Shown: positions 1-64,000 of the stretch, one piece after another | How positions within the stretch are numbered: position 1 is the stretch's first letter | Layout of the letters: each line of letters starts with the position of its first letter | Assembly (NCBI RefSeq): GCF_009674585.1 | Contig: NZ_WKJP01000001.1 | Span: 124,001 to 188,000, forward strand | Direction of reading: 5' to 3' | From: Haloferax marinisediminis | GTDB taxonomy: Archaea; Halobacteriota; Halobacteria; Halobacteriales; Haloferacaceae | DNA length: 64,000 nt | Notes under the pieces: generated by a model | The model's database searches: none | What the model was told of the DNA's origin: nothing | Seen by the model: only the letters and a program-made list of their open reading frames with translations | Made by a program: the position numbers and the translations under genes

Positions 1-1
1 A

Positions 2-955
2 CTCCCCTACACGACGCGCCTCCCACCGATGGTCGCGTACGATCCTGAAGCACATGCGGTCGTGTGCGACGAGTGTTCGACGCGATATGACCCTGCGCTC
101 CCAGGTATCCGAAATGCCATCGAGTGCTGTCACAGTCTCGATGCTGTCGACCGCGACGATATCCCAATCTCGTATCTCCCGCTCAAACTCTCGGCAGTCG
201 AACGCGGGAGTAGTGCGTTCACCGACGCACAGCTCCGCTTCCTTCAAGCAGTCTACTCAGCACACCAGCGCCGGTTCGACCCCGAGTTCGAGTACGACCT
301 CATGTACGACAGTATGGTTCGCCTCCAGGAGTACACGGGCGTTTCACCCAAGGAGGTTCGCGAGCTCATCGATGGCGAGTCGCTCGCCCTCGACTGTACG
401 TACCCACACAAACTCTACACTGTGACGCCGAAGGGGCGCCGTGCGATTGCGGTCCGCCATCGCGAGGGAGTCGCCCATGGCCATGGCCGTGGTGATATGA
501 GTGAGTCGAGTCTGCACGTCGTTATGGTGGAACTCGGTCGACGGTATCTCGAACAAGCGTTTGTTGAGAATGACGAGTCAACAGCCGTCGAGGCCGTCTC
601 CTACTTCGAACCCGACGACTCCCGTTCGCGTCTCGATGCCGTCTGTCTAGACGAGAATGGAAACATCGTCGTCACGCTCGAAGCCGAGCGAGCGAATCAC
701 GATATTCTGACGGGGGTGCCCGAAGACTACGATAAGATGGCTGCGTGCGACCCCGAAGCCGCTGTGTGGGTCGTCAAGAACCGGAGTGACGCACACGAAG
801 TCCTTCGTGCATTGAACGAACCGAACGAAGGCCCGCCGCGCGTAGAGAAGACGTATAGTACGAACTCACCCCCATCGACGTTCCAGATTTCCCAGCCTGG
901 GTTTACGGAGATGCACACGCTGCAGGAACTCAGGGATTCGACGCTAAGTGAGTGA
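2..955 (+). CDS. Hypothetical accessory protein, 5' end outside window, possible nuclease-like C-terminus
   Basis: The frame is open to the left edge, so the gene is probably truncated there; an ATG at 29 could also be the start (308 aa). A CDEC cysteine pair near the N-terminus looks like half of a zinc site. The middle contains a winged-helix-like stretch ending in YTVTPKGRRA, typical of DNA-binding helices. The C-terminal part has SRLDAVCL followed by VTLEAERAN, a D...ExE arrangement reminiscent of PD-(D/E)XK folds but without the usual lysine. I do not recognise a named family. Neighbouring genes suggest a plasmid- or virus-derived region. Function is unknown. Confidence 0.6.
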   Translation, partial: LPYTTRLPPMVAYDPEAHAVVCDECSTRYDPALPGIRNAIECCHSLDAVDRDDIPISYLPLKLSAVERGSSAFTDAQLRFLQAVYSAHQRRFDPEFEYDLMYDSMVRLQEYTGVSPKEVRELIDGESLALDCTYPHKLYTVTPKGRRAIAVRHREGVAHGHGRGDMSESSLHVVMVELGRRYLEQAFVENDESTAVEAVSYFEPDDSRSRLDAVCLDENGNIVVTLEAERANHDILTGVPEDYDKMAACDPEAAVWVVKNRSDAHEVLRALNEPNEGPPRVEKTYSTNSPPSTFQISQPGFTEMHTLQELRDSTLSE

Positions 956-1000
956 GCGAGACGAGTCCTGAAACCACGTGAGCGTGATTCACAGCACCCG

Positions 1001-2014
1001 TTAGGGAGTAATCACAAGTTTGCCGACGCTCTCGCGGTTCTGCATGGCAGCGAAGGCGTCACCAGTCTGCTCCAGTAGGTAGGTGTCGTCGATGATGGGC
1101 GTCAACGCCCCCTCGGCAACCAGTTCGACGAGCGTCTCGAGGTCCGTCTGCGTGCCCATCGTACTCCCGATGACTCGTTTGTGTCCGAGAAACAGGTCTG
1201 CGATGTCGATATCAGAGAACTGCCCGGCAGTACGGCCACAGACGACCATCCGCCCACCGCGTCGAAGGACGTCGAGTCCGAGTCCGGTGTACGCACCACC
1301 GAGGTGGTTCAACACTGCATCCGGGGTTCCGATGGCCTGGACTGACTCACGGAGGTCGTCCGGGTCCGTGCCCTGGATTGCGTGAGCAAGGCCGATGCCT
1401 TCCAGCTGGTCGAGTTTGTCGCGGGATGATGATGTCCCGATTGTTCGGGCACCGAATATGCTCGCGAGTTGGACGCCAGCGACACCCACGCCACCAGTTG
1501 CACCCGGAATGAATACGAGGTCGGTTGGCCCAACGCGAGCCCGGCGAAGCATCTGATACGCAGTCATGTACGCCGTCGGAAGTGCGGCAGCCTGTGTCAT
1601 CTCGACGCTATCAGGAAGGGTGACAAGACGGGCTGCCTCAACACAGGCAGCCTCTGCAAGGCCACCGTGATACAGTGAGTACGATTCACAAAGATTCTCG
1701 GGACCCTCGCGACAGAATCGACAGACTCCACAGGTCTCGTTCGGGCAGAGGACCACACGGTCGCCCGGGGTGACTGACGTGACGTCGTCACCGACCGCAC
1801 GGACCTCTCCAGCGAGGTCCAGCCCGCTCACGAACGGCAGGTTATCTGCGGTGACCATCGCAGAGTCACCCTCGAGAATCCACAGATCGTGCCGATTGAT
1901 CGAGGCCGCTTCGACATCGACAACCGCCTCGGTCGGTCCGGGTTCGGGGGTTGGTTGCTCGATAAGCGAGACTCCGTCAGGGCCGATGAGGTCGGTGAAG
2001 GCTGCGGCACGCAT
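1001..2014 (-). CDS. Zinc-dependent alcohol dehydrogenase / quinone oxidoreductase family (MDR)
   Basis: A 337-aa medium-chain dehydrogenase/reductase. The open frame extends upstream, but the start at 2014 gives the standard N-terminus MRAAAFTD. The catalytic GroES-like domain carries an SINRHDLW segment and the structural zinc loop CGVCRFC followed by a fourth Cys. A Rossmann nucleotide-binding segment GATGGVGVAGVQ follows near residue 170. Family members oxidise alcohols or reduce enones with NAD(P)H; the substrate cannot be read from sequence. It is alone, with accessory genes on both sides, and its upstream region holds copy 1 of the 28-bp repeat. Confidence 0.9.
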   Translation of the reverse strand: MRAAAFTDLIGPDGVSLIEQPTPEPGPTEAVVDVEAASINRHDLWILEGDSAMVTADNLPFVSGLDLAGEVRAVGDDVTSVTPGDRVVLCPNETCGVCRFCREGPENLCESYSLYHGGLAEAACVEAARLVTLPDSVEMTQAAALPTAYMTAYQMLRRARVGPTDLVFIPGATGGVGVAGVQLASIFGARTIGTSSSRDKLDQLEGIGLAHAIQGTDPDDLRESVQAIGTPDAVLNHLGGAYTGLGLDVLRRGGRMVVCGRTAGQFSDIDIADLFLGHKRVIGSTMGTQTDLETLVELVAEGALTPIIDDTYLLEQTGDAFAAMQNRESVGKLVITP

Positions 2015-2151
2015 CGGGCTGGTATTCGGGAACCACGGCAATATGAGTAGTGACGGCCTCACGAAACCGGGGAGGACTGAAAGGGGCTGCGGCGAGCACG
2101 AAGACGGCCGACGCAAGGACCACAGGCCGCAGGCCGAGGACCGCAGCGAGG

Positions 2152-2179
2152 CCCTCGAGTGGTCGTCGCGGGGGCTTTC
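2152..2179 (+). repeat. 28-bp direct repeat, copy 1
   Basis: An exact 28-bp match, beginning CCCTCGAG and ending GGGGGCTTTC, to 3880-3907. The two copies bracket the two-gene cassette at 2273-3798. It lies in the GC-rich upstream region of the dehydrogenase gene, next to other CGCAG-rich sequence that resembles dispersed haloarchaeal intergenic repeats. It may be an attachment or recombination site, or one member of a genome-wide repeat family. Confidence 0.85.
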
Positions 2180-2272
2180 AGAGGGGCGTCTGACTATCGC
2201 TGTCCCTACTGAGACACCAACTATCTGCGAATCCACATAGCAATTTTATGCATTGTCTGAGTTGACTAGGAT

Positions 2273-3244
2273 ATGAAAGGAGACGAAGAGCCACCCGATT
2301 GGAAGTGTCTTGACCCGTGGTGGAGCGCGTTCACAGCGTCGGGTCCTGTTGCAAATGTCTCCATTCCAGCACGAGTGGTCGGCATGGATCACCTCGCCGA
2401 CCTTTGGGACGAACTCGACTCATGGTGGGACACCTACTCCGAGACTGGGACTGAAACAGCAGTCCAACTCGCTGAGCACCTCCGCCAGTCCAATCGAGAC
2501 TGGACCACTGCTGCCGCGCCGTTCGACACCGACCCGTTAGCTGTGGATCTCACACGAGACCGGATACGTCGAGGGCCGCTGCAGCCGAGTACCGAAGTCG
2601 GGTGGTCGCGGTGGCTTGCGCAGGTGTTGCGCCCGTCTGCAGCCCTCAGTACTGAACTGTTTGACCGTCCAGAGGGGCAGCCCCCACAAGAGGTCATCTT
2701 AGAAGACACGCTACCGAAATCAGATGGGTCGTCCAGGAGACCGGACATCCTCCTCTTGTATGACGACTGTGGCGTCTCAATCGAGGTGAAGCTCGATGAT
2801 GAGAACTACCAAAAGACAGCTGAGACAGCGGCACTCGTCGAAGCGTATTACGACGACCTCGAGTGGTCGCACTATCTCCTCCTCCCGAAGCGAAAGATGA
2901 GTCGTCTCGACGCCATCGTCGAACCGTTACTCACCGAGTTGCCTGATGGTCGAACCGAGATTGCGTGGGACGACCCAGGCCCAGTCACTGTGTTACACTG
3001 GCGTGATGTTACCACCGCGATTCGAACGCTCCTGTATCATGCTGACATCGTCGACGACCACTGGGGGGCCAACGCGTATCTGTTCTGTGCGGTCGCTGAG
3101 CAACAACTCTTGAAGTTCCAATCGCAACCGGTGATTGAACAGCTGGCAGCCCCTGCGACCGTCGTCAACACAGCCCGTCCGATTCGGATTGCACACACAC
3201 TCGGCGAACAACTAACATATCTCCGTGAGAGGGTGTTTCCATGA
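2273..3244 (+). CDS. PD-(D/E)XK nuclease-like protein, first gene of a two-gene cassette
   Basis: A 323-aa protein with a restriction-endonuclease-like core: RRPDILLL supplies Asp158, and VSIEVKLDD supplies Glu171 and Lys173. Together they make the D-(x)n-ExK signature on adjacent beta strands. The N-terminal 150 residues are unassigned, and the C-terminus (about 240-323) is mostly helical. A TATA-like AATTTTATGC lies about 25 nt before the ATG, fitting a leaderless start. Its stop overlaps the next gene by 4 nt, so the two are surely co-translated. A DNA-targeting, possibly defensive role is inference. Confidence 0.7.
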   Translation: MKGDEEPPDWKCLDPWWSAFTASGPVANVSIPARVVGMDHLADLWDELDSWWDTYSETGTETAVQLAEHLRQSNRDWTTAAAPFDTDPLAVDLTRDRIRRGPLQPSTEVGWSRWLAQVLRPSAALSTELFDRPEGQPPQEVILEDTLPKSDGSSRRPDILLLYDDCGVSIEVKLDDENYQKTAETAALVEAYYDDLEWSHYLLLPKRKMSRLDAIVEPLLTELPDGRTEIAWDDPGPVTVLHWRDVTTAIRTLLYHADIVDDHWGANAYLFCAVAEQQLLKFQSQPVIEQLAAPATVVNTARPIRIAHTLGEQLTYLRERVFP

Positions 3245-3798
3245 CAGACGAATTCCTCACGAAGGGGCTCGAAGAAGATCGCTATGTGAAGGCACTCCAG
3301 CTGGTCGACCAATTCGAGAGTGAAATCGAGGCGCTACTGTTTGAGTTCGATCAGCGGATGGTCGACCAACACCCCGACCTATTTGACTCGAGTACTGACC
3401 CGAACGTGAAGTCGCAACGAAGTTCTTCTGCGCTCGCAATCCACCGACTCAATCACTCGATGAAGGGGCCTCTGGCGCCGACTGAGGGGAAGGCGTACAC
3501 AATGAACGTCCATCTGTACTGGATGCCCCCGACCGAGTACGGTCGGACTGATATCGACGGCGCACTCCGTGCGTTTGGGTACAAGATCAAGCATGCTGAC
3601 CGGAGCATCGATACCCGAGTTGCTGAACAGACGCGGGCCGGTGACTGGTCCGTTGAGATGTCCGGAAACCCGTATGACAAAAATACGGTCTTTTATCGAC
3701 ACGTCAGCTCGGCTGCGGAGATCGAGGAGACTGCTGACATCCTCGTTCGTCACTTCTCTGAATTCGGTGATGAATATGCGATGTCTCCAGATGCGTAA
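3241..3798 (+). CDS. Hypothetical protein, second gene of the nuclease-like cassette
   Basis: A 185-aa acidic protein of unknown family that starts inside the stop of the preceding gene (ATGA overlap). There is no signal peptide or membrane segment. The first 60 residues look helical, and a mixed alpha/beta stretch follows from about residue 85. The tight coupling to the PD-(D/E)XK-like protein suggests a partner, specificity or antidote role; this is an inference from arrangement only. Copy 2 of the 28-bp repeat lies about 80 nt after its stop. Confidence 0.65.
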   Translation: MTDEFLTKGLEEDRYVKALQLVDQFESEIEALLFEFDQRMVDQHPDLFDSSTDPNVKSQRSSSALAIHRLNHSMKGPLAPTEGKAYTMNVHLYWMPPTEYGRTDIDGALRAFGYKIKHADRSIDTRVAEQTRAGDWSVEMSGNPYDKNTVFYRHVSSAAEIEETADILVRHFSEFGDEYAMSPDA

Positions 3799-3879
3799 CC
3801 GACGGTGACGCTGAGGGTGGGTTTCACCGTCCACTGTCAGTCATTTGGTGAGCATTCCGGTCACGCTTGATCACGCCGA

Positions 3880-3907
3880 CCCTCGAGTGGTCGTCGCGGG
3901 GGCTTTC
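3880..3907 (+). repeat. 28-bp direct repeat, copy 2
   Basis: Identical to 2152-2179 over 28 bp, with different flanking bases on both sides (G/A before, A/G after). It lies downstream of the two-gene cassette, in a gap of about 270 bp with no gene. Confidence 0.85.
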
Positions 3908-4067
3908 GACAACCTCGGTCCTTGTCCCTCATTCAGGACCATGGATGAGAGAACGCAGACGGCCCTTCCCCGAATCCTCCAGAACAACTCACCATCAGTC
4001 TCACGTGAATGACTGTCAAGCTAACAACGAATAAACATTAATTTTGTTACACGTTGTGTGGATAGAT

Positions 4068-4736
4068 ATGAAACTCGACCCAGTAATCGCCCAGCCTCCA
4101 CGGAGTTTGCACCGCGCCGCACTCAGGGAGGAAGCAGAACGCGCGGTGGGAACACGAGCGGATGTCGGGGTCGAAGAAGAGGAAGAAGAAGTTGAGAGAG
4201 AACTGGATGTCCTCGTCGATGAACACCGCCGAGAGTTGGACGCTGTCGGCGAACGGATGGAGTTCCCTGAAGACATGGCTGGCGTGAGTGACGCACTGTA
4301 CCAACTGAAAAACACCATCCCCACAGACGTGCTCATCCTCTGGGCAGCGGTTGAAGGGGCTGTCCGCCTGTACGGCCTCCCGTTCGAGGTGTACGTCGTG
4401 CTGGTCGCGTTCATTACGCTCGCGATGCCAGTGTACGTCTATCGAGCTATCAAGAAACCAGCGTCTCCGACGCTCGAAACCCCAGATGGCCAGTGGTGGG
4501 ATAACGCCAATTTCCAGTGGCAGAGCGTTCTCTCCGCAGGCGCGTTCCTTGTCTGGGTGTACTACCTTGGTGGACCGTTCGCGATGGCTGGCCTCCAAGA
4601 CCCAGGTATCGCGGCCGTCCTCGTCATCATCTATCCCGTAGTGATCGTCACCTCACAGTTCTACGGGAGTTACGTCATCTACCAACTCGAAAAGATCCGC
4701 AAGCCCGGAACTGAGCGGCCACAGGATACCGTTTGA
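4068..4736 (+). CDS. Small integral membrane protein with acidic N-terminal helix
   Basis: 222 aa from the ATG at 4068. That start is chosen because a TATA-like TAAACATTAATTTT lies about 25-35 nt upstream. Residues 1-75 are soluble and very charged, with a run of seven glutamates, and are likely coiled coil. About four hydrophobic segments follow, roughly 87-103, 105-125, 148-170 and 173-198. The C-terminus is short and charged. No family is recognised. Membrane proteins of this size are common in haloarchaeal plasmids and proviruses. Confidence 0.6.
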   Translation: MKLDPVIAQPPRSLHRAALREEAERAVGTRADVGVEEEEEEVERELDVLVDEHRRELDAVGERMEFPEDMAGVSDALYQLKNTIPTDVLILWAAVEGAVRLYGLPFEVYVVLVAFITLAMPVYVYRAIKKPASPTLETPDGQWWDNANFQWQSVLSAGAFLVWVYYLGGPFAMAGLQDPGIAAVLVIIYPVVIVTSQFYGSYVIYQLEKIRKPGTERPQDTV

Positions 4737-4768
4737 ACGCGTTGTGAAAATGCGTGTCTCATGGTGCA

Positions 4769-6034
4769 TCAGTCCCGTCTGAACCACCGAACTAACCACC
4801 ACCCATCATCGTCTGTGTCGTCTGCCGCTGCGACCTGCGCTTCTAATTCACGTCGCCGTTCGCGTTCGGCTTCCAACTCCGCTTGTAGTCGCTCGTTCTC
4901 TTCGAGCACTGATTCGAGGTGTGTCTGAAGGTCGTTGAGTCGCTCCAGGTGCGCAGTCTCGCGAGCGCGTGCCGCTCGGCCCACGTCCGCCGCTGACGCC
5001 TCTTTCTTCGTCCCATCTATCGCAGCATCGTCGTCACGCTCTCTCGTTCGCTTTCGAGAGCCACCTTTCCGCGTCGTCGATCGCCGGACTGCACTGGAAA
5101 ATCCAGACGGGTCGTAGTATTCGGTCGTCCCTGCGATTGCTCTCTCGATTGTCTTCTCGCCGTAGGTCGACCCATCTGCGTAGTGCACCTCGTCCCATTT
5201 CTCTCGGTACAGTCTTGAGTCGCGTACCAGGCGATCCATCTGCTGTGCGTCGCCCCCGGTCCAGAACGCCAGGATCGAACTCAGTGCCATGTCAGCCTCT
5301 GAGTGACTGTCGTATGCGCCCGCGTCGCCTTTCCACAGGCGGCTGAATTTCAGGCCGTTGGCCGCGTTCGACGCTCGTTTGACTATGTCTTCGTCTGTGA
5401 GGCCGTTGCCTGTGAGTGTGGCGTCTTGACCGCCTGTCTCCGGTTCGACAACCCCGACTGTCGTCTTGGATGGTCCGCTGTTCGATGCTGTGTCTGGTGT
5501 CTCGAAGTACGCTGCGTGCAGCGCGGTGAGTTCGGCTGTCCGGTCTTCGATGTCGTTCGATGGGCCGTCAACCCGCTCGCCTGTCACGGTGAAGAAGCGC
5601 GCCTGGTCGTACAGTTCGAGGTTTCCTGTTCGGTTGCCGTCTGGGGGGAGGTCTCCGTTGATGATGATGTGATACCCCGTTCCCGAGGGGCTCACTTCCG
5701 TGTACGAGTCCATCCGGTCGATGATCATCTGCGACCATTCTTCGGTCTCGCCCGTCTCGCTGTCGCGACACTTGTCCAGGTCGATTCCCACGTACGGGTC
5801 GTCGTCGGTGAACACGAATCCCACGCCGTCTGCGTTCCCCGCTTCGGCGTATGCTAGTGCCTCGTCGAACGTTGTCCACGTCTTCGCGTCTGTCGCCGAC
5901 GCGTACCCCCCGGTCACGTCCTGTGGAACCTTCGTTTCAGCTCCAGTTCTCGTCTGTTTGCGCCACCCTACCCACTGGGCTCGTTCACAGAGGTCATCTG
6001 GGAGTGCGTCGCGCGTGGGGAGTGGTGGTGTCAT
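4769..6034 (-). CDS. Archaeo-eukaryotic primase-polymerase (PrimPol) of plasmid/virus type
   Basis: 421 aa. The AEP catalytic core shows the metal-binding pair Asp85/Asp87 (YVGIDLDKC), the SPSGTGYH motif at 115-122 that places the catalytic His122, and ARFFTVTGE at about 145-153 for nucleotide binding. Residues about 215-305 (ADMALSSILAFWTGG ... YGEKTIERAI) match the helix-bundle domain that follows this type of polymerase, as in NrS-1-like enzymes. Residues about 345-405 form a charged coiled coil, and the protein ends in a Trp-rich tail. Such proteins initiate replication of extrachromosomal elements. The TACACCC motif cluster lies directly upstream of its start. Confidence 0.85.
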   Translation of the reverse strand: MTPPLPTRDALPDDLCERAQWVGWRKQTRTGAETKVPQDVTGGYASATDAKTWTTFDEALAYAEAGNADGVGFVFTDDDPYVGIDLDKCRDSETGETEEWSQMIIDRMDSYTEVSPSGTGYHIIINGDLPPDGNRTGNLELYDQARFFTVTGERVDGPSNDIEDRTAELTALHAAYFETPDTASNSGPSKTTVGVVEPETGGQDATLTGNGLTDEDIVKRASNAANGLKFSRLWKGDAGAYDSHSEADMALSSILAFWTGGDAQQMDRLVRDSRLYREKWDEVHYADGSTYGEKTIERAIAGTTEYYDPSGFSSAVRRSTTRKGGSRKRTRERDDDAAIDGTKKEASAADVGRAARARETAHLERLNDLQTHLESVLEENERLQAELEAERERRRELEAQVAAADDTDDDGWWLVRWFRRD

Positions 6035-6966
6035 TGCTTGTGTGAGTGTCTCGGTGGAGGTCTAGTAGGTGTTTCGCGCCCGTACACCCTGCTCGATTTT
6101 GGCTGGTTTTCTACACCCTTTTGGGTATTTACCCCCTTCCGTCTCACCCGCTACACCCCCCGTCTTCAGGGGTGTACACCCACGCCATTTTCCCGCAAGG
6201 GTGTACTCGTCCTGGACGCGTCATGGGTGTACGACCACACCCTCGATGTCGGCGGCTGCCCTGTACTCGCGCTCGGCGATTCCCTTGTTTCTGGACTCGA
6301 GCGCCCTCATTGCCGGGTTTCTCACGTTGACGACCGCTGTGTCTCTGTCGTCGTCTGCCCTGGTTTTCCGGTTTCTGACGCCCGTCTCACACCCCTCAAA
6401 CCCGGTACACCCTATCGTTAGTGGGGTGTATCGCCTGTTTTGGATGTGGCGTGTTGCCTGGTTTTTCGCTTCTTTGGTGCCCGCTTCCCCCTCGCTCGTC
6501 GCCCCGGTTCTCCCTTCTCGATTGCTGCCCACACCCCACTTTCTCTCGACGCTTACGCCCTGTGTCCCAGGTTCGTCTCGACTGGAAGGGCAGGGGTGTT
6601 TCGATGCATACGACTCGCCGTTTTTTTCGATGGCGCCTGGGTGTGGCTGAGCGATGGCAACCAAGGGTGTTGTTGCGGGGAATAGGAAGGGTGTACTCCA
6701 GTGGAACCAAAGGTAGGTTGTGAAACCCATATCGAGTCCAAGAACGAGCAGGCGAGACCACCATCGTCGTCGCAACCCCACGAACCCAGACAGACCTGAC
6801 AATCGTCGTTCGGCCAGTGTGATGGCGCGGATGCGGAGGACCCACGAAATCGTTTTCCACCCTCTTTTGACAATTGTTAACGTCCCACACATCGAATGAC
6901 TACCTAGTGCTCGAGTCGGAGGCAAGAGGAGACCGTCACCGAAGACGAGCGCTACGGAGTAAGACA
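6035..6966. other. Non-coding stretch of about 0.9 kb upstream of PrimPol
   Basis: No convincing gene is present. Open frames here encode basic, Cys/Arg/Trp-rich peptides unlike the acidic local proteome. A minus-strand frame ending at 6221 has a more plausible last 50 residues but no good start. The stretch holds the TACACCC cluster and probably the promoter for the PrimPol gene on the minus strand. Confidence 0.6.
6083..6695. repeat. Iteron-like cluster of TACACCC/GGGTGTA motifs, candidate replication origin
   Basis: The 7-mer TACACCC or its complement occurs at 6083, 6112, 6152, 6175, 6406 (forward) and about 6170, 6199, 6225, 6424, 6689 (reverse). Several copies extend to TACACCCT. The copies at 6170-6181 form the perfect palindrome GGGTGTACACCC. 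The copies at 6152-6159 and 6169-6176 can form a hairpin with a 9-nt loop. The cluster begins just upstream of the PrimPol start. Repeated short motifs beside a replication gene are the usual form of iteron origins; copies of this motif elsewhere in the window are isolated. Confidence 0.65.
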
Positions 6967-7413
6967 ATGGCATCAGCAAGTACACCAACCCCCGGAGCCG
7001 ACGCGAACGCACTCATTGCTCGCCGGTACCCGGAAGACATCGCAACACAGGGGAACCTCGACCTCATCGACGAGATTTGTGTCGAAGACGTCCTCGACCA
7101 CAGTCCGCTCGGCGACCTGAAGGGGCGCGAAGAACAGAAAGAACAGATGCGGATGCTTCGAGGGGCGTTCAGTGACTTCTCGGCGACAGTCGAGGACGTC
7201 GTCACCGAAGGCGACATGGTCGCCATGCGCGTCACCTTACGCGGAACCCACGATGGTGAGTTCATGGGCCGCGACGGAACCGGAAAGACGTTCGAGGTCT
7301 CGAACATGGTGTTCACTCGCATCGAAGACGGACTGATCGCAGAGCGGTGGGTCATCCCGGACATGATGGGAATGCTCACCCAACTCGGCATCGTCGACGC
7401 ACCTCAGATGTGA
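6967..7413 (+). CDS. SnoaL-like / NTF2-fold ester cyclase-type protein
   Basis: 148 aa from the ATG at 6967. The open frame extends further upstream, but that extension is basic and unlike the family. The sequence shows the cone-shaped NTF2 fold pattern of SnoaL proteins: an N-terminal helix pair, then a DVLDHSP segment, a central GREEQKEQ helix, and C-terminal strands ending in ERWVIPDMMGM. The family includes polyketide cyclases and many uncharacterised proteins that bind small hydrophobic molecules. Substrate unknown. It faces the MaoC gene convergently. Confidence 0.8.
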   Translation: MASASTPTPGADANALIARRYPEDIATQGNLDLIDEICVEDVLDHSPLGDLKGREEQKEQMRMLRGAFSDFSATVEDVVTEGDMVAMRVTLRGTHDGEFMGRDGTGKTFEVSNMVFTRIEDGLIAERWVIPDMMGMLTQLGIVDAPQM

Positions 7414-7447
7414 GGGCACCGAACAGCGGTTTTTTCGGCGCGTGGAC

Positions 7448-7912
7448 TTACTCGCTCGCCACGCCACCGATGGGCATCGTGTAGCAGACGGCAGTGCCCT
7501 TCAGAACGACCGTCCCATCGTCACGCGTAATCTCCGTTTCGAGTTCGGTAATCGGCTTGTCCTCGCGGACCTTCGTGACTTCGACCCACCCAGTAATCGT
7601 GTCACCGGGGCGGACCGGCGCGGTGAAATCCCAGTTCACGTTGAGGAACACTGACCCCGGACCGGGCAGGTCTTCGGCGACGATGGCGTTGAGAAGCGCG
7701 CTCGTGACGCCCCCCTGCACGACGATTTCACCAAACTGTGTTGCCTTGGCGACTTCCTCGTCGTAGTGGAGCGGGTTGTAGTCGCCGCTCAGTTCTGAGA
7801 ACAGTTCGATGTACTCCGGTTCGATGGTCCGTGAGCGTTCGGCGTACTCGCCGACTCGCGGGGGGCCACGCGGCCAAATCGTATCGGGTGCGGAGGTGTC
7901 GGTGTCGTCCAT
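7448..7912 (-). CDS. MaoC-like (R)-specific enoyl-CoA hydratase
   Basis: 154 aa with a single hot-dog fold. The catalytic motif is visible as FSELSGDYNPLHYDEEVA, giving the Asp and His of the hydratase-2 signature (about residues 44-49). GGVTSALLNAIV follows on the central helix. These enzymes hydrate enoyl-CoA to (R)-3-hydroxyacyl-CoA in fatty-acid turnover or to feed polyhydroxyalkanoate synthesis, which many haloarchaea perform. Nothing nearby ties it to one pathway. Confidence 0.85.
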   Translation of the reverse strand: MDDTDTSAPDTIWPRGPPRVGEYAERSRTIEPEYIELFSELSGDYNPLHYDEEVAKATQFGEIVVQGGVTSALLNAIVAEDLPGPGSVFLNVNWDFTAPVRPGDTITGWVEVTKVREDKPITELETEITRDDGTVVLKGTAVCYTMPIGGVASE

Positions 7913-8380
7913 ACGAGATTGATTGGCGTTCTGAGACGATAGCCGTGCGGGAGGGAATACACGAGACGATGTGAGTACTCGATGGATGGTCTACTCCGAC
8001 TCCAACACGCCAGACGAGGAAATTTCAGTCTCCGTCACGGACACAGTTAGGTACCTGAGTTGACCCCGGCGAATGAGCGACTGGAAACGCAGTCGCGACT
8101 CACTGAGAACAACGTCGAGAGAAGTAAGAGCGAGGGCGGCCGGGCACCCGCCCACACTCCACGGACACTGGGGAAAACTCCCCGGTATACGCAACCCAAG
8201 TGCAGGTATCTACCTGCAGTACATCTATTCAAACCCGGGGGTTAAAACGTTTTTCTAGTGTCATTTGCGGCGTGAGTTCACCTGACGCAGTTGGTGCGCC
8301 GCCGGTTACAGCACGTGCCCTCGCTGCTGGCCACTGCACGAAAATTCGAATGTCTGCTGAGGACTGTCTCAAGAACGGAG
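7913..8380. other. Intergenic region with several hairpins, possible untranslated RNA
   Basis: No gene with haloarchaeal composition is seen. The stretch contains several perfect or near-perfect inverted repeats: GCGACTG...CAGTCGC near 8090, GGGGA...TCCCC near 8170, the palindrome at 8201-8218, and an AACCC-GGGGTT element followed by T-rich sequence near 8233-8255. It lies between the 3' end of the haemoglobin gene and the 5' end of the MaoC gene, both minus strand. Confidence 0.4.
8201..8218. promoter_or_regulatory. 18-bp palindrome, operator-like
   Basis: Perfect 8-bp arms TGCAGGTA and TACCTGCA separated by TC. It has the length and symmetry of a dimeric regulator site. No promoter for a known gene sits right beside it, so it could instead be an RNA hairpin. 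Confidence 0.35.
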
Positions 8381-8746
8381 TCAGGCCGTGACGATCTCGT
8401 CTTCGAGGCTGGCGACTGCGTCGAGTACCTCGTCGATTTCGTTTTCCTCGACGTCGAACTCCTCCAGTGCGTCCTTGAGGTGCGTCGCCGTCGCCGCGAA
8501 GTCGTCGTGTGACAGCTCCAGGTGTTCGTGTGCCTCGCGCATGTCGGCGCCCGTGTAGTCGACAGGGCCGCCGGCCACAGCGCTGATGAACTGCACCTGG
8601 TGGGCTCGTTGTTTCTGCATGTCCGTGTCTTCGAAGTACGGTGCGAGCTCGTCGTCCGCCAGCATCCGGTCGTAGAACTCGTCGACGACTGCAGAGATAG
8701 CCTCTTTCCCGCCAAGTCTCTCGTAGAGAGTTTTATTGCCCGACAT
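8381..8746 (-). CDS. Truncated haemoglobin (group I-like)
   Basis: 121 aa with the 2-on-2 globin pattern: LYERLGGKEAISAVVDEFYDR at the N-terminus, YFEDTDM, then QVQFISAVAGGP, and a later helix containing AHEHLELSHDDF whose His is the likely proximal ligand. Truncated globins bind O2 and NO and often dioxygenate NO to nitrate. The gene is divergent from the H-NOX gene, with 179 bp between the starts. CTTATCAAA on the minus strand, 25-33 nt before the ATG, could be its TATA element. Confidence 0.9.
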   Translation of the reverse strand: MSGNKTLYERLGGKEAISAVVDEFYDRMLADDELAPYFEDTDMQKQRAHQVQFISAVAGGPVDYTGADMREAHEHLELSHDDFAATATHLKDALEEFDVEENEIDEVLDAVASLEDEIVTA

Positions 8747-8925
8747 TAACCGGATATTAAGTTACTCTTTGATAAGCTTACCCCGGAGTGTCACTTAACT
8801 GATTGAAAATATTTTATACGATTACGTAACATATTGCTCCCAGCGTGATAACGACCACTTTCCCCGCGTCCCTGACACGGGCACCCCAGCAATCGATGGC
8901 GCGAACACTCGGAGGGCGTTGAGTC
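8747..8925. promoter_or_regulatory. Divergent promoter region for haemoglobin and H-NOX genes
   Basis: The 179-bp gap is much more AT-rich than its surroundings. Toward the right an AAAATATTTTATACG element (about 8806-8820) can serve as a TATA box for the H-NOX operon. GGAGGG at 8911-8916 is a Shine-Dalgarno sequence 9 nt before the GTG start. Toward the left a TATA-like element supports a leaderless haemoglobin transcript. Shared control is plausible. Confidence 0.55.
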
Positions 8926-9477
8926 GTGCACGGAATCGTCCTCAACCAGTTGAAAAGCTTCGTCGTCGAGACGTACGACCGCGACACGTGGGCGACGTTA
9001 CAACAGGAGGCGGGCCTCCCGGGCAAACTGTACGTTCCAGTGACCGAGTACCCCGACGAAGACGTTCTCGCACTCGTCGAGACGGCATCTGAACTGACGG
9101 AGATACCCATCCCTGACTTGCTCGAAGCGTTCGGCGAATTTCTGGTACCGCCACTCCTCGAAACGTACGGCGTCCACGTCGACAAAGACTGGACCGGGCT
9201 CGAACTCATCGCGAACGTCGAGCGGTACATCCACATCGCACTCCGGGCGAAACAGGTTTCGACGTACACACCACCCGAACTCGAATCGGGGTGGCGAGAC
9301 AACAATACGGTCAGCCTCGTCTATCAATCAGACCGTCAACTGTGCCACCTCGCGAGAGGCATCATCACAGGTGTCGGCGACCACTTCGACGAACCGTTCG
9401 AGATCGAAGAACCGGTCTGCATGCACGAGGGTGACGAGTACTGCGAACTCCTCGTTCGACACGCCGAAGCAGCCTAA
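8926..9477 (+). CDS. H-NOX (haem NO/O2 binding) sensor protein
   Basis: 183 aa starting at GTG, supported by a good ribosome binding site. The N-terminus MHGIVLNQLKSFVVETY matches the H-NOX start. The haem-pocket signature YxSxR is present as YQSDR (Tyr133, Ser135, Arg137). His103 lies exactly 30 residues before Tyr133, the spacing I recall between His105 and the YxSxR tyrosine in soluble guanylate cyclase beta1, so it is the likely proximal ligand. The C-terminus carries CMHEGDEYCELLV. H-NOX proteins signal through partner transducers, and the next gene is a chemoreceptor, so a role in gas taxis is the natural inference. Confidence 0.85.
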   Translation: MHGIVLNQLKSFVVETYDRDTWATLQQEAGLPGKLYVPVTEYPDEDVLALVETASELTEIPIPDLLEAFGEFLVPPLLETYGVHVDKDWTGLELIANVERYIHIALRAKQVSTYTPPELESGWRDNNTVSLVYQSDRQLCHLARGIITGVGDHFDEPFEIEEPVCMHEGDEYCELLVRHAEAA

Positions 9478-9686
9478 CGAACCCTCCAGACGTGGTCGTC
9501 GCCAGCAGATTCACCATCTGCGTGGCACTCGAACCCATCTGAGACTCGACCGAACGAGCGTCAGCCCTCCGATAAAATCGACCGTTTAGCGCCGCTTAAT
9601 CCGTCATATAATGCCAGAATAGTTTGGAAAGAAGACTGTCAGTACTGTGCGAAGGTTTATAGTATCAGATGAGACATTCGTGGCAT

Positions 9687-11720
9687 ATGGTAGATATACT
9701 CGGTCTCCTTCTACCTAGGTTCATACGCCGACGGTACCCACTTCGGTTCGGAGTGGTACTGGGCGGTATCGGCGTTCTCGTCGGTGCCGTGGGTCTAGGT
9801 GTGGGGCGAACAACAACGTATCAAGTCCCGACGGAGGTCGTCGCTGCGGCCGCCGGGGGTATCGTCGTGAGCGGGGTGCTCGGCGGGCTGATGGTCAGAA
9901 GCACGATGAAATCGGTCGACTCCATCAGTTCGAGCACCGAGACGATGCGCGACGGAAACCTCGACGTCGAAGTCGAGAACGGTCGAATCGACGCTGTCGG
10001 CCGGCTTTCGGAGTCGATTGCTGGCTTCCGCGACGCCGTCGCAGAACGGCTCGAGCAGACGAACTCCGACCACGAACAACTCGAGACGGAGCTTCGCAAG
10101 GTCGAAGGTGTCGCTGACCACTACAGCGGTGAACTCGAAGCGGCCCTCGACGACCCCTCGCTTCGTGTCGATACCAACGCCCCGAACGAGGCGATGGCCG
10201 CGCTTGCGAGGGCAACCAACGACGTTCTCGACGCACGAGAAGACCGAGTCGACGAACTCGCAGACGTGCGTGAGCAGGTCGACGCACTCCACGCAGAGCG
10301 TGACCGACTGGACACCGAGAACCAGCAGCTGAAAGCCATGGCGGGCGAGTACGCCGAGGTTCTCAAGGCGTGTGCTGACGGTGACCTCTCCCAGCGGATG
10401 GACGAAGACGTCGAAAACGAGGTCGCGTCCAGATTCGCCGCCCAGTTCAACGAGATGATGACCGAGTTCGAACAGACCACGGTCAAAGCCGAGAACTTCG
10501 CGAAAGAGGTCGCGACACTGAGCAACGAAGTCACAGTGAGTGCGACCGAAGTGCGCGAAGGGAGCGAACAAGTCTCCGGCAGTCTCCACAGCATCTCCAA
10601 CGTGGCAGAGACCCAGTACGACAACCTGGAGTCGGTCGCCATCGACATGAGCAACCTCTCTGCGACCATCGAGGAGATCGACGACTCGTCGAGTGACGTG
10701 GCCGAGATTGCCCAACAGACGGTCGAAACCGGCCGCGAAGGGCGAGAAGCCGCGACGGAAGCAATCAAGGGGATGAAAGAGATCGAGCAGGAGTCCGTCG
10801 ACACGGTCGAAGAGATCGAACGACTGGAGTCCGAAGTGCAGCAGATCGACGACCTCATCGACTTCATCCGCGAAATCGCAGAGCAGACGAACATGCTGGC
10901 GTTGAACGCCAACATCGAAGCGTCCCGTGCCGGTGAGTCCGGTCAGGGCTTCGCCGTGGTCGCCCGCGAAATCAAGGAACTCGCAGAGGGGACCAAGGAC
11001 GCGGCCGCAGACATCGAGACGCGACTCGAAGAGATTCAGTCGCAAACCTCCCAGACGGTGGCAGAAGTTCGCGACACGCGAGAGCAGATTGCGCGACACA
11101 CCGACTCCGTCCAGAACGCTGCGGAGGCACTCAACCAGATTGCCGAGAACGCACAGGAGACCAACACTGGTGTCCAGGAGATCAGTTCGGTGACGAGCCA
11201 ACAGGCGGACGCTACGCAGGCAGTCCTCTCTGCGGTCGACGACGCGACCGAGACTAGTGCCGAGACGGTCGAAGAGGCATCGGCAGCGGCGACAGGTGCC
11301 GAACAGCAGACGCTTGCACTGTCTGCAGTGTCGGACAGCGCGAGTGCGCTTGCGACGCAGGCGAACCGCCTCAACGACACGCTCGACCAGTTCAAGACCG
11401 AGATGGCCGTCACAGTGCCGGCCGACGAAGACGCTGGTGAAGCCGACGAGGCTGACCCACTGGAATCCGACGAAGACGTTGGCGAAGCCGACGAGGCTGA
11501 AGACGTTCTGGCTGACGCAGACGGTGACGACCCACTGGCCGAAGACCCGCTGGCCGAAACGCCCGCTTCGGACGAGTCGACGTTCCGTTTCGACGGGGAG
11601 CCCGGCGACGAAATCGACTTCGACGAGGTCGAATCCGACGTGGAACTGGCCGACGAAGCCGAGGGAGAACCGAGCGACGAGACCGAAGAGTCGCCTGTAG
11701 ACAACACCGCGGAGCGATGA
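9687..11720 (+). CDS. Methyl-accepting transducer without extracellular sensor domain
   Basis: 677 aa from the ATG at 9687. TTTATA at 9656-9661 lies 26 nt upstream, which favours this start over the ATG at 9669. Two adjacent membrane helices (about 18-38 and 47-67) are separated by only some eight residues, so there is no ectodomain. HAMP-like segments follow (70-120 and about 220-270), then a long coiled-coil signalling domain with the hairpin tip [19 protein letters not shown]. The C-terminal 100 residues are an acidic, repetitive tail. Input must come from inside the cell or membrane; the H-NOX protein encoded just upstream is the obvious candidate. Confidence 0.92.
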
Positions 11721-11763
11721 TGCAATCGAAGCTACCGTCTCTCTGCTCAGAAGGGGTGAGCAG

Positions 11764-12267
11764 ATGAGCGAACAGTCGGCCGACGTTGGCGGCGGTGACA
11801 CCGTCGCACCTGAGTCGGTCATCGAATTCCTCGAGTTCCGTCTCGATGGAGACCGATACGCACTGGAGTTGGGCCGGGTGGGGCAAGTCATCTGGAAACC
11901 TGCGATTACTCGTGTTCCGAACGCCCCCAACGGAATCTACGGGTCGGCGACAGTCGAAGGCGACGTCGCCGTCGCCGTCGATACGTACGCAGTCGTCGAC
12001 TGTGAGCGGCCGTTTTCTGACCCCGAGGACGCGTACCTCGTTCTCTTAGACCGTCAGGAGACGCCGCAACTCGTTGGCCTCCTCGTCGAAGCGGTCGACG
12101 GAATCTATCGACACCACGTCGATACGGTGTCTCAACTGACGGACGGAGACGTCCCACTCGACGACCGCTGGTTTAGGGCCGTAATCGAAGATGGCGAGAC
12201 GCCCGACATACACGTCTTCGACAGCCATCAACTCATCGCGGCCATCCACCCACTGGAAGCACGATAA
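11764..12267 (+). CDS. CheW-like chemotaxis coupling protein
   Basis: 167 aa with one CheW domain: IEFLEFRLDGDRYALEL begins the first SH3-like barrel, ITRVPNAPNGIYG follows, and QLVGLLVEAVDGIYR is in the second barrel. It links the transducer to CheA. The sequence is more divergent than typical archaeal CheW, with TVEGDVAVAVD replacing the usual RG-rich loop. It lies 43 nt after the transducer and 70 nt before cheY. Confidence 0.88.
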   Translation: MSEQSADVGGGDTVAPESVIEFLEFRLDGDRYALELGRVGQVIWKPAITRVPNAPNGIYGSATVEGDVAVAVDTYAVVDCERPFSDPEDAYLVLLDRQETPQLVGLLVEAVDGIYRHHVDTVSQLTDGDVPLDDRWFRAVIEDGETPDIHVFDSHQLIAAIHPLEAR

Positions 12268-12337
12268 CACGATTTACGAAACAGACAGACACAGACAGAT
12301 GATCACAACCGAACCGAGGTTCACGTAGGACGCACAC

Positions 12338-12715
12338 ATGTCAATCGGGATTCTAATCGTCGACGACTCAAGCTACATGCGAAGTAGGCTCAAGAGCGCG
12401 CTCGACGATGACACGTACGAAATCGTTGACGAAGCACAGAACGGCGCATGGGCAGTGCAGAAGTACAAAGAACACGGCGATGACATCGACATCGTCTTGA
12501 TGGACATCGTGATGCGAAAGGCGAACGGTGTCAAGGCGACTGCCGCCATCAAGCATCTCGACAAAGACGCCCGCGTCATCATGTGTACGAGCGTGGGACA
12601 GCGGAAGAAGATGGAACTCGCCGCCCGGGCAGGCGCAGACGGCTACATCACGAAACCGTTCGACGACGACGAAATCGTCCGAGCCATCGAGAGTATCCTT
12701 TCCGACGAATCATGA
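12338..12715 (+). CDS. cheY: Chemotaxis response regulator CheY
   Basis: 125-aa stand-alone receiver domain. The acidic pocket is at ILIVDDSSYMR, the phosphoacceptor Asp in VLMDIVM, the switch Thr in CTSVGQ and the Lys in ITKPFDD. Phosphorylated CheY acts on the archaellum motor through adaptor proteins in archaea. It is followed by cheA after 55 nt; cheB, which often sits here in haloarchaea, is missing. Confidence 0.95.
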   Translation: MSIGILIVDDSSYMRSRLKSALDDDTYEIVDEAQNGAWAVQKYKEHGDDIDIVLMDIVMRKANGVKATAAIKHLDKDARVIMCTSVGQRKKMELAARAGADGYITKPFDDDEIVRAIESILSDES

Positions 12716-12770
12716 GACACAGAGAGGTACCGCCCACGAAAACCGTCGTCAGTAATCGCGGGAGGCCGCC

Positions 12771-15700
12771 GTGAGCCGAAACGACGAATTCGTCCGCGAG
12801 ACGCGGACGTCCGTGCGACAACTGACGAACGGACTCGTCGAACTCGAACGAGACGGAAGCAGTCGGGAACTGGTAGACGACCTGTTCCGGACGGCGCACA
12901 CGCTGAAGGGGAACTGCAGTATGGCCGGTCTCGACGGTGCGAGTCGGCTCGCCCACGCAGTCGAAGACTTCCTCAGCGGTCTCCGTGACGGGTCACTGGG
13001 TCCGAACCCAGACCTGATAGACGCCGCACTCGCAGCAGTCGACGACATCGACGCGATACTCGACGAGTGGGCCGACGGAGACACCGTCGAAACCGACCCC
13101 GAGTCGTCGGTGTCGGCGCTCCGCACGGAGATGGAACGCTACCGAGGTGACCCGGGTGCGAGCGACGAGATGGCATCACGGGACGCAGACGCGCCGAGTC
13201 CAGAGTCGATGCCCGACCCGGACACGGCGGAGTTCGACCCGACAGTCGTCGATGCGCTCGAATCCGCGAGCGGGTTCGACGACCTCGAAGGGTTGCTCGC
13301 CGAGATGGACGACCCCGATGTGGACGAAGACGAAGCGCAGTCCCGCTGGGGGACGTTCGACAAGCGTGACGCTGACGACCCGTCGGCGGGTCACGGTTCG
13401 GCAGGGAGCTCTCAAAACGAGTTCGACGCCATCAAAAGCGGCGTCGACACGGACGACGTCTCGTCACTCGACCGCGAACTCGTCGAAACCGAATTCGGCG
13501 AGTTCGACGACGACGACCAGCTCTCGATTCAGGACCTCATCGAAGGCGAAGTCGCCGGCCCTGACGTGGAGGACGAAGACGCAGACCAGTCGGACGACGC
13601 CGACGCAACCGCCGACTCGTCGAGTTCGACAGTCAGCGCCGACGCCGACACGGCAAACGACGCCATTCGCCCCGAAGACTTCGGCTACACCGCTGCTACC
13701 TCGTCGGCCAGCGACGACACCCCAGTGAGTGCAGACGAGGGTGCATCAGAGACGCCAGCGGGTGCGACTGCATCCGGAGCCGACGCGGCAAACCCGTTCG
13801 AAGGCGCCGACGTCGTCGACCCCGACGAAGACCCGGCAGACGACGGCGTCTCGGTAGCAGGCGAGTCCGACGTGGCCACCGAACAGCCAGCCTCGACAGA
13901 ATCTGTCGACGCAGACCTCGAACGCGAGGGAGAAGACGACGCAGAAATCTCGTTCCCCGACGGCAAGTCGTTCGACCCCGAGAGCGAGGAGTCGTCCGCG
14001 TCTGAGGAACCGGCGCTCGGATTCTCCGCAGACAATGCATCCGAGGCGTCGGACGACAGTCCCGACGACTTCGAGGAGTTCGACGACGCTCCCGACCCCC
14101 TCGACGACGTCTCCGACGAGTTCGACCTCCCAGACGAGGGTGCCGACGGACCCGGACACTCCGAAGAGATTACCGAAGACGACCTCTCCGGCGAGTTTGG
14201 AGACGACAGTTTCGACCTCGCAGACGACGACCAGCAGGGCGACATCTCCGACGAGGACCTCGGCATCCCCGAGGACTTCCTGAGCGGTGGTATCGACCTC
14301 GACGTCGGGCAGACAGCGAACGACTCGGCGAGTTCGGCAGACGACGCCGGGTTGTCGGTCGAACGCGGAGTCGAGGGACTCGACCTTCCAGACATCGACC
14401 TGCCAGACGTCGACGAACTCTCTGGCGCATCCCTCGCCGACGAGTTCGACGGGAACTCGGCCGCCGACGTCTCGTTCGAACGGGACGAACACACGATGGC
14501 GTTCGAGTCCCGCTTCGCCGAGCGATTCGGTGGCAGTGTCGGCGACGACGACGTCCAACTCCTCCAGGTTGCCTCCTCGACGATCGAGGAGAGTAGCCTC
14601 GATGCCGCCAGATACCAGTCCAGCGGGACCGCGTCGTACCCACCCGACTTCGGTGACACGCGAGAGACCGACCAGATTCAGTCGCTCACCGTCGACGTCC
14701 AGAACGCGGACTCGCTTTTGAACCTCGTCGAAGAACTGTCGCTGACGCAACTGCGCATCAAACAGTCCGACGGAGAGGACATCGACGACCACCTGTCGGT
14801 GATGGATTCGGTGACGGCCGAACTCCGGCGCGCCGTGATGAATTTACGCCTCATGCCGCTTTCGACGGCCATCGACGGACTCCCACGAGTCGTCCGCGAC
14901 ATCGCACGCAAGCAGGACAAACAGGTCTCCTACGAAGTGTCCGACGAGGGTGTCAACCTCGACCGAAGTATCGTCGAGAAACTCGGCGACCCACTCGTCC
15001 ACCTCGTTCGGAACGCCGTCGACCACGGCATCGAACCGCCGGAAGAGCGCACCCGACAGGGCAAGAAACCGGAGGGGACCGTCGAACTCAGAGCACGACG
15101 AGACCGCGAACACGTCGTCATCGAAGTCGAAGACGACGGTCGGGGTATCAGCGCCGAGCGAATCCGACAGCAAGCGATCGACAACGACATCATCTCCAGA
15201 GAACGGGCCGAGCGCATGTCGTTCGACGAGGTGTACGACCTCGTCTTCGAACCCGGCTTTTCGACCGCAGACGAGGTCACCGACGTCTCCGGCCGTGGTG
15301 TCGGCATGGACGCCGTCAGGCGAACCATCAACTCGCTGGAGGGGACCGTCGAACTCACGAGCGAGTCGGGGTCGGGAACGACGGTCCGCATCCGTCTTCC
15401 CGTCTCGATTGCCGTCGCGAAGATGCTGTTCGTCCGCGTTGGCCACGAACAGTACGCGATTCCGGCGAGTGCCGTCGAAGACGTCGAAATCGTCGACGAA
15501 GACAGCCTCTCCGACGACGGGTTGGTGGCTGTCGACTGGCCCGAACACGTCACAGACCGCCCCGACCGCATCCCGCTTCTCCGTCTCGGGAAGGTGTTAG
15601 GTGTGGAAGACGCGGCCAGTGGTTCCGGGACGACCGACTCCACCGACAACCAGTCCGGTGCGTCCGAATCGACCGCCGCGGGAACCGCACAGGCGGACAA

Positions 15701-15902
15701 ACGCTCGCACAGCAAACGCGTGCTCGTCCGACTGGACCCCGCGACGCGGGAACTCGCACTGCTCTGTGACGAAGTCGACGACGCCCGTGAAGTCGTCGTC
15801 AAACCGTACGAGAAACTGCTCGGCGACGTGCCCGGAATCAGTGGCGCGACGATGAGTGGGGATGGAACGCTTGTGAACATCGTAGACGTGACAACACTAT
15901 GA
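12771..15902 (+). CDS. cheA: Chemotaxis histidine kinase CheA with very long acidic linker
   Basis: 1043 aa from a GTG start preceded by GGGAGG. Domains: Hpt at about 1-125 with the phosphorylated His43 in AHTLKGN; an Asp/Glu/Ser-rich low-complexity linker at about 130-635; the dimerisation domain starting at SLTVDVQNADSLLNLVEEL; the ATPase with N box LVHLVRNAVDHGIEP and EDDGRGIS; and a CheW-like regulatory domain from about 880. CheA enzymes are usually about 650-700 aa, so the extra length is all linker. No separate CheY/CheB-binding P2 domain is recognisable. It overlaps cheC by 4 nt. Confidence 0.95.
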   Translation: MSRNDEFVRETRTSVRQLTNGLVELERDGSSRELVDDLFRTAHTLKGNCSMAGLDGASRLAHAVEDFLSGLRDGSLGPNPDLIDAALAAVDDIDAILDEWADGDTVETDPESSVSALRTEMERYRGDPGASDEMASRDADAPSPESMPDPDTAEFDPTVVDALESASGFDDLEGLLAEMDDPDVDEDEAQSRWGTFDKRDADDPSAGHGSAGSSQNEFDAIKSGVDTDDVSSLDRELVETEFGEFDDDDQLSIQDLIEGEVAGPDVEDEDADQSDDADATADSSSSTVSADADTANDAIRPEDFGYTAATSSASDDTPVSADEGASETPAGATASGADAANPFEGADVVDPDEDPADDGVSVAGESDVATEQPASTESVDADLEREGEDDAEISFPDGKSFDPESEESSASEEPALGFSADNASEASDDSPDDFEEFDDAPDPLDDVSDEFDLPDEGADGPGHSEEITEDDLSGEFGDDSFDLADDDQQGDISDEDLGIPEDFLSGGIDLDVGQTANDSASSADDAGLSVERGVEGLDLPDIDLPDVDELSGASLADEFDGNSAADVSFERDEHTMAFESRFAERFGGSVGDDDVQLLQVASSTIEESSLDAARYQSSGTASYPPDFGDTRETDQIQSLTVDVQNADSLLNLVEELSLTQLRIKQSDGEDIDDHLSVMDSVTAELRRAVMNLRLMPLSTAIDGLPRVVRDIARKQDKQVSYEVSDEGVNLDRSIVEKLGDPLVHLVRNAVDHGIEPPEERTRQGKKPEGTVELRARRDREHVVIEVEDDGRGISAERIRQQAIDNDIISRERAERMSFDEVYDLVFEPGFSTADEVTDVSGRGVGMDAVRRTINSLEGTVELTSESGSGTTVRIRLPVSIAVAKMLFVRVGHEQYAIPASAVEDVEIVDEDSLSDDGLVAVDWPEHVTDRPDRIPLLRLGKVLGVEDAASGSGTTDSTDNQSGASESTAAGTAQADKRSHSKRVLVRLDPATRELALLCDEVDDAREVVVKPYEKLLGDVPGISGATMSGDGTLVNIVDVTTL

Positions 15903-16552
15903 CCGAACTGAATCAATCAACGACGGGACAGCACCGAATCGACATCGAAAAACTCGGCGTCTTGAACTACCTCGGCGAGTTGGGCGTCAGTGGTGTCGAA
16001 TCTCGACTCGGAAAGTTGGCCGGCAAGTCGACGGCCGTCAGGTCAGAAGTCGTCAAGAACGGATTCGTCGACGAATCGACCGTCGATTTGGCGTTCGACG
16101 CCGAGAAGCGACTGGGCGTCAGGGTCGGCCTCAACGGCGTTCCGCACGGGTGTATACTCGTGTTGTTCCCGCCAGCGAGTGCGAAGCGCGCCGTCCGAAT
16201 GATGCTCGCAGACACGAACGAAGACGTGGCCGATGTGTCGAACGACATGGCGGTCAGTTCCATCGTCGAACTCGGCGGGATGGTGGCAAACGGGTTCCTC
16301 GACGCGCTCGCCGACACGTTCGACCAGCACATCGCGACGTGGCCGCCGGTGACGCGGAACAGCGAACTGCCACAGATTATCGAGCGAGCAGTCACCGACG
16401 AAGAAGACAGAGGTCTGTACCTCGAAACAAAGTTCCACATCACGAGTCACAACATCGACGTCGAACTCTACTTGTTCCCAGAAAACGAGGTGTTCGTAGA
16501 GATTCTGAACCGCCTCGACATGGACGCAGTCACCGAGGGGGCTGACACGTGA
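15899..16552 (+). CDS. CheC-family protein, single domain, catalytic Asn missing
   Basis: 217 aa, ATGA overlap with cheA. CheC/CheX/FliY phosphatases use a [D/S]xxxExxN(x22)P helix motif. Here S120 and E124 are present, but the Asn position is Gly127. The protein may therefore be a scaffold or CheD-binding form rather than a CheY-P phosphatase. The family signature is otherwise clear, with VASSIVELGG-like helix and GLYLETKFHI strand. The next gene encodes a double CheC, so the operon carries three CheC-type domains. Confidence 0.85.
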   Translation: MTELNQSTTGQHRIDIEKLGVLNYLGELGVSGVESRLGKLAGKSTAVRSEVVKNGFVDESTVDLAFDAEKRLGVRVGLNGVPHGCILVLFPPASAKRAVRMMLADTNEDVADVSNDMAVSSIVELGGMVANGFLDALADTFDQHIATWPPVTRNSELPQIIERAVTDEEDRGLYLETKFHITSHNIDVELYLFPENEVFVEILNRLDMDAVTEGADT

Positions 16553-17847
16553 AGCTGAACGTCAACGCACTGGGGACCTTCTACGAGATGGCCCGCGAGG
16601 GTGCCGGACTCGCGGCCACTCGCCTGAACTCGATGTCGGAGTTCGAGAGTCGTGTGAAAGTGACGCGACTCCACTTCACCCACCGGTCGGAGATCCGCAA
16701 CGAACTCGATGATGGCTCCGAGAAAGTCGGCATTCGTGTCTCGATGGACGGCGAACTGTCGGGCACCTCCCTCCTGTTGTTCGACCACGAGAGCGCACTC
16801 TCCGTCGCCGGAGCGCTCGTCGACGACGTCGACGACGAACCGACCAACGAACTGGCGACGAGCGCCATCGTCGAACTCTGTCACATCATGAACAGCGGAT
16901 TCGTCGACGGGTGGGCAGACGTCCTGCAGGCCGAAATCGACGTCGACGCCCCCGAGTACGTCATCGGTGATACGGCGGGCGCATTCATCGACGAAGACGA
17001 GTTCGGTAACATGCACGAGGAGTTGGCGCTCGTCTTCCAGAGTCAAATCGAGACGACGGGAACCGAGTTCGGATTCGAACACTACCTCATCCCCGAACAC
17101 GAGTCAATCGCTCGACTGTTCGAGACGCAGACGGACGACGAGGGCATCGAGTACGAGAAACTCGCCGGATTCGACCAGATGGCACAACACGGGGCCACGC
17201 GCGTCGCCGAGAACCTCTCGCGGATGACCGGAATCGAGATGGACGTCGATATCCGCCGCATCAACTTCATCTCGCTCGACGCCATCCCAGAGACAGTACC
17301 GAACGAACCGCTCGTCAGCGTCGCGTTCAGTTTCAGCGGCACGCTCGGCGGCTATCTCCTGTTCCTGTTCGACCCAGAGTCAGCGAACGAACTCGTCGCG
17401 GCCACGGTCGGTGACTCACCCGGCGGCGGGTTGGGTGCGTTCGAACAGGACGCCATCAAAGAGTTGAGCAACGTCATGACGAGCGGTCTACTCGACGGGT
17501 GGGCGAACATGCTCGACGCCACCATCGACCACTCGACACCCGCGTACTCACACGACATGGGTGCGGCCGTCGTCGACCCGCTCATCGTCGGCCTGAGTGA
17601 AGTCCAGGAGTTCGCGTTCGTCTTCGACACGCGCATCCACGCCGTCGACCGAGAGTTCGACGTCGACATCTACGCGATACCCGACGAGACGGACCTCGAA
17701 GCAGCGCTGGACCGCCTCGACGCGAGACGTATCGACGAGTCACTCTCACACGACGTTGAGGAGACGGAGTTCGAAGCACGAGAGTTCGACGCCGACCTCG
17801 TCGAAGAGATTGCCGCTGGCACGTTCGAGGAGGTCGAAGAGCTATGA
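16549..17847 (+). CDS. Double-domain CheC-family CheY-P phosphatase
   Basis: 432 aa, GTG start overlapping the previous stop by 4 nt. There are two CheC repeats. The first helix motif has S105 and E109, but His112 in place of Asn. The second has D301, E305 and N308, followed by Pro after 22 residues, an exact match to the phosphatase motif. Only the second repeat should be active against CheY-P. Both repeats carry the conserved SGxxDGWA segment. The gene is translationally coupled to cheD. Confidence 0.88.
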   Translation: MKLNVNALGTFYEMAREGAGLAATRLNSMSEFESRVKVTRLHFTHRSEIRNELDDGSEKVGIRVSMDGELSGTSLLLFDHESALSVAGALVDDVDDEPTNELATSAIVELCHIMNSGFVDGWADVLQAEIDVDAPEYVIGDTAGAFIDEDEFGNMHEELALVFQSQIETTGTEFGFEHYLIPEHESIARLFETQTDDEGIEYEKLAGFDQMAQHGATRVAENLSRMTGIEMDVDIRRINFISLDAIPETVPNEPLVSVAFSFSGTLGGYLLFLFDPESANELVAATVGDSPGGGLGAFEQDAIKELSNVMTSGLLDGWANMLDATIDHSTPAYSHDMGAAVVDPLIVGLSEVQEFAFVFDTRIHAVDREFDVDIYAIPDETDLEAALDRLDARRIDESLSHDVEETEFEAREFDADLVEEIAAGTFEEVEEL

Positions 17848-18362
17848 AGACGTTCGACTTCGGCACCGACGAAGAGGAAGCGACTCGCGAAGAACGACTC
17901 GTCGGCGTCTCTGGATACCACGTCACGAGCGAGGGTGAGACGCTCATCGCCTACGGGCTCGGGGCGTGTGTCGCAATCGCCCTCTGGGACACCGACAGCA
18001 AGGTCGGCGCACTCGCGCACACCCTCTTACCCCGGCAGGAAAGCGGCCTCGGTGCCTCTTCAGGAAAGTACGTCGATGCCGCCATCCAGACCATGCTCCG
18101 CGAGATGGTCGAAGAAGGTGCAGGCTACTCGTCTATCGAAGCACGACTCGTCGGCGGCGCGGACATCTTCGAACTGAAGGCTCTCGGCAAGGGCGTCGGT
18201 AAGAAGAACGCCTCCGTCGCTCGCGAAGAGTTGGCGAGACTCGACGTCCCAATCGTCGCCGAGTCCACCGGTGGCGAACACGGGCGAACCGTCGAATTCG
18301 ACACGGCAACCGGGCGACTCGAAGTCACGACCGCCCACTCCGACGACGTCGAAGTGCTGTAG
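17844..18362 (+). CDS. cheD: Chemoreceptor glutamine deamidase CheD
   Basis: 172 aa. The catalytic residues are visible: Cys42 in GLGACVAIALWD and His59 in GALAHTLLP. The KGVGKKNA segment typical of CheD follows. CheD deamidates glutamines in receptor signalling domains and exchanges between receptors and CheC, which stimulates the CheC phosphatase. Here it overlaps the double CheC by 4 nt and ends the operon. Without CheB and CheR nearby, the CheC/CheD pair may be the main adaptation system of this array. Confidence 0.93.
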   Translation: MKTFDFGTDEEEATREERLVGVSGYHVTSEGETLIAYGLGACVAIALWDTDSKVGALAHTLLPRQESGLGASSGKYVDAAIQTMLREMVEEGAGYSSIEARLVGGADIFELKALGKGVGKKNASVAREELARLDVPIVAESTGGEHGRTVEFDTATGRLEVTTAHSDDVEVL

Positions 18363-18440
18363 CTCCCGGTCTTTTGTCGTCGCTATCGATTGGAAGGAAG
18401 CAGGAACCGTCGGGCGTTCCGACCGTGTTCTCGTCTGTCT

Positions 18441-18899
18441 CTATTGGAACGTGAAAGAGAGTGCGAGCGGCGTCGAGTTGACGAGGTTGTCGCTGACCGG
18501 GCAGCGCTCTTCGACCGTCGAGAGCCACGTTCGAATCGTCTCGTCGGACGCGTCCACGTCGGCCGAGACGTCGACACGAATCTCTTCGTATCCGGCGCGC
18601 GCGTCGTCGCTCAGTCCCATGAACTTCGCGGGGTCGAGGTCACCCTCTATGTCGATTGTGAGGTTCTGAATATCGAGTTCCATCTCTCGGGCAACGAGGT
18701 GGGCGGTGACGTTCAGGCACCCCGCGAGTGCGCCGAGGAGGTACTCGACGGGGTTCGGTCCGACGTCAGTCCCACCGAGGTGTTCGGGCTCGTCGACGAC
18801 GAACTCGAAGCCACGGGTCGAGACGCGGGTCTGGGTGGGGGAGTCGGCTTGTGCGCTGATGTCGAAGGAGATGGTTTGTGGGCGAGTTTCTATGGACAT
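18441..18899 (-). CDS. OsmC family peroxiredoxin-like protein
   Basis: 152 aa. The OsmC/Ohr fold is shown by NPVEYLLGALAGCLNVTAH, with the first redox Cys, and VEERCPVSDNL, with the second. These two cysteines reduce organic hydroperoxides in OsmC/Ohr proteins. It faces the Che operon tail to tail, 78 nt after cheD. Confidence 0.9.
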   Translation of the reverse strand: MSIETRPQTISFDISAQADSPTQTRVSTRGFEFVVDEPEHLGGTDVGPNPVEYLLGALAGCLNVTAHLVAREMELDIQNLTIDIEGDLDPAKFMGLSDDARAGYEEIRVDVSADVDASDETIRTWLSTVEERCPVSDNLVNSTPLALSFTFQ

Positions 18900-18963
18900 A
18901 GTTGAACTATCGTCTGGTGAGAGTATAGCCCCGAATGGCGCTTCTCAGGCGCCGAGAAGCGTG

Positions 18964-19152
18964 TTAGTGAGTATCTGAGCCGTGCTGTGTCGAAGCGTGA
19001 TGTTCCTCGTCTTCGTGGTCGTCGTCGAGTACGTCGTCGAGACCCCACTCTGCACGCGCACGTGCCTCTTCTCGCGCTTCGGAGCGAATCGCCTCGATCG
19101 CGTCGGCATCCGCGGATGACGACTCCTCGTCAGATTGCTTCGGCGAGTGCGT
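18964..19152 (-). pseudogene. Start-less acidic coding remnant downstream of the CobD paralogue
   Basis: An open minus-strand frame of 62 codons, bounded by a TAG at 19153-19155 and a TAA at 18964-18966, with no ATG, GTG or TTG near its beginning. Its translation is strongly acidic and haloarchaeal in style (AIEAIRSEAREEARARAEWG, then LDDVLDDDHEDEEHH). The opposite strand gives a basic Arg-rich peptide. It overlaps the end of the upstream gene in another frame, so it could be a decayed gene or a frame-shifted tail. No function can be assigned. Confidence 0.35.
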
Positions 19153-20143
19153 CTAGAAGTGCGTCGTTTTCGTGTGGGCGGCGGACGTTGATGCGAACGT
19201 GGGAATCGAGTCCCTGATAGTATCGGGCGTCACGAACCGCGAATCCGCGTTTCCGGGTTTCGTCGAGGACGCGGTCGACGTCGTCTGCTCGGAACAAGAT
19301 GAGCGAACTGTCGGCCGGTGAGACGTCGTACCCGAACGACTCCAGTTCGGCGACCATCCGTGGACGCTCCCGTTCGATTCGGTCGCGGGTGGATTCGAGG
19401 AAAGAGTCCTGTTTGAGACAGTAGGTTGCCGCCTCGACAGCAGGTGACGACAGCACCCACGTACACCGAGCACGCTTGAGTTTTTCACAGACTTCGCCGG
19501 TTGCCGCAGCGAACCCAGCGCGAAGTGACGGCACGCCGAAGACGTTCGTCACCGAGTGGAGTGTGATGACGCCGTCGAGGCCGGCGGTGCTCGGGAGGCG
19601 CGTGAATCCGAGAAACGACTCGTCGACGACGAGTGGCGTGCCGGCACGCCGACATGCATCGATGAACACGCGGAGGTCCTGTGTCGGGTACGCCGACCCC
19701 ATCGGGTTACTGGGGTGACTGAGAATCACCACCGCGTGTTCGGCGGGGTCGACCTCCTCGAATATTCGGTCGTACGGGACGTGAACTGGTTCACCCCCCT
19801 GCAGGCGGATTTCGCGAGCGTACTCGCCGCAACACGGTGCCGGAATTGCGACGGTATCCCCGGGTGAGACGGTCACGCCGAGTGCGAGTCGGAGCGCTTC
19901 GATGACGCCTGCTGCGGGGACGACTTCGTCGGGGTTGCATCCCACGTAGTCGGCGGCGGCGACGCGGAACTCCGAGTAGTCGTCCAGCGAGTAGCGACGG
20001 GAGGACGAAAACGAAGATTCGTAGACACCTGCGAGACCAGGAGGTCTGTCTGGGTTCGACCCCAGACTGAAATCTACGAGGGAGTGGTCGGCGGTCCCGC
20101 CGTGCGTTACCGGGTCAACGTCGGGAACCGAACTGGGGTCCAT
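19130..20143 (-). CDS. CobD-like aminotransferase-fold protein lacking the PLP lysine
   Basis: 337 aa from the ATG at 20143; the longer open frame upstream is not family-like. It is a fold-type I PLP enzyme close to the threonine-phosphate decarboxylase encoded two genes upstream: both have THGGT-type N-termini, SNPMG/NNPTG, VVDESFLGF/VVDEAFLDF and RAGF. The lysine that forms the Schiff base with PLP (K199 in the paralogue, SLTKMFG) is Asn200 here (SVTNVFG; codon AAC at 19544-19546). It therefore cannot work as a normal PLP decarboxylase. A binding, regulatory or decaying role is possible. Confidence 0.85.
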   Translation of the reverse strand: MDPSSVPDVDPVTHGGTADHSLVDFSLGSNPDRPPGLAGVYESSFSSSRRYSLDDYSEFRVAAADYVGCNPDEVVPAAGVIEALRLALGVTVSPGDTVAIPAPCCGEYAREIRLQGGEPVHVPYDRIFEEVDPAEHAVVILSHPSNPMGSAYPTQDLRVFIDACRRAGTPLVVDESFLGFTRLPSTAGLDGVITLHSVTNVFGVPSLRAGFAAATGEVCEKLKRARCTWVLSSPAVEAATYCLKQDSFLESTRDRIERERPRMVAELESFGYDVSPADSSLILFRADDVDRVLDETRKRGFAVRDARYYQGLDSHVRINVRRPHENDALLDALAEAI

Positions 20144-20231
20144 GCCAGATTCTCGTAACGAAACATAATCAATGCTTCTTAATAGACATCTTGTATACCA
20201 CTGACAATTCGTCAGTTTTTCCACAGAATCG

Positions 20232-20987
20232 CTAATGGATTTGCACTTGAGAAACGGTCGCACGCTCGTCGGCGACGACACCAAACTGCGCGGCTTCGAC
20301 ACCCCGGGGAATCGGTGTCGTCGCGTATCGAGAGTCGAGACTGGCTAACACCGCATCACGCACACAGACACGCGACGCGTGTCCGACCGTGGTCGCACTC
20401 CCGGAGAACGCCTCCGGTTCGCCAGCGGGGTCACACGCGGCGATAACGGCATCTGTCGTCGTGCCCGGCGACCCACACCGTGACAGAAGCGTCGCTGCTT
20501 TGGCTTCGGCGGCCACTGCGACGAGGTTCGCCAGCGCACCCGGTTCCAACGACCGTGTCGTTCCGACGACGACGTTCACTGTTCCGACGTGCTCGTCTTC
20601 GCCGCCAGCAGGAGACGACGGCCCACCAGTCTGTTCGAGGCTACCATCACAGTCGGTCGCCGTATCTCCGCCCTCGAACTCGGTTGGCAGTGCGGCCGGG
20701 TTGGACACCCCAGCAGTGACGACGGCCTCGACTGGGCCAAACTGGGCACGACGAGCGTGCGCTTGGTCGACGCCCGTCAGCAGTGTCGGGCCGGCCTCGT
20801 CGAACCCAGCAGCAGCACGACGGCGTTCGATGTACGTATCGAGGTCAGTCTCGGGCCAGCCTTTGGGGACACTCACGTTGTACGCGACTGAGCCGTGTGA
20901 CTCTCCGCCGGCGTACCCTGTCGAGAGCCATCGTGTCTCCGGGCGATAGAGTCGACAGACACCATCGCGACGGGTGACCTCAAACAT
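20232..20987 (-). CDS. cbiZ: Adenosylcobinamide amidohydrolase CbiZ
   Basis: 251 aa. Recognised by VEAVVTAGVSNPAALP, TVNVVVGTTRSLEPGAL and SPGTTTDAVIAACDP. CbiZ cleaves the aminopropanol side chain of adenosylcobinamide to give adenosylcobyric acid, which lets archaea salvage precursors made by others; CbiB and CobY then rebuild the nucleotide loop. It overlaps cobD by 8 nt on the same strand. Confidence 0.9.
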   Translation of the reverse strand: MFEVTRRDGVCRLYRPETRWLSTGYAGGESHGSVAYNVSVPKGWPETDLDTYIERRRAAAGFDEAGPTLLTGVDQAHARRAQFGPVEAVVTAGVSNPAALPTEFEGGDTATDCDGSLEQTGGPSSPAGGEDEHVGTVNVVVGTTRSLEPGALANLVAVAAEAKAATLLSRCGSPGTTTDAVIAACDPAGEPEAFSGSATTVGHASRVCVRDAVLASLDSRYATTPIPRGVEAAQFGVVADERATVSQVQIH

Positions 20988-21990
20988 CGGCGAGTGCGCG
21001 GAGGAGTTCGTCGTTCTCGTCTGGGTGTTTCACGGCGACTCGGACGTGGGAATCGAGTGTCGGGAACGTCGTTGCGTCGCGAATGGCGACGCCGCGTTTG
21101 CGGGCCGTCTCGACCACCGAACGCACGTCTCGGTCACCCACGTCGAGGAGGAGAAACGGTGCATCTGACGGAACCACGTCGAACTGCTCCGACAGTGAGT
21201 CGGCGAGTCGCTCACGTTCGCGTGCGACGCGGGTGCGTGTGTCTTCGACGAAGTCCGTCTGTCGCATACAGTAGGCACCGACCGCGGCCGCGGGAGTCGA
21301 AAGCGACCACGAACGCCGGGCGACAGCGAGACGCGCACCGAGGTCGCCGGTGGCGACGGCGAATCCGGCCCGGATACCAGGGAGGCCGAACATCTTGGTC
21401 AGCGAGCGAGCGACGACGACGCCGGGTTCGCCCGCGAGACTGGGTGCATCCGTGAAGTCGAGGAATGCTTCGTCGACGACGAGAACCGTGTCCGACTCGC
21501 GGCACCGAGCTGCAAACGCACGGAGTCGCTCGGTATCGGCGAGTTCTCCCGTCGGGTTGTTGGGCGTGCAGACGACGGCAACGTCGTGTGGACGCGGGTC
21601 GACATCGAGAATCTCGTCGGGAGCGACGGCGACGGGGTCGGCCCCCTGAAGACGAATCTCACGGTCGTACTCACCGAAACTCGGTTCGGGGACGAGCGCC
21701 GAGTCGCCGGGGCCGAGTGTAACTTCGAAGGCGAGTCGCAGGGCTTCGAGGCCGCCGGCAGTCGGGACGACCGATTCAGGGTCGCATTCGACGTACTCGG
21801 CGGCTGCCGCTCGAAAGTCTGCGTAGTCGTCGTCGGGGTACCGCGTCGCGGCAGCGAGTGCCGACGCGTACACGTCGTCGACGCCGTCTGGTCGGTCAGG
21901 GTTGGTGTTCGCGCTGAAGTCGAGCACCGTCTCGTCGGTCGTCCCGCCGTGAGGGACGCGCGCCGTTCGGGCGACAGAGTCAGGGTCCAT
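20980..21990 (-). CDS. cobD: Threonine-phosphate decarboxylase CobD
   Basis: 336 aa fold-type I PLP enzyme. The internal aldimine lysine is K199 in SLTKMFGLPGIRAGF, the PLP Asp is in VVDEAFLDF, and the NNPTG turn is present. It converts L-threonine-O-phosphate to (R)-1-amino-2-propanol phosphate, the linker that CbiB attaches to adenosylcobyric acid. It sits 20 nt after cobT in the operon. Confidence 0.9.
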   Translation of the reverse strand: MDPDSVARTARVPHGGTTDETVLDFSANTNPDRPDGVDDVYASALAAATRYPDDDYADFRAAAAEYVECDPESVVPTAGGLEALRLAFEVTLGPGDSALVPEPSFGEYDREIRLQGADPVAVAPDEILDVDPRPHDVAVVCTPNNPTGELADTERLRAFAARCRESDTVLVVDEAFLDFTDAPSLAGEPGVVVARSLTKMFGLPGIRAGFAVATGDLGARLAVARRSWSLSTPAAAVGAYCMRQTDFVEDTRTRVARERERLADSLSEQFDVVPSDAPFLLLDVGDRDVRSVVETARKRGVAIRDATTFPTLDSHVRVAVKHPDENDELLRALADV

Positions 21991-22010
21991 ACTCGGCCCC
22001 GTCGGACGCC

Positions 22011-23012
22011 TCAGCGGCCATCTTCGACCTCGTCGACAGCTTGCGGGTCCAACCGCGAGAGCACGTCGAGCGTCGCTGCTTCCACGTCGTCGAGGACGCC
22101 CATCCGGTCGGCGAGCATGAGCGCACCGCCCATTCCCGCTCCCTCCTTGGCCTCGCCGGCGGCGTATCGGTCGAGCGGGTGCGTCTCGAATCCGGGGTCG
22201 GTGACGACCACGTCGACGTCGAGTTCGGCGGCCGCAGTTTCGAGTTCGGGAACGTCGTCGGCGAGGTACGACGTCGTCGCGAGCGTCAGGTCACCGACTG
22301 CACCGGCGTGTCGGACGAGTGCTGCCGCCGCGAGCAGTTGGGTCCCGCCGCCGAGTGTCACGTCGATGCCCGCTTCGAGTGCGCCGACGGTCAGGCCAGC
22401 GACAACCGGGAGGACTGGGTCGCCGAGATATCGTGCGGCGAGTTCTGGTTTGTGGGCGGCATCGCCGGGCGAGAATCCGCTCGCGTCCAACGCTTCGGCG
22501 ACGACGTCTTCTTTGAGGCTCGTCGGGTTCTCTGGGAGCGACGACGAGACGGGGAACGTCTCTCCGAGGGCGCGGAACACCGCGAGCGCAGTCGTCGTCC
22601 CGCCGGGGACCGTCTCGCCGATGACGAGTTCGTCGTCAGGGAGCGCCGACCCGACCTGCCGGGCGGCCTCGAATGCACCCGGTGCGGTCGGGACAGGTTC
22701 GGGTTCTCGGACGTCGCGACCGGGTTTCGCACCCACGTCCATCGTCGGTGCAGCGGTCGGTTCGGCGAGGCCCGCGTCGACGACGAGAACCTCGAATCCG
22801 GTGAGTTCGCGGACCGAGCGGGTGATTGCGGCAGGTGTCGGACACCCAGTCGGGCTGACGGGCGTCACGGGCGAGCGAACCGTCTGCCCGTACTCGATAA
22901 TCTCGGCGTCGGCGCTCGGCGTGTGGTCTACGACCGACGGGTCGGCGCCGGCGGCGCTGATACCGGGAATCTTCGCTGTTGCCGTCGTCCCGGCGACGAG
23001 AACTACTCGCAT
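22011..23012 (-). CDS. cobT: CobT-type nicotinate-nucleotide:base phosphoribosyltransferase
   Basis: 333 aa. It contains [14 protein letters not shown] and [13 protein letters not shown] glycine-rich motifs, and the C-terminal segment [16 protein letters not shown] that carries the catalytic Glu region. The family activates the lower ligand base to its alpha-ribotide for cobalamin assembly. It overlaps cobY by 10 nt. Archaeal homologues are shorter than bacterial CobT and sometimes annotated UPF0284. Confidence 0.87.
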
Positions 23013-23644
23013 CCGCCCTCCGCGAGTTCGATATCTGTCGGACGGTTCACGTTGAGTGCCAATCGGGAATCGGTTGTGAGGTACACGGTCGAATCTGTGT
23101 CTGAATCGTCGGTGTGTTCGGAAGTTGCTTCGTCAGTGTGTTCGGTTGCTGATTCGTCAGGCTGTGCCGAGTCGGCGCCAACGACACCCAGTCCGGCCGG
23201 ACAGACTGGGGTGCCGCGGTAGTCGAAGACGAGTGATTCGTCGACGCTGCTGCCGAGTGAGCGTTTTCGGGCGACTGGGACACACACCGTGAGTGACCCG
23301 CCCTCGGCGGCCTCCACTACCGCATCGACGTGGTCGGGGAGCAACAGCGGGAGGTCGGCGACGACGGTCACGACCGGACGTAAGACACGGTCCAGCGCAT
23401 AGCCGAGGTCGGAGACGTATCCGTCACCCGGTGCGTCGATGCAGTGTAATTCGAGGTTGCTCGCACGCGTTCGCGTCTCGGGCGTATGCGGAGAAGTCAC
23501 TGCGTAGATTGTTTCTACTCGGGACTGCTGGAGTGCCTCGACGACGTGGTCCAGCATGGGTCGGCCGCACACCTCGACGAGCGGTTTTTCGACCGGAGCA
23601 CCGAGACGAGTTCCACGGCCGCCGCACATCACAAGAGCGTCCAC
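23003..23644 (-). CDS. cobY: GTP:adenosylcobinamide-phosphate guanylyltransferase CobY
   Basis: 213 aa. The nucleotidyltransferase signature [10 protein letters not shown] and [15 protein letters not shown] is at the N-terminus, with [12 protein letters not shown] around the metal-binding Asp. CobY is the archaeal replacement for bacterial CobU and transfers GMP to adenosylcobinamide phosphate. Residues about 165-190 hold a low-complexity Ser/Thr/Asp/Glu insert ([16 protein letters not shown]) that other CobY proteins need not have. Confidence 0.92.
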
Positions 23645-24393
23645 GTGACCACCCCCACGTGAATCGCCGTCGCCCGAGCAAGTTCGTTCGTCGCGCCGAG
23701 CAGGTCACCCGAGACGCCCCCGAGGCGCTGTCGCCCCCACGAGCGAACGAGTAGAGCGACGACGGGACCGCAGACGAGCGCAGCGACGACGGCAGGACCG
23801 CCAGTGGCCGGTGCGAGTGCGACCACCGGAATGCAAGCGACGGCGACGGCGAGAAGCCCTGAGGGGCCGTTTTCGCCGACCAGTGCGGACCCGAGGCCCT
23901 CGTGTGCTGGGTCGCCGAGACAGACGAGAGTCGCCATCCCCGCCTTTGCGCCTACTTCTGCCGCGAGCGCGATCGCGACGCCGGCCGTCACTGCGAGACG
24001 ACCACCTGCGCCGGCGAGACCGAACGCCCCGAGTGCGAGGACAACGAGTGTCAGTCCGAGCGCGAGAAGCCCACCGACACCCGTCTGCGAGTCCTTCAGG
24101 ACCGAGAGGCGGCGTTCGGCGTCACCGTGAACGACGGCCGCATCGCCGAGGTCAGCGAGCCCGTCTGCGTGGGTGACGCCCGTCACGAGGTAGATGGTGA
24201 CGAGATAGAGCGCCGCCACCGTCGGAATCGGAAGTGGGAGAAGCAGTGGAAGCGCAGCGAGTCCGCCGACCACGTAGCCAACGAGTGGAAACACGACGGG
24301 TGCTCGTCTGAAAGCGTCCCACTCTGACTCGCCACCGCCGACGGGGAGTCGAGTGAGAAAGCCCAGTCCACCGCGGACCGCGCTCAGAACCAC
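23629..24393 (-). CDS. cobS: Adenosylcobinamide-GDP ribazoletransferase (cobalamin synthase) CobS
   Basis: 254 aa from a GTG at 24393, chosen because the N-terminus VVLSAVRGGLGFLTRLPVG matches the family and gives a 10-nt overlap with cbiB. It is a multi-pass membrane protein. The conserved VTGVTHADGLADLGDA motif carries the metal-binding acidic residues, and GDAERRLSVLKDSQTGVGG follows. It joins adenosylcobinamide-GDP to alpha-ribazole (phosphate) in the last step of assembly. Confidence 0.92.
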   Translation of the reverse strand: MVLSAVRGGLGFLTRLPVGGGESEWDAFRRAPVVFPLVGYVVGGLAALPLLLPLPIPTVAALYLVTIYLVTGVTHADGLADLGDAAVVHGDAERRLSVLKDSQTGVGGLLALGLTLVVLALGAFGLAGAGGRLAVTAGVAIALAAEVGAKAGMATLVCLGDPAHEGLGSALVGENGPSGLLAVAVACIPVVALAPATGGPAVVAALVCGPVVALLVRSWGRQRLGGVSGDLLGATNELARATAIHVGVVTWTLL

Positions 24394-25286
24394 GCGACCA
24401 CCCCCGTGAGGGCGAAGGCGACGAGCCCAGCCCGAGAGACGAGGCCGACGCCACGTGTGGCCGTTTCGACGTCCGGGAAGTCGGCACCGGCGTCTAACAG
24501 GTAATGACCCCGTTTCTCCAGTCGCGTCCCGAGAAGCACCGCGAGCGTCGCCATCGGCCACCCAGAGTTGGGTGAGGCTGGGCGACGAGCGAGCGACCCG
24601 ACTCGTGTGACCACATTCGGTGACCCCGCAGCGAGTGCGAGTAAGACGGCAGAGACGCGCGCCGGAAGCCACATCACCACGTCGTCGAGGCGTGCAGGGA
24701 CGCGCCCGACTGGTTTGTGGTGGTACCCGAGCATCGAGTCGAGAGTGTTCACGGCCTTCACCCACGCCGCCGCACCCGCCGCGAGTGGAAGCGAAACAGG
24801 TGCGAGGAGCGCAAACGCGACCAGCGGCGCGACCAGTCCGTCGGCGAGGTTCTCGGCCGCACTCTCGACCGCAGCACTGCGAATCTCGGCCGCAGAGAGC
24901 GACGACGGGTCGCGTCCGGCGAGCGCACGGAGTTCCGACCGGGCCGTCTCGACGTCGGTTGCGGTTGCGGTGACGACAGTCTCCGTTACGTCGAGCAACA
25001 TCTGCAAACTCGTCGTCGAAAAGAGGACCAGTGCGGCGACAGCAACGCCAGCCCACAGGGAGACGAGTGACATCCCCCACGTTGCACCGGCAGCGACGCT
25101 GCCAGCGAGGACAGGGAGCGTGAGCGCGGCAACTGCACCGACTGCAACGGGGTGCGACCACTCACGGTCGAACGGGGCGACGAGGCGCCCGAACAGTGCG
25201 ACCGGGTGAACCCGTGCTGGTGGTTCTGCAACCAATCGGTCGAGCGCTGCAGCGACGGCGACGGCGACTGCAGCAGTCACGGGCAC
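24384..25286 (-). CDS. cbiB: Adenosylcobinamide-phosphate synthase CbiB
   Basis: 300 aa, GTG start. It is a multi-pass membrane protein with the family blocks RLVAEPPARVHPVALFGRL, ESAAENLADGLVAPL, VKAVNTLDSMLGYHH and GVPARLDD-type loops (GRVPARLDDVVMWLPAR). It attaches aminopropanol phosphate made by CobD to adenosylcobyric acid. It overlaps the HAD gene upstream and cobS downstream by 10 nt each, so the operon is tightly coupled. Confidence 0.92.
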   Translation of the reverse strand: MPVTAAVAVAVAAALDRLVAEPPARVHPVALFGRLVAPFDREWSHPVAVGAVAALTLPVLAGSVAAGATWGMSLVSLWAGVAVAALVLFSTTSLQMLLDVTETVVTATATDVETARSELRALAGRDPSSLSAAEIRSAAVESAAENLADGLVAPLVAFALLAPVSLPLAAGAAAWVKAVNTLDSMLGYHHKPVGRVPARLDDVVMWLPARVSAVLLALAAGSPNVVTRVGSLARRPASPNSGWPMATLAVLLGTRLEKRGHYLLDAGADFPDVETATRGVGLVSRAGLVAFALTGVVAWF

Positions 25287-25912
25287 GGGTCCCTCCCGCC
25301 CCGTAACCGGCTCGTGAGTTCCTCGAGCGTCGTCTCTCGGAGGTTTACGAACCGCCCGCCGACGCCCTCGACACCGCCGTCGGTGTCCGGGTCGTCACCG
25401 ACGTGAACCAGTTCGGATGGGTCGACGTCGAGGTTGCGAGCGGCTGCCTCGAAAGCTTGCGGATGGGGTTTTCGCCACCCACAGGCGACGCTGGACGTAA
25501 TCGCATCGAATCCGTGCCAGTCGAAGTCCGACCGGATGAGCGACCGTGGGACGAGTTCTGGGACCGAACAGTTCGAGAGGAGGCCGACCGGACCGACCTC
25601 ACGAGCGGCCTCGACTGCCTCGACGGCGCCGGGGCGCGTCGTCACCTCGGGGTCGAACGCCGTGATGACTGCCCGACGGGCGGCGTTGTTGGGAGCATCG
25701 ACACCGCGTGACCGGAGCGCCGCCGCAACGTGGGCGGGGAGCGGAACTTCCGCGCCCTCGGGAGCGTCGATGTGTACCTCGCGGTACGCGTCGTCCCAGT
25801 CGTCAGGGACGGCGACACCGTACTCACGGAGCGCATCAGCGACTGCCGCACCTGGGTCGACGGGATAGTCGACATCGACGAGCGTACCAAAGAGGTCGAA
25901 CGTGACTGCCAC
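25277..25912 (-). CDS. HAD superfamily hydrolase heading the cobalamin operon
   Basis: 211 aa. Motif I is FDLFGTLVD, with the nucleophile Asp6 but Phe8 where phosphatases have the acid/base Asp. Motif II is LLSNCS, motif III a Lys in GWRKPHP, and motif IV VHVGDDPDTD. The 10-nt overlap with cbiB suggests a job in the pathway, and alpha-ribazole phosphate dephosphorylation is the missing step here. The loss of the second Asp in motif I makes a simple phosphatase assignment uncertain. Confidence 0.8.
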   Translation of the reverse strand: MAVTFDLFGTLVDVDYPVDPGAAVADALREYGVAVPDDWDDAYREVHIDAPEGAEVPLPAHVAAALRSRGVDAPNNAARRAVITAFDPEVTTRPGAVEAVEAAREVGPVGLLSNCSVPELVPRSLIRSDFDWHGFDAITSSVACGWRKPHPQAFEAAARNLDVDPSELVHVGDDPDTDGGVEGVGGRFVNLRETTLEELTSRLRGGRDPCP

Positions 25913-26001
25913 TACAATTGCATTGGTGAAACTCTACTTGAATTTAGCGAAGCACGGGACGGGTCTGACGAGACACGAGTTGGCCGTCGTCGTGAGCACG
26001 T

Positions 26002-27204
26002 TCAAGCGCGAATCGTGTTCGACTCGATGTCTCGGGGAAAGTACGTGAGTGTCTCCGTTCCGGAGTCGGTGACGAGGACGGTGTCCGAGTGTCGATAGCC
26101 GGCAGTCTCGGTGTAGAGCCCGGGTTCGATCGTGTAGACTTGTCCAGCACCGATGTCGGCGTCTGACTCGGTGTGGTCTGTGTTCGGGTCGGCACAGTGG
26201 TCGGCCCAGCCGCGGTCGAGGTACGGTGGTTCGTGTGCCCCAAGTCCGATGTTGTGACCGACGTGGTGTTGCGCGAGGTCGGCTACACCCTGTTCTTCGA
26301 AGTACTCCCAGACGACGTGGTCGACGTAATCGACCGGCACGTCGGGTCCGAGTGCGTCGATGGCGAGTTCCTGTGCTTCCAGCATGAGTTCGAAGTAGTA
26401 TCTGTCGTCGTCGGAGGGGTCTCCGAGAAACATCGTCCGCTCCAGTTCGGAGTGATAGCCGTCGACGTTCGCCGTCGCACCGGTGATGATGACGTCACCT
26501 TCGGAGAGTCGTTCGTTTGGAGTGTACCCGTGTGGGCGGGCGGTCTGTGAGCCGGAGATGTAGCCGACGTGGACTGGCCCGACGCCACGTGTTCGAACGA
26601 CGTATCTGTCGCCAAGTGTGTCGAGCATGGCGCGCGACGCCTCCATCGATGCGCGTTGTGAGACCGTAATCGGGTGTGCGCCGACAGTGGTGAGATTGGC
26701 GAGATACTGGTGGCCGAGGTTCGCCCACCGGACAGATTCACGAATACAGTCGATTTCGGCGTCGGTCTTCTCCCATCGCATCCGGTCGGCCCACGCCTGT
26801 TCGACCACCTCGACGGAATCCGAGAGTGACGGTCCGTGGTAGCCCATCGTTCCCGGCGCGCTGTCCATGTCGGCGGCGACACACCGGACGTCGAGTTCAC
26901 GGAGCGTCTCGACTACGGTTCCAATCGGGTCACTCTGCGGGTAATCGAAGTACGACCGAACCCGGTCGAGTCGCTCTATCTCACTCGCACGCTCGAGCTC
27001 GAGACGGGGGACCACGAGTTCGACCCGGTCGTCGGTGACGACGAGTGCGACGGGTCGTTCAGTCTGGACGTGGTTGAACCCAGAGAGGTACTCGATGTTC
27101 GTCGCATCGAACCAGAGTGCTGCATCGGCGACCGTATCCACGAGACTTCCACGGATGGCATCGAGACGCGCGGCGAACTCACTCGACGGAAGACGTGAAG
27201 ACAT
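26002..27204 (-). CDS. M24 'pita-bread' family hydrolase (Xaa-Pro peptidase/creatinase-like)
   Basis: 400 aa from the ATG at 27204. An N-terminal creatinase-like domain (1-170) precedes the M24 domain (about 180-400), with HHVGHNIGLGAHE and VYTIEPGLY. Of the five metal ligands of aminopeptidase P, the first two Asp align with Gly and Glu (TGATANVDGYHSELERT), and the last Glu aligns with Ser (RHSDTVLVT). Metal-free members such as creatinase and ectoine-type hydrolases show similar losses, so this may be an amidohydrolase rather than a peptidase. Confidence 0.82.
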   Translation of the reverse strand: MSSRLPSSEFAARLDAIRGSLVDTVADAALWFDATNIEYLSGFNHVQTERPVALVVTDDRVELVVPRLELERASEIERLDRVRSYFDYPQSDPIGTVVETLRELDVRCVAADMDSAPGTMGYHGPSLSDSVEVVEQAWADRMRWEKTDAEIDCIRESVRWANLGHQYLANLTTVGAHPITVSQRASMEASRAMLDTLGDRYVVRTRGVGPVHVGYISGSQTARPHGYTPNERLSEGDVIITGATANVDGYHSELERTMFLGDPSDDDRYYFELMLEAQELAIDALGPDVPVDYVDHVVWEYFEEQGVADLAQHHVGHNIGLGAHEPPYLDRGWADHCADPNTDHTESDADIGAGQVYTIEPGLYTETAGYRHSDTVLVTDSGTETLTYFPRDIESNTIRA

Positions 27205-27362
27205 AACTATACTATCACTTCGTGTGCGGATAAGTAGCATGCTTATGTTCCCAATCGTCCGAAAAATCGGGTTTGACGGAGTGTACCGACTTCGTAGTGG
27301 TTATGCGCCGCCACTACCCAACTACCCCGACTATAGATACATGTAGTCCTTCGACTCGGCCG

Positions 27363-27842
27363 ATGAGTCTGCTGGGAACCGAAGCCCCCGACTTTACACT
27401 CGAACGCACCGCCGGCGACGAAGTCACCCTCTCCGAGACGCTGGAGAGTGGTCCGACCGTCGTCCTCGTCAACCGCGGCCACTGGTGCTCGTTCTGCGCC
27501 GAACAGCTCCAGACCTTCGACGAAGTCGCGTACGACCTCTGGTTCAACGACGGCGTCGACGTGCTGCCCGTCGTCACGAGCGACGTTGGCGACCTGACCG
27601 AGATGCGTGACCGCTTCGACCTCGACTTCCAACTCGCTGCCGACCCCGACGGTGCTGTCGCAGATCAGTACAGCGGAACCGAAGAGACGAGTCACGGCGT
27701 GACCGGTGTCGCAGGGACGTACGTCATCGACGAAGACGGCGTCGTCCAGTACGAGCAGGTTGCAGACCACCCCGCCGACCGAACCTACGGAAACTGGGTT
27801 CGCTACTTCATCCGCAACGACTACGAAGACATCTTCGCGTAA
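27363..27842 (+). CDS. Thioredoxin-fold peroxiredoxin (AhpC/TSA family)
   Basis: 159 aa from the ATG at 27363. MSLLGTEAPDFTLE opens the domain. The redox site is GHWCSFCAEQL (Cys42, Cys45), a CxxC arrangement in which the peroxidatic Cys has its partner only three residues away, and it lacks the PxxxTxxC of typical peroxiredoxins. It could reduce peroxides or act as a thiol-disulphide protein. Confidence 0.85.
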   Translation: MSLLGTEAPDFTLERTAGDEVTLSETLESGPTVVLVNRGHWCSFCAEQLQTFDEVAYDLWFNDGVDVLPVVTSDVGDLTEMRDRFDLDFQLAADPDGAVADQYSGTEETSHGVTGVAGTYVIDEDGVVQYEQVADHPADRTYGNWVRYFIRNDYEDIFA

Positions 27843-28010
27843 CACGCGTAGACGCTCCCCCGGCTATCTCCCCCTTTTCGGCCCACCTCCGTCTCGGACC
27901 GTTTCACCCACTCGTAGTGCGACCCACCCGAGAAGCCAGATGACTGTCGGTCGGGTCCTGTCGGCCGTCATGAGTGAACGTTTATCACGCTTGTTCGCAG
28001 ATGAGCGGTG

Positions 28011-28604
28011 ATGGATATCGACCCAGCACAGGCTGTCGACGATATGTACCGACTCCTGACGAGCCTCATCATCCCTCGCCCCATCGGGTGGGTATCGACT
28101 CGAAGTGCCGACGGAATCGACAACTTAGCGCCGTACAGCTTCTACATGGGTGTCATCGAGGCAGAGCCACCCGTCGTGATGTACTCCACCGAGCACCGAG
28201 CAGACGGGACGTTGAAAGATTCGGCGCGGAACGTCCTCGAGACGGAGGCGTTCGGCCTCAACCTCGTCACCGCCGACCTCGTCGAGCAGATGGACCGGAG
28301 CTCCGAGTCAGTCCACCCAGGCACCGACGAGTTCGACGTCGTCGGACTGGAGCGACGTGAAGCGACCACCATCGACGTCCCGCTGGTCGCTGCCGCGAAG
28401 GCGACGATGGAGTGTACGCTCTACGACACCATGGATATCGGAGACCATACCGTCATCTTCGGCCACATCGAACTCATTCACGTCGACGACGGCCTGCTCA
28501 CGGATGGGAAAATCGACGTCGAGAAAATCGACGCCGTCGGTCGCCTGACCGGGTCGTACTACGCGCGTCTCGACCCGTTCAAGGTCGAGCGAGAGTGGCA
28601 GTAG
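28011..28604 (+). CDS. Flavin reductase-like FMN-binding protein
   Basis: 197 aa from the ATG at 28011 (a GTG one codon earlier is possible). The split-barrel flavin fold is shown by LTSLIIPRPIGWVST, NLAPYSFYMGV and KDSARNVLETEAFGLNL, the conserved blocks of the DIM6/NTAB family. These proteins bind FMN and reduce it or related substrates with NAD(P)H. No operon partner is present. Confidence 0.88.
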   Translation: MDIDPAQAVDDMYRLLTSLIIPRPIGWVSTRSADGIDNLAPYSFYMGVIEAEPPVVMYSTEHRADGTLKDSARNVLETEAFGLNLVTADLVEQMDRSSESVHPGTDEFDVVGLERREATTIDVPLVAAAKATMECTLYDTMDIGDHTVIFGHIELIHVDDGLLTDGKIDVEKIDAVGRLTGSYYARLDPFKVEREWQ

Positions 28605-28649
28605 AGACTGGGCTACTCCTCTCTCGTTCGGAGTCTACTCAGATTGTGG

Positions 28650-29633
28650 TCACCACCGATGGTGGACGTGGTCACGTGCGTACGTGTCGTACACCTCTTC
28701 GACGTGCTGGAACTGGTCGGCTGACAGCGGCGGAAGCGACGCGGCAGCGACGTTATCTCGGATGTGTGCCGGCGTCTTCGACCCAGGAATAATCGTGCTC
28801 ACGGCGTCGAACGAGAGGATCCAGCGGAGCGTAAACTGCGCGAGAGAGACGCCGTCAGGGACGATGGTTTCGAGGGAATCCGCTGCGGCGAGCCCGTCTT
28901 CGAACGGTATGCCCGCGAACGTCTCACCCACGTCGAACGCCTCGCCGTCACGATTGTAGTTGCGGTGGTCGTCTTCGCCGAACTCCGAGTCTGCAGAGAG
29001 TGCTCCCGTGAGCAGTCCCGATGCGAGTGGGACGCGGACGATGACACCGACGTTGCGGCGCTGTGCTTCGCGGAAGAACAGTTCGGCAGGTCGCTGTCGG
29101 AGGGGATTGAAGATTATCTGGACCGTCTCCACCCCGTCGTACTCGATGGCCTTGAGCGCGTCTTCTACCTTCTCGACGCTCACCCCGTAGTGGTCGACCT
29201 TGCCCGACTGTCGGAGTTCGTCGAGGGCGTCGAACACTTCGGGTTGGTAGTAAACGTCGCGTGGCGGACAGTGGAGTTGGACCAAATCGAGGGACTCGAC
29301 GCCGAGGTTCGTCCGACTCCGGTCGACGAACCGTTCGAGATTCTCGTGGGTGTACCGGCCCGCTTCGTGGGGGTCGAGGCGGCGGCCCGCTTTGGTCGCA
29401 ACGACGGGGTCGTCGTCGCGGTCGTCCAGCACCGACCCGATACGCTGCTCGCTATCTCCGTCGCCGTACACGTCTGCGGTGTCGAGGAACGTGATTCCGG
29501 CGTCCAGTGCAGCCTCGATTGCATCGAAGGCATCTTCGTCGGACACGGGCCCCCAGTCGCCTCCGAGTTGCCACGTTCCGAGACCAATCTCCGAGACGTC
29601 GAATCCTGTCGTACCGAGCGGTCTGGTGTCCAT
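28650..29633 (-). CDS. Aldo/keto reductase
   Basis: 327 aa (beta/alpha)8 oxidoreductase. The catalytic tetrad is visible: Asp and Tyr in FLDTADVYGDGDSE, Lys in VVATKAG and His in LVQLHCPP. The C-terminal NADPH loop has VSTIIPGSKTPAHI. The substrate is unknown. Confidence 0.92.
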   Translation of the reverse strand: MDTRPLGTTGFDVSEIGLGTWQLGGDWGPVSDEDAFDAIEAALDAGITFLDTADVYGDGDSEQRIGSVLDDRDDDPVVATKAGRRLDPHEAGRYTHENLERFVDRSRTNLGVESLDLVQLHCPPRDVYYQPEVFDALDELRQSGKVDHYGVSVEKVEDALKAIEYDGVETVQIIFNPLRQRPAELFFREAQRRNVGVIVRVPLASGLLTGALSADSEFGEDDHRNYNRDGEAFDVGETFAGIPFEDGLAAADSLETIVPDGVSLAQFTLRWILSFDAVSTIIPGSKTPAHIRDNVAAASLPPLSADQFQHVEEVYDTYARDHVHHRW

Positions 29634-29825
29634 ACGATGTCGTACTCAGTGGGTGTCAGTAAACGCCGGGGTCACGGCGATGTGTACACCATTCGAGTGA
29701 CACGGAGCGTGTTTCGTGGCAACAGACGTGGATTCGCTGGCCCAACCCACGTGCAGGTCGAACTCTCGTTCACGACAGTGATAGTTAGATGATAGTTTTA
29801 CGAGAGCGGAACGTGTGAGTACAGT

Positions 29826-30854
29826 ATGAACAGCGCCGACGGCACGTCCTCACGGTCATTCCTTCTCCTGTTGCTGATACTCTTCGGAACGCTCTCCGTA
29901 TTCTTTGTCCTCCCATTCCTCCAGCCCGTCCTCTTGGGAGGCCTGCTGGCGTACCTCGTCTACCCGGTCAACCAACGGCTCACCCCACGATTGGGTCGCA
30001 CCGGCGGGGCAGCCGTGACGATGCTCGCGACGATTACCGTCATCGTCGTTCCACTCCTCTTCATCCTCAGCGCTGCAGCCTCTCAGGCTGCCACACTCCT
30101 TCGCGGTGCCAAGCTCCCCGACACCGAGGCTGTCGACGCATTCTCTCAGGAGCAGTTCGGGACGAACGCCCCTACTGTCGAGACACTCTCCGGGCCGGTC
30201 AGCAACGCGGTCCAAACCGGGATTGGCGGGGTTGTGGGCGATATCGGTGGCATTCTCAGTGGTATCTCCGCGTTTCTCGTCGGGGGATTCATCTTCCTGT
30301 TCACCCTCTTTTTCCTCCTACGAGACGGCAACAAGTTCATCGCTTGGCTCCGAACAGCCGTCCCCCTCGACACAAAGACGACTGACGCACTCTTCGAGCG
30401 CACGAACGACCTCCTCTGGGCGGCCGTAATCGGAAACGTCATCGTCGCTGCGGTGCAGGCGATACTGACCGTCCTCGGCTTCCTCGTCATCGGGTTCGAC
30501 AACCTCATCTTCTGGGGCGTCACCACGTTCGTCCTGTCACTGCTCCCCGTAATCGGCGCATCCGTCGTCTGGATTCCGGCAGTCATCTACCTCGTCTTCG
30601 TGGGGAGCATTCCGGAGGCAGTCGGACTCCTCATCTACGGTTCGTTCATCATCAGTGGGTCGGACAACATCATCAGGCCCCTCGCGATGGAACGCGGCGC
30701 GAAGCTCAACTCCGGTATTCTCATCCTCAGCATCTTCGGGGGAGTCGCCGTCTTCGGGTTCATCGGTCTCTTCGTCGGCCCCGTCGTCATCGGGTTGACG
30801 AAGACCATCGTCGAACTGCTGGCCGACAAACGCGCTGACCCAAGCAGTTCGTGA
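29826..30854 (+). CDS. AI-2E family transporter (PerM-like)
   Basis: 342 aa with about eight membrane helices in the pattern of this family: three N-terminal hydrophobic segments, a loop domain at about 90-145, and a conserved C-terminal half containing FVLSLLPVIGASVVWIPAVIYL and SGSDNIIRPLAMERGAKLNSGILI. The family exports small molecules or ions; Na+/H+ antiport and AI-2 export have been shown in bacteria. The substrate here is unknown. Confidence 0.92.
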   Translation: MNSADGTSSRSFLLLLLILFGTLSVFFVLPFLQPVLLGGLLAYLVYPVNQRLTPRLGRTGGAAVTMLATITVIVVPLLFILSAAASQAATLLRGAKLPDTEAVDAFSQEQFGTNAPTVETLSGPVSNAVQTGIGGVVGDIGGILSGISAFLVGGFIFLFTLFFLLRDGNKFIAWLRTAVPLDTKTTDALFERTNDLLWAAVIGNVIVAAVQAILTVLGFLVIGFDNLIFWGVTTFVLSLLPVIGASVVWIPAVIYLVFVGSIPEAVGLLIYGSFIISGSDNIIRPLAMERGAKLNSGILILSIFGGVAVFGFIGLFVGPVVIGLTKTIVELLADKRADPSSS

Positions 30855-30862
30855 GGTGCGAG

Positions 30863-30878
30863 TCTCCCCGATTTGAAC
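30863..30878 (-). repeat. 16-bp duplicate of the tRNA-Tyr 3' end
   Basis: TCTCCCCGATTTGAAC is identical to 30966-30981 inside tRNA-Tyr and covers the T-arm and part of the acceptor stem. It lies 82 nt beyond the tRNA 3' end on the same strand sense. Such partial copies are usual at attachment sites of integrating elements, but the interval of about 85 bp is too short for an element, so this may be a scar. Confidence 0.6.
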
Positions 30879-30960
30879 TCACTCGCAACTCAGAGAGTTG
30901 CTCGCTGCTCAGATCGGGTCGAGATGGACGTTTCACTGCTCACGTTGTTCGCAGGAAAAG

Positions 30961-31034
30961 TCCGCTCTCCCCGATTTGAACGGGGGACAAGCCGATCTAC
31001 AGTCGGCTGCTCTGCCAGGCTGAGCTAAGAGCGG
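30961..31034 (-). tRNA. tRNA-Tyr (GUA)
   Basis: A complete 74-nt cloverleaf: acceptor stem CCGCTCT with AGAGCGG, D arm GCTC/GAGC, anticodon stem GCCGA/TCGGC around the loop CTGTAGA (anticodon GTA), variable loop TTGTC, T arm CCCCG-TTCAAAT-CGGGG and discriminator A. The first pair is C1:G72, characteristic of archaeal tRNA-Tyr. No intron, and CCA is not encoded. Confidence 0.97.
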
Positions 31035-31149
31035 TCACTGATTTCTACCCGGTCGACGGTTTTAACGATTATCATTCGCCCCGCCGCCCGTGTGCTGTCC
31101 GTCAGACGGAGGCGAACATTAATATGCCAACAAACTGATTCCCGGATAG

Positions 31150-31761
31150 ATGACAAAAATCACGTTCCGCGCCGACGATGCCCTCGTCGAGCGCCTGGAC
31201 AGCCTCGACACGTCGAAGAGCGAGGCGATGCGCGAGGCACTCCGTGAGTACCTCGACCAGGTGGAGCGTGACGACACACCCTCGTTGGCACAGGCAGCCG
31301 CTGAGTCCCAACGAGACGACGAAACTGAACTCGATGCAGTACTGGCAAAGCGAGTCGAGCGACTCGTCGAAGCCCAGTTAGACGAACGTCTCCCGACGCT
31401 CGTCGACGAAGCATTGGCCGCTCGAGCAGACACACACCAGTCACCGTCGGAAGTAAACGTCAACATCAACGTCGATGGCGACGGTGCCAATTCGGGCGTA
31501 AACGCCGAGTACGACCGGGATTCGACGCCGAATCGAGACCGTAAGACACCCGAAACAATCGAGGACACGGAGGCGCACGAGACTGCATCGACGTGTGGCC
31601 AGTGTGGCGAATCGGTGGAGTCCTCGCACGTGTACTGCCCGAACTGCGGTGAGAAAGCCTCCCACCGAGTCTTCTGTGAGTGTGGTGACGAGCTCCGCTC
31701 CGATTGGGCGTTTTGCCCCGATTGTGGTCGTCGGACACCTGCGGCCGACGTGCTCGAGTAG
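31150..31761 (+). CDS. cdrL: Ribbon-helix-helix regulator with C-terminal zinc ribbons (CdrL-like)
   Basis: 203 aa. An N-terminal RHH DNA-binding domain (KITFRADDALVERLDSL, about 1-45) is followed by a charged coiled region (50-100), a flexible segment, and a double zinc ribbon with CGQC, CPNC, CEC and CPDC cysteine knuckles (about 150-195). AATATG at about 31120 lies 24-30 nt before the ATG, so the transcript is probably leaderless; the palindrome TCCGTCAGACGGA lies just upstream. Its position before cdrS-ftsZ2 matches the large RHH protein CdrL of haloarchaea. Confidence 0.8.
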   Translation: MTKITFRADDALVERLDSLDTSKSEAMREALREYLDQVERDDTPSLAQAAAESQRDDETELDAVLAKRVERLVEAQLDERLPTLVDEALAARADTHQSPSEVNVNINVDGDGANSGVNAEYDRDSTPNRDRKTPETIEDTEAHETASTCGQCGESVESSHVYCPNCGEKASHRVFCECGDELRSDWAFCPDCGRRTPAADVLE

Positions 31762-31804
31762 AATAATCACCGATTAACGTCCGTATACGGGAGATTCAGG
31801 CCTC

Positions 31805-31962
31805 GTCTTACAATCGCCGTTACATTTATATCCTATCGCTTTGTGGTGACTATCGCGTAAGACGGTTGTCTTACAGCCACCCAACGACGGCCCGCAACCC
31901 GGCGTCGTCCGTTGGTTTTGGTCCGTAAGACACTCGCACACATGTGCGGCGCACCGTCTTAC
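31805..31962. promoter_or_regulatory. cdrS-ftsZ2 promoter region with five GTAAGAC operator motifs
   Basis: GTAAGAC or its complement occurs at 31805, 31857, 31868, 31925 and 31956. The copies at 31857-31863 and 31868-31874 form a perfect inverted repeat with a 4-nt spacer, GTAAGACGGTTGTCTTAC. The copies at 31925 and 31956 form a second, widely spaced pair. TTTATAT at 31825-31831 is a likely TATA box, which places the tight palindrome at the expected transcription start. RHH proteins bind such paired short sites, and genes for two of them flank the region. Confidence 0.7.
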
Positions 31963-31977
31963 CGGGGGAATGAAAAT

Positions 31978-32163
31978 ATGGAGCGTGTGACACTACGAAT
32001 TCCGAAGCAGCAAATCGAGGAGGTCGAGCGAATGGTCGAGACGGGAGAGTTCCCGAATCGGTCTGAAGCCATTCGATCCGCCGTTCGCGAGATGCTCAAC
32101 GAACAGCCAACCGACAAACGCCAGCGCGAATCTACCAGCAAGCGCGGCTGGGCAAAGGTGTAA
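31978..32163 (+). CDS. cdrS: Short ribbon-helix-helix regulator CdrS
   Basis: 61 aa from the ATG at 31978; the upstream extension of the frame is not family-like and runs through the operator motifs. The RHH core is [19 protein letters not shown] with the helix [14 protein letters not shown], followed by a basic/polar tail. In Haloferax volcanii and Halobacterium, CdrS is a small RHH protein co-transcribed with ftsZ2 that controls cell division genes. Here ftsZ2 starts 4 nt after its stop. Confidence 0.9.
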
Positions 32164-32167
32164 ACCG

Positions 32168-33364
32168 ATGCAAGATATCGTTCGCGAGGCGATGGAGCGA
32201 GACGAGGCAGAGCGCAAGACCAAACTGGAAGACACCGGTGACGACCAGTTTGGCGACCCTCGTATCGTGATTGTCGGCTGTGGTGGTGCTGGGAACAACA
32301 CGATCAACCGACTGTACAACATCGGTGTCGAAGGTGCTGATACGGTCGCGATCAACACCGACAAGCAGCACCTGAAGATGATCGAAGCGGACACGAAGAT
32401 CCTCGTCGGGAAGTCCCTGACTGCGGGTCTCGGCGCTGGTGGCGACCCCTCCATGGGGGAACGCGCTACCGAGATGGCACAGGGGACCGTCAAAGACGTC
32501 CTCGGTGACGCCGACCTCGTGTTCGTGACTGCGGGGATGGGCGGTGGCACCGGTACCGGTGCAGCACCCGTCGTCTCCAAAATCGCAAAAGAGCAAGGCG
32601 CAATCGTCGTCGGCATGGTCTCGACTCCGTTCAACGTCGAGCGTGCCCGGACGGTGAAGGCCGAAGAGGGACTCGAGAACCTCCGCAACGAGGCCGACTC
32701 CATCATCGTGCTGGACAACAACCGTCTCCTCGACTACGTCCCGAACTTGCCTATCGGCAAGGCGTTCTCGGTCATGGACCAGATTATCGCCGAGACCGTC
32801 AAGGGCATCTCGGAGACCATCACTCAGCCGTCGCTCATCAACCTCGACTACGCCGACATGTCTACCATCATGAACCAAGGCGGCGTCGCGGTGATGCTCG
32901 TCGGCGAGACGCAGGACAAGAACAAGACCCAGGAAGTGGTCAACGACGCGATGAACCACCCGCTGTTGGACGTCGACTACCGGGGTGCATCCGGTGGTCT
33001 CGTCCACATCACGGGCGGCCCCGACCTCACACTGAAGGAGGCCGAGGGTATCGCGAGCAGCATCACGGAGCGACTGGAGGCCGCCGCGAACGTCATCTGG
33101 GGCGCTCGCATCCAGGACGAGTACAAAGGGAAAGTCCGTGTCATGGCAATCATGACCGGTGTCCAGTCGGCGCAGGTCCTCGGCCCAACGACGCAGAAGC
33201 AGGCCGACAAGTCGCGCCAGAGCATCGAAGGACGGCAACAACAGCAACAACAGCGCTCGGAATTCAACAGTTCGCAGCGTGTCGAGACGTCGCAGAGCGG
33301 TACGTGGTCTGACGGTGGCCGCGACGAGACCGAGAAGAACAACGGTCTCGACGTCATCCGGTAA
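32168..33364 (+). CDS. ftsZ2: Cell division GTPase FtsZ2
   Basis: 398 aa tubulin-superfamily protein. Features: [16 protein letters not shown] at the nucleotide-binding start, the tubulin signature GGGTGTG at about 125-131, and the T7 synergy loop [11 protein letters not shown] at about 226 that supplies the catalytic Asp. The C-terminal tail from about 345 is a Gln-rich disordered linker ending in a short conserved-looking peptide. Haloarchaea have FtsZ1 and FtsZ2; coupling to cdrS identifies FtsZ2, which is needed for ring constriction. Confidence 0.95.
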
Positions 33365-33509
33365 CCACCCTGTCTGACCCGGTCGGACCCCGCCGCGTCC
33401 GTCCGACACAACTCTACTGTCGTGGGATTCGTCCCACTTTTACTACTATCGACGGACTACTCGTGAGTCACGACGACGACGGTGCCCGAGGAAAACAAAA
33501 ACGAGTCGT

Positions 33510-34475
33510 CTACACCGCTTCGATCGATTCGAGGAGACGGCACTTCCGACAGACGTCACTGGCAGTCTTCGACCCACAGCGCTCACACTCGTTGAGGTCG
33601 ACCTGCCCATCGCCGCGGTATTCGTCGGCGACCAATTCTGCGAGCTCTTCGTACCCTGCCATAATCGAGTGTCGCGTACCCGGGTGGTTCTCTTCGAGCT
33701 TCAACAGGAGTTGCTGAATCTCACCGCGGTACGCCTCTGACGAGTGTGGACACTCGGTGATGTGCGCGGGGAGGTCTTTCAGATGCGCGTAGAGGGCGAC
33801 TTCCTTTTCGGGGACGTCACGGAGGGGTTTGGCCCGCGGGATGAAATCGCCGGCATCTCGGCGTTTTTCGAAGTCGCCGATACTGGCGTCGAAGTGTTTC
33901 GCCACCTGTCGCAGGTCGCCTTCGAAGAAGTTCATCAGCGCCGTCTGTGCCTCGTCGTCGAGGTTGTGGCCGGTGAACAGTTTGTCTGCGTCGAGTTCGT
34001 CGGCGAATCGTTCGAGGAGGTCCCGACGGAACACGCCGCAGTACGCACAGGCGGCCATGTTCTCGGGGTCTTTCTGGACGACGTCGTCCATCTGGACGCC
34101 GAACTCCTCTTCGTACGAGACGACTTCGTGACGGATATCGAGGTCGTCGGCGAGTTCGACACAGGCGTCGACCGACTTGTCGCGGTAGCCTTGGATTCCT
34201 TCGTGGATGGTCAACGCCACGAGTTCGATTCGTGGGTCGCGCCCGAACGTCTCGTCGAGGATGTGGGTGAGGACGACACTGTCTTTCCCCCCAGAGAGAC
34301 CGATGACCCACGTCTGTGGGTCCTCAGGCGTCGCATCTCGGGGGAGCATGTTGTCTTCGCGGATACGGCGGCGCACACGTTTCTCGACCGAGGCACAGAA
34401 GTGGTCGTCACAGAGATGTGCCCCAGAGTAGGCCGCGTGCATCACCGCGTCCCGACTGCACTTGTCGCACTCCAT
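33510..34475 (-). CDS. ncsA: tRNA 2-thiolation protein NcsA (Ncs6/Ctu1/TtuA family)
   Basis: 321 aa from the ATG at 34475, placed by the N-terminal zinc finger (Cys3, Cys6, Cys22, His25). The PP-loop ATPase motif SGGKDS is at 61-66. A CxxC in ACAYCG and a later Cys in TECPHSSEA form the catalytic cysteine set, and CERCG...CRKC makes a C-terminal zinc ribbon. It adenylates and thiolates U34 of Lys/Glu/Gln tRNAs. In Haloferax the sulphur arrives on the ubiquitin-like protein SAMP2 activated by UbaA, whose gene lies about 12 kb to the right. Confidence 0.93.
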   Translation of the reverse strand: MECDKCSRDAVMHAAYSGAHLCDDHFCASVEKRVRRRIREDNMLPRDATPEDPQTWVIGLSGGKDSVVLTHILDETFGRDPRIELVALTIHEGIQGYRDKSVDACVELADDLDIRHEVVSYEEEFGVQMDDVVQKDPENMAACAYCGVFRRDLLERFADELDADKLFTGHNLDDEAQTALMNFFEGDLRQVAKHFDASIGDFEKRRDAGDFIPRAKPLRDVPEKEVALYAHLKDLPAHITECPHSSEAYRGEIQQLLLKLEENHPGTRHSIMAGYEELAELVADEYRGDGQVDLNECERCGSKTASDVCRKCRLLESIEAV

Positions 34476-34576
34476 TGCCGGTCGCTTGCTTGGCAGGAGG
34501 GATACCGGTTTCGCCTCGGGACGGTCACGGCCGCTGGTCGCAACCGGTTTGCCCCTTCGACTCTCACAGACACGCA

Positions 34577-35224
34577 ATGGAACGAGACGCCGCCCTCGAC
34601 CGAGTCGAGTCCATCGTCGACGCCGTCGAATCCGAGACGCTTCCGGTTCCGGTCCGCGAAGTGTGGGTCTACGGCGACGTCGCCCTCGGCCTCGACCCAC
34701 TCGACCGACTCGACGTGTACGTGACGAAAGACATCCTCCTCCGTGGCGACCCCGACGCAGCCTCCGAATTCGAAGCGTCGCACGGCGTGAAGGGCGTCGG
34801 AAAGAGCATCCGTGCCGAATGGGCACGAGAACATCCCGACCTGATTCGTGCGAACTCGAACGGCTACGCCGCACCCGAGAAGTGCCTCGCTGCGCACCTC
34901 TTGCCCGACGACGACGAACCGGTCCACCTCGAAGTGTGCAACGCCTCCTTCGAAGACAACGTCACACAGCGATTGAAGGGTGCGATGGCCCGCGAGGCGT
35001 ACGAACAGATTCTCGACCCACGTGGTGTCTGTCTCTACGCCGACGGCCAACGCTCACCGAGTGCAATCGAGAAACTCCGAAACAGCGAGTTCGCCTTCCC
35101 GACGCTCACCGGCGCACTAGAGATGCTCGGGTTGGAAGGTGACGAAGCCGAAACAGCGGTCGAAGCGATGCGAACGTACCGCGCCGAACAGACGGGGACG
35201 AGCGTTCGCGGCGACGTCGTCTGA
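34577..35224 (+). CDS. Conserved haloarchaeal protein of unknown function
   Basis: 215 aa from the ATG at 34577, divergent from ncsA by 101 bp. VREVWVYGDVALGLDPLDRLDVYV suggests a nucleotidyltransferase-like strand-turn, but the usual GSxxxGxxxxxSDxDL signature is absent. No membrane segment. FPTLTGALEMLGLEGDEAETAVEAMR at the end looks like a small helical domain. I recall similar proteins only as haloarchaeal DUFs. Confidence 0.75.
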   Translation: MERDAALDRVESIVDAVESETLPVPVREVWVYGDVALGLDPLDRLDVYVTKDILLRGDPDAASEFEASHGVKGVGKSIRAEWAREHPDLIRANSNGYAAPEKCLAAHLLPDDDEPVHLEVCNASFEDNVTQRLKGAMAREAYEQILDPRGVCLYADGQRSPSAIEKLRNSEFAFPTLTGALEMLGLEGDEAETAVEAMRTYRAEQTGTSVRGDVV

Positions 35225-35226
35225 GG

Positions 35227-35409
35227 TCACTCCCGACGGCGTGAAGACTGGTTGTATCTGGCACCTTCCTCTTTGGCCCGACGTTCCGCTTCTTCTCGGT
35301 CCATCCGCGGGAGGTTCTCAGTCTCTCGTTGCATTGCCCAGTAGAGGACGAGCGGGACGCCAATCGCGAGGGCGAAAACGAGCAGGAACACGGATCCATC
35401 GGCGGCCAT
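35227..35409 (-). CDS. Small single-pass membrane protein
   Basis: 60 aa: an N-terminal helix VFLLVFALAIGVPLVLYWAM (about 7-26) followed by a charged cytoplasmic tail rich in Glu and Arg. The gene ends 2 nt after the convergent neighbour's stop. Small proteins of this type are common in haloarchaea; no function known. Confidence 0.7.
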   Translation of the reverse strand: MAADGSVFLLVFALAIGVPLVLYWAMQRETENLPRMDREEAERRAKEEGARYNQSSRRRE

Positions 35410-35483
35410 ACGTGGGAGTCGAACGGGAGCGTTGTAGCTGTACGGGCATCTGATTTATGTCATCTTCGGCGGCACATCTCGCT

Positions 35484-35699
35484 ATGAGCCCTCCAACAGA
35501 TGCCGACCGAGACGGCTGTCCGAAATGCGGCCACACCCAGACAGAGATGGACTCGATTGCGACGTCGGGAACCGGCCTGACGAAGATGTTCGACATCCAG
35601 AACCGACAGTTCACGGTCGTCTCGTGTACGAACTGCGGCTACTCAGAGCTCTACCGTGGGCGCTCCAGCGGGAACATGGTCGACCTCTTTTTGGGCTAA
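35484..35699 (+). CDS. Small zinc-ribbon nucleic-acid-binding-type protein
   Basis: 71 aa from the ATG at 35484. Two cysteine pairs, CPKC near the N-terminus and CTNC near residue 50, form one zinc ribbon, with DIQNRQFTVVSC and YSELYRG between and after. The layout matches the widespread small 'nucleic-acid-binding Zn-ribbon' family (COG3478-like). No partner is evident. Confidence 0.8.
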   Translation: MSPPTDADRDGCPKCGHTQTEMDSIATSGTGLTKMFDIQNRQFTVVSCTNCGYSELYRGRSSGNMVDLFLG

Positions 35700-35729
35700 C
35701 CACTCCACCCCACCCGTCCGTCCGACGCG

Positions 35730-36530
35730 TTAGACACGACCAGTCGTCACGTCGAACGGGACGACTTCGGCCCGTCGATACTCGCCGTTTCGAATCTGTT
35801 CGACCACTGTGCGCCCCATCTGTCGCCACTCACGACGAAGCGACTCGTAGGAGTCTGTCCCGTCGAGACCACGGCGGATGTCTGCTTCGTGGCGGTCGAG
35901 TCCCTCACCGGTCGCTTTCTGTGCCGCGCTCTGGATGTCTCCGTCGTCGTACGGTGGTTCAGTTAGCTTTCGGTGGTGGTAGCGTCGAGTTCCGACGACC
36001 GAGAGGTCTGCCTCGCCGAACAGTTCTCGGACGCGCTCGCCCAGTGCCACGTCAGTTTGGACCCCCGCGAGGAACGCTTCTCTCACCGAGCGTTCGAGGG
36101 GAACTTCCGCGGCGACGGTCGAATCGACGCCGACGGCGGCGTTGTCTGGTTCGACTGTCGCCACGAGGTCTGACGAGACACGCGCGAACTCGTGGAGCGC
36201 GGCCACTGGGTCTGGGAGGTTGACGAGCAACGCCTGACAGACCACGAGGTCGAAGCTCTCGTCGGCAAACGGGAGTCGCGTCGCGTCACCGGTGACCACC
36301 TCGATTCCGGGGCGGTCGGCCGCGACCGACAGGAGTTCCTCGTCGGCATCGACGCCGACGACGTGGGCGTCGGATTCGTCGGCGAGGACCCGTGTGAACT
36401 CACCGGTCCCGCACCCGACGTCGAGGATTCGAGCCCGGCCCCCGAGGTCCAAGTCGGAGAGGGCGGCCCGCGAGTCGTCCCACATCCCCTGTCGCGTCCG
36501 CTGGAGGTACGATTCCGAGAAACGTCGCAC
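35730..36530 (-). CDS. Class I SAM-dependent methyltransferase
   Basis: 266 aa. Motif I ILDVGCGTGEFTRVLA binds S-adenosylmethionine, the acidic end of strand 2 is VVGVDAD, and motif III/IV is DLVVCQALLVNLPDPVAAL. The N-terminal YLQRTRQGMWDD and the C-terminal half with YHHRKLTEPP are unassigned. Small-molecule methylation is likely; the substrate is unknown. Confidence 0.88.
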   Translation of the reverse strand: MRRFSESYLQRTRQGMWDDSRAALSDLDLGGRARILDVGCGTGEFTRVLADESDAHVVGVDADEELLSVAADRPGIEVVTGDATRLPFADESFDLVVCQALLVNLPDPVAALHEFARVSSDLVATVEPDNAAVGVDSTVAAEVPLERSVREAFLAGVQTDVALGERVRELFGEADLSVVGTRRYHHRKLTEPPYDDGDIQSAAQKATGEGLDRHEADIRRGLDGTDSYESLRREWRQMGRTVVEQIRNGEYRRAEVVPFDVTTGRV

Positions 36531-36622
36531 ACTCGTCGTCGGACACCGCGAGGCAAAAATCAGTCGGTGCAGGGTTCGGTCACCCTGCGTTTGTACGCAT
36601 CACCCTGCGCTGTGTGCAGTCG

Positions 36623-37504
36623 TCAGTTCGCGTCGTTGCGGTACTCGCGGACGCGCTCGATGTTCCACGCGAAGCCCTTGCCGTCTTCCGTCGGCGTTTC
36701 GAGGACCAGTGGAATGTCGTTGTCGACGATTGCCTCGTGGTTGATGAACGCGCGCATCCCTTCTTCGCCGATGAGTCCCTCGCCGATGAGGGCGTGTTCG
36801 TCCTTGTTCGTGCCACACTCGTGTTTCGAGTCGTTCAGGTGGACGCATTTGAGGTGTTCCAGCCCAACCTCGGCGTCGAGTTCCTCGAACGTCTCGGCGA
36901 CGCCCTCGGCCGTCGAGAGGTCGTACCCGGCCGCGAAGGCGTGGGCGGTGTCGAGACAGATATCGAGGTCTTGTTCGGACTCTTCGAGGACGTACCCGAG
37001 GTGGGCGAAATCGTCACCCATCTTCGTGCCGGACCCGGCGTCGGACTCGATGAGAATGGTGACGCCGTCCGGGATGTCGAGTTCGTCGAGGACGGAGACG
37101 GCGTTGTCGAGACCCTGCTGTTCACCCGCGCCGGTGTGGGCACCGAGGTGAACGTTGACGTAGTCGATTCCGAGTTTCTCGGCCATGTCGACTTCCGTCT
37201 GCATCGAGTCGAGTGACTTCTGTCGGAGGCCGTCTTTCGGCGTACAGAGGTTGACGAGATACGACGAGTGGATGACCCACGGACCATCCAGTTTCTCAGT
37301 GGTCTCCTCACGGAACAGTTCAGCCTCTTCGTCGGAGATATCGGGGTCTCGCCACACCTGCGGAGAGGTCGTGAATATCTGCCCGCAGTTGCCGCCGAAG
37401 GCGACCTGCCGGAAGACGGCGTTGGTGATGTTCTTGTGCGGTGGCGTCTCCTCGTCGGAGGAGACCTTCGAACTAGACATTGAGACGTGTGCACCGACTC
37501 GCAT
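36623..37504 (-). CDS. nfo: Endonuclease IV (AP endonuclease)
   Basis: 293 aa from the ATG at 37504, which gives the family N-terminus [10 protein letters not shown]. The TIM-barrel zinc ligands are seen in [57 protein letters not shown] and [11 protein letters not shown]. It cuts DNA 5' of abasic sites in base excision repair. Confidence 0.95.
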
Positions 37505-37597
37505 GCCGAACCCCACGGGGTACCCGAACAAAGGGACTTCGGAGTCGGCGAACGGTGAGGTCGGAACGAATATCACGATTCGAGATGAGTCGAGGGT

Positions 37598-38122
37598 ATG
37601 ACTGGACTCGCCGTCGGTACGTCCGCCGACGACGTCGAGGCACCTCTCGTCACGCCGTCCGGCGACGTGACAGACCGCTGCCTCTCGGAACTCGCCGAAG
37701 AGAACCCTGTTCTCTTGTGCTTCTACACCGCCGACTTCAGCCCTGACTGTACCGACGAGTGGTGTGCGTTCCGTGACTTCGACTGGTTCGCCGCAGGGCA
37801 AGACGTGACTGTCGTCGGTGCGAGTAAATCCGGCGTCGGGATGCACCAGCGGTTCATCGACCGATACGACCTGACGTTTCCGCTGTACGCCGATACCGAC
37901 CTCGAACTCGCGTCGGCGTTCGACGTCGTCTATCGAACCTTCGGCGTCTCGAAGCGTTCTCGTCGGTCGTGTTTCCTCCTCGATGAAGACCTGACCGTTC
38001 GGTACCGCTGGATTGGCGACCACTGGTTGGACCCGACGCGAGACGTTCCACCACTCACCGAAGTGCACGAAGGCATCACTGAAGCACTCGAACTCGAACC
38101 CGCCGAGAGCTTCGGGTTCTGA
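37598..38122 (+). CDS. Bcp-like peroxiredoxin
   Basis: 174 aa thioredoxin-fold protein. The peroxidatic site is [12 protein letters not shown], with Cys51 and a partner Cys56 five residues later, the layout of atypical 2-Cys bacterioferritin-comigratory peroxiredoxins. The usual TxxC threonine is replaced by Ser48. It is divergent from nfo by 93 bp. Confidence 0.85.
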
Positions 38123-38235
38123 CGACCAACTCTGAGGAGAGACCGCAACTCCGTTCTCCACCGACTCCGGCTGCTTCGTTCAGTTTACCGACAATTCTGT
38201 CTGCTCCGCTTGGCTCTCCGCGGATTCACTATTCA

Positions 38236-39057
38236 CTACCGGTTGCGTGGGTCCCGTCGGACCCACTCGTCTGCGGCGTACTTCTCTTCGACTCGGGTTC
38301 GTGCCTTCTCGAGTTCTTCGTCGGTCCACGACCCTTCTTCGGCATCGACGAAGTCGGCCAGCGAGTCGGTCACGGCTTCGACGAACGTCTCACGTGAGAC
38401 GTCCGCGAGTTCGTCGATGCCGACCACCCGGTCGCGGAACTCCGCCGGCGTCATCCCGTGTCCGTCGAACACGCCGAGATGCGTCTCGGCATCGACCGAG
38501 TAGGTGAGAGACCCGTGCTGTACGACGGCGTCTTTGCGGCGGTACTGCGCGTTCCCCGCGATTTTCCGGCCTTCGGCGACCATGTCGTGTGCGGGGTGAA
38601 GCGCCCGAAGGTAACACGCTGGGTGCCAGAGAACCGGCATATCCTCGTCCACGAAGTCCACGTCGACGCCGACCGACCGGATGGCGTCGAGAATCGGTTG
38701 ACACAGCAGGTGGTAGCAGTCGATGAGGTCACCGGGCAACTCCGCTTTCGGGGCGACGATGGAGTACGCCACGTCGCCGTATCGGTCGTGGTAGATGCCG
38801 CCACCGCCAGTCGGTCGCCGCGTCACGTCGATTCCTTCTCGCTCGCAGAACTCCCAATCGACTGTCTCGGGGTCTTCACCATACCCAAGCGAAAGACAAC
38901 TGGGTTCCCACGAGTAGACGCGAACCGTTCGCGGACCACCATCTGCGGCCGTCTCGCCGGCGACTTCGTCCAGCGCCATCTGCATCGGACCGGGACGGAT
39001 GTCTTCGCGAATCAACCGCCACTCTCGGTCGGCGAGTGTGCCCTGCGAGTCGTTCAT
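38236..39057 (-). CDS. lplA: Lipoate-protein ligase A family protein
   Basis: 273 aa from the ATG at 39057. BPL/LplA fold with RRPTGGGGIYHD, the lipoyl-binding AEGRKIAGNAQYRR with the catalytic Lys, and HGSLTYSVD. It attaches lipoate (or octanoate) to E2 or GcvH proteins. An octanoyltransferase activity of LipM type cannot be excluded from sequence alone. Confidence 0.88.
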   Translation of the reverse strand: MNDSQGTLADREWRLIREDIRPGPMQMALDEVAGETAADGGPRTVRVYSWEPSCLSLGYGEDPETVDWEFCEREGIDVTRRPTGGGGIYHDRYGDVAYSIVAPKAELPGDLIDCYHLLCQPILDAIRSVGVDVDFVDEDMPVLWHPACYLRALHPAHDMVAEGRKIAGNAQYRRKDAVVQHGSLTYSVDAETHLGVFDGHGMTPAEFRDRVVGIDELADVSRETFVEAVTDSLADFVDAEEGSWTDEELEKARTRVEEKYAADEWVRRDPRNR

Positions 39058-39207
39058 ACTCGGGATTCGTCCATCCGGGAGAAAGCGATTTCGACGCGTG
39101 TAGTCGAACAGCGGTAGTTCAAGGGTCGCCGGACCACCGAACCGAAATATCGACGATATCGACGACACGAGCGATTCGACTAAACCGTCTCACGGTGACG
39201 TCTACCC

Positions 39208-39855
39208 ATGCACGTCCACCGCGTCGCCATCGCCGCGACCGACCCGATTTCGCTCTGTGAGTTCTACGTCGAGACACTCGGATTCGGTTCGATTCCGGGT
39301 TCACAACGCTCTGCCACTGCAGGTGAGACTACTCTCTGGTTCGAACTCGGCGACACCGACGCCGACCACCTCGCGTTCACCGTGGCTGCCGACGTCGACT
39401 CCGTCGTCGCGTGGGTAGACGAACACGTTGGCGTCCTCGAAACCGACGAAGGGCCGAGTATCCGCTTCGACTTCATGGAGGCCGATTCAGTGTACTTCGA
39501 AGACCCGGAGGGCAACATCATCGAGTACGTCTGCTACGACGGCCACGCAACCGGCGAGTTCGACCCCGAGACAGACATCGTCGGTGTGACGGAAGTTGGG
39601 ATGGCGGTCCCCGACGTGACATCGTTCGTCGCCGACCTCACGGCCGCCATCGACGTCGACGTGTGGAGCGAGTTCGGCGAGGGTGACATCGCGTTCGTCG
39701 GTGACCAAACAGCGCGGTTCGTCGTCTCGGCCGTGGGGAGGCCGTGGTACCCGACCGACAAAGAAGCGGCAGTCGACCCTGTGTCGGTACAGTGCGACGC
39801 CGACGGGACGTTCAACCCCGAGGGACTGCCGTACCGCGTGAACGTCGAGCAGTAA
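39208..39855 (+). CDS. VOC superfamily (glyoxalase/dioxygenase fold) protein
   Basis: 215 aa with two VOC modules. The first starts HVHRVAIAATDPISLCEFYVETLGF and ends in VYFEDPEGNIIEYVC, giving the metal-site His and Glu. The second starts at VGVTEVGMAVPDVTSFV but is shorter and less conserved. Function is unknown beyond a likely metal-dependent lyase, isomerase or dioxygenase. Confidence 0.85.
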   Translation: MHVHRVAIAATDPISLCEFYVETLGFGSIPGSQRSATAGETTLWFELGDTDADHLAFTVAADVDSVVAWVDEHVGVLETDEGPSIRFDFMEADSVYFEDPEGNIIEYVCYDGHATGEFDPETDIVGVTEVGMAVPDVTSFVADLTAAIDVDVWSEFGEGDIAFVGDQTARFVVSAVGRPWYPTDKEAAVDPVSVQCDADGTFNPEGLPYRVNVEQ

Positions 39856-40027
39856 CGCGACGAAACGGTCCTTCTGAGCGTCGAGAGAAGCGGAGAGACA
39901 TCTTCTCGGAGTTGGTTCACGGTGAATTCGCACGCCGTTTCCCGATTTCGTATCGTCGCATGGGATTTATCGACCGTCGATTCACTGACTCGCGGCCCTT
40001 TTACGCCTCGCCCGCGGACAGGTGGAC

Positions 40028-40939
40028 ATGGTACGGAACGTCGCCGGCGTGATGGCCGAACTCGAGTCCGAGGACTTCTATCTCCTCTCGGGTGTCGAGC
40101 AGGGCATGCGCTTCAGCGAGTGGGTCAACCGCGGGAAACTCCCGAAGAACTCGGGGATGACCGCCGAAGAGGTCGACTATCGTATCGACCGGTGTATGAC
40201 TCGCGACCTCATCGAGCGCAAGACCATCCAGTACGAAGGCTACAAACTCACGGTCGAAGGCTACGACGCACTCGCCTTGCGAACCTTCGCGCAGCGAGAC
40301 ACCATTCAGGGATTCGGTGCGCCTCTCGGCGTCGGCAAGGAAAGCGACGTGTTCGAAGTCCAGTCGTTCAAACCCCTCGCGCTGAAGTTCCACCGCGAAG
40401 GCTACACGAACTTCCGCGAAGTTCGCCGTGAACGCGATTACACCTCTGACAACCACCACGTGTCGTGGCTCTACACCGCGCGCAAGGCTGCCGAACGCGA
40501 GTACGAAGCACTGGAGACGCTCTTCCCGAAGGTGTCGGTACCGCGCCCAGTCGACCACAACCGCCACGCGATCATCATGTCGAAACTCGATGGCGTCGAA
40601 CTCGGCAAGGCGCGACTCGATTCCGAACAGGTAGTTGGCGTGCTCGACCTGGTCCTCGACGAGATGGCCTCGGCCTACGAGGCCGGATTCGTCCACGCGG
40701 ACATGTCCGAGTACAACGTCGCCGTCAGCGAGAAGGGAATCACTATCTTCGACTGGCCGCAAGCGGTCCCGACCGACCACAACAACGCCCGCGAGTTGCT
40801 CGCGCGCGACGTGAAGAACATCGTCCAGTACTTCCGCCGGAAGTACCCTGCAGAGATGCCCGACGACATCGACTTCGAGGCCTTGACCGACGCAATCGCC
40901 CAAAACGAGTTCGAGAGCGTCGAGCAAGCGAGCGTCTGA
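40028..40939 (+). CDS. rio2: RIO2 atypical serine protein kinase
   Basis: 303 aa from the ATG at 40028 (MVRNVAGVMAELESEDF is the usual start; a GTG two codons earlier is possible). An N-terminal winged helix (about 1-90) precedes the kinase: GVGKESDVFEV loop, LALKFHREG with the ATP Lys, VHADMSEYN with the catalytic Asp, and IFDWPQ with the metal Asp. RIO2 acts in small-subunit ribosome maturation. Confidence 0.95.
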   Translation: MVRNVAGVMAELESEDFYLLSGVEQGMRFSEWVNRGKLPKNSGMTAEEVDYRIDRCMTRDLIERKTIQYEGYKLTVEGYDALALRTFAQRDTIQGFGAPLGVGKESDVFEVQSFKPLALKFHREGYTNFREVRRERDYTSDNHHVSWLYTARKAAEREYEALETLFPKVSVPRPVDHNRHAIIMSKLDGVELGKARLDSEQVVGVLDLVLDEMASAYEAGFVHADMSEYNVAVSEKGITIFDWPQAVPTDHNNARELLARDVKNIVQYFRRKYPAEMPDDIDFEALTDAIAQNEFESVEQASV

Positions 40940-41209
40940 ATTCCTGCTGTTGCACCCCTTCTGGAGTCGCCCTGAGACCGAGCCCACGCTCTCTATCGTC
41001 GGCTAATAAACCAAATAGTGCGATAGAGAATGAGTGCTGAAACAATAGCTATCGGCGAACGAGTGATGTCGTGTTCACATCCAATTCTCGGCGTCCCGTT
41101 GTGGAGTTTAATTTATAAACTACTTGACCCGTGAAGGCAAAAATTTCAGAAATATCTGTGCAGATAATTTGAACCCCGTCATTATGAGGGGTGTCACACA
41201 CAAGACTGT

Positions 41210-43477
41210 GTGAGCCAGTCATTTCACCGGGTACTCCCGGCGCGATTCCAAGAACGGTATTTGTACAAACTCGTGGCAATGTTAAGCGCGCTCGTCGTCC
41301 TCACGTCGGGCGTCGGCGCGTACACCTACTACACCGTCTCCGACGAACTCCACGATTCGGTTCACAGCGAGTTAGAGAACACCGCCAGATTACAGGCCGA
41401 AGAACTCACGGTCTGGCTCGACGAGCGGTCACAGATTACTCGGATGTTGTCGCAGTTCCCCGTTCTCGATAGCAAAGACCCCACACAGATTTCGGCGTTC
41501 TTCGACAGCGAGATGGCGAACCTCCCCGACGACTTCGTCGCCATCCACTACGTCGATACGACATCGAACGAAGTCCTCGCGAGTTCGTCACGAGAGCGAA
41601 TCGGCGGAACCGCCCTCGGAGAAGACCTTTCGTACATCCACGGGTCGCTGCAGTTCTCTAATGCTAACGAAGTCGCAGTCAGTGAGATGTACGAACAGGG
41701 AGACGAGACGCACATCTCCTTCGTGAGCCCAGTTCCTGATGCAGAAGACCGCGCCGTCGTCCTCGTCTCGTCGACCGCTCACCTCCGAGAGGTGTTCCAC
41801 GCGCCGTTCGACGGGTCGTTCGTCCAAATCATCGACCGCGAAGGAATCGTCGAGTTCGACGAACGCGACGTTTCGAGCGGTGAACTGTACGGCGAACAGG
41901 GTTCACAGGCACTCACCGATGGATTCGCTGGCGGCATCGGTGCCTACGAGGCCGAAGCAAACAGTGCCTTCGACGAAGAGCACGTCGTCGCGTACGCGGG
42001 CGCAGAAGACCTCGTCGTCGTCATCCACGCGCCGACTAGTTCTGCGTACCACCTCCAGCAGACCGTCGTCACCGACATCGGGCTCCTCCTCGCAGTGCTG
42101 TTGCTCGGCATTGGTGGCCTGACCCTCGTCCTCAAGCGGAACATGCTCGAGCCACTCGGTGACCTCGAAACTACGTTGAACCGTCTCCGTGGTGGTGACC
42201 TCGACGTCGACCTCACGACCGACCGGCGAGACGAGTTCGGGTCGGTACTCGGCGCTGTCGGGGCGCTCCGTACGGACCTCGTCAACCAGCGCCGCGACGC
42301 AGAGGTCTACAGCACCGTGATGGATACCGCTGCGGCCGGCGACCTGACCGCCCGGATGGACACCAACAGCAACTCCTCCGACATGCGGACGATTGCGACG
42401 TCGTTCAACGCGATGATAGACGACCTCGAATCGACCGTCGGTTCAGTGATGGAGTTCGCAGACGAGGTGCAGTTACGCAGCGACCACGTCGCACAGGGGG
42501 CCCGCGAGGTGAACTCTGCCAGCGAACAGGTCGCCCAATCGGTCGAACAGATATCGCACGGTGCAGACGAACAAGCCGGGAGACTCACCCGCGTGTCCGA
42601 GGAGATGGATACCCTCTCGGCCGCCGTCGAAGAGATTGCGACTGCTGCCGACCAGTTGGCCGCAAACTCGGGTGAGGCCGCCGAACTCGGCGCGGACGGA
42701 CAAATCGCCGCCGAAGGTGCACTCGACGGGATGGACGCCATCCGTGACGAGACACGCTCGACGGTCGAAGACGTGGCCGAGTTCGGGGCACTCACCGAGG
42801 AGGTCAGCGACATCGTCGGCGTTATCGGTAACATCGCCGAGCAGACGAACCTGCTCGCCCTGAACGCGAACATCGAGGCCGCCCGGGCGGGCGAAGCGGG
42901 CGAAGGCTTCGCCGTCGTCGCCAACGAGGTTAAACAACTCGCCGAGGCGACTACCGACTCGGCCACCGAAGTCGAAGCACTCATCGAAGACATCCAGTCA
43001 CAGCGTGAGACGGTCGTCACCGGCGTCGAGCGAATGAAAGACCGCGTCACCGAAGAGTCGGAGTCCGTCGAGACGGCCATCGATGCACTCGACGACATCA
43101 CCCAGCGCGTCGAAGAGAACAACACCAGCGTCCACGAGGTCACCTCGGCGACCGATGCGCAGGCGTCTTCGACCGAAGACGTGAGTGCGATGGTGCAGGA
43201 AGTCGCGAGCGTGAGCGAAGAGACCACTGCTGAGGCCCAGACAGTGTCGGCGGCAGCAGAAGAACAGGCGGCATCCATCAATCAGGTCACCACGAGTGCG
43301 CAGTCGCTGGCAGTCAACGCCGAGAACTTGCAGTCGCTTCTCGACCAGTTCGACGTCGATGTCGACGAAGCGGGTTCGTCTGTGATTTCGGACACGGTCC
43401 CGAACACCGTTGCCGGTGTGGGTGTTGAACCGGGTGTGCAGTCACCCGCGGTCAGTGATGGCGGAGTAGACGAGTAA
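41210..43477 (+). CDS. Membrane chemoreceptor with Cache-like extracellular domain
   Basis: 755 aa, GTG start. A first membrane helix at about 22-43 and a second at about 285-308 enclose a 240-aa extracellular domain with the long helix and PAS-like strands of Cache domains ([21 protein letters not shown]). A HAMP domain follows, then a signalling coiled coil with [21 protein letters not shown] at the tip. TTTAATTTATAAACT about 100 nt upstream is a likely TATA element. The ligand is unknown. Confidence 0.93.
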
Positions 43478-43492
43478 CGAACAGACAACCCG

Positions 43493-43549
43493 CTTCCTCC
43501 TTACCCTCGCCTCGTCGCCCGCCTTCCTCCTTACCCTCGCCTCGTCGCC
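43493..43549. repeat. 27-bp tandem duplication at a gene end
   Basis: CTTCCTCCTTACCCTCGCCT... occurs at 43493-43519 and 43523-43549 (period 30, 27 bp identical). The second copy covers the last codons and stop of the UbiA-fusion gene, so the gene end has been duplicated downstream. Confidence 0.85.
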
Positions 43550-44724
43550 GGCGACTCAGACGACCGGCCCCGCTCGAACGTCTCGTGAATTGCGAGGACG
43601 AACGCGGGGACGACCAGCATGAAGATGTGTTCTTCGAGCGGGATGCCGAGGAGTTCGATGCCCGTCCGGAGTGGAATCGAGAAGACGCCGACTTCGAGCG
43701 TGTACCAGTCCCAGACGTACGCGATGGGGTAGACGACGGCGACAGTTCGGGCCGTCCGACGAATCGCGTCGCGCCCAGCCCGAACGAGGAGTACAGCAGC
43801 AACCGACCCGAAGAGGACCTCCGTCGCTAGGTAGGTGTACGGCCCGAGGACACCAATATCGGGGAGCGAGATGCCGGATAGTGGGCGGAACGCCACTGCG
43901 ATCACGAGAAGCGCGAGAAAGACGTACGACCCGCGGACGAGCATCATGGTTGCGAGTTTCGGCGGTGCGTTGCGGGCGATGACGACGACGAGTGCGAACG
44001 GGACAGCGGCGACGGCGGCGAAGGGCGGGAACGTGCCAGTAATCGCTCCCGCGACGACGAAGAAGAGGCCTGCGCCGATGAGCACGTGAGCGAGCCGATA
44101 CGCACCGTCCGTCCCGAGCACGACTGCGACGGTTCGCTTGTCGATAGAGCGGTCGTAGTCGTAGTCTTTCGCGTCGTCGATGATTTTGATGCCGGCGAGG
44201 ACGAACAGTAGAACACCAGCGAACGCGATGGGCGTGGCGGTGAGGGTGCCTGTCTGGACGTAGTATCCACCGAGGATGGCGAGCGCGATTCCGAGGGGAT
44301 ATCCGAGTGTCGTCGTCACGGGATTCGTGTCCAACTGCGGGGCGTGGAAGTAGCCCAGCAGCCATCCGGGGATGGTGAAGACGAGGACGCCGGCACCGAC
44401 CAGTCCGACGAGCGCACCGGTCGAAAGCACGAACCCGAGTGTCGCACCGACGAGACAGAGCTGACACCCTCGCCGGGTCAGGGGGTGGTCGTCGTCTTCG
44501 CCCCGCTGGTAGAAGTCCACGTAGCCGTCCTTGACGTGGGCAGTGTACACCCCGAAGAACACCGCTGCGGCATAGAGGGTTCCGGGGAGGAGCGCGAACT
44601 CCCCCGCGAGGATGGCGCCGAACCACGACGCCGCAACCGGAGGGAGCATGAACACCGGATGCACCTGTGACGCGAGTGCACCGAGCGCTGCTTTGGCCCC
44701 CGTGTCGTGACGAGCGATAGACAT
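43531..44724 (-). CDS. UbiA-type prenyltransferase fused to a lycopene-cyclase domain
   Basis: 397 aa from the ATG at 44724, all membrane. Residues about 1-290 resemble UbiA prenyltransferases: NPVTTTLGYPLG and the second acidic motif DDAKDYDYDRSIDKRT are clear; the first acidic motif is altered (HVKDGYVDFYQRGED). Residues about 300-390 contain YPIAYVWDWYTLEVGVF and GIPLEEHIFML, the PxEE motif of CarR/CrtYcd-type lycopene cyclases. This suggests a carotenoid or prenyl-lipid enzyme, perhaps C50 carotenoid related; the exact reaction is unknown. Confidence 0.82.
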   Translation of the reverse strand: MSIARHDTGAKAALGALASQVHPVFMLPPVAASWFGAILAGEFALLPGTLYAAAVFFGVYTAHVKDGYVDFYQRGEDDDHPLTRRGCQLCLVGATLGFVLSTGALVGLVGAGVLVFTIPGWLLGYFHAPQLDTNPVTTTLGYPLGIALAILGGYYVQTGTLTATPIAFAGVLLFVLAGIKIIDDAKDYDYDRSIDKRTVAVVLGTDGAYRLAHVLIGAGLFFVVAGAITGTFPPFAAVAAVPFALVVVIARNAPPKLATMMLVRGSYVFLALLVIAVAFRPLSGISLPDIGVLGPYTYLATEVLFGSVAAVLLVRAGRDAIRRTARTVAVVYPIAYVWDWYTLEVGVFSIPLRTGIELLGIPLEEHIFMLVVPAFVLAIHETFERGRSSESPATRRG

Positions 44725-44853
44725 GTGATACCATACGACGGTTACGACCAAAAAGGGCACAGCGAGTGACACGTGCCGGAGTGAGACGCCGCACTGCTCA
44801 GTCGACGGAGACCGTCGAGCTGGAAAGTGTACGAAAAAACTGGGTTCGCCCCG

Positions 44854-45024
44854 CTACCAGTGGTGCCCACCGATGTCGACGATTGCGCCGCAACGAGCGC
44901 ATTCGGCGACTTGCAATGGGTCAGAGAGCGCGTTGTGAACGGTGACGTCGCGAGGGCCGACAGGGGCGCCACACCGCTTACAGACGGGGGAGTGGATTGT
45001 TTTCGACGATTGGGCTGTGTTCAT
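44854..45024 (-). CDS. Small zinc-finger protein
   Basis: About 56 aa (start at 45024 or 45027). Two CxxC pairs, CKRCG and CARCG, separated by about 22 residues, form one zinc ribbon, and the protein ends in GGHHW. Tiny zinc-finger proteins are frequent in haloarchaea and several influence swarming or biofilm phenotypes; nothing here assigns a role. Confidence 0.6.
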   Translation of the reverse strand: MNTAQSSKTIHSPVCKRCGAPVGPRDVTVHNALSDPLQVAECARCGAIVDIGGHHW

Positions 45025-45027
45025 CAT

Positions 45028-45464
45028 GATGGCTGTTGCGTGACAGACGGTGGCTGTGGCTCGTGTACGTCGCGAGGGGACACCGACACTAATGCTGCTG
45101 AGTGGGTGGACTTTCACCCGGTTATGCACTCAGGAGCGAACTCACATCGCGCATCGAAGAAAGCACACTCAGTCACGTAACAGTACGCTAATCGGGAATA
45201 TAACCATTGCTAGCACGTGTCAATAAACGTGCCAGAGGCACGTACTCTGGAGACGAGTGGGCGGCGGCCAACTGTCTGAGACGCCGTGTGTTCCTCCCAC
45301 ACACCCGCTCTGAATCCGAAGTTCTTAACCCCCGTCCTAAGGTAGTTCCGCCAACTCGCTGGCAACGCGGGCACGCCAGAGGGCACCCGTCACGTACGGG
45401 ACGAAATGTGGTCACAGGGGAACCCCCCGAACGACTGAATCGCAAGCGCCCGCGGTGATATACA
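45028..45464. other. Leader/intergenic region before rpl15e, possible structured RNA
   Basis: No protein gene of local composition. GAATATAAC at about 45196-45204 is a TATA-like element, and a start about 27 nt later would fall at the perfect hairpin ACGTGCC-AGA-GGCACGT (45227-45243). Other hairpins follow: GTGTG...CACAC near 45290, GCCA...TGGC near 45355 and CCCGT-CACGT-ACGGG at 45386-45400. The last sits in a pocket closed by GCCA/TGGT with ACA at 45414-45416, an H/ACA-like layout. It could be a long L15e leader or a small RNA gene. Confidence 0.4.
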
Positions 45465-46055
45465 ATGGCAAAAAGCTTCTATTCCCACATCAAGGAAGCG
45501 TGGAAGAACCCGAAGGAAGGCAAACTGGCCGAACTCCAGTGGCAGCGAAAGCAGGAGTGGCGCAACCAGGGCGCAATCGAGCGCATCGAGCGACCCACCC
45601 GCCTCGACAAGGCGCGTGAACTCGGCTACAAGGCCAAGCAGGGTATCGTCGTGGTCCGTGTCTCCGTCCGCAAGGGTGGCGCACGCAAGCAGCGACACAA
45701 GGCCGGTCGCCGGACGAAGCGTCAGGGTGTCAACCGCATCGGTCGCCGCAAGTCCATCCCGCGCATCGCCGAGGAACGCGCCTCGCGCAAGTACCCGAAC
45801 ATGCGTGTGCTGAACTCCTACGGCGTCGGTCAGGACGGCTCCCAGAAGTGGCAGGAAGTCATCCTCGTCGACCCCGAGCACCCCGCAATCCAAAACGACG
45901 ACGACCTCAGCTGGATCTGCGACGACGCCCACGACGGCCGCGCCTTCCGCGGTCTCACCAACGCGGGCAAGAAGAACCGCGGCCTCCAGAACCGTGGCAA
46001 GGGTACGGAACACGTCCGTCCCTCCATCACGGCCGGTCGCCGCCGCGGCAAGTAA
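45465..46055 (+). CDS. rpl15e: 50S ribosomal protein L15e
   Basis: 196 aa, basic. The family start [16 protein letters not shown] is followed by RQEW-type helix, [51 protein letters not shown] and the glycine/arginine-rich C-terminus. L15e is an archaeal/eukaryotic large-subunit protein. The TATA element and any leader are discussed under the upstream region. Confidence 0.98.
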
Positions 46056-46153
46056 CGCCCCGCGCACCGCACAATTCTCTCATTTATCGACTGCTGAGCG
46101 ACTGCTCAGTGTCGTCTCTCCCGACCACGACGAAAACAGAATAACCGGACAGG

Positions 46154-46504
46154 TCAGAACGGCGCGGACGGTCCGAGGTCGGATTCGGTTTCGGACCCGC
46201 GTTCGACATCGCCATCCCACCCGTCGAACCCGCCGCGGAGACTGCTCACGTCGGCCTCGACGTTCTGGTCGAGGACGGAGGCGACGCGCTTCGAACTCTT
46301 GCCGACGTAACAGGAGACGACCACTTCGTCGGGCCACTCCCGCTCGAATACGTCGGGGCCGAGTGTCGCGGCAGGGAGGTTCTCCGACCCGGGGATGTGC
46401 CCGGATTCGTACGACGATGGGTCTCGGATATCGACGATAGCCACGTCTGTCTCGTCGGTTTCCAGTTTCTCGGTCAGTTCGTCAGGCGTCGTCTCGACGA
46501 CCAT
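46154..46504 (-). CDS. Rhodanese-domain sulphurtransferase
   Basis: 116 aa from the ATG at 46504. Single rhodanese domain: VAIVDIRDPSSYESGHIPGSENLP, then the active-site loop SCYVGKSSKRVA with the persulphide Cys, and LRGGFDGWDG. It is divergent from ubaA (117 bp between starts). Eukaryotic MOCS3/Uba4 carries an E1 domain and a rhodanese in one chain, so this pair looks like the split form. Confidence 0.92.
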   Translation of the reverse strand: MVVETTPDELTEKLETDETDVAIVDIRDPSSYESGHIPGSENLPAATLGPDVFEREWPDEVVVSCYVGKSSKRVASVLDQNVEADVSSLRGGFDGWDGDVERGSETESDLGPSAPF

Positions 46505-46621
46505 ACGAGTGTGTGAACGGGCGCGACGCCAAAGGCGCGTCGCTTCCGGCCATACGGGGCGATGGGTGTGCTCGACACCTCGTGCCGCGGGTTTATTCGG
46601 TGCCGACGCCAACGTCGGAGT

Positions 46622-47434
46622 ATGACACTCTCACTCGACGCCACCCAACTCGACCGGTATTCGAGACACATTATCATGGACGAAGTCGGTCCCGAGGGCC
46701 AAGAGCGACTGCTCAACTCCCGGGTCGTCGTCGTCGGCGCGGGGGGCCTCGGGTCGCCCGTCATCGAGTATCTCGCCGCCGTCGGTGTCGGTGAGCTGGT
46801 CGTCGTCGACGACGACGTAGTCGAACGGAGTAACCTCCAGCGACAGGTTATCCACCACGACGACGACGTCGGCGTCCCGAAAGCCGAGAGCGCCGCCGAC
46901 TTCGTCCGCAGCCTCAACCCAGACGTGACCGTCGAGCCCGTCCAGACGCGGGTCGACAAGTCGAACGTCTACGAACTCGTTGAGGGAGCAGACGCCGTCG
47001 TCGACGCCTCCGACAACTTCCCGACGCGATATCTCCTCAACGACGTCTGCCGATTCGAAGAGATTCCGCTCGTCCACGGCGCGATATACAAATTCGAAGG
47101 CCAAGCGACGACGCTCTTACCCGAGGGGCCGTGTTACCGGTGTCTGTTCCCAGAGGCTCCCGAGCCGGGGACGGTTCCCGACTGTGCGACGACGGGCGTC
47201 ATCGGCGTCCTCCCCGGGACAGTTGGCTGTATTCAGGCCACGGAAGCGGTGAAAGTCCTCCTCGACGTGGGCGAGGTGCTCGACGGCCGGCTCATGTTCT
47301 ACGACGCGATGGACATGACCTTCGAGACGGTCCCCTATCGGAAGAACCCGAACTGCCCGGTCTGTAGCGACGACGGCGTCGACTCCATCGCTGACATCGA
47401 GTACGTCGAGAGTTGCGCCATCACACTCGACTGA
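46622..47434 (+). CDS. ubaA: E1-like ubiquitin-like protein activator UbaA (MoeB/ThiF family)
   Basis: 270 aa from the ATG at 46622. ATP-binding GAGGLGSP, the Arg in RSNLQRQ, the Asp in DASDNFPTRYLLND, and two zinc CxxC pairs (CYRC, CPVC). The catalytic cysteine is Cys188 in VPDCATTGVIG, the residue number known for Haloferax volcanii UbaA. It adenylates SAMP proteins for protein modification, tRNA thiolation with NcsA, and molybdopterin synthesis. Confidence 0.95.
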   Translation: MTLSLDATQLDRYSRHIIMDEVGPEGQERLLNSRVVVVGAGGLGSPVIEYLAAVGVGELVVVDDDVVERSNLQRQVIHHDDDVGVPKAESAADFVRSLNPDVTVEPVQTRVDKSNVYELVEGADAVVDASDNFPTRYLLNDVCRFEEIPLVHGAIYKFEGQATTLLPEGPCYRCLFPEAPEPGTVPDCATTGVIGVLPGTVGCIQATEAVKVLLDVGEVLDGRLMFYDAMDMTFETVPYRKNPNCPVCSDDGVDSIADIEYVESCAITLD

Positions 47435-47493
47435 GTCAGTCTGCAATGTCGAAAAGGGGCGGGGAGAATCGAGGGGGCAGTGAGTTGGGAGGC

Positions 47494-49152
47494 CTATACG
47501 TCTCGGTCGAACTCGAACCCACCGAGTGAGTCTGCGTCGTCGGCCGTCGTTCCGAGATGTTCTTCGCCACCGTCGGTTGCAGCGTGGAGTTCGCCGAGAC
47601 TCTCAAGTTCTGTGACTGCTGCCGCGCCGCCCCCAACGAGTTCGTCGACATGGTTCGCGAGGGCGTCGAGGGCAACCGTCTGTCGTGACGTTGCCTCGGT
47701 GATGTCGGCCGTCGCGTCCTCGGCGGAGCGAGCGTGGTCCTGTGCGACCTGAATCGTCGTCGTGACCTCTTCGATGTTGGTCGCTTGCGAGTCGGTCGCG
47801 CGAGCGACTTCCGTGATGCCGTTGGCCGCCGAGTCGGCCGCGTTGGCGATTTCGCTCAACGACGAGAGGACGTCCGAAATCTCGCCGGAGGCGACCTGAA
47901 TCTGCTCGTGGGACTGTTCGGACGCCATCACCGTCTCATCTGCCTGTTCTTGAATCTCGTCGATGCTGTCGGCAATCTCCTCGGTGTGTTCGTGAGTCTG
48001 ATTGGCGAGTTGTTTGACCTCGTTAGCGACGACAGAGAAGCCTTCACCGGCCTCGCCCGCCCGCGCGGCCTCGATGTTCGCGTTCAGGGCGAGCAGGTTC
48101 GTTCGGTCTGCGACTTCCGCGATGACCTCGACGACTTCCTCGATGGCACCCATCCGCTGTTGGAGTTCCATCACGCTGTCGAGTAACTCGTCAGAGATTT
48201 CGATGACGTGGTCCGTCGCCGTTCGGATACCCTGACCGGCCTCTCGGCCGTTCTCTGCGGCGGCCCGTGCTTGGTCTGCCGCCGCCGCGACTTCGTCGGA
48301 CGTGGCCGCAATCTCTTCCATGCTGGCCGAGAGGTCCTGCATCTCTTCGGACCCCTTCGCGAGGAGGCCGGCCTGTTCTGTCACCTGTGACTCGATGTCC
48401 GTCGCGGCAGTCGAAGCGCTTCGAATCGCGTTTCCGAGGTCGGCAGTCGTGCCGTCGACTTCGTGAGCGAGGCGTTCGAAACGAGCGGCCATCCGATTGA
48501 GGTTCTCGACGACGAGGAGCACTTCGGCGTCGAGTGCGTCCTTCTCGTCTGTGAAATCCGCTCGGGCGGCGAGGTCGCCTTCGGTGATGCTCTGCATCGT
48601 CTCAGACACTTCTTCGACGAGTGCGAGCGACGCCTGCCCCCTGTTCACCACGTCAGTTTGGTCGTGGACTGTCTCGACGACGCCGACGAGTTCGTCGCCC
48701 TCGAAGAGTGGTTTCGCCGTGAAGGAGATGTGTCGTTCGTCGCCGTTGTGGTCGACCATCGTACTCGTGTCGTGGTAGAGGTGTTGTGACCGGTCGGCGA
48801 CCGACAGACCGTACTCCTCGTCGGCGTTTCGTGGCGCGTCGAGCACCTTGTCCGCGAGCGTCTTCGCCCGACGACCGTCCGGGTAGAACAACTCGCTCAC
48901 GTGGTCGGACCCGAGCGCGTCTTCCGGTGGTGCGCCCGTCAGTTCGGTAATCGGCGCGTTCCACGCGACGACGCGGTGGTTCGCATCGAGGACGAACACG
49001 GGTGTTCCGACCCCATCGAGGAGATCACCGACACGAAGGTCCTGTGCCGCCGCAGCAACCGTCGCGCTCTCGTCAGTCTGTACGCCACCGTCAGCACGTG
49101 CCCGAGCCCTGGCCCCCGGGACCAGCGCCGCAATTCGCGAAAGCAGGTCCAT
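47494..49152 (-). CDS. Soluble PAS-domain chemotaxis transducer
   Basis: 552 aa from the ATG at 49152. No membrane segment. An N-terminal PAS domain (about 45-165: [30 protein letters not shown]) leads through a HAMP-like stretch to the MCP signalling domain with [24 protein letters not shown] domains of this kind often hold FAD or haem and sense redox or oxygen; the ligand is unclear. Being cytosolic, it could join any of the CheA/CheW arrays in the cell. Confidence 0.92.
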
Positions 49153-49377
49153 GTGTCCGTCTGTCGAACAAGGAGGTGATAACCCTACTGTCCAGATTAT
49201 CATAGACGATATTCAAAAACATGACATGAGGGTTCTCGCTGTAGTATATACGACGTACGTACCAACACCGATACTAAGCCGACGTGTGCGAAAAAAGCAA
49301 GTCGGTCGGTCCGTGGTCACGTATCCAGTGCAACGACCATCGTAGCGTTTTATCCGCCCGCCCACCCACGTGCGCAC

Positions 49378-52044
49378 ATGACTACTCAGGGAATCGTCGG
49401 ACAGTTCCTCTCGTTGAAAGAGGAGACCGACGCCGACCTGCTCGCCATGCAGTGTGGTGACTTCTACGAGTTCTTCGCCGAGGACGCCGAGACGGTCGGG
49501 CGCGAACTCGACCTCAAGGTGTCGCAGAAGTCCTCACACGGGTCGTCGTATCCGATGGCGGGCGTGCCGTTGAACGACCTGACGCCCTATCTCAAGGCGC
49601 TGGTCGAACACGGCTATCGGGTCGCCGTCGCCGACCAGTACGAGACAGAGTCGGGGGATTTCGCCCGCCGAATTACGCGTGTCGTCACGCCGGGCACACT
49701 CCTCGAAACGTCGCGGTCTGATGCGCAGTTCCTCGCCGCCGTGGTGACCGGTGGTGACGGTGTTGGCCTCGCGTTCGCCGACATCACGACTGGCCAGTTC
49801 CTCGTCACCGAGGCAAAGACTGTCGACGACGCCGCGGCCGAACTCTACCGATTCGCGCCGGTCGAAGTCCTCCCCGGTCCAGACCTCCGCTCTGACGACG
49901 AGACGCTCTCGCGACTCCGCGAAGCCACAGACGCCTCCTTCTCACTGTTCTCTAGCGAGGCGTTCGCACCGGGACGTGCCCGCCACGCCGTCCGCGAGCA
50001 GTTCGGCGAGTCCACCGTCGACAGCGTCGGTCTCGACTCCGAACTGGCGACACGTGCGGCGGGCGGAATCTTGGCGTACGTCGAAGAGACGGGCGCTGGC
50101 GTCCTCCGGTCGATGACGCGACTGCGCGTCTACCATCCGAGTGACCTGCTCGAACTCGACGCCACCACGCAGCGAAACCTCGAACTCACCGAGACGATGC
50201 ACGGCGACCGCTCGGGGTCTCTCTTCGACACAATCGACCACACGGTGACGTCTCCCGGTGGCCGACTGCTCCGCGAGTGGTTGACGCGCCCGCGACGCGA
50301 CCAGACCGAACTTTCGCGCCGACTCGATGCCGTCGAATCGCTCGCCTCCGCCGCCCTCGCCCGCGAGCGCGTTCGTGAAGTTCTCGATGGTGCCTACGAC
50401 CTCGAACGACTCGCCTCCCGTGCCGCGTCTGGGACCGCCGGCGCGAACGCCCTTCTCCGAGTCCGCGACACGCTCGACATCCTTCCCGCACTCACAGACG
50501 CCATCGAGGGCACGGAACTGGCCGACTCACCGCTCGCCGAAGTCGTCTCTCGACCGGACAGAGATGCCGCGGCGTCACTCCACGCAGAACTCGCCGATGC
50601 GCTGGCCGACGACCCGCCGAAGACTGTCACGCAAGGCGGGTTGTTCCAGAAAGGCTACGACGACGAACTCGACGACCTCATCGAGCGCCACGAGTCGGTG
50701 AAGTCGTGGCTCGACACACTCGCCGAGCGCGAAAAGCGCCAGCACGGTCTCTCGCACGTCACGGTCGACCGGAACAAGACCGACGGCTACTACATCCAGG
50801 TCGGCAAGTCCGTCGCCGACCAGGTCCCCGACCACTACCGGCAGATAAAGACGCTCAAGAACTCCAAGCGGTTCGTCACCGACGAGGTCGAGGAGAAAGA
50901 ACGAGACATCCTCCGTCTCGAAGAGGCTCGCGGCGACCTCGAATACGACCTGTTTCAGGACCTCCGCGAACGCGTCGCCCAGCACGCCGAACTCCTCCAA
51001 GACGTTGGCCGGGCCCTCGCCGAAGTTGACGCGCTGGCGTCGCTCGCAACCCACGCTGCCGGGAACGGGTGGACCCGACCGGAACTCACTGAGGCGGGAC
51101 CACTCCGTATCGAAGCGGGTCGCCACCCCGTCGTCGAGACGACGACCGAGTTCGTGCCGAACGACCTGCACATGGACCGCGACCGTGGGTTCCTCATCGT
51201 CACCGGCCCGAACATGTCCGGGAAATCGACGTACATGCGACAGGCGGCGCTCATCACACTCCTCGCACAGGTCGGGAGTTTCGTCCCTGCACGCTCGGCG
51301 ACGATTGGCGTCGTCGACGGTATCTACACCCGCGTGGGCGCGCTCGACGAACTCGCACAGGGTCGGTCGACGTTCATGGTCGAGATGCAGGAACTCTCGA
51401 ACATCCTCCACTCCGCCACCGAAGATTCGCTCGTCATCCTCGACGAGGTGGGGCGCGGAACCGCCACCTACGACGGAATCTCCATCGCGTGGGCGGCCAC
51501 CGAATACCTGCACAACGAGGTGCGAGCGAAGACGCTCTTCGCAACCCACTACCACGAACTCACGAGTCTCGCCGACCACCTCGACCGCGTGGCGAACGTC
51601 CACGTCGCTGCCGACGAGCGAGACGGCGACGTGACGTTCCTCCGCACCGTCGTCGACGGCCCGACCGACCGAAGTTACGGGATTCACGTCGCCGACCTCG
51701 CGGGGGTTCCACGCCCCGTCGTGGACCGGGCGACGGACGTACTGGACCGTCTCCGTGACGAGAAAGCAATCGAAGCCAGAGGCTCCGGGTCGTCAGAACC
51801 CGTTCAAGCCGTCTTCGACTTCGGGAGCGGCCAGATGAAAGTCGCCGAAGGGAGCGGCAGTCCGGCGAACGGTGCGGCCCAGAACAGCGCACCCGACACC
51901 GACGCGCAGTCCAAACCCGCACTCGACCCGGAGATGGAAGCCGTCCTCGACGAACTGAAATCGACCGACGTGAACACCACCTCACCGCTCGACTTGATGG
52001 CGAAAGTGCAGGCATGGCAGTCCAAACTGGGGGGTGACGAATGA
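49378..52044 (+). CDS. mutS: DNA mismatch repair protein MutS
   Basis: 888 aa. Domain I includes the mismatch-binding FYEFFAEDA; connector, lever and clamp domains follow. The ATPase has Walker A GPNMSGKST at about 610, Walker B VILDEVGRGTATYDG, and the conserved ATHYHEL. A disordered Ser/Gly-rich linker precedes a short C-terminal helix domain. It recognises mismatches and recruits MutL, whose gene overlaps it by 4 nt. Confidence 0.97.
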   Translation: MTTQGIVGQFLSLKEETDADLLAMQCGDFYEFFAEDAETVGRELDLKVSQKSSHGSSYPMAGVPLNDLTPYLKALVEHGYRVAVADQYETESGDFARRITRVVTPGTLLETSRSDAQFLAAVVTGGDGVGLAFADITTGQFLVTEAKTVDDAAAELYRFAPVEVLPGPDLRSDDETLSRLREATDASFSLFSSEAFAPGRARHAVREQFGESTVDSVGLDSELATRAAGGILAYVEETGAGVLRSMTRLRVYHPSDLLELDATTQRNLELTETMHGDRSGSLFDTIDHTVTSPGGRLLREWLTRPRRDQTELSRRLDAVESLASAALARERVREVLDGAYDLERLASRAASGTAGANALLRVRDTLDILPALTDAIEGTELADSPLAEVVSRPDRDAAASLHAELADALADDPPKTVTQGGLFQKGYDDELDDLIERHESVKSWLDTLAEREKRQHGLSHVTVDRNKTDGYYIQVGKSVADQVPDHYRQIKTLKNSKRFVTDEVEEKERDILRLEEARGDLEYDLFQDLRERVAQHAELLQDVGRALAEVDALASLATHAAGNGWTRPELTEAGPLRIEAGRHPVVETTTEFVPNDLHMDRDRGFLIVTGPNMSGKSTYMRQAALITLLAQVGSFVPARSATIGVVDGIYTRVGALDELAQGRSTFMVEMQELSNILHSATEDSLVILDEVGRGTATYDGISIAWAATEYLHNEVRAKTLFATHYHELTSLADHLDRVANVHVAADERDGDVTFLRTVVDGPTDRSYGIHVADLAGVPRPVVDRATDVLDRLRDEKAIEARGSGSSEPVQAVFDFGSGQMKVAEGSGSPANGAAQNSAPDTDAQSKPALDPEMEAVLDELKSTDVNTTSPLDLMAKVQAWQSKLGGDE

Positions 52045-54197
52045 CGAGTATCAAGCAACTCGACGCGAAGACCATCGACCGCATCGCCGCCGGCGAAGTC
52101 GTCGAGCGGCCCGCGTCGGTCGTCAAGGAACTCTTCGAGAACAGTCTCGACGCCGACGCGACACGCGTCTCTGTCGCCGTGGATTCAGGCGGCGTCGAGG
52201 GAATCCGTATCCGCGACGACGGCGTCGGGATGACCGAAGAAGAACTCGAACTCTGCGTCCGCGAGCACACGACCAGCAAGATATCCGATATCGAAGACCT
52301 CGAAGCGGGTATCGGGACGCTCGGGTTCCGCGGCGAGGCACTCCACACGATTGGCGCCGTCTCACGGATGACCATCCGGTCGAAACCTCGCGGCGGAGAC
52401 GTCGGAACCGAGTTACGATACGAAGGCGGAGACGTGGAGTCTGTTCGGCCCGCCGGGTGCCCCGAGGGGACGGTCGTCGAAGTCGACGACCTGTTCTACA
52501 ACACGCCCGCGCGACGGAAGTTCCTCAAGACGACGGCGACCGAGTTCGACCACGTCAACACCGTCGTCACGCATTACGCCCTCGCCAACCCGGACATCGC
52601 CGTCTCGCTCGAACACGACGACAGAGAAGTGTTCGCCACAGAAGGTCGCGGTGACCTCCAGTCGACGGTCCTCTCGGTGTACGGCCGTGAAGTCGCAGAG
52701 TCGATGGTTCCAGTCGAACACGACGCACCCGGCGTTTCGGTCAGCGGCCTCGTCAGTCACCCCGAGACGACACGGAGTACACGCGACTACCTCTCGACGT
52801 TCGTCAACGACCGCTACGTCACAGACCGAGTCCTCCGAGAGGCCATCCTCGATGCCTACGGTGGCCAACTCGACGCGGACCGGTATCCCTTCGCCGTCCT
52901 CTTCGTCGAGGTTGCACCCGACGCCGTCGACGTGAACGTCCACCCGCGGAAGATGGAGGTCAGATGGGACGAAGAAGCGCAGGTCAAACGCGGCGTGACC
53001 GACGCGGTGGAAGAAGCGCTACTGAACAACGGCCTCGTCCGGTCGTCCGCACCACGCGGCCTCTCGAAAGCCGACGAGACACCGGTCGCCCCGGGCGATG
53101 CCGGCGACGAGGGAGGGGAAGACCCACACGACGTTCGTGAGACGGTCGACGCCGACGCCACCGAAACACACGACCGGCCGACGGCGCGAGATGTCCAGCC
53201 ACCGCGCGAAGACCGGCACATCTCCGCCGACTCAGCCGAGTCTGTCTCGTCGCAGTCGGAGACCGCACAGTCGTCGTCATCTTCACCTTCCACGTCGTCT
53301 CACTCGTCCACGTCGTCTCACTCGTCCACCTCGCCGCCGCCGACACCGCCACGCGAGTACGACCTCGCACCCGGTCCAGAGACGACCGAACAGTCATCGC
53401 TGAACACTGAAACAGCCGACTCGTCACGGTCGCTCACAGGGTCATCGGCGAACACATCTGAGTCACCATCGACGACAGGGGACGGCGATTCCCAGCGCAC
53501 GTCTCGCCGAATCGCCGCCCCGACGACACAGCGTGACCTCTCGGGCGACGAGGCGTCGCTGAACCCCGAGTTCGAGTCGCTACCGTCGATGCGAATTCTC
53601 GGCCAACTCCTCGACACCTACATCGTCGCCGAGACGAGGGAGGGGCTCGTCCTCGTCGACCAACACGCCGCCGACGAGCGGGTGAACTACGAGCGCCTGA
53701 AAGGTGAGGTCGAAGGCGACACGCCGACACAAGCGCTCGCAGAACCCGTCGAACTCGAACTGACGGCCAGAGAGGCCGCGTTGTTCGAGGAGTACCGCGA
53801 GGCGTTGGCACAGGTCGGGTTCCACGCTGGGCGAACTGACGACCGAACTGTCTCGGTTCGGACCGTTCCGGCCGTCTTCGACGCCGCACTCGATCCCGGC
53901 CTCGTCCGCGACGCACTGACGGCGTTCGTCCGCGAGGAGACCGACGGCGGTCAGCAGACGGTCGACGCCGTCGCTGACGACCTGCTCGCCGACCTCGCGT
54001 GCTACCCGTCTATCACCGGCAACACCTCGCTTCGTGAAGGCTCGGTGCTCGACCTGCTCTCGGCGCTCGACGCCTGCGACAACCCGTACGCCTGTCCGCA
54101 CGGGCGACCAGTCATCATCGAGTTCGACCGCGAGGAAATCGAGGCACGCTTCGAACGCGACTACCCCGGCCACAGCGGGCGGCGCGCAGAGGATTAA
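52041..54197 (+). CDS. mutL: DNA mismatch repair protein MutL with endonuclease motif
   Basis: 718 aa. The GHKL ATPase is at the N-terminus: IDRIAAGEVVERPASVVKELFENSLDA, DDGVGM, LGFRGEALHTIG. A Ser/Thr-rich disordered linker (about 345-510, with SSPSTSSHSSTSSHSST) precedes the C-terminal dimerisation domain. The latter has DQHAADERVNYE, the DQHAxxExxxxE metal site, and ACPHGRPV, so it should nick DNA. Start coupled to mutS by ATGA. Confidence 0.97.
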   Translation: MTSIKQLDAKTIDRIAAGEVVERPASVVKELFENSLDADATRVSVAVDSGGVEGIRIRDDGVGMTEEELELCVREHTTSKISDIEDLEAGIGTLGFRGEALHTIGAVSRMTIRSKPRGGDVGTELRYEGGDVESVRPAGCPEGTVVEVDDLFYNTPARRKFLKTTATEFDHVNTVVTHYALANPDIAVSLEHDDREVFATEGRGDLQSTVLSVYGREVAESMVPVEHDAPGVSVSGLVSHPETTRSTRDYLSTFVNDRYVTDRVLREAILDAYGGQLDADRYPFAVLFVEVAPDAVDVNVHPRKMEVRWDEEAQVKRGVTDAVEEALLNNGLVRSSAPRGLSKADETPVAPGDAGDEGGEDPHDVRETVDADATETHDRPTARDVQPPREDRHISADSAESVSSQSETAQSSSSSPSTSSHSSTSSHSSTSPPPTPPREYDLAPGPETTEQSSLNTETADSSRSLTGSSANTSESPSTTGDGDSQRTSRRIAAPTTQRDLSGDEASLNPEFESLPSMRILGQLLDTYIVAETREGLVLVDQHAADERVNYERLKGEVEGDTPTQALAEPVELELTAREAALFEEYREALAQVGFHAGRTDDRTVSVRTVPAVFDAALDPGLVRDALTAFVREETDGGQQTVDAVADDLLADLACYPSITGNTSLREGSVLDLLSALDACDNPYACPHGRPVIIEFDREEIEARFERDYPGHSGRRAED

Positions 54198-54224
54198 AGG
54201 CAGAACACTGAGAGGTGGGTAGCG

Positions 54225-54527
54225 ATGAACCCACTCGTCTTCTTGGGAATCCTCTTCGGCCCGCTGATTCTCGTGGTCTCGTACCTCTTTACTGCGGCAA
54301 CTGGGCCGGGTGTTCCCGTGTGGGCGACCCCCGTCGGTGAGTCGATTCGGCTCTACGGGACGGCGCTGGCAGTCGTCGTCGGCCCGCTGGCACTCCATCT
54401 CGACCGACTCACACTCGCACGACATGCCGACTGGGTCCCTTCTCCTATTTATTACCTCGTGGCCGTGCCATTCCTGAGCATCCCCGTCTCCGTCATCTAT
54501 CTCGTCCGCCGGTTTACCGCGGCCTGA
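54225..54527 (+). CDS. Small three-helix membrane protein
   Basis: 100 aa with hydrophobic segments at about 4-24, 43-60 and 77-95. It begins 27 nt after mutL and may be co-transcribed. No recognised family; a membrane role unrelated to repair is likely. Confidence 0.75.
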   Translation: MNPLVFLGILFGPLILVVSYLFTAATGPGVPVWATPVGESIRLYGTALAVVVGPLALHLDRLTLARHADWVPSPIYYLVAVPFLSIPVSVIYLVRRFTAA

Positions 54528-54626
54528 GACCCACCATCGTTCAGAAGCGACGGCAGAGAATCAATCGCAGTCACGCCATTCGACACCAACGCCGGAGGTT
54601 TATACCGCGACTACGAACGCCCGTCC

Positions 54627-55583
54627 ATGACAGCACTCGTGACCTTCGGCGAGACGATGCTCCGCTTGTCGCCGCCGCGTGGCGAGCGACTCGAGACGGC
54701 CCGTGAGTTCGAAGTGCAGGCGGGCGGCGCAGAGAGTAACGTCGCCGTCGCGGCGGCACGACTCGGACGCGACGCCGCGTGGTTCTCGAAACTGCCGGAC
54801 TCACCGCTCGGTCGCCGTGTCGTCGGCGAACTGCGAAGCCACGGTGTCGGCACCGACGGCGTCGTCTGGGACGCCGACCACCGGCAGGGACTCTACTACC
54901 TCGAACACGGTGTGGCGCCGCGACCGACCAACGTCGTCTACGACCGTGCAGACGCCGCGGTGACGACGCTCGAAACGTCCGAAATCGACCTCGACGCCGT
55001 CCGCGACGCGGACGTGTGTTACACGAGTGGAATCACGCCCGCGCTCTCGGAGACGCTCCGAGAGACGACTGCAGACGTGCTCGCTGCAGCACAGGACGCT
55101 GGCACGACGACTGCGTTCGACCTGAACTACCGGACGAAACTCTGGGAACCCGAAGCCGCCGCCGAGGCGTACCGTGACCTGTTCGACTCGATAGACGTTC
55201 TCTTCGCCGCCCAACGAGACGCCGAGACGGTGCTCGGACGCGAAGGCGACGCCGAATCTATCGCACGCGGACTCGCAGCAGACTTCGGGTTCGAGACGGT
55301 CGTCGTCACTCGCGGTGCAGACGGGTCACTCGCGCTCACCGACGGCGAGGTGTACGAACAGGGTGTCTACGAGGCCGAGACGCACGACGCAATCGGCACG
55401 GGCGACGCCTTCGTCGGTGGATACCTCGCGAAACACCTCGCAGGCGGCGACGTCGCTGAATCCCTCCGGTGGGCCGCCGCGACGGCGTCGTTCAAGCGGA
55501 CCATCGAAGGCGACGTGGCCGTCGTCACACCCGAAGACATCGAGCGCGTCGTCGCCGACGAGGGCGACGGTATCTCTCGGTAA
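54627..55583 (+). CDS. kdgK: PfkB-family sugar kinase, probable 2-keto-3-deoxygluconate kinase
   Basis: 318 aa ribokinase-fold protein. The [11 protein letters not shown] start, the substrate-side [16 protein letters not shown], and the catalytic signature [15 protein letters not shown] with the base Asp are visible. KDG kinase phosphorylates the product of the semi-phosphorylative Entner-Doudoroff route; I recall the H. volcanii gene lying near mutL, which supports the assignment. A fructose or ribose kinase activity is the alternative. GTTTATACC about 27 nt upstream is a good TATA element. Confidence 0.88.
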
Positions 55584-55718
55584 TTACCGCGCCATTTCGG
55601 GGGACTCACACAACTACCCAGTGGTGTTCCCAAGGTATTCTACACGATTCGCCATGCGAAGCGCCAGCATGACTGCCACAAGACTTTCTATTGTGAATGA
55701 ATTTGCGGTCGAAATGCA

Positions 55719-56939
55719 ATGAACCGAATCGCAGTCGTGCTCGCCGCACTGTTGGTGACGGCCGCCGTCCCCGTTGGGTCGGTCGCCGCCCAGCAGTCGA
55801 GCACTGATGCATCGGCCTACACAGGAACACACGTCTCGTTCGACACGAAGACGAACGCCGTGACCAACTACACCGTCGATGGCGTGACCGTCGTCGAGTC
55901 GGTCGAGACGTCGTCGCAGGCAGACGCCAGTGTCGGCCTCGACGTGGCGCTCTCTGCAGTCACCGATGTCGAGGCTAGTGGTCTCTCACTCGCCGCGACG
56001 AGTGAGACGAACGCGACGGTCCGAGCAGACAGTGGTGCGACCCTCCGCGCTCACGACAACCCCAAAGGGACGCTCGTCGTCTCCGCGGGTAACGAGTCGC
56101 AGTACGTGACCGCCGACCTCGGCGCGAACGCCACGGCCGCACAGGCTGGCAACTCGCGAATCATCGTCGAGCAAGACGGTCGGATGGGTGCGTTCATCCT
56201 CGTCGGAAACGGGTCTGTGACCGTCAACGAGGAAGGAAACGTCACTGCGGACCTACAGAACGGCTCCCGCCTCGTGTACCGCAGTTACTCCGACGGCCGA
56301 ACTGACGACGACAAGCAGACCGAGAAACTCATCGCCAGCGGGTCGGCCACCACCGAAGTGTACGTGATGCAAGACGGTGACGAGACGACTGTCGACGCGA
56401 TCCACTACGACGAGAACACGACCGTCGAACTGTCCGAACAGACGAAGGACAACGTCACCGTGACGATCGACCGGTCGGTCCATCAGGGGACCGTCGTCGT
56501 GACCTCCGTCTCCGAAGAGGCACTCGCCGCGACGGACAACCTGTCGGTGATGGTCGACGGTGAGGCCGCCGTGCAGGCGTCGAGTTACACCGAACTCCAG
56601 TCCGCCGCGAACGGTGGCGAAACCTCGAAGTACCTCGTCCAGGAGACGAGCGCCGAGGGTGAGACGAACGTCCTCGTCGCTGTGAACCACTTCTCCGAAC
56701 GGCAGGTCACGATGTCGGGCGACGATTCGTCGTCGACGTCCGACGAGACGACCACCCCGGAATCGAGCGACGACACGACGAGCGACAAGACGACCGAAGA
56801 CGCTGAGGCAACCGAGACGACGTCCGGTGAGGACGCTGCCGAGACGACCACGTCGTCCACCAGCGCACCCGGATTTGGTGTCGGTCTCACCGTCGTCGCG
56901 CTCGCAGGCGCTGCCCTCGTCGCCCGTCGTCGAGCGTAA
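55719..56939 (+). CDS. Secreted PGF-CTERM surface protein
   Basis: 406 aa. Signal peptide MNRIAVVLAALLVTAAVPVGSVAAQ, likely cut after VAA. The mature domain (about 30-340) is rich in beta strands and has many N-x-S/T glycosylation sites. A Thr/Ser/Asp/Glu stalk (about 340-382) precedes the tripartite PGF-CTERM anchor: APGFGVGL, a hydrophobic helix and RRRA. Archaeosortase A removes the anchor and attaches lipid. The role of the globular part is unknown. Confidence 0.88.
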   Translation: MNRIAVVLAALLVTAAVPVGSVAAQQSSTDASAYTGTHVSFDTKTNAVTNYTVDGVTVVESVETSSQADASVGLDVALSAVTDVEASGLSLAATSETNATVRADSGATLRAHDNPKGTLVVSAGNESQYVTADLGANATAAQAGNSRIIVEQDGRMGAFILVGNGSVTVNEEGNVTADLQNGSRLVYRSYSDGRTDDDKQTEKLIASGSATTEVYVMQDGDETTVDAIHYDENTTVELSEQTKDNVTVTIDRSVHQGTVVVTSVSEEALAATDNLSVMVDGEAAVQASSYTELQSAANGGETSKYLVQETSAEGETNVLVAVNHFSERQVTMSGDDSSSTSDETTTPESSDDTTSDKTTEDAEATETTSGEDAAETTTSSTSAPGFGVGLTVVALAGAALVARRRA

Positions 56940-57173
56940 CGTCGAGAACTGCCGTTCAGTCGGCGGTCTCTTTTTGCGGGTCGAGTGACTCTACGGAGTG
57001 TCTGAGTGACATGTGTACTTTTCGAATGGTAGTGTATGCCAATAACACTCGATTATGTTCCAGATTACTCTCGGTATTGTCTCTTTCATTGTACATCTAG
57101 GCAACGATAATGAATATTCGTCTCGTTCAAAAAGTCAGATTCAAATCCGGGACCACGATAATCCGTTCCGGAA

Positions 57174-58658
57174 ATGGCATCACTCTCGTTCGAACCGCTG
57201 ACGTACGACGACATCCCCGACGACGAGCGCCCATCGTTCGCGCAGGCGCTCGTCCCTGTCATCGGGATGCTCGTCTTCCTGAGCGTCGGGGTCATCTGGC
57301 TGGGCCTCGACCCGCAGTTACCGCTCCTGTGGGGTATCATCCTCACCGGCGTCGTGGGTCGGTACTGGCTCGGCCTCTCGTGGACCCGGCTCTCAGAGGG
57401 CATCCGCGACGGCATCAACATGGGGATGTCGGCACTCCTCATCCTCCTCGTCGTCTACATGCTCATCTCGACGTGGACCGCCGCGGGGACGATTCCCGCG
57501 CTCATCTACTACGGCCTCGACCTGCTGTCGCCGGCAGTATTCCTCCCGGCGGCAACCCTGCTCTCGGCCATCGTCACCTTCGCCATCGGGTCGTCGTGGA
57601 CCACCGCAGCGACACTCGGCGTTGCCTTCATCGGCATCGGGTCGGGCCTCGGTATGCCCAACGCGATGACTGCGGGTGCCGTCCTGACCGGTGCGTACAC
57701 TGGCGACAAGATTTCGCCGTTCTCGGACACGACGAACCTCGCCGCGGCCGTCACGAACACCGACCTGATGACCCACGTGCGGACGATGCGCGTCGGAACG
57801 AGTATCGCGCTCGCCATCTCGCTCGTGGCGTACACCGCACTCGGCCTCACGGCTTCCGGGAACATCCCTGTAGAACGAGTCGCTGAGATTCAGACGGCTA
57901 TCGCGAGCACGTACACCGTGAACCCGCTGGTGTTCGCACCACTTCTGGTCACGTTCGTTCTCGCACTTCGCGGCTATCCGGCGCTCCCCTCCATCATCGC
58001 GGGTGTCGTCGCCGGGACGCTCACGCAACTGTTCGTGCAGGGGCCAGTCGCCATCGACACCTTCGTCGGCGCGTGGAACGTCGCCTTCGCGGGAACCTCG
58101 CCCGAGACGGGCGTGGCGACTGTCGATTCCCTCCTCGCGTCAGGCGGTCTCCTCGGTTCGTCGTGGACGATGACCGTCATCCTCGCGTCGCTGTCGCTGG
58201 GTGGCATCCTCGAACGGACTGGCTGTATCGCCGTCATCGCCCACGAGATGCGTCGCATCCTCACCTCGGTGGCCTCGCTAACCGTCGGGACGGCCGCCTC
58301 GTCGCTGGCGATGAACGCCATCGCGGCGGACCAGTACATGAGTATCGTCGTGCCCGGAATGAGTTTCCGCGGCCTCTACGACGAGTTCGACTTGGAGAGC
58401 AGAAACCTCTCGCGGGCCGTCGAATCCGCGGGGACGACGACGAGCGCGCTCATCCCGTGGGGGACCGGTGGCGCGTACATGGCCGACGTACTCGGCGTGC
58501 CGACGCTCCAGTACGCCCCGTACTACTTCCTCGGGTTCCTCTCGCCACTCATCCTCGTGGCGATGGGCCTGACCGGGTGGCGCATCACGAAGCAAGGGTC
58601 CGACACGCAAGCCGGACTGCGCGGTGCGTTCGCGTCGTTCGCTGATGACGACGACTGA
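57174..58658 (+). CDS. nhaC: Na+/H+ antiporter NhaC family
   Basis: 494 aa with about twelve membrane helices. Family blocks: SWTTAATLGVAFIGIG, GAVLTGAYTGDKISPFSDTTNLA and the mirror repeat SSLAMNAIAADQYMSIVVPG. In haloarchaea these transporters exchange Na+ for H+ or import arginine/organic acids. A soluble acidic C-terminal tail ends in four Asp. Confidence 0.92.
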   Translation: MASLSFEPLTYDDIPDDERPSFAQALVPVIGMLVFLSVGVIWLGLDPQLPLLWGIILTGVVGRYWLGLSWTRLSEGIRDGINMGMSALLILLVVYMLISTWTAAGTIPALIYYGLDLLSPAVFLPAATLLSAIVTFAIGSSWTTAATLGVAFIGIGSGLGMPNAMTAGAVLTGAYTGDKISPFSDTTNLAAAVTNTDLMTHVRTMRVGTSIALAISLVAYTALGLTASGNIPVERVAEIQTAIASTYTVNPLVFAPLLVTFVLALRGYPALPSIIAGVVAGTLTQLFVQGPVAIDTFVGAWNVAFAGTSPETGVATVDSLLASGGLLGSSWTMTVILASLSLGGILERTGCIAVIAHEMRRILTSVASLTVGTAASSLAMNAIAADQYMSIVVPGMSFRGLYDEFDLESRNLSRAVESAGTTTSALIPWGTGGAYMADVLGVPTLQYAPYYFLGFLSPLILVAMGLTGWRITKQGSDTQAGLRGAFASFADDDD

Positions 58659-58733
58659 ACCACTGCATCACTGTTTTCGACCGCCCGGGTCTGGACCGGC
58701 AGGCGTATTTTCGTCCGCAAAGTAGCCGCAGGT

Positions 58734-59441
58734 ATGGAGGTCACGACGGCCGGGCGATTTCGCGTCTACCGTAGCCCACGCGAGCGAGACGAACTCCTCT
58801 TACTCGAACGCCCAGCGGAAGCCGTCGATTGGACCGACCCGGGTGCGGCGGCCGACGCCGACGACGCCTTCTCACCCACGTACGTCCCGCAGACTGGGTA
58901 CGACGGCGACCTCGGAGAATCCGTCTCGGCACTCGAACCCGGCAACGAAGTCGAGGCGACGCTGACGTGGGACGACGGCGACCCCCGGTTCACCGAGGTG
59001 TCGGTTGTCGACCGGACACGGTTTCGCTTCGTCGGCGCGGCGACAGGGTTGTTCGAGGCCGCCCGCGACACGTGGCGAGCGACCGCCGACGGTGAGGCGA
59101 TTGGTTCTCGCGTCACGTACGGCACCGACGGCGACCCGAACGCCGTCCTCTACGTCTTCGCAAAACAACCCGGCGCGCGTGACCTGTTCGACGAGTTCAG
59201 AGACGGTGTCCTGCCGCTCGACCCGTTGCTCGGGCGTCTCGAAGCCGAGGCGGACGACGCAGACAGGGTGGACGATGAAGATAGGGTAACCGACGCAAAT
59301 GCAGGGGGCGAATCGGCCGTTCCCGATGCACCTCGTGAGGTGTTCGTGATTCGCCCGCTCGACGAAGAGTTCGTCCTCGTCGCCATCGCGTTCGACAGAG
59401 ACGGGTTGTTCGCGCAGACGATGCGCGAAACCTACTGCTGA
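58734..59441 (+). CDS. Conserved haloarchaeal protein of unknown function
   Basis: 235 aa, soluble and acidic. The first 145 residues form a strand-rich domain (TTAGRFRVYRSPRERDELLLLE ... VEATLTWDDGDPRFTEVSVV) that looks like an OB or barrel fold. An acidic linker (about 170-205) joins to a short C-terminal strand pair ending in METYC-like sequence. I know it only as a haloarchaeal DUF; no partner indicates a role. Confidence 0.75.
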   Translation: MEVTTAGRFRVYRSPRERDELLLLERPAEAVDWTDPGAAADADDAFSPTYVPQTGYDGDLGESVSALEPGNEVEATLTWDDGDPRFTEVSVVDRTRFRFVGAATGLFEAARDTWRATADGEAIGSRVTYGTDGDPNAVLYVFAKQPGARDLFDEFRDGVLPLDPLLGRLEAEADDADRVDDEDRVTDANAGGESAVPDAPREVFVIRPLDEEFVLVAIAFDRDGLFAQTMRETYC

Positions 59442-59462
59442 GAGACGGTTCCGGCGCGCAGG

Positions 59463-60431
59463 TTAGTTCCAACTCGGGTCGACTCGCGCAGTCGGTTCCT
59501 CACCCTCGAAGACGCGCCTGATGTCGGAAGCGGTCTGTTCGTTCACCTCGGCTTTCGCTTCGACCGAACACCACGCGGCGTGTGGCGAGAGAACGGCGTT
59601 TTCTAACTGACGGAGCGGTGAGTCGTCCTGCAGCGGTTCTTCCTCGAACACGTCGAGGCCGGCGGCGGCGATGTCGCCCTCACGGAGGGCGTCGACGAGT
59701 GCGTCTTCGTCGATGACTGCCCCGCGGCCGGTGTTGACGACGATGGCATCGTCGTCGAGAGCGGCGAACGCATCGGCATCGACCATCCCACGGGTCTCCG
59801 GCGTCGCAGGCGCGTTGACAGACAAGTAGTCCGTGCGAGCGTAGAGTTCGTCGAGCGTGACGCGTTCGACGCCGTACTCGTCGAGCACCTCGTCGTCCAC
59901 GTACGGGTCGTAGACGACGGTATCGACACCGAATCCTGAGCAGAGTTCGGCAGTTCGCTGTGCAATCGCTCCGAACGAGAGGAATCCGAGCGTGCGGCCC
60001 TTCATCCGGTGGAGTTCTCGGCCGGGGGTCGCCGGCCACTCGCCAGCGCGAACCGCTCGGTCGTAGGTCGGAGTGGCCCGGATACACGACAAGAGGAGGG
60101 CGACGCTGTGGGTTGCCACTTCGTCCGTACAGTACGCCGGAACGTTGGTGACGACGACGTCGTGCGCTGCGGCGGCCTCCACGTCGATGTTGTCGAATCC
60201 GACGGCCGCCCGAGCGACCACCGAGAGGTCGAGTTGGGAGAGCGCCTCGGCGGTGACCGGCGTGTTGATGTCCGTGACGACGGCGTCGGCGTCGGCCGTG
60301 CGACACGCCTCGACGAGGGCGTCTTCGGACCCGAGTTCGGCGACGTGAATCTCGGCGATGTCCCCGAGGATACGGTGTTGGTGCTCGGGGTCGACCATGT
60401 GGAAGTCGCTGAGCACGACGTTGTAACTCAT
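59463..60431 (-). CDS. D-2-hydroxyacid dehydrogenase, CtBP-like
   Basis: 322 aa from the ATG at 60431. Catalytic Arg in VNTGRGAVIDEDAL-preceding segment, Glu in LDVFEEEPLQ and His in SPHAAWCS. The NAD-binding glycine loop reads GFLSFGAIAQ, in which the GxGxxG pattern is degenerate: the Gly normally before FG is Ser. Members reduce 2-keto acids or act like C-terminal binding proteins; the true substrate is unknown. Confidence 0.88.
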   Translation of the reverse strand: MSYNVVLSDFHMVDPEHQHRILGDIAEIHVAELGSEDALVEACRTADADAVVTDINTPVTAEALSQLDLSVVARAAVGFDNIDVEAAAAHDVVVTNVPAYCTDEVATHSVALLLSCIRATPTYDRAVRAGEWPATPGRELHRMKGRTLGFLSFGAIAQRTAELCSGFGVDTVVYDPYVDDEVLDEYGVERVTLDELYARTDYLSVNAPATPETRGMVDADAFAALDDDAIVVNTGRGAVIDEDALVDALREGDIAAAGLDVFEEEPLQDDSPLRQLENAVLSPHAAWCSVEAKAEVNEQTASDIRRVFEGEEPTARVDPSWN

Positions 60432-60539
60432 GTTCGAGTGAAAGGATTCGGCTGAACGCACTTATTTGTGTCTCGGATTCTCGGAATTTAACTGAGTCGA
60501 ACGTTGATGACGAACAGCGACGCTCCGACTGCGGTGTCG

Positions 60540-61037
60540 TTAGTTCTCTTGAGACCAGCGCTGGTAGAGCCCAGAACCACCGATGACAGCGAACACGACC
60601 GACGCGAGGACGGGGGCACCGAGCGACGAGATGACGGGGACTTCGGCGGCGACGGCGGTCATGAGGACGAGTCCGAGCGCAGAGAGCGTGGTGTAGTACT
60701 CACTCCACGACAGTTCACCCTCGGGGACGACTTCCATGTAGACGGTGACGTCGCCCGCCTCTGCCAGTGAGACGGTCTTCGAGCCTTCGTCGTACGTGAC
60801 GATGTCGAGTTCGTCGAGTTTCGGGATGTGGGTCTGCTGGAGCGACACGTACGCACTCTGTCGGATATTGCGTGGTGGGGGCGACTCACCCGTCTCGGCC
60901 TCCGCGATTCGTTCCGAGAGCTCGCGCAGTGTCAGGTCTCCGTCTTGGAGAAACTCGATTGCCATCCGACGGCGGTCGTTACTCAGTACCTCGTGGATTC
61001 GCGTCTCGGAGAGTTCGGTGTCAGGTGTGGTCGCCAT
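60540..61037 (-). CDS. Winged-helix regulator with membrane anchor (haloarchaeal DUF7344-type)
   Basis: 165 aa. The N-terminal winged helix (about 10-95) begins ETRIHEVLSNDRRRMAIEFL and has YVSLQQTHIPKLDELDIVTYD. Two hydrophobic segments at about 113-131 and 135-153 anchor it to the membrane. This domain is common in haloarchaeal transcription regulators. The target is unknown. Confidence 0.8.
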   Translation of the reverse strand: MATTPDTELSETRIHEVLSNDRRRMAIEFLQDGDLTLRELSERIAEAETGESPPPRNIRQSAYVSLQQTHIPKLDELDIVTYDEGSKTVSLAEAGDVTVYMEVVPEGELSWSEYYTTLSALGLVLMTAVAAEVPVISSLGAPVLASVVFAVIGGSGLYQRWSQEN

Positions 61038-61298
61038 ACGAGGATTCGATTGATTCGTGACTGGTCGCTTCTCCTATATCAACAGTTCGCCTTGGTTATC
61101 TCTGGTGAAAACGGCGACGTTCACCAGCTGCCGCCAGTACCCGCCTGAGGCACCGCAGAACGACCATTTCCGGCCAGATTCGAGCGCTCGGTTCAGAGCA
61201 GATGGACCGCTGACAAGACAGGGCGACGACGACCCCAGCGAAGGAGAATCCCCCGAGAGATACGAATATTTATTAATTGAAACGCCCGCAGTTAATAC

Positions 61299-61724
61299 AT
61301 GACTGTCGTCAGCGTCTCCATGCCGGAGGAACTTCTGGAGCGCATCGACTCGTTCGCCGAAGAGCACGGCTACACCGGGCGGAGTGAAGTCGTCAGGGAG
61401 GCATCTCGAAACCTCCTCGGTGAGTTCGAAGACAAGCGACTCGAAGACCGTGAGCTGATGGCCGTCGTCACGGTCATCTTCGACTACGAGACGACGAGCG
61501 TCGAAGAACGGATGATGGGCCTGCGCCACGAGTACGAAGGCCTCGTCAAGTCGAACTTCCACAACCACGTCGGCAACCACTACTGCATGGAACTGTTCGT
61601 CCTCGAAGGGCAACTCACAGACATCTCGACGTTCGTCGGGAAGATTCGGGCGACTCGGGACACGCTGAGCGTCGACTACTCCGTGATGCCGATCGACGAG
61701 TTCACGGGCGTCGCCGAAGAGTAG
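61299..61724 (+). CDS. nikR: Nickel-responsive regulator NikR
   Basis: 141 aa. RHH DNA-binding domain ([16 protein letters not shown], about 1-45) joined to an ACT-like metal domain. The four nickel ligands are in register with E. coli NikR: His77, His88, His90 and Cys96, spaced 11, 2 and 6. It represses nickel uptake genes when Ni is plentiful. TTTATTAAT about 28 nt before the ATG is the likely TATA element. Co-transcribed with the glutaredoxin (7-nt gap). Confidence 0.93.
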
Positions 61725-61731
61725 ACGGCCG

Positions 61732-61992
61732 ATGAGCGACCCAGTCTCCGTCGTCATCTACACCCGTCAACAGTGTCACCTCTGCGAGGTGGCCGAAGCG
61801 ACCATCCGCGAGGTGGCCGACGACGAAGGTGTCCCGGTCGATATCGACCTCGTCGACGTCGATACAGACCGCGAGTTGCTGGAAGCGTACGGTGACAGAG
61901 TCCCCTACGTGTACGTCGATGGCCGACCCGCGTTCAAATTCGAAGTCGACGCCGACCGATTGCGAGAGAAGTTAGCAGCGGCATCGACCTGA
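61732..61992 (+). CDS. Glutaredoxin-like thiol protein
   Basis: 86 aa thioredoxin fold: VVIYTRQQCHLCEVAEATI with CHLC redox motif, VPYVYVDGRP with the cis-Pro, and a C-terminal helix. It is close to the glutaredoxin-like DUF836 family. Coupling to nikR suggests metal or redox response but is only positional evidence. Confidence 0.9.
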   Translation: MSDPVSVVIYTRQQCHLCEVAEATIREVADDEGVPVDIDLVDVDTDRELLEAYGDRVPYVYVDGRPAFKFEVDADRLREKLAAAST

Positions 61993-62036
61993 GTGTCGCA
62001 CCGGTCGTCACTACTGCCACCACGTCACTGTTGCGG

Positions 62037-62113
62037 CCATCCCGTCGCCGTTGCAGTTACCACATTCTCACTGTGACCATCCCGTCGCCGTTGCAGTTAC
62101 CACATTCTCACTG
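62037..62113. repeat. 37-bp tandem repeat, period 40
   Basis: CCATCCCGTCGCCGTTGCAG... with ACATTCTCACTG at the end occurs exactly at 62037-62073 and 62077-62113, separated by 3 nt. A degenerate third start follows. It lies between the convergent glutaredoxin and UPF0104 genes. Confidence 0.9.
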
Positions 62114-62116
62114 CCG

Positions 62117-63358
62117 TCATCGCGTCGCGGTCGTAAGGAGAATCCACACGACGGCGAACCCGAGGACACCGATTCCACCGTCTAACAGAGCGTGGACCAC
62201 GGCATCGGCCGGTTCGACCAGGAGCGTTCGCGAGTGGACCACCACGAGGAGGGCGGCCGAGAGACTCCCAGCGAGAACGAACGCGGTGACTTGTGTAGAG
62301 CGTGACTGCCGTGGGCGAGTCGATTGCCGTCCAGAGAGGAAGAGCCCAACAGTTGCGACGACCCCAACCAGCGTCGGGAACCAATAGACCGTTCCTCGAT
62401 AGACGAGTGCGGCGGCAGTTGCGAGGGCGCCAGCGATGCCCGTCATCGCCACGAGCAGTCCGGACAAGACGACGACTGCGCTTCCGATACCCCCGGGCGT
62501 CGGCACGAGACCACTCACCTTGGCCAGCGGGATGACGACGAGAACGAGCAGGAGCGGTTGCGTCACACCGAGAGCGTCCAGGACGGTCCAGAGCGCCGCC
62601 GCCACCGACAACTGCCCGAACACCGCGAGTGCGAAGACGACGGCGAGTCGCCACGGGTTGGCCGCCAACTCGTCGAGTGTCGCGACGAACTGGCTGACTC
62701 GATGGGCGGCACGCTCAGGAGCTGGAGGAGAGACACCCGGAATCCAGCGACCACTCCACTGTGTGAGTCGTCCGAGCGCTCGGCCAACGACCGGTTCGAC
62801 GTCGTGCCGGGTTATCCACAGCACAGCACCGGCGACGAGGAAACCCACGGTGACGGCGACGACGAGTGCAGCGATGTTCCGAACGCTGTCCACGACCACG
62901 AGGTGAGACGAGTAGACCACGGCAGCGAAGAGACCCAGCGCGACCGAAGCGAGTCGAATCACGACGTTGACGCCGACGACCGCAGCGAATGCTCGCTCGT
63001 AGTCGATGGCACACTCCCACGCGACGAGCAGACTACTCACGGGTGTCCCGCCAGTCTGCCCGAACGGCGTGATGGCGTTGACGAACTCCATCGCCGTGAA
63101 GAGAACCGTCGCTCTCCAGAACGACACCTGTGTCCCGATTTGCCGGAGCACCACCCCGAGTGCTGTCCCCCAGGCGACGAGCGGAACGAGGCCGAGGACC
63201 GCGAGTGAAACGACGGTACGTCTCGAAACCGCACCGACGGCATCGACCACTGCCGTCGTTCCGACGACCCAGACGTAGAGTGCAAATCCGGAGAGTGCGA
63301 GGACGATGCCGGCGACCTTTCGCCACGTGCTCTGCGTCCGAATCGACGTCGTACTCAT
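62117..63358 (-). CDS. UPF0104 / lysylphosphatidylglycerol-synthase-TM-type membrane protein
   Basis: 413 aa from the ATG at 63358. About eight to ten membrane helices. Conserved family segments are VNAITPFGQTGGTPVSSLLV, RLASVALGLFAAV and GLVPTPGGIGSAVVVL. The family resembles the flippase half of MprF and includes glycan or lipid translocases. No partner gene is nearby. Confidence 0.88.
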   Translation of the reverse strand: MSTTSIRTQSTWRKVAGIVLALSGFALYVWVVGTTAVVDAVGAVSRRTVVSLAVLGLVPLVAWGTALGVVLRQIGTQVSFWRATVLFTAMEFVNAITPFGQTGGTPVSSLLVAWECAIDYERAFAAVVGVNVVIRLASVALGLFAAVVYSSHLVVVDSVRNIAALVVAVTVGFLVAGAVLWITRHDVEPVVGRALGRLTQWSGRWIPGVSPPAPERAAHRVSQFVATLDELAANPWRLAVVFALAVFGQLSVAAALWTVLDALGVTQPLLLVLVVIPLAKVSGLVPTPGGIGSAVVVLSGLLVAMTGIAGALATAAALVYRGTVYWFPTLVGVVATVGLFLSGRQSTRPRQSRSTQVTAFVLAGSLSAALLVVVHSRTLLVEPADAVVHALLDGGIGVLGFAVVWILLTTATR

Positions 63359-63530
63359 CGTTCCGTGTGCTCGTCTGTGACGGTCGGTACGCGATGCTCG
63401 ACACGCTCGGCCCGCTCGATGCTGACGCCGACGTTCGTACGGGAGTGCTCCCAACGTTCTCCCGCCAGTTCGACGGGTACTACTGCACGTACCGTGGCAG
63501 GCTCCTCAACGTGGGCGAAGAGAGGGAGTG

Positions 63531-64000
63531 TTACCGACGGCGTGGTGGGGCGGTTAGCCACCATCCGAACACCTTCGACCAGTACTCGTCAGGGTCTGAT
63601 GGGGGCTTTTTCGTCTCGTCGTGTGTCTTCCCTTCGAGTAACTGCCGCTCGACGATGTTCCGTGCGAGGTGCAAGGCGTGTGACGCTCCGTAGCCCTCAC
63701 CCGTGCCGACGAAGTGACCCTTGTCGGTGAACAGACGGATGCGGGCCATGATGAGCGGCGTGCCACGGAGTTTCTCGTCGTGTTCGTGCAGGTAGACGTT
63801 CGCTTCGAGTATCGTCAGCCCGCCGTACTTGTCGGCGAACCCCTCGACCATCTTGACGACTTCCTCGCGAGAGATGTCGTCCAGCAAGTTGACGTTCGTA
63901 ATCTGGACTGGAAGTCTCGATTCGCCCGTCCACGTCAGCGATTCGAGGACGTCGGTCTTCGTGACGATTCCTGCCGGCGCGTCCTCTTGCAGGACGATGA
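63531..64000 (-). CDS. CBS-domain protein, C-terminal part (5' end outside window)
   Basis: The frame is open to the right edge, so only the last 155 or so residues are present. The visible start, AGIVTKTDVLESLTW, is the end of a CBS domain. The C-terminal 110 residues (REEVVKMVEGFADKYGGL, ANVYLHEHDEKLRG, IMARIRLFTDKGHFVGTGEG, LHLARNIVERQLLEGK) look like an alpha/beta fold similar to ribosome hibernation factors. CBS domains bind adenosine nucleotides. A ribosome link is inference. Confidence 0.75.
   Translation of the reverse strand, partial: IVLQEDAPAGIVTKTDVLESLTWTGESRLPVQITNVNLLDDISREEVVKMVEGFADKYGGLTILEANVYLHEHDEKLRGTPLIMARIRLFTDKGHFVGTGEGYGASHALHLARNIVERQLLEGKTHDETKKPPSDPDEYWSKVFGWWLTAPPRRR

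Follow-up and report, generated by a model that had tools for sequence, protein, structure and literature searches.

The SRI-HtrI pair places a separate sensor protein beside a transducer whose ectodomain is small or missing, and the bacterial Frz, Dif and Wsp systems are chemosensory systems of 'alternative cellular function', with an output other than flagellar taxis, that are kept in the absence of flagella. An H-NOX input to a methyl-accepting transducer is known from the H-NOX-MCP fusion of Caldanaerobacter (Thermoanaerobacter) tengcongensis (Tt), where Tyr140 is needed for O2 binding by H-NOX (PMC8738867). In archaea, control of other type IV pilus systems by chemotaxis systems is stated to lack any evidence (PMC4858521), and our literature search found no paper on H-NOX signalling in haloarchaea and none on an archaeal Che system with a proven target besides the archaellum. 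The locus described here, from a 64,000-nucleotide stretch of the Haloferax marinisediminis genome (the window), would be a case of both. We consider it rather likely that it encodes a dedicated haem-gated chemosensory pathway, most likely reporting nitric oxide, and that the archaellum is probably not its output, or at least not its sole output.

The locus and its conservation

The sequence-only reading had described a truncated haemoglobin gene divergent from an H-NOX gene, followed by a transducer, CheW, CheY, CheA, CheC, a double CheC and CheD, and profile matches recovered each of these genes in its place:

8381..8746, minus strand: group 1 truncated haemoglobin (trHb, HbN-like; PF01152, E 5.5e-26), divergent from the H-NOX gene
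8747..8925, no strand: putative divergent globin/H-NOX promoter region, with a GAAAATATTTTATAC block conserved in an alignment of five homologous regions
8926..9477, plus strand: H-NOX (HNOB) sensor, GTG start (PF07700, E 2.7e-33)
9669..11720, plus strand: transducer (MCP), two-helix membrane hairpin without ectodomain (PF00015, E 2.5e-37)
11764..12267, plus strand: CheW (PF01584, E 6e-14)
12338..12715, plus strand: CheY, divergent type (PF00072, E 8.9e-27)
12771..15902, plus strand: CheA kinase, assigned to a separate haloarchaeal lineage (PF01627/PF02518/PF01584; Hpt, HATPase, CheW)
15899..16552, plus strand: CheC-type protein, single domain, without ExxN motif (CheX/CheC family matches)
16549..17847, plus strand: two-domain CheC (PF04509, E 7.9e-12; NF041093, E 1.6e-31)
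17844..18362, plus strand: CheD (PF03975, E 3.9e-25)

The genes had been described as mostly overlapping by 4 nt, which holds for the last three junctions only (CheA/CheC, CheC/two-domain CheC and two-domain CheC/CheD); elsewhere there are gaps, of about 191 nt between H-NOX and transducer and then of about 43, 70 and 55 nt. The GAAAATATTTTATAC block is the probable BRE/TATA on the H-NOX side. The two-domain CheC carries the ExxN phosphatase motif in its second domain (residue 305), conserved in relatives, and no CheB, CheR or CheF gene lies inside the cluster. The ordinary Che system of the same genome, with CheF and CheR, is found beside the archaellum genes at contig position 2.30 Mb, so that the genome has two Che systems, the H-NOX cluster being the second.

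Twelve distinct loci have the complete H-NOX-MCP-CheW-CheY-CheA-CheC-CheD set, arranged in one of two gene orders; they come from Haloferax, Salinigranum, Halorussus, Halocatena and Actinarchaeum. The last two belong to a clade that is non-motile and forms hyphae and spores. Of 15 Haloferax genomes, 4 carry H-NOX, and these same 4 are the only ones with a second CheA. A further 23 haloarchaeal genomes have H-NOX and transducer as a bare pair of genes, which in most cases share 4-8 nt. This arrangement, recurring in other genera, is far beyond chance, and the co-occurrence of H-NOX and Che genes in relatives, on which the sequence-only reading had staked itself beforehand, is borne out.

Among solved structures the globin comes nearest to the group 1 trHbs, with M. 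tuberculosis HbN (1idr) matching at E 1.6e-24, and by profile and relatives it is assigned to this group (HbN). The same divergent arrangement with H-NOX recurs in G078, H. marinum, H. profundi and Salinigranum; at the four Halorussus-type loci its divergent neighbour is CheY, which there stands at the beginning of the operon. Its position at the operon 5′ end in both gene orders, together with its nearest group being HbN, upholds the proposed link of the globin to the system. Denitrification as the reason for the cluster was rejected: among eight cluster genomes NirK is present in four (G000, G078, G262, G373) and absent or weak in the other four (G245, G277, G183, G383), so that own denitrification is not a general source of NO.

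CheA, CheY and the output of the pathway

The CheA of the window has the Hpt, N- and G-box motifs and its CheY keeps the phosphorylation residues, but both fall below the cut-offs of the curated haloarchaeal chemotaxis equivalogs (CheA_Halo, 519.5 against 950; CheY_Halo, 146.6 bits against 200). H-NOX-cluster CheAs score 471-520 versus 753-857 for other CheAs, and the corresponding CheYs 134-147 bits versus 204-210 for ordinary ones. A 100/100 branch in the tree separates the H-NOX-cluster CheAs from other haloarchaeal CheAs, a comparison set that is not all archaellar since the f4 and f7 CheAs belong to che-only loci; support for the H-NOX CheAs as one clade is 78/44, which does not establish their monophyly. 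Judged by scores and tree, the CheA and CheY of the cluster are assigned to a lineage apart from the archaellar ones. In alignment, CheY differs at alpha1 and in the residue-60 loop, where Arg17 and Arg60 replace Leu and Pro, near the contact with CheF (PMC9126983). These surface differences are weakened as an argument that CheY no longer binds CheF, since the che-only CheYs of CheF-less Natrialbaceae keep the ordinary alpha1 and Pro60 (PMC3403918).

The archaellum had been proposed as the target of the system. In Halocatena marina and Actinarchaeum halophilum, whose genomes are G277 and G183, the complete cluster is the sole Che system, with one MCP, and neither genome has archaellin, CheF or CheR, while the catalytic motifs of their CheA and CheY are largely or fully retained; the clade has lost archaellum and motility (PMC10067837). 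Receptor, CheW, CheA and receiver thus form a complete set without an archaellar motor, as in a system of alternative function, and a natural experiment is provided in which the pathway is apparently intact although the genomes lack the archaellum, CheF, CheR and any further MCP. Since the cluster is the only Che system in these relatives that do not swim, steering of swimming is probably not its function. The proposal is further opposed by the distinct CheA/CheY lineage and by the absence of CheF in 23 of 31 H-NOX-MCP genomes versus 65 of 290 other CheA-bearing genomes, which makes 88 CheA carriers without CheF in all; these are raw genome counts that ignore phylogeny and in which most cases come from one family. 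Archaellum steering is therefore contradicted in relatives and unproven in the window genome. As a tentative proposal, somewhat short of an even chance, we suggest that cell differentiation or surface life is under the control of an NO-gated archaeal Che system with an output other than motility, which in swimming Haloferax and Halorussus would run as a non-archaellar channel alongside the archaellar one.

No conserved output gene was seen beside the cluster. In G078 and H. marinum the cluster is immediately preceded by PilB/PilC and pilin-like genes, but type IV pilus genes are absent from the 20 kb that precede the cluster in the window and from the flanks retrieved for the Salinigranum, Halorussus-type and Halocatena/Actinarchaeum loci, and type IV pili as the output were rejected as local synteny of two Haloferax loci only.

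The same sensing chain could also serve NO taxis, CheY-P acting via the CheF of the genome on the archaellum so that cells swim away from or towards NO. The window genome encodes archaellins and two CheF proteins, the phosphorylation residues of CheY are intact, and HemAT and HtrVIII are haloarchaeal precedents for gas taxis (PMC3579733). In general the Haloferax and Halorussus members with the cluster are archaellated and have CheF, so that taxis may be the output in them. However, retention of the full cluster in Halocatena and Actinarchaeum, the upkeep of its own CheA and CheY despite the ordinary ones in the cell, and the CheY deviations near the CheF contact all make NO taxis an unlikely account of the cluster.

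H-NOX as the probable input of the transducer

The best solved sequence relative of the window H-NOX is that of S. oneidensis (So; E 3e-23), and its AlphaFold model (pLDDT 83.9) has 4u9b as top fold match (TM 0.90). Alignment places haem His103, Pro117, the YxSxR motif at 133-137 (Tyr133, Ser135, Arg137), distal Leu142 and Cys140/165/173, in agreement with the His103 and YQSDR motif that had been noted. By fold, profile and haem-site residues the protein is assigned to the H-NOX (HNOB) family, and haem loading is predicted.

The two hydrophobic segments of the transducer (residues 23-48 and 53-71) follow each other almost directly and correspond to the nearly contiguous helices reported earlier; its HAMP is weak (E 0.0027) and there is an alternative start at 9687. 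An ectodomain is absent in 34 of 34 H-NOX-adjacent transducers (32 hairpins and 2 without membrane helices; locus L068 treated as unlinked), while other membrane MCPs mostly have 230-260 residues outside and the MCP of a sister cluster without H-NOX has about 310 (L248). Absence of HAMP was dropped as a mark of H-NOX-linked transducers, HAMP being weakly detected in 8 of 18. H-NOX and a hairpin transducer are neighbours in at least four families, in one of which the genes overlap; in the window and the relatives examined the two are separate genes, and none is fused in one polypeptide. The haem His is kept in 33 of 34 transducer-linked haloarchaeal H-NOX versus 12 of 84 unlinked ones, a count in which L068, with an ectodomain-bearing MCP about 500 nt off and an H-NOX without the His, is linked by distance. 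Because the adjacency is conserved, the ectodomain is lost in all linked transducers and the haem His is kept mainly in linked H-NOX, H-NOX is very probably the input that the transducer was proposed to lack.

Cys140, Cys165 and Cys173 are present in every linked H-NOX and match Cys139/164/172 of the So zinc-site triad (PMC7108781), while an invariant Glu162 takes the place of So His161, and this conserved triad could be a redox input. H-NOX might even act mainly through it, the zinc site giving way to disulphides with haem secondary, for which the haem-free V. cholerae H-NOX is a precedent and with which the many haloarchaeal HNOB paralogues that retain the triad and lack the haem His would agree. 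Yet the transducer-linked H-NOX are precisely those that keep His103, Pro117 and YxSxR, needless in a haem-free protein, and redox or zinc sensing as the main function is improbable.

Sensing of NO/O2 had been suggested. The equivalent of Tt Tyr140 is absent from all 118 haloarchaeal H-NOX sequences aligned and is Leu142 in the window; since no distal Tyr is available for O2, NO is the predicted ligand, and only this part of the suggestion stands. In line with it, the protein that matches best in both sequence and fold, the H-NOX of S. oneidensis, is an NO sensor. O2 taxis after the model of the Caldanaerobacter fusions, the classical H-NOX-MCP proteins (PMC8738867), is accordingly highly improbable. 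Just as little is to be said for a transducer that senses membrane potential, as the two-TM MpcT does in Halobacterium (PMC3579733), beside an H-NOX with another job: the same genome does hold a hairpin MCP without H-NOX (L194), but the adjacency across families and the membrane-free transducer beside H-NOX at two loci speak against it.

Proposed pathway and comparison with known systems

In the haem-gated pathway that we favour, NO would be bound by H-NOX at the His103-ligated haem, as the conserved residues suggest, and the freed histidine and moving subdomains would alter the docking of H-NOX on the cytoplasmic membrane-proximal part of the transducer. Transducer and own CheW, as in other members of the family, would set the activity of the own CheA, which would phosphorylate the own CheY; CheC and CheD, rather than CheB/CheR, may handle signal shut-off and adaptation, and the divergent globin probably removes NO. 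As Halocatena and Actinarchaeum have no archaellum, CheY-P there would have to act on another target, e.g. a surface structure, a cell-shape or a developmental factor. Two questions become testable in culturable strains, namely roles of archaeal CheY-P beyond the archaellum and NO as an archaeal signal, and the H-NOX–hairpin pair, with its two genes, offers a simple model for the control of a chemoreceptor by a soluble haem sensor.

The C. tengcongensis fusion (1u4h) shares with this locus the H-NOX input to a methyl-accepting transducer, the fold, the haem His and YxSxR; here the genes are separate and archaeal, Leu replaces Tyr140 (an NO-type pocket) and there is an own complete CheA/CheY set. 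The che-only cheYBACCDR of Natrialbaceae (Natrialba magadii Nmag_3145-3151, PMC3403918) is likewise a second che locus away from the fla genes, but it encodes CheB and CheR and no H-NOX, and its CheA and CheY fall in with the archaellar ones. Closest in sequence and structure (2kii, 4u9b) is the bacterial NO sensor H-NOX/HnoK of S. oneidensis and V. cholerae, with a stand-alone H-NOX beside its signalling partner, no distal Tyr and the zinc-site Cys triad, although the partner here is a chemoreceptor array and not a sensor histidine kinase. The separate sensor adjacent to its transducer recalls the sensory rhodopsin-Htr pairs, and haem gas sensing by a transducer recalls haloarchaeal HemAT; unlike these, the present system has a soluble H-NOX sensor and a separate CheA lineage and persists without an archaellum. 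The complete set from receptor to receiver resembles Frz, Dif and Wsp, here in an archaeal form with a haem gas input.

Gene content and conservation of the cluster

The gene list of the sequence-only reading was correct, every listed gene being matched by Pfam. The cluster opens with the following genes:

8381-8746, minus strand, bacterial-type globin
8926-9477, plus strand, HNOB (the H-NOX profile family)
9669-11720, plus strand, transducer with an MCP signalling domain

Downstream of the transducer, Pfam identified in series CheW, CheY, CheA (with Hpt, ATPase and CheW domains), a CheC/CheX-like protein, a two-domain CheC and CheD. The 4-nt overlaps, previously described as prevailing, are confined to the last three junctions; the remaining che genes are 43-70 nt apart and the H-NOX-to-transducer gap is about 190-210 nt, depending on the start chosen. 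The globin belongs to group 1 and is closest to M. tuberculosis HbN. The transducer is devoid of an ectodomain, since its two hydrophobic helices occupy residues 23-48 and 53-71. Beside the cluster lies an NrS-1-polymerase-like domain protein (4769-6034, minus strand). At the position of window region 1-6800, the sampled genome G078 and H. marinum hold a PilB/PilC/pilin-like gene cluster, and this region is probably a mobile element with local rearrangement in this strain.

HNOB was found in 85 of 391 sampled haloarchaeal genomes; about 8 kb on each side of every such place was fetched and the neighbouring genes were profile-searched. Conserved adjacency of H-NOX and transducer was confirmed in two arrangements, the full cluster and, in 23 other genomes, a bare pair in which H-NOX stop and transducer start overlap by 4-8 nt or almost touch. 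The full cluster is present in the window, G078, H. marinum, Halocatena marina, Actinarchaeum halophilum, G262, G373 and G383; that of G262 is split by a contig break, and its H-NOX contig matches Haloferax profundi. A named scan added Salinigranum salinum, strain YIM A00013, strain LT46 and Halorussus aquaticus. Four Halorussus-type loci have a permuted gene order with CheY-CheA-CheC first, and there also the globin is divergent at the operon 5′ end. Among the 15 Haloferax genomes sampled, a second CheA (80-82% identical) occurs in exactly the four with H-NOX.

Tandem H-NOX pairs occur in Halocatena and in three of the four Halorussus-type loci. At loci L031, L033, L058 and L237 one transducer is preceded by two tandem H-NOX genes, with the haem His in both copies where aligned, and the tandem is possibly a hetero-dimeric or two-input sensor. 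At another locus (L071:7987-9298) a haem-His-type H-NOX overlaps a gene of 261 aa that matches HAMP weakly and in which no MCP signalling domain was detected.

H-NOX as probable sensory input

None of the 34 H-NOX-adjacent transducers has an ectodomain; 32 carry a membrane hairpin and two no membrane helix. The closest relative of the cluster without H-NOX, locus L248 of genome G156, shares its che gene set, but about 310 residues of the L248 transducer lie outside the membrane. Among the other MCPs of eight cluster-bearing genomes, the membrane types mostly have ectodomains of 230-260 residues, one or two being hairpin-like. The proximal His is kept in 33/34 transducer-linked H-NOX versus 12/84 others (Fisher p 4e-18) or, counted by sequence clusters, in 7/8 versus 7/29 (p 0.002). 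Ectodomain loss together with His retention makes H-NOX the likely input module of the adjacent transducer, as the sequence-only reading had proposed, and it would dock on the cytoplasmic membrane-proximal region.

The window encodes two further transducers. One has an ectodomain, its membrane helices lying about 240 residues apart (41261-43477, plus strand); the other is soluble and has a PAS domain (47494-48999, minus strand). Elsewhere in the same genome, L194:4816-6408 encodes a hairpin transducer that has neither an H-NOX nor another obvious partner gene and may be an MpcT-like membrane-potential transducer.

The window H-NOX carries His103, Pro117 and Y133-x-S-x-R137. Its AlphaFold model (pLDDT 83.9) best matches the NO sensor of S. 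oneidensis (4u9b, TM 0.90), which is likewise the best sequence match. A distal Tyr is required for O2 binding by H-NOX (PMC8738867). Tyr140 of the Caldanaerobacter tengcongensis protein (sequence checked against 1u4h) aligns with Leu142 of the window, and none of 118 aligned haloarchaeal HNOB sequences has Tyr at this position. The missing distal Tyr makes NO (or CO), rather than O2, the predicted ligand, and of the NO/O2 sensing suggested earlier only the NO part is retained. The S. oneidensis zinc ligands Cys139, Cys164 and Cys172 (PMC7108781) correspond to Cys140, Cys165 and Cys173, with an invariant Glu162 at the position of His161; with these residues, a redox input additional to the haem ligand is possible.

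At HNOB loci without an adjacent MCP the proximal His is missing in 72/84 (L073-L141, e.g. L085:7828-8367 and L112:8125-8664), replaced by Tyr, Ala, Thr or Val. This His was reported to be absolutely conserved among 598 sequences (PMC7108781); the His-less proteins therefore look like a haem-free subfamily. The three zinc-site Cys are mostly retained in them, and a PRPP-synthase-like gene adjoins in all five loci checked.

A separate Che lineage and its output

The window lies at 124-188 kb of contig 1, and its cluster is the second Che system of a genome with nine MCPs and one HNOB gene. The other CheA lies at 2.30 Mb with CheR, two CheF proteins and, nearby, four archaellin-type genes. When 54 CheA sequences were placed in a tree, a 100/100 branch split the H-NOX-cluster CheAs and that of L248 from every other haloarchaeal CheA in the set, archaellar and che-only types included. 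Against curated NCBI models, cluster-type CheY scores 134-147 bits versus 204-210 for others (CheY_Halo, cut-off 200), and cluster-type CheA 471-523 versus 753-857 (CheA_Halo). Tree and models agree in assigning the cluster proteins to a separate Che lineage. L248 (4488-13961) combines window-type CheA and CheY with its ectodomain-bearing transducer in a genome without CheF, and an HTH_10/BAT regulator gene lies directly upstream (14224-14877).

In the cluster CheYs, Asn16 and Leu17 of alpha1 are changed to Ser/Gln/Arg and to Arg, respectively, and Pro60 is replaced by Arg or Ala; these positions lie near the site of CheF contact given in PMC9126983. These differences hint at a partner other than CheF but are not proof of one, because che-only CheYs of CheF-less genomes retain the ordinary residues.

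The whole cluster is present in Halocatena marina (98% complete) and Actinarchaeum halophilum (94%), and searches of both genomes found no CheF, archaellin or CheR. In each, the H-NOX-linked transducer is the single MCP and the cluster CheA scores as the sole CheA. The proteins do not look decayed, since CheA, CheY, CheC and H-NOX retain most or all checked catalytic and haem motifs. The hypha- and spore-forming clade of YIM 93972 and Halocatena is reported to have lost archaellum, motility and the PilB3 pilus system (PMC10067837); a text search within that paper gave no mention of chemotaxis genes. Class-wide, 234 genomes have CheF and 321 have CheA. CheF is missing from 23/31 H-NOX-MCP genomes versus 65/290 other CheA-positive ones (p 1.3e-8, with most of the cases from one family and kinship ignored). 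Steering of the archaellum, the output first proposed, is thus unsupported as a general function, and the gas-taxis idea is kept as sensing, with NO in place of NO/O2. As a separate observation, 88/391 haloarchaeal genomes have CheA without CheF, so it is common for haloarchaeal Che systems to lack the archaellum adaptor known so far. As a candidate target of CheY-P, type IV pili found no support.

A proposed mechanism

NO binding by H-NOX would alter the way it docks on the hairpin transducer, and transducer and CheW together would set CheA activity. In Halocatena and Actinarchaeum, CheY-P would then act on a target other than the archaellum, and the same may hold for Haloferax. The signal would be reset by CheC and CheD, without CheB/CheR; of the two domains of the double CheC, the second carries the ExxN motif. 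The globin would remove NO, which may come from outside the cell, since the presence of NirK does not follow that of the cluster.

What the sequences themselves show is the set of genes and its conservation, the loss of the ectodomain, the residues of haem site and pocket, and the presence of the cluster where there is no archaellum. The cluster is a real, conserved module in which a stand-alone NO-type H-NOX would feed a chemosensory pathway that is complete and belongs to an archaeal lineage of its own. Che loci away from archaellum genes were previously noted in Natrialbaceae (PMC3403918); the module described here is apparently new to the literature.

Follow-up and report, generated by a model that had tools for sequence, protein, structure and literature searches.

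Haloferax species keep, in their cobamide gene cluster, a paralogue of the L-threonine-O-3-phosphate decarboxylase CobD in which the Schiff-base lysine has been replaced by asparagine. Comparing the sequences of 15 species, we find good support for the conclusion that this gene, cobD2, has lost catalysis yet stays under purifying selection. The window, that is, the whole 64,000-nucleotide stretch of the Haloferax marinisediminis genome that we analysed, carries the cluster on its minus strand, in the order cbiB, cobS, cobY, cobT, cobD1, cbiZ, cobD2 (Table 1). CobD2 and the neighbouring CobD1 are of the same length and share 50% identity in an alignment spanning both in full. A search of the genus located cobD2 after cobD1-cbiZ in 15 of 15 Haloferax species, and the placement of cbiZ between the two cobD genes was kept in the loci checked. 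Judged by gene order alone, the cluster would be the counterpart of HVO_0587 to HVO_0593 of H. volcanii, with cobD1 corresponding to HVO_0591 and cobD2 to HVO_0593.

Table 1. Features of the cobamide cluster in the window, and lysine-less CobDs of two other haloarchaea (contig given with the position). HVO numbers are those of PMC8305020.
Feature	Position	Strand	Basis
cobD2, lysine-less CobD paralogue, 337 aa (ATG at 20143, stop at 19130)	19130..20143	-	Intact ORF
Codon AAC of Asn200, at the Schiff-base Lys position	19544..19546	-	Alignment with CobDs
CobD2 residues 178-216 (LGFTRLPSTAGLDGVITLHSVTNVFGVPSLRAGFAAATG), including N200 and R208	19496..19612	-	Conservation
cbiZ-cobD2 intergenic region, 88 bp, with promoter-like block at about 20164-20178	20144..20231	-	
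cbiZ (adenosylcobinamide amidohydrolase), flanked by cobD1 and cobD2	20232..20987	-	ORF; HVO_0592 in PMC8305020
cobD1 (L-threonine-O-3-phosphate decarboxylase), catalytic K199, codon at about 21394-21396	20980..21990	-	TIGR01140, PDB match
cobT-like gene, cob cluster	22011..23012	-	ORF, synteny; HVO_0590 in PMC8305020
cobY (nucleotidyltransferase), cob cluster	23003..23644	-	ORF, synteny
cobS and cbiB, upstream end of the cluster, limits approximate	23629..25394	-	ORFs, tblastn; HVO_0588 and HVO_0587 in PMC8305020
CobD with Thr, the sole CobD found in G036	L173:7845-8843		
Second CobD of G172, with Thr, outside the cob cluster and beside nadB/nadC-like genes	L174:7864-8940		

The original prediction had placed Asn200 (AAC) at the position of the CobD lysine K199, and the alignment bears this out, with N200 of CobD2 falling on K199 of CobD1 in the RSLTK motif. 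It had also proposed to check whether the Asn is fixed across orthologues; Asn occupies the position in the CobD2s of all 15 Haloferax species, encoded by AAC in 13 and by AAT in two, and Lys in none. Lys is found there in the 14 intact Haloferax CobD1s (14/14), and the CobD1 of H. massiliensis retains it as well, its frameshift falling downstream of that residue. An isolated mutation or a sequencing error at N200 is ruled out by the 15 species and the two synonymous Asn codons. Regarding a compensating lysine, this too is ruled out: CobD2 has no conserved lysine position across the 15 Haloferax species, and the whole protein has zero Lys in H. denitrificans, H. sulfurifontis and H. massiliensis (L015-L017), so a PLP internal aldimine is impossible in these three. 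As far as the sequences tell, CobD-type catalysis by CobD2 is very probably excluded for practical purposes.

In order to evaluate the rest of the active site, we used as reference the 105 positions at which 93% or more of the K-bearing haloarchaeal CobDs agree. CobD2 retains 74 of them (in all 15 species or all but one), and 31 are altered. The claim that the PLP Asp and the Arg persist in the protein stands, given that D174, the PLP-ring Asp, and R208, the phosphate-binding Arg, are present in 15/15 CobD2s, but many other active-site residues have changed. S197, T199, R304 and R317 are also retained, together with H14-G15-G16 (H14 in 14/15). Among the positions altered in at least 14 species, N28 is Gly in all 15, S104 became Cys, F105 became Cys or Ser, N145 became Ser or Ala, and R196 is His in 14/15, with Arg remaining in H. 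mucosum. Besides, Y51 is Asp in three species and N146 is His or Asp in three, and positions 51, 145, 146, 148 and 177 vary among the 15. We assigned roles to individual residues from what is generally known about the structures of CobD and HisC: we take F105 to be the counterpart of the aromatic residue that stacks on the PLP ring, N28 presumably aligns with the substrate-site Asn of CobD, and the Y51 counterpart in related enzymes is assumed to be contributed across the dimer interface. A total of 24 sites are invariant in CobD2 and rare in CobD, many of them at the old active site, and G28, S29, C104, N200, V204 and S206 are invariant in the pocket. Positions from a hand-picked list of active-site motifs make up 15 of the 31 altered sites versus 22 of the 74 retained ones, a difference that is suggestive at most (one-sided p 0.056).

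Selection on cobD2, another of the checks proposed, turned out to be purifying, and we saw no pseudogene decay. Pairwise Nei-Gojobori estimates among the 15 species gave a median dN/dS of 0.16 with a maximum of 0.27, matching the median of 0.18 obtained for CobD1. The ORF is intact in 15/15 species despite a protein divergence of up to 26%, with no in-frame stops in any of the 15. Residues 178-216 form the most conserved 39-residue segment of CobD2, with 35/39 sites invariant across the 15 species (28/39 in the same segment of CobD1), a number attained in 0 of 2001 permutations. From the two outcomes foreseen at the start, a dead protein that is kept and a gene in recent decay, these results agree with the first and contradict the second. 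CobD2 is in this sense a pseudoenzyme, with its catalytic residue lost and its gene kept under purifying selection.

The fold was also said to be kept, and a predicted model (AlphaFold) agrees, with a mean pLDDT of 97 and a pTM of 0.94 when a deep mixed alignment of 104 sequences was used as input; the 15 CobD2s alone gave a pLDDT of 43. The top structural match of the model is Salmonella CobD 1lc5 (Z 39.8, rmsd 1.9, 325 residues), and since HisC structures come within 1 Z unit of it, CobD and HisC are indistinguishable by fold alone. According to the prediction, CobD2 is a complete CobD fold. At the level of sequence, it matches the fold-type-I PLP-dependent superfamily (PF00155 Aminotran_1_2, 110.3 bits for a cut-off of 19.7) and misses the CobD equivalog TIGR01140, with 225.2 bits versus a cut-off of 290.55. 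CobD1 lies above that cut-off, with 304.2 bits, and its best PDB sequence match is 1lc5 (E 3.9e-34). With Salmonella CobD (1lc5/1lkc/1lc7/1lc8), CobD2 shares the full fold, the PLP Asp, the phosphate Arg and the substrate-side Arg residues, as well as, with the CobD reference family, a location in a cobamide gene cluster. It differs in the absence of the Schiff-base Lys, in the replacement of F105, N28 and N145, and in an identity to 1lc5 of 22%, while in the Haloferax CobD1, unlike CobD2, both the Lys and the rest of the PLP site are intact.

In the trees, the CobD2 sequences form one clade (support 100/100) whose stem, of 0.85, is about five times longer than that of the Haloferax CobD1s, 0.17, a value resembling that of other genera. 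A long stem followed by a slow crown means fast change and then constraint, hence an altered protein and not a dying one. CobD2 falls outside Haloferax CobD1 in the best tree, and the AU test tolerates a Haloferax-specific duplication (p 0.29). Judging by the sequences, CobD2 had already split off from CobD when the Haloferax species examined last shared an ancestor, and a single long branch saw the Schiff-base lysine lost together with a large part of the PLP pocket. With 342 genomes of the order covered, scores exceeding 600 bits were restricted to Haloferax, and the next best match had 421 bits. As a candidate for a Lys-bearing CobD2 intermediate outside the genus we considered the tandem copies of genome G153, and ruled them out, as the tree groups them with their own genus. 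These K-bearing CobDs lie in tandem directly upstream of cbiZ (L050:3402-5518), and one of them shows CobD2-like motif changes (DETFLGFTR, TAGEY) with the Lys retained. CobD duplication is seen again in genomes G520 and G483, which belong to the same phylum (L148, L150), where two K-bearing paralogues are separated by about 2.3 kb.

The gap between cbiZ and cobD2, of 88 bp here and of roughly 90-200 bp in other loci checked, contains a block, GAAG-nn-TTGAnTATG, conserved in the 15 species at about 27-40 nt upstream of the cobD2 ATG. This block would be in keeping with a TATA-type promoter driving an archaeal gene with almost no leader, and because of this resemblance cobD2 may have its own transcription besides that of the cluster. 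A further conserved CTAGCA is found closer to the cobD2 start in most species. A search at the Rfam gathering threshold gave no RNA element or riboswitch upstream of cobD2. Hence, the view that cobD2 ends the same operon holds for the gene order, and for transcription is a supposition, given the 88-bp gap with its promoter-like block.

H. massiliensis (G009) departs from the other species in the state of the cluster. Its cobD1 (L054:5955-6939) has a 23-bp deletion leading to a frameshift and its cbiB (L054:9347-9754) has a large internal deletion, either of which may be an assembly error, and its cobD2 is intact. Co-decay of CobD2 with CobD1 was considered for this species and set aside, the N : S counts giving no clear signal of relaxation in its CobD2 lineage (9 N : 12 S vs 8 : 13 in the sister).

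What, then, would CobD2 do? We see an even chance that it is a PLP-independent CobD-fold pseudoenzyme working non-catalytically as a partner of CobD1. We favour a non-catalytic subunit or regulator because the protein is retained beside a live paralogue, with a full fold and with scaffold positions kept. CobD2 would fold as a fold-type-I subunit, as predicted with high confidence, and would most likely join CobD1 as the other subunit of a hetero-oligomer, which could stabilise or allosterically tune threonine-phosphate decarboxylation or, alternatively, pass aminopropanol phosphate to CbiB. It might also sense the pathway by binding one of its phosphorylated metabolites, which is plausible because the substrate-anion residues H14-G15-G16, R304 and R317 are kept. 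The following observations count against a partnership with CobD1: CobD1 lacks a matching acceleration, as re-tooled dimerisation might produce; Y51, presumably a cross-interface residue, is lost in three species; CobD2 is intact in H. massiliensis although cobD1 is frameshifted and cbiB deleted; and the promoter-like block would permit cobD2 expression apart from CobD1.

By analogy with serine palmitoyltransferase SPT1/SPT2 and with the trypanosome AdoMetDC-prozyme, a role of CobD2 as regulator or partner is plausible. SPT1 has no PLP Lys and forms a pair with SPT2, which is unstable without it (PMC6148460). Like CobD2, the eukaryotic SPT1/LCB1 is a retained fold-type-I paralogue that has lost the PLP Lys along with further residues of the active site; it is, however, a proven required partner of SPT2 and belongs to a different subfamily (AOS), while for CobD2 a partnership is proposed. 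The AdoMetDC prozyme, itself a dead paralogue, activates the live one (PMC5201418), and both this trypanosomatid protein and the inactive deoxyhypusine synthase paralogue are, like CobD2, lineage-restricted, dead and retained copies of a decarboxylase or biosynthetic enzyme (PMC5201418, PMC3663545). They differ in their unrelated folds and cofactors, and in having been proven to activate their live paralogues strongly (PMC5201418, PMC3663545).

One could argue that CobD2 acts independently of CobD1, as a stand-alone sensor or carrier for, say, L-threonine phosphate, aminopropanol phosphate or free PLP/PMP, and we regard this as possible, if doubtful. It would fit with the retention of HGG, R208, R304, R317, S197, T199 and D174 next to altered ring-contact and catalytic residues, with a pocket segment that is the most conserved part of the protein, with a promoter-like block of its own and with the intact CobD2 of a species in which CobD1 is broken (H. 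massiliensis). However, the predicted structure is a bare aminotransferase fold, without a DNA-binding or output domain, and N28, the presumed counterpart of the substrate-site Asn, is Gly in all species.

An enzyme with a new, lysine-independent chemistry in a rebuilt pocket (G28, S29, C104, N200, V204, S206, and H196 in 14/15) is an unlikely reading, although it would account for the 24 sites invariant in CobD2 alone, many of which lie in the former active site, and for the long stem followed by constraint. There is a precedent for a lysine-less fold-type-I enzyme in ColD, a His-for-Lys dehydrase. The positions expected to bind PLP/PMP vary (51, 145, 146, 148, 177), H196 is Arg in H. mucosum, and no Haloferax-limited pathway step is known that needs an enzyme, all of which speak against it. 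It is rather improbable, too, that a PLP-free rebuilt pocket (G28/S29, C104, H196, N200, S206) takes part in the assembly of the cobamide nucleotide loop in haloarchaea, be it through a new step that needs no lysine or through regulatory binding; if true, this would be a new role on a scaffold normally tied to PLP.

Regarding the annotation, passages of PMC8305020, the sole relevant paper that we found on HVO_0593 or cobD2 in archaea, list H. volcanii HVO_0593 as "cobD2" with CobD function, and make no mention of the missing lysine. A second active CobD isozyme, as this annotation implies, would agree with that assignment, with the 50% identity to CobD1, the shared cluster and the full fold, but it is very unlikely in view of the loss of the Schiff-base Lys in 15/15 species, of orthologues without any lysine and of a TIGR01140 score of 225, under the cut-off of 290.55. 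A decaying pseudogene, in line with the lost catalytic residues and the relaxed positions 51, 145, 146 and 148, is hardly credible, being ruled out at the genus level by ORFs intact in 15/15 species at up to 26% divergence, a dN/dS of about 0.16 and a pocket segment with 35/39 invariant sites.

Taken as catalysis, the CobD function given to HVO_0593 is very probably wrong, and the functional annotation of this gene of a model archaeon is corrected accordingly, PLP chemistry being almost certainly beyond its product. Pseudoenzyme paralogues are already known, and a fixed lysine-less CobD within the cobamide cluster appears to be new. The cobD2/cobD1 pair, a conserved pseudoenzyme of the PLP fold next to the live enzyme from which it derives, is found in an archaeon amenable to genetics, in which the question of why dead paralogues persist can be tested.

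Finally, two other haloarchaeal CobDs, those of genomes G036 and G172, have Thr at the Schiff-base position (SLGTTFG and SPSTTFG). The copy of G172 inside the cob cluster retains the Lys. Both Thr-CobDs are on long branches and cluster together in the wider tree, and they fall outside the Haloferax CobD2 clade, which suggests that the CobD fold loses its chemistry more than once.
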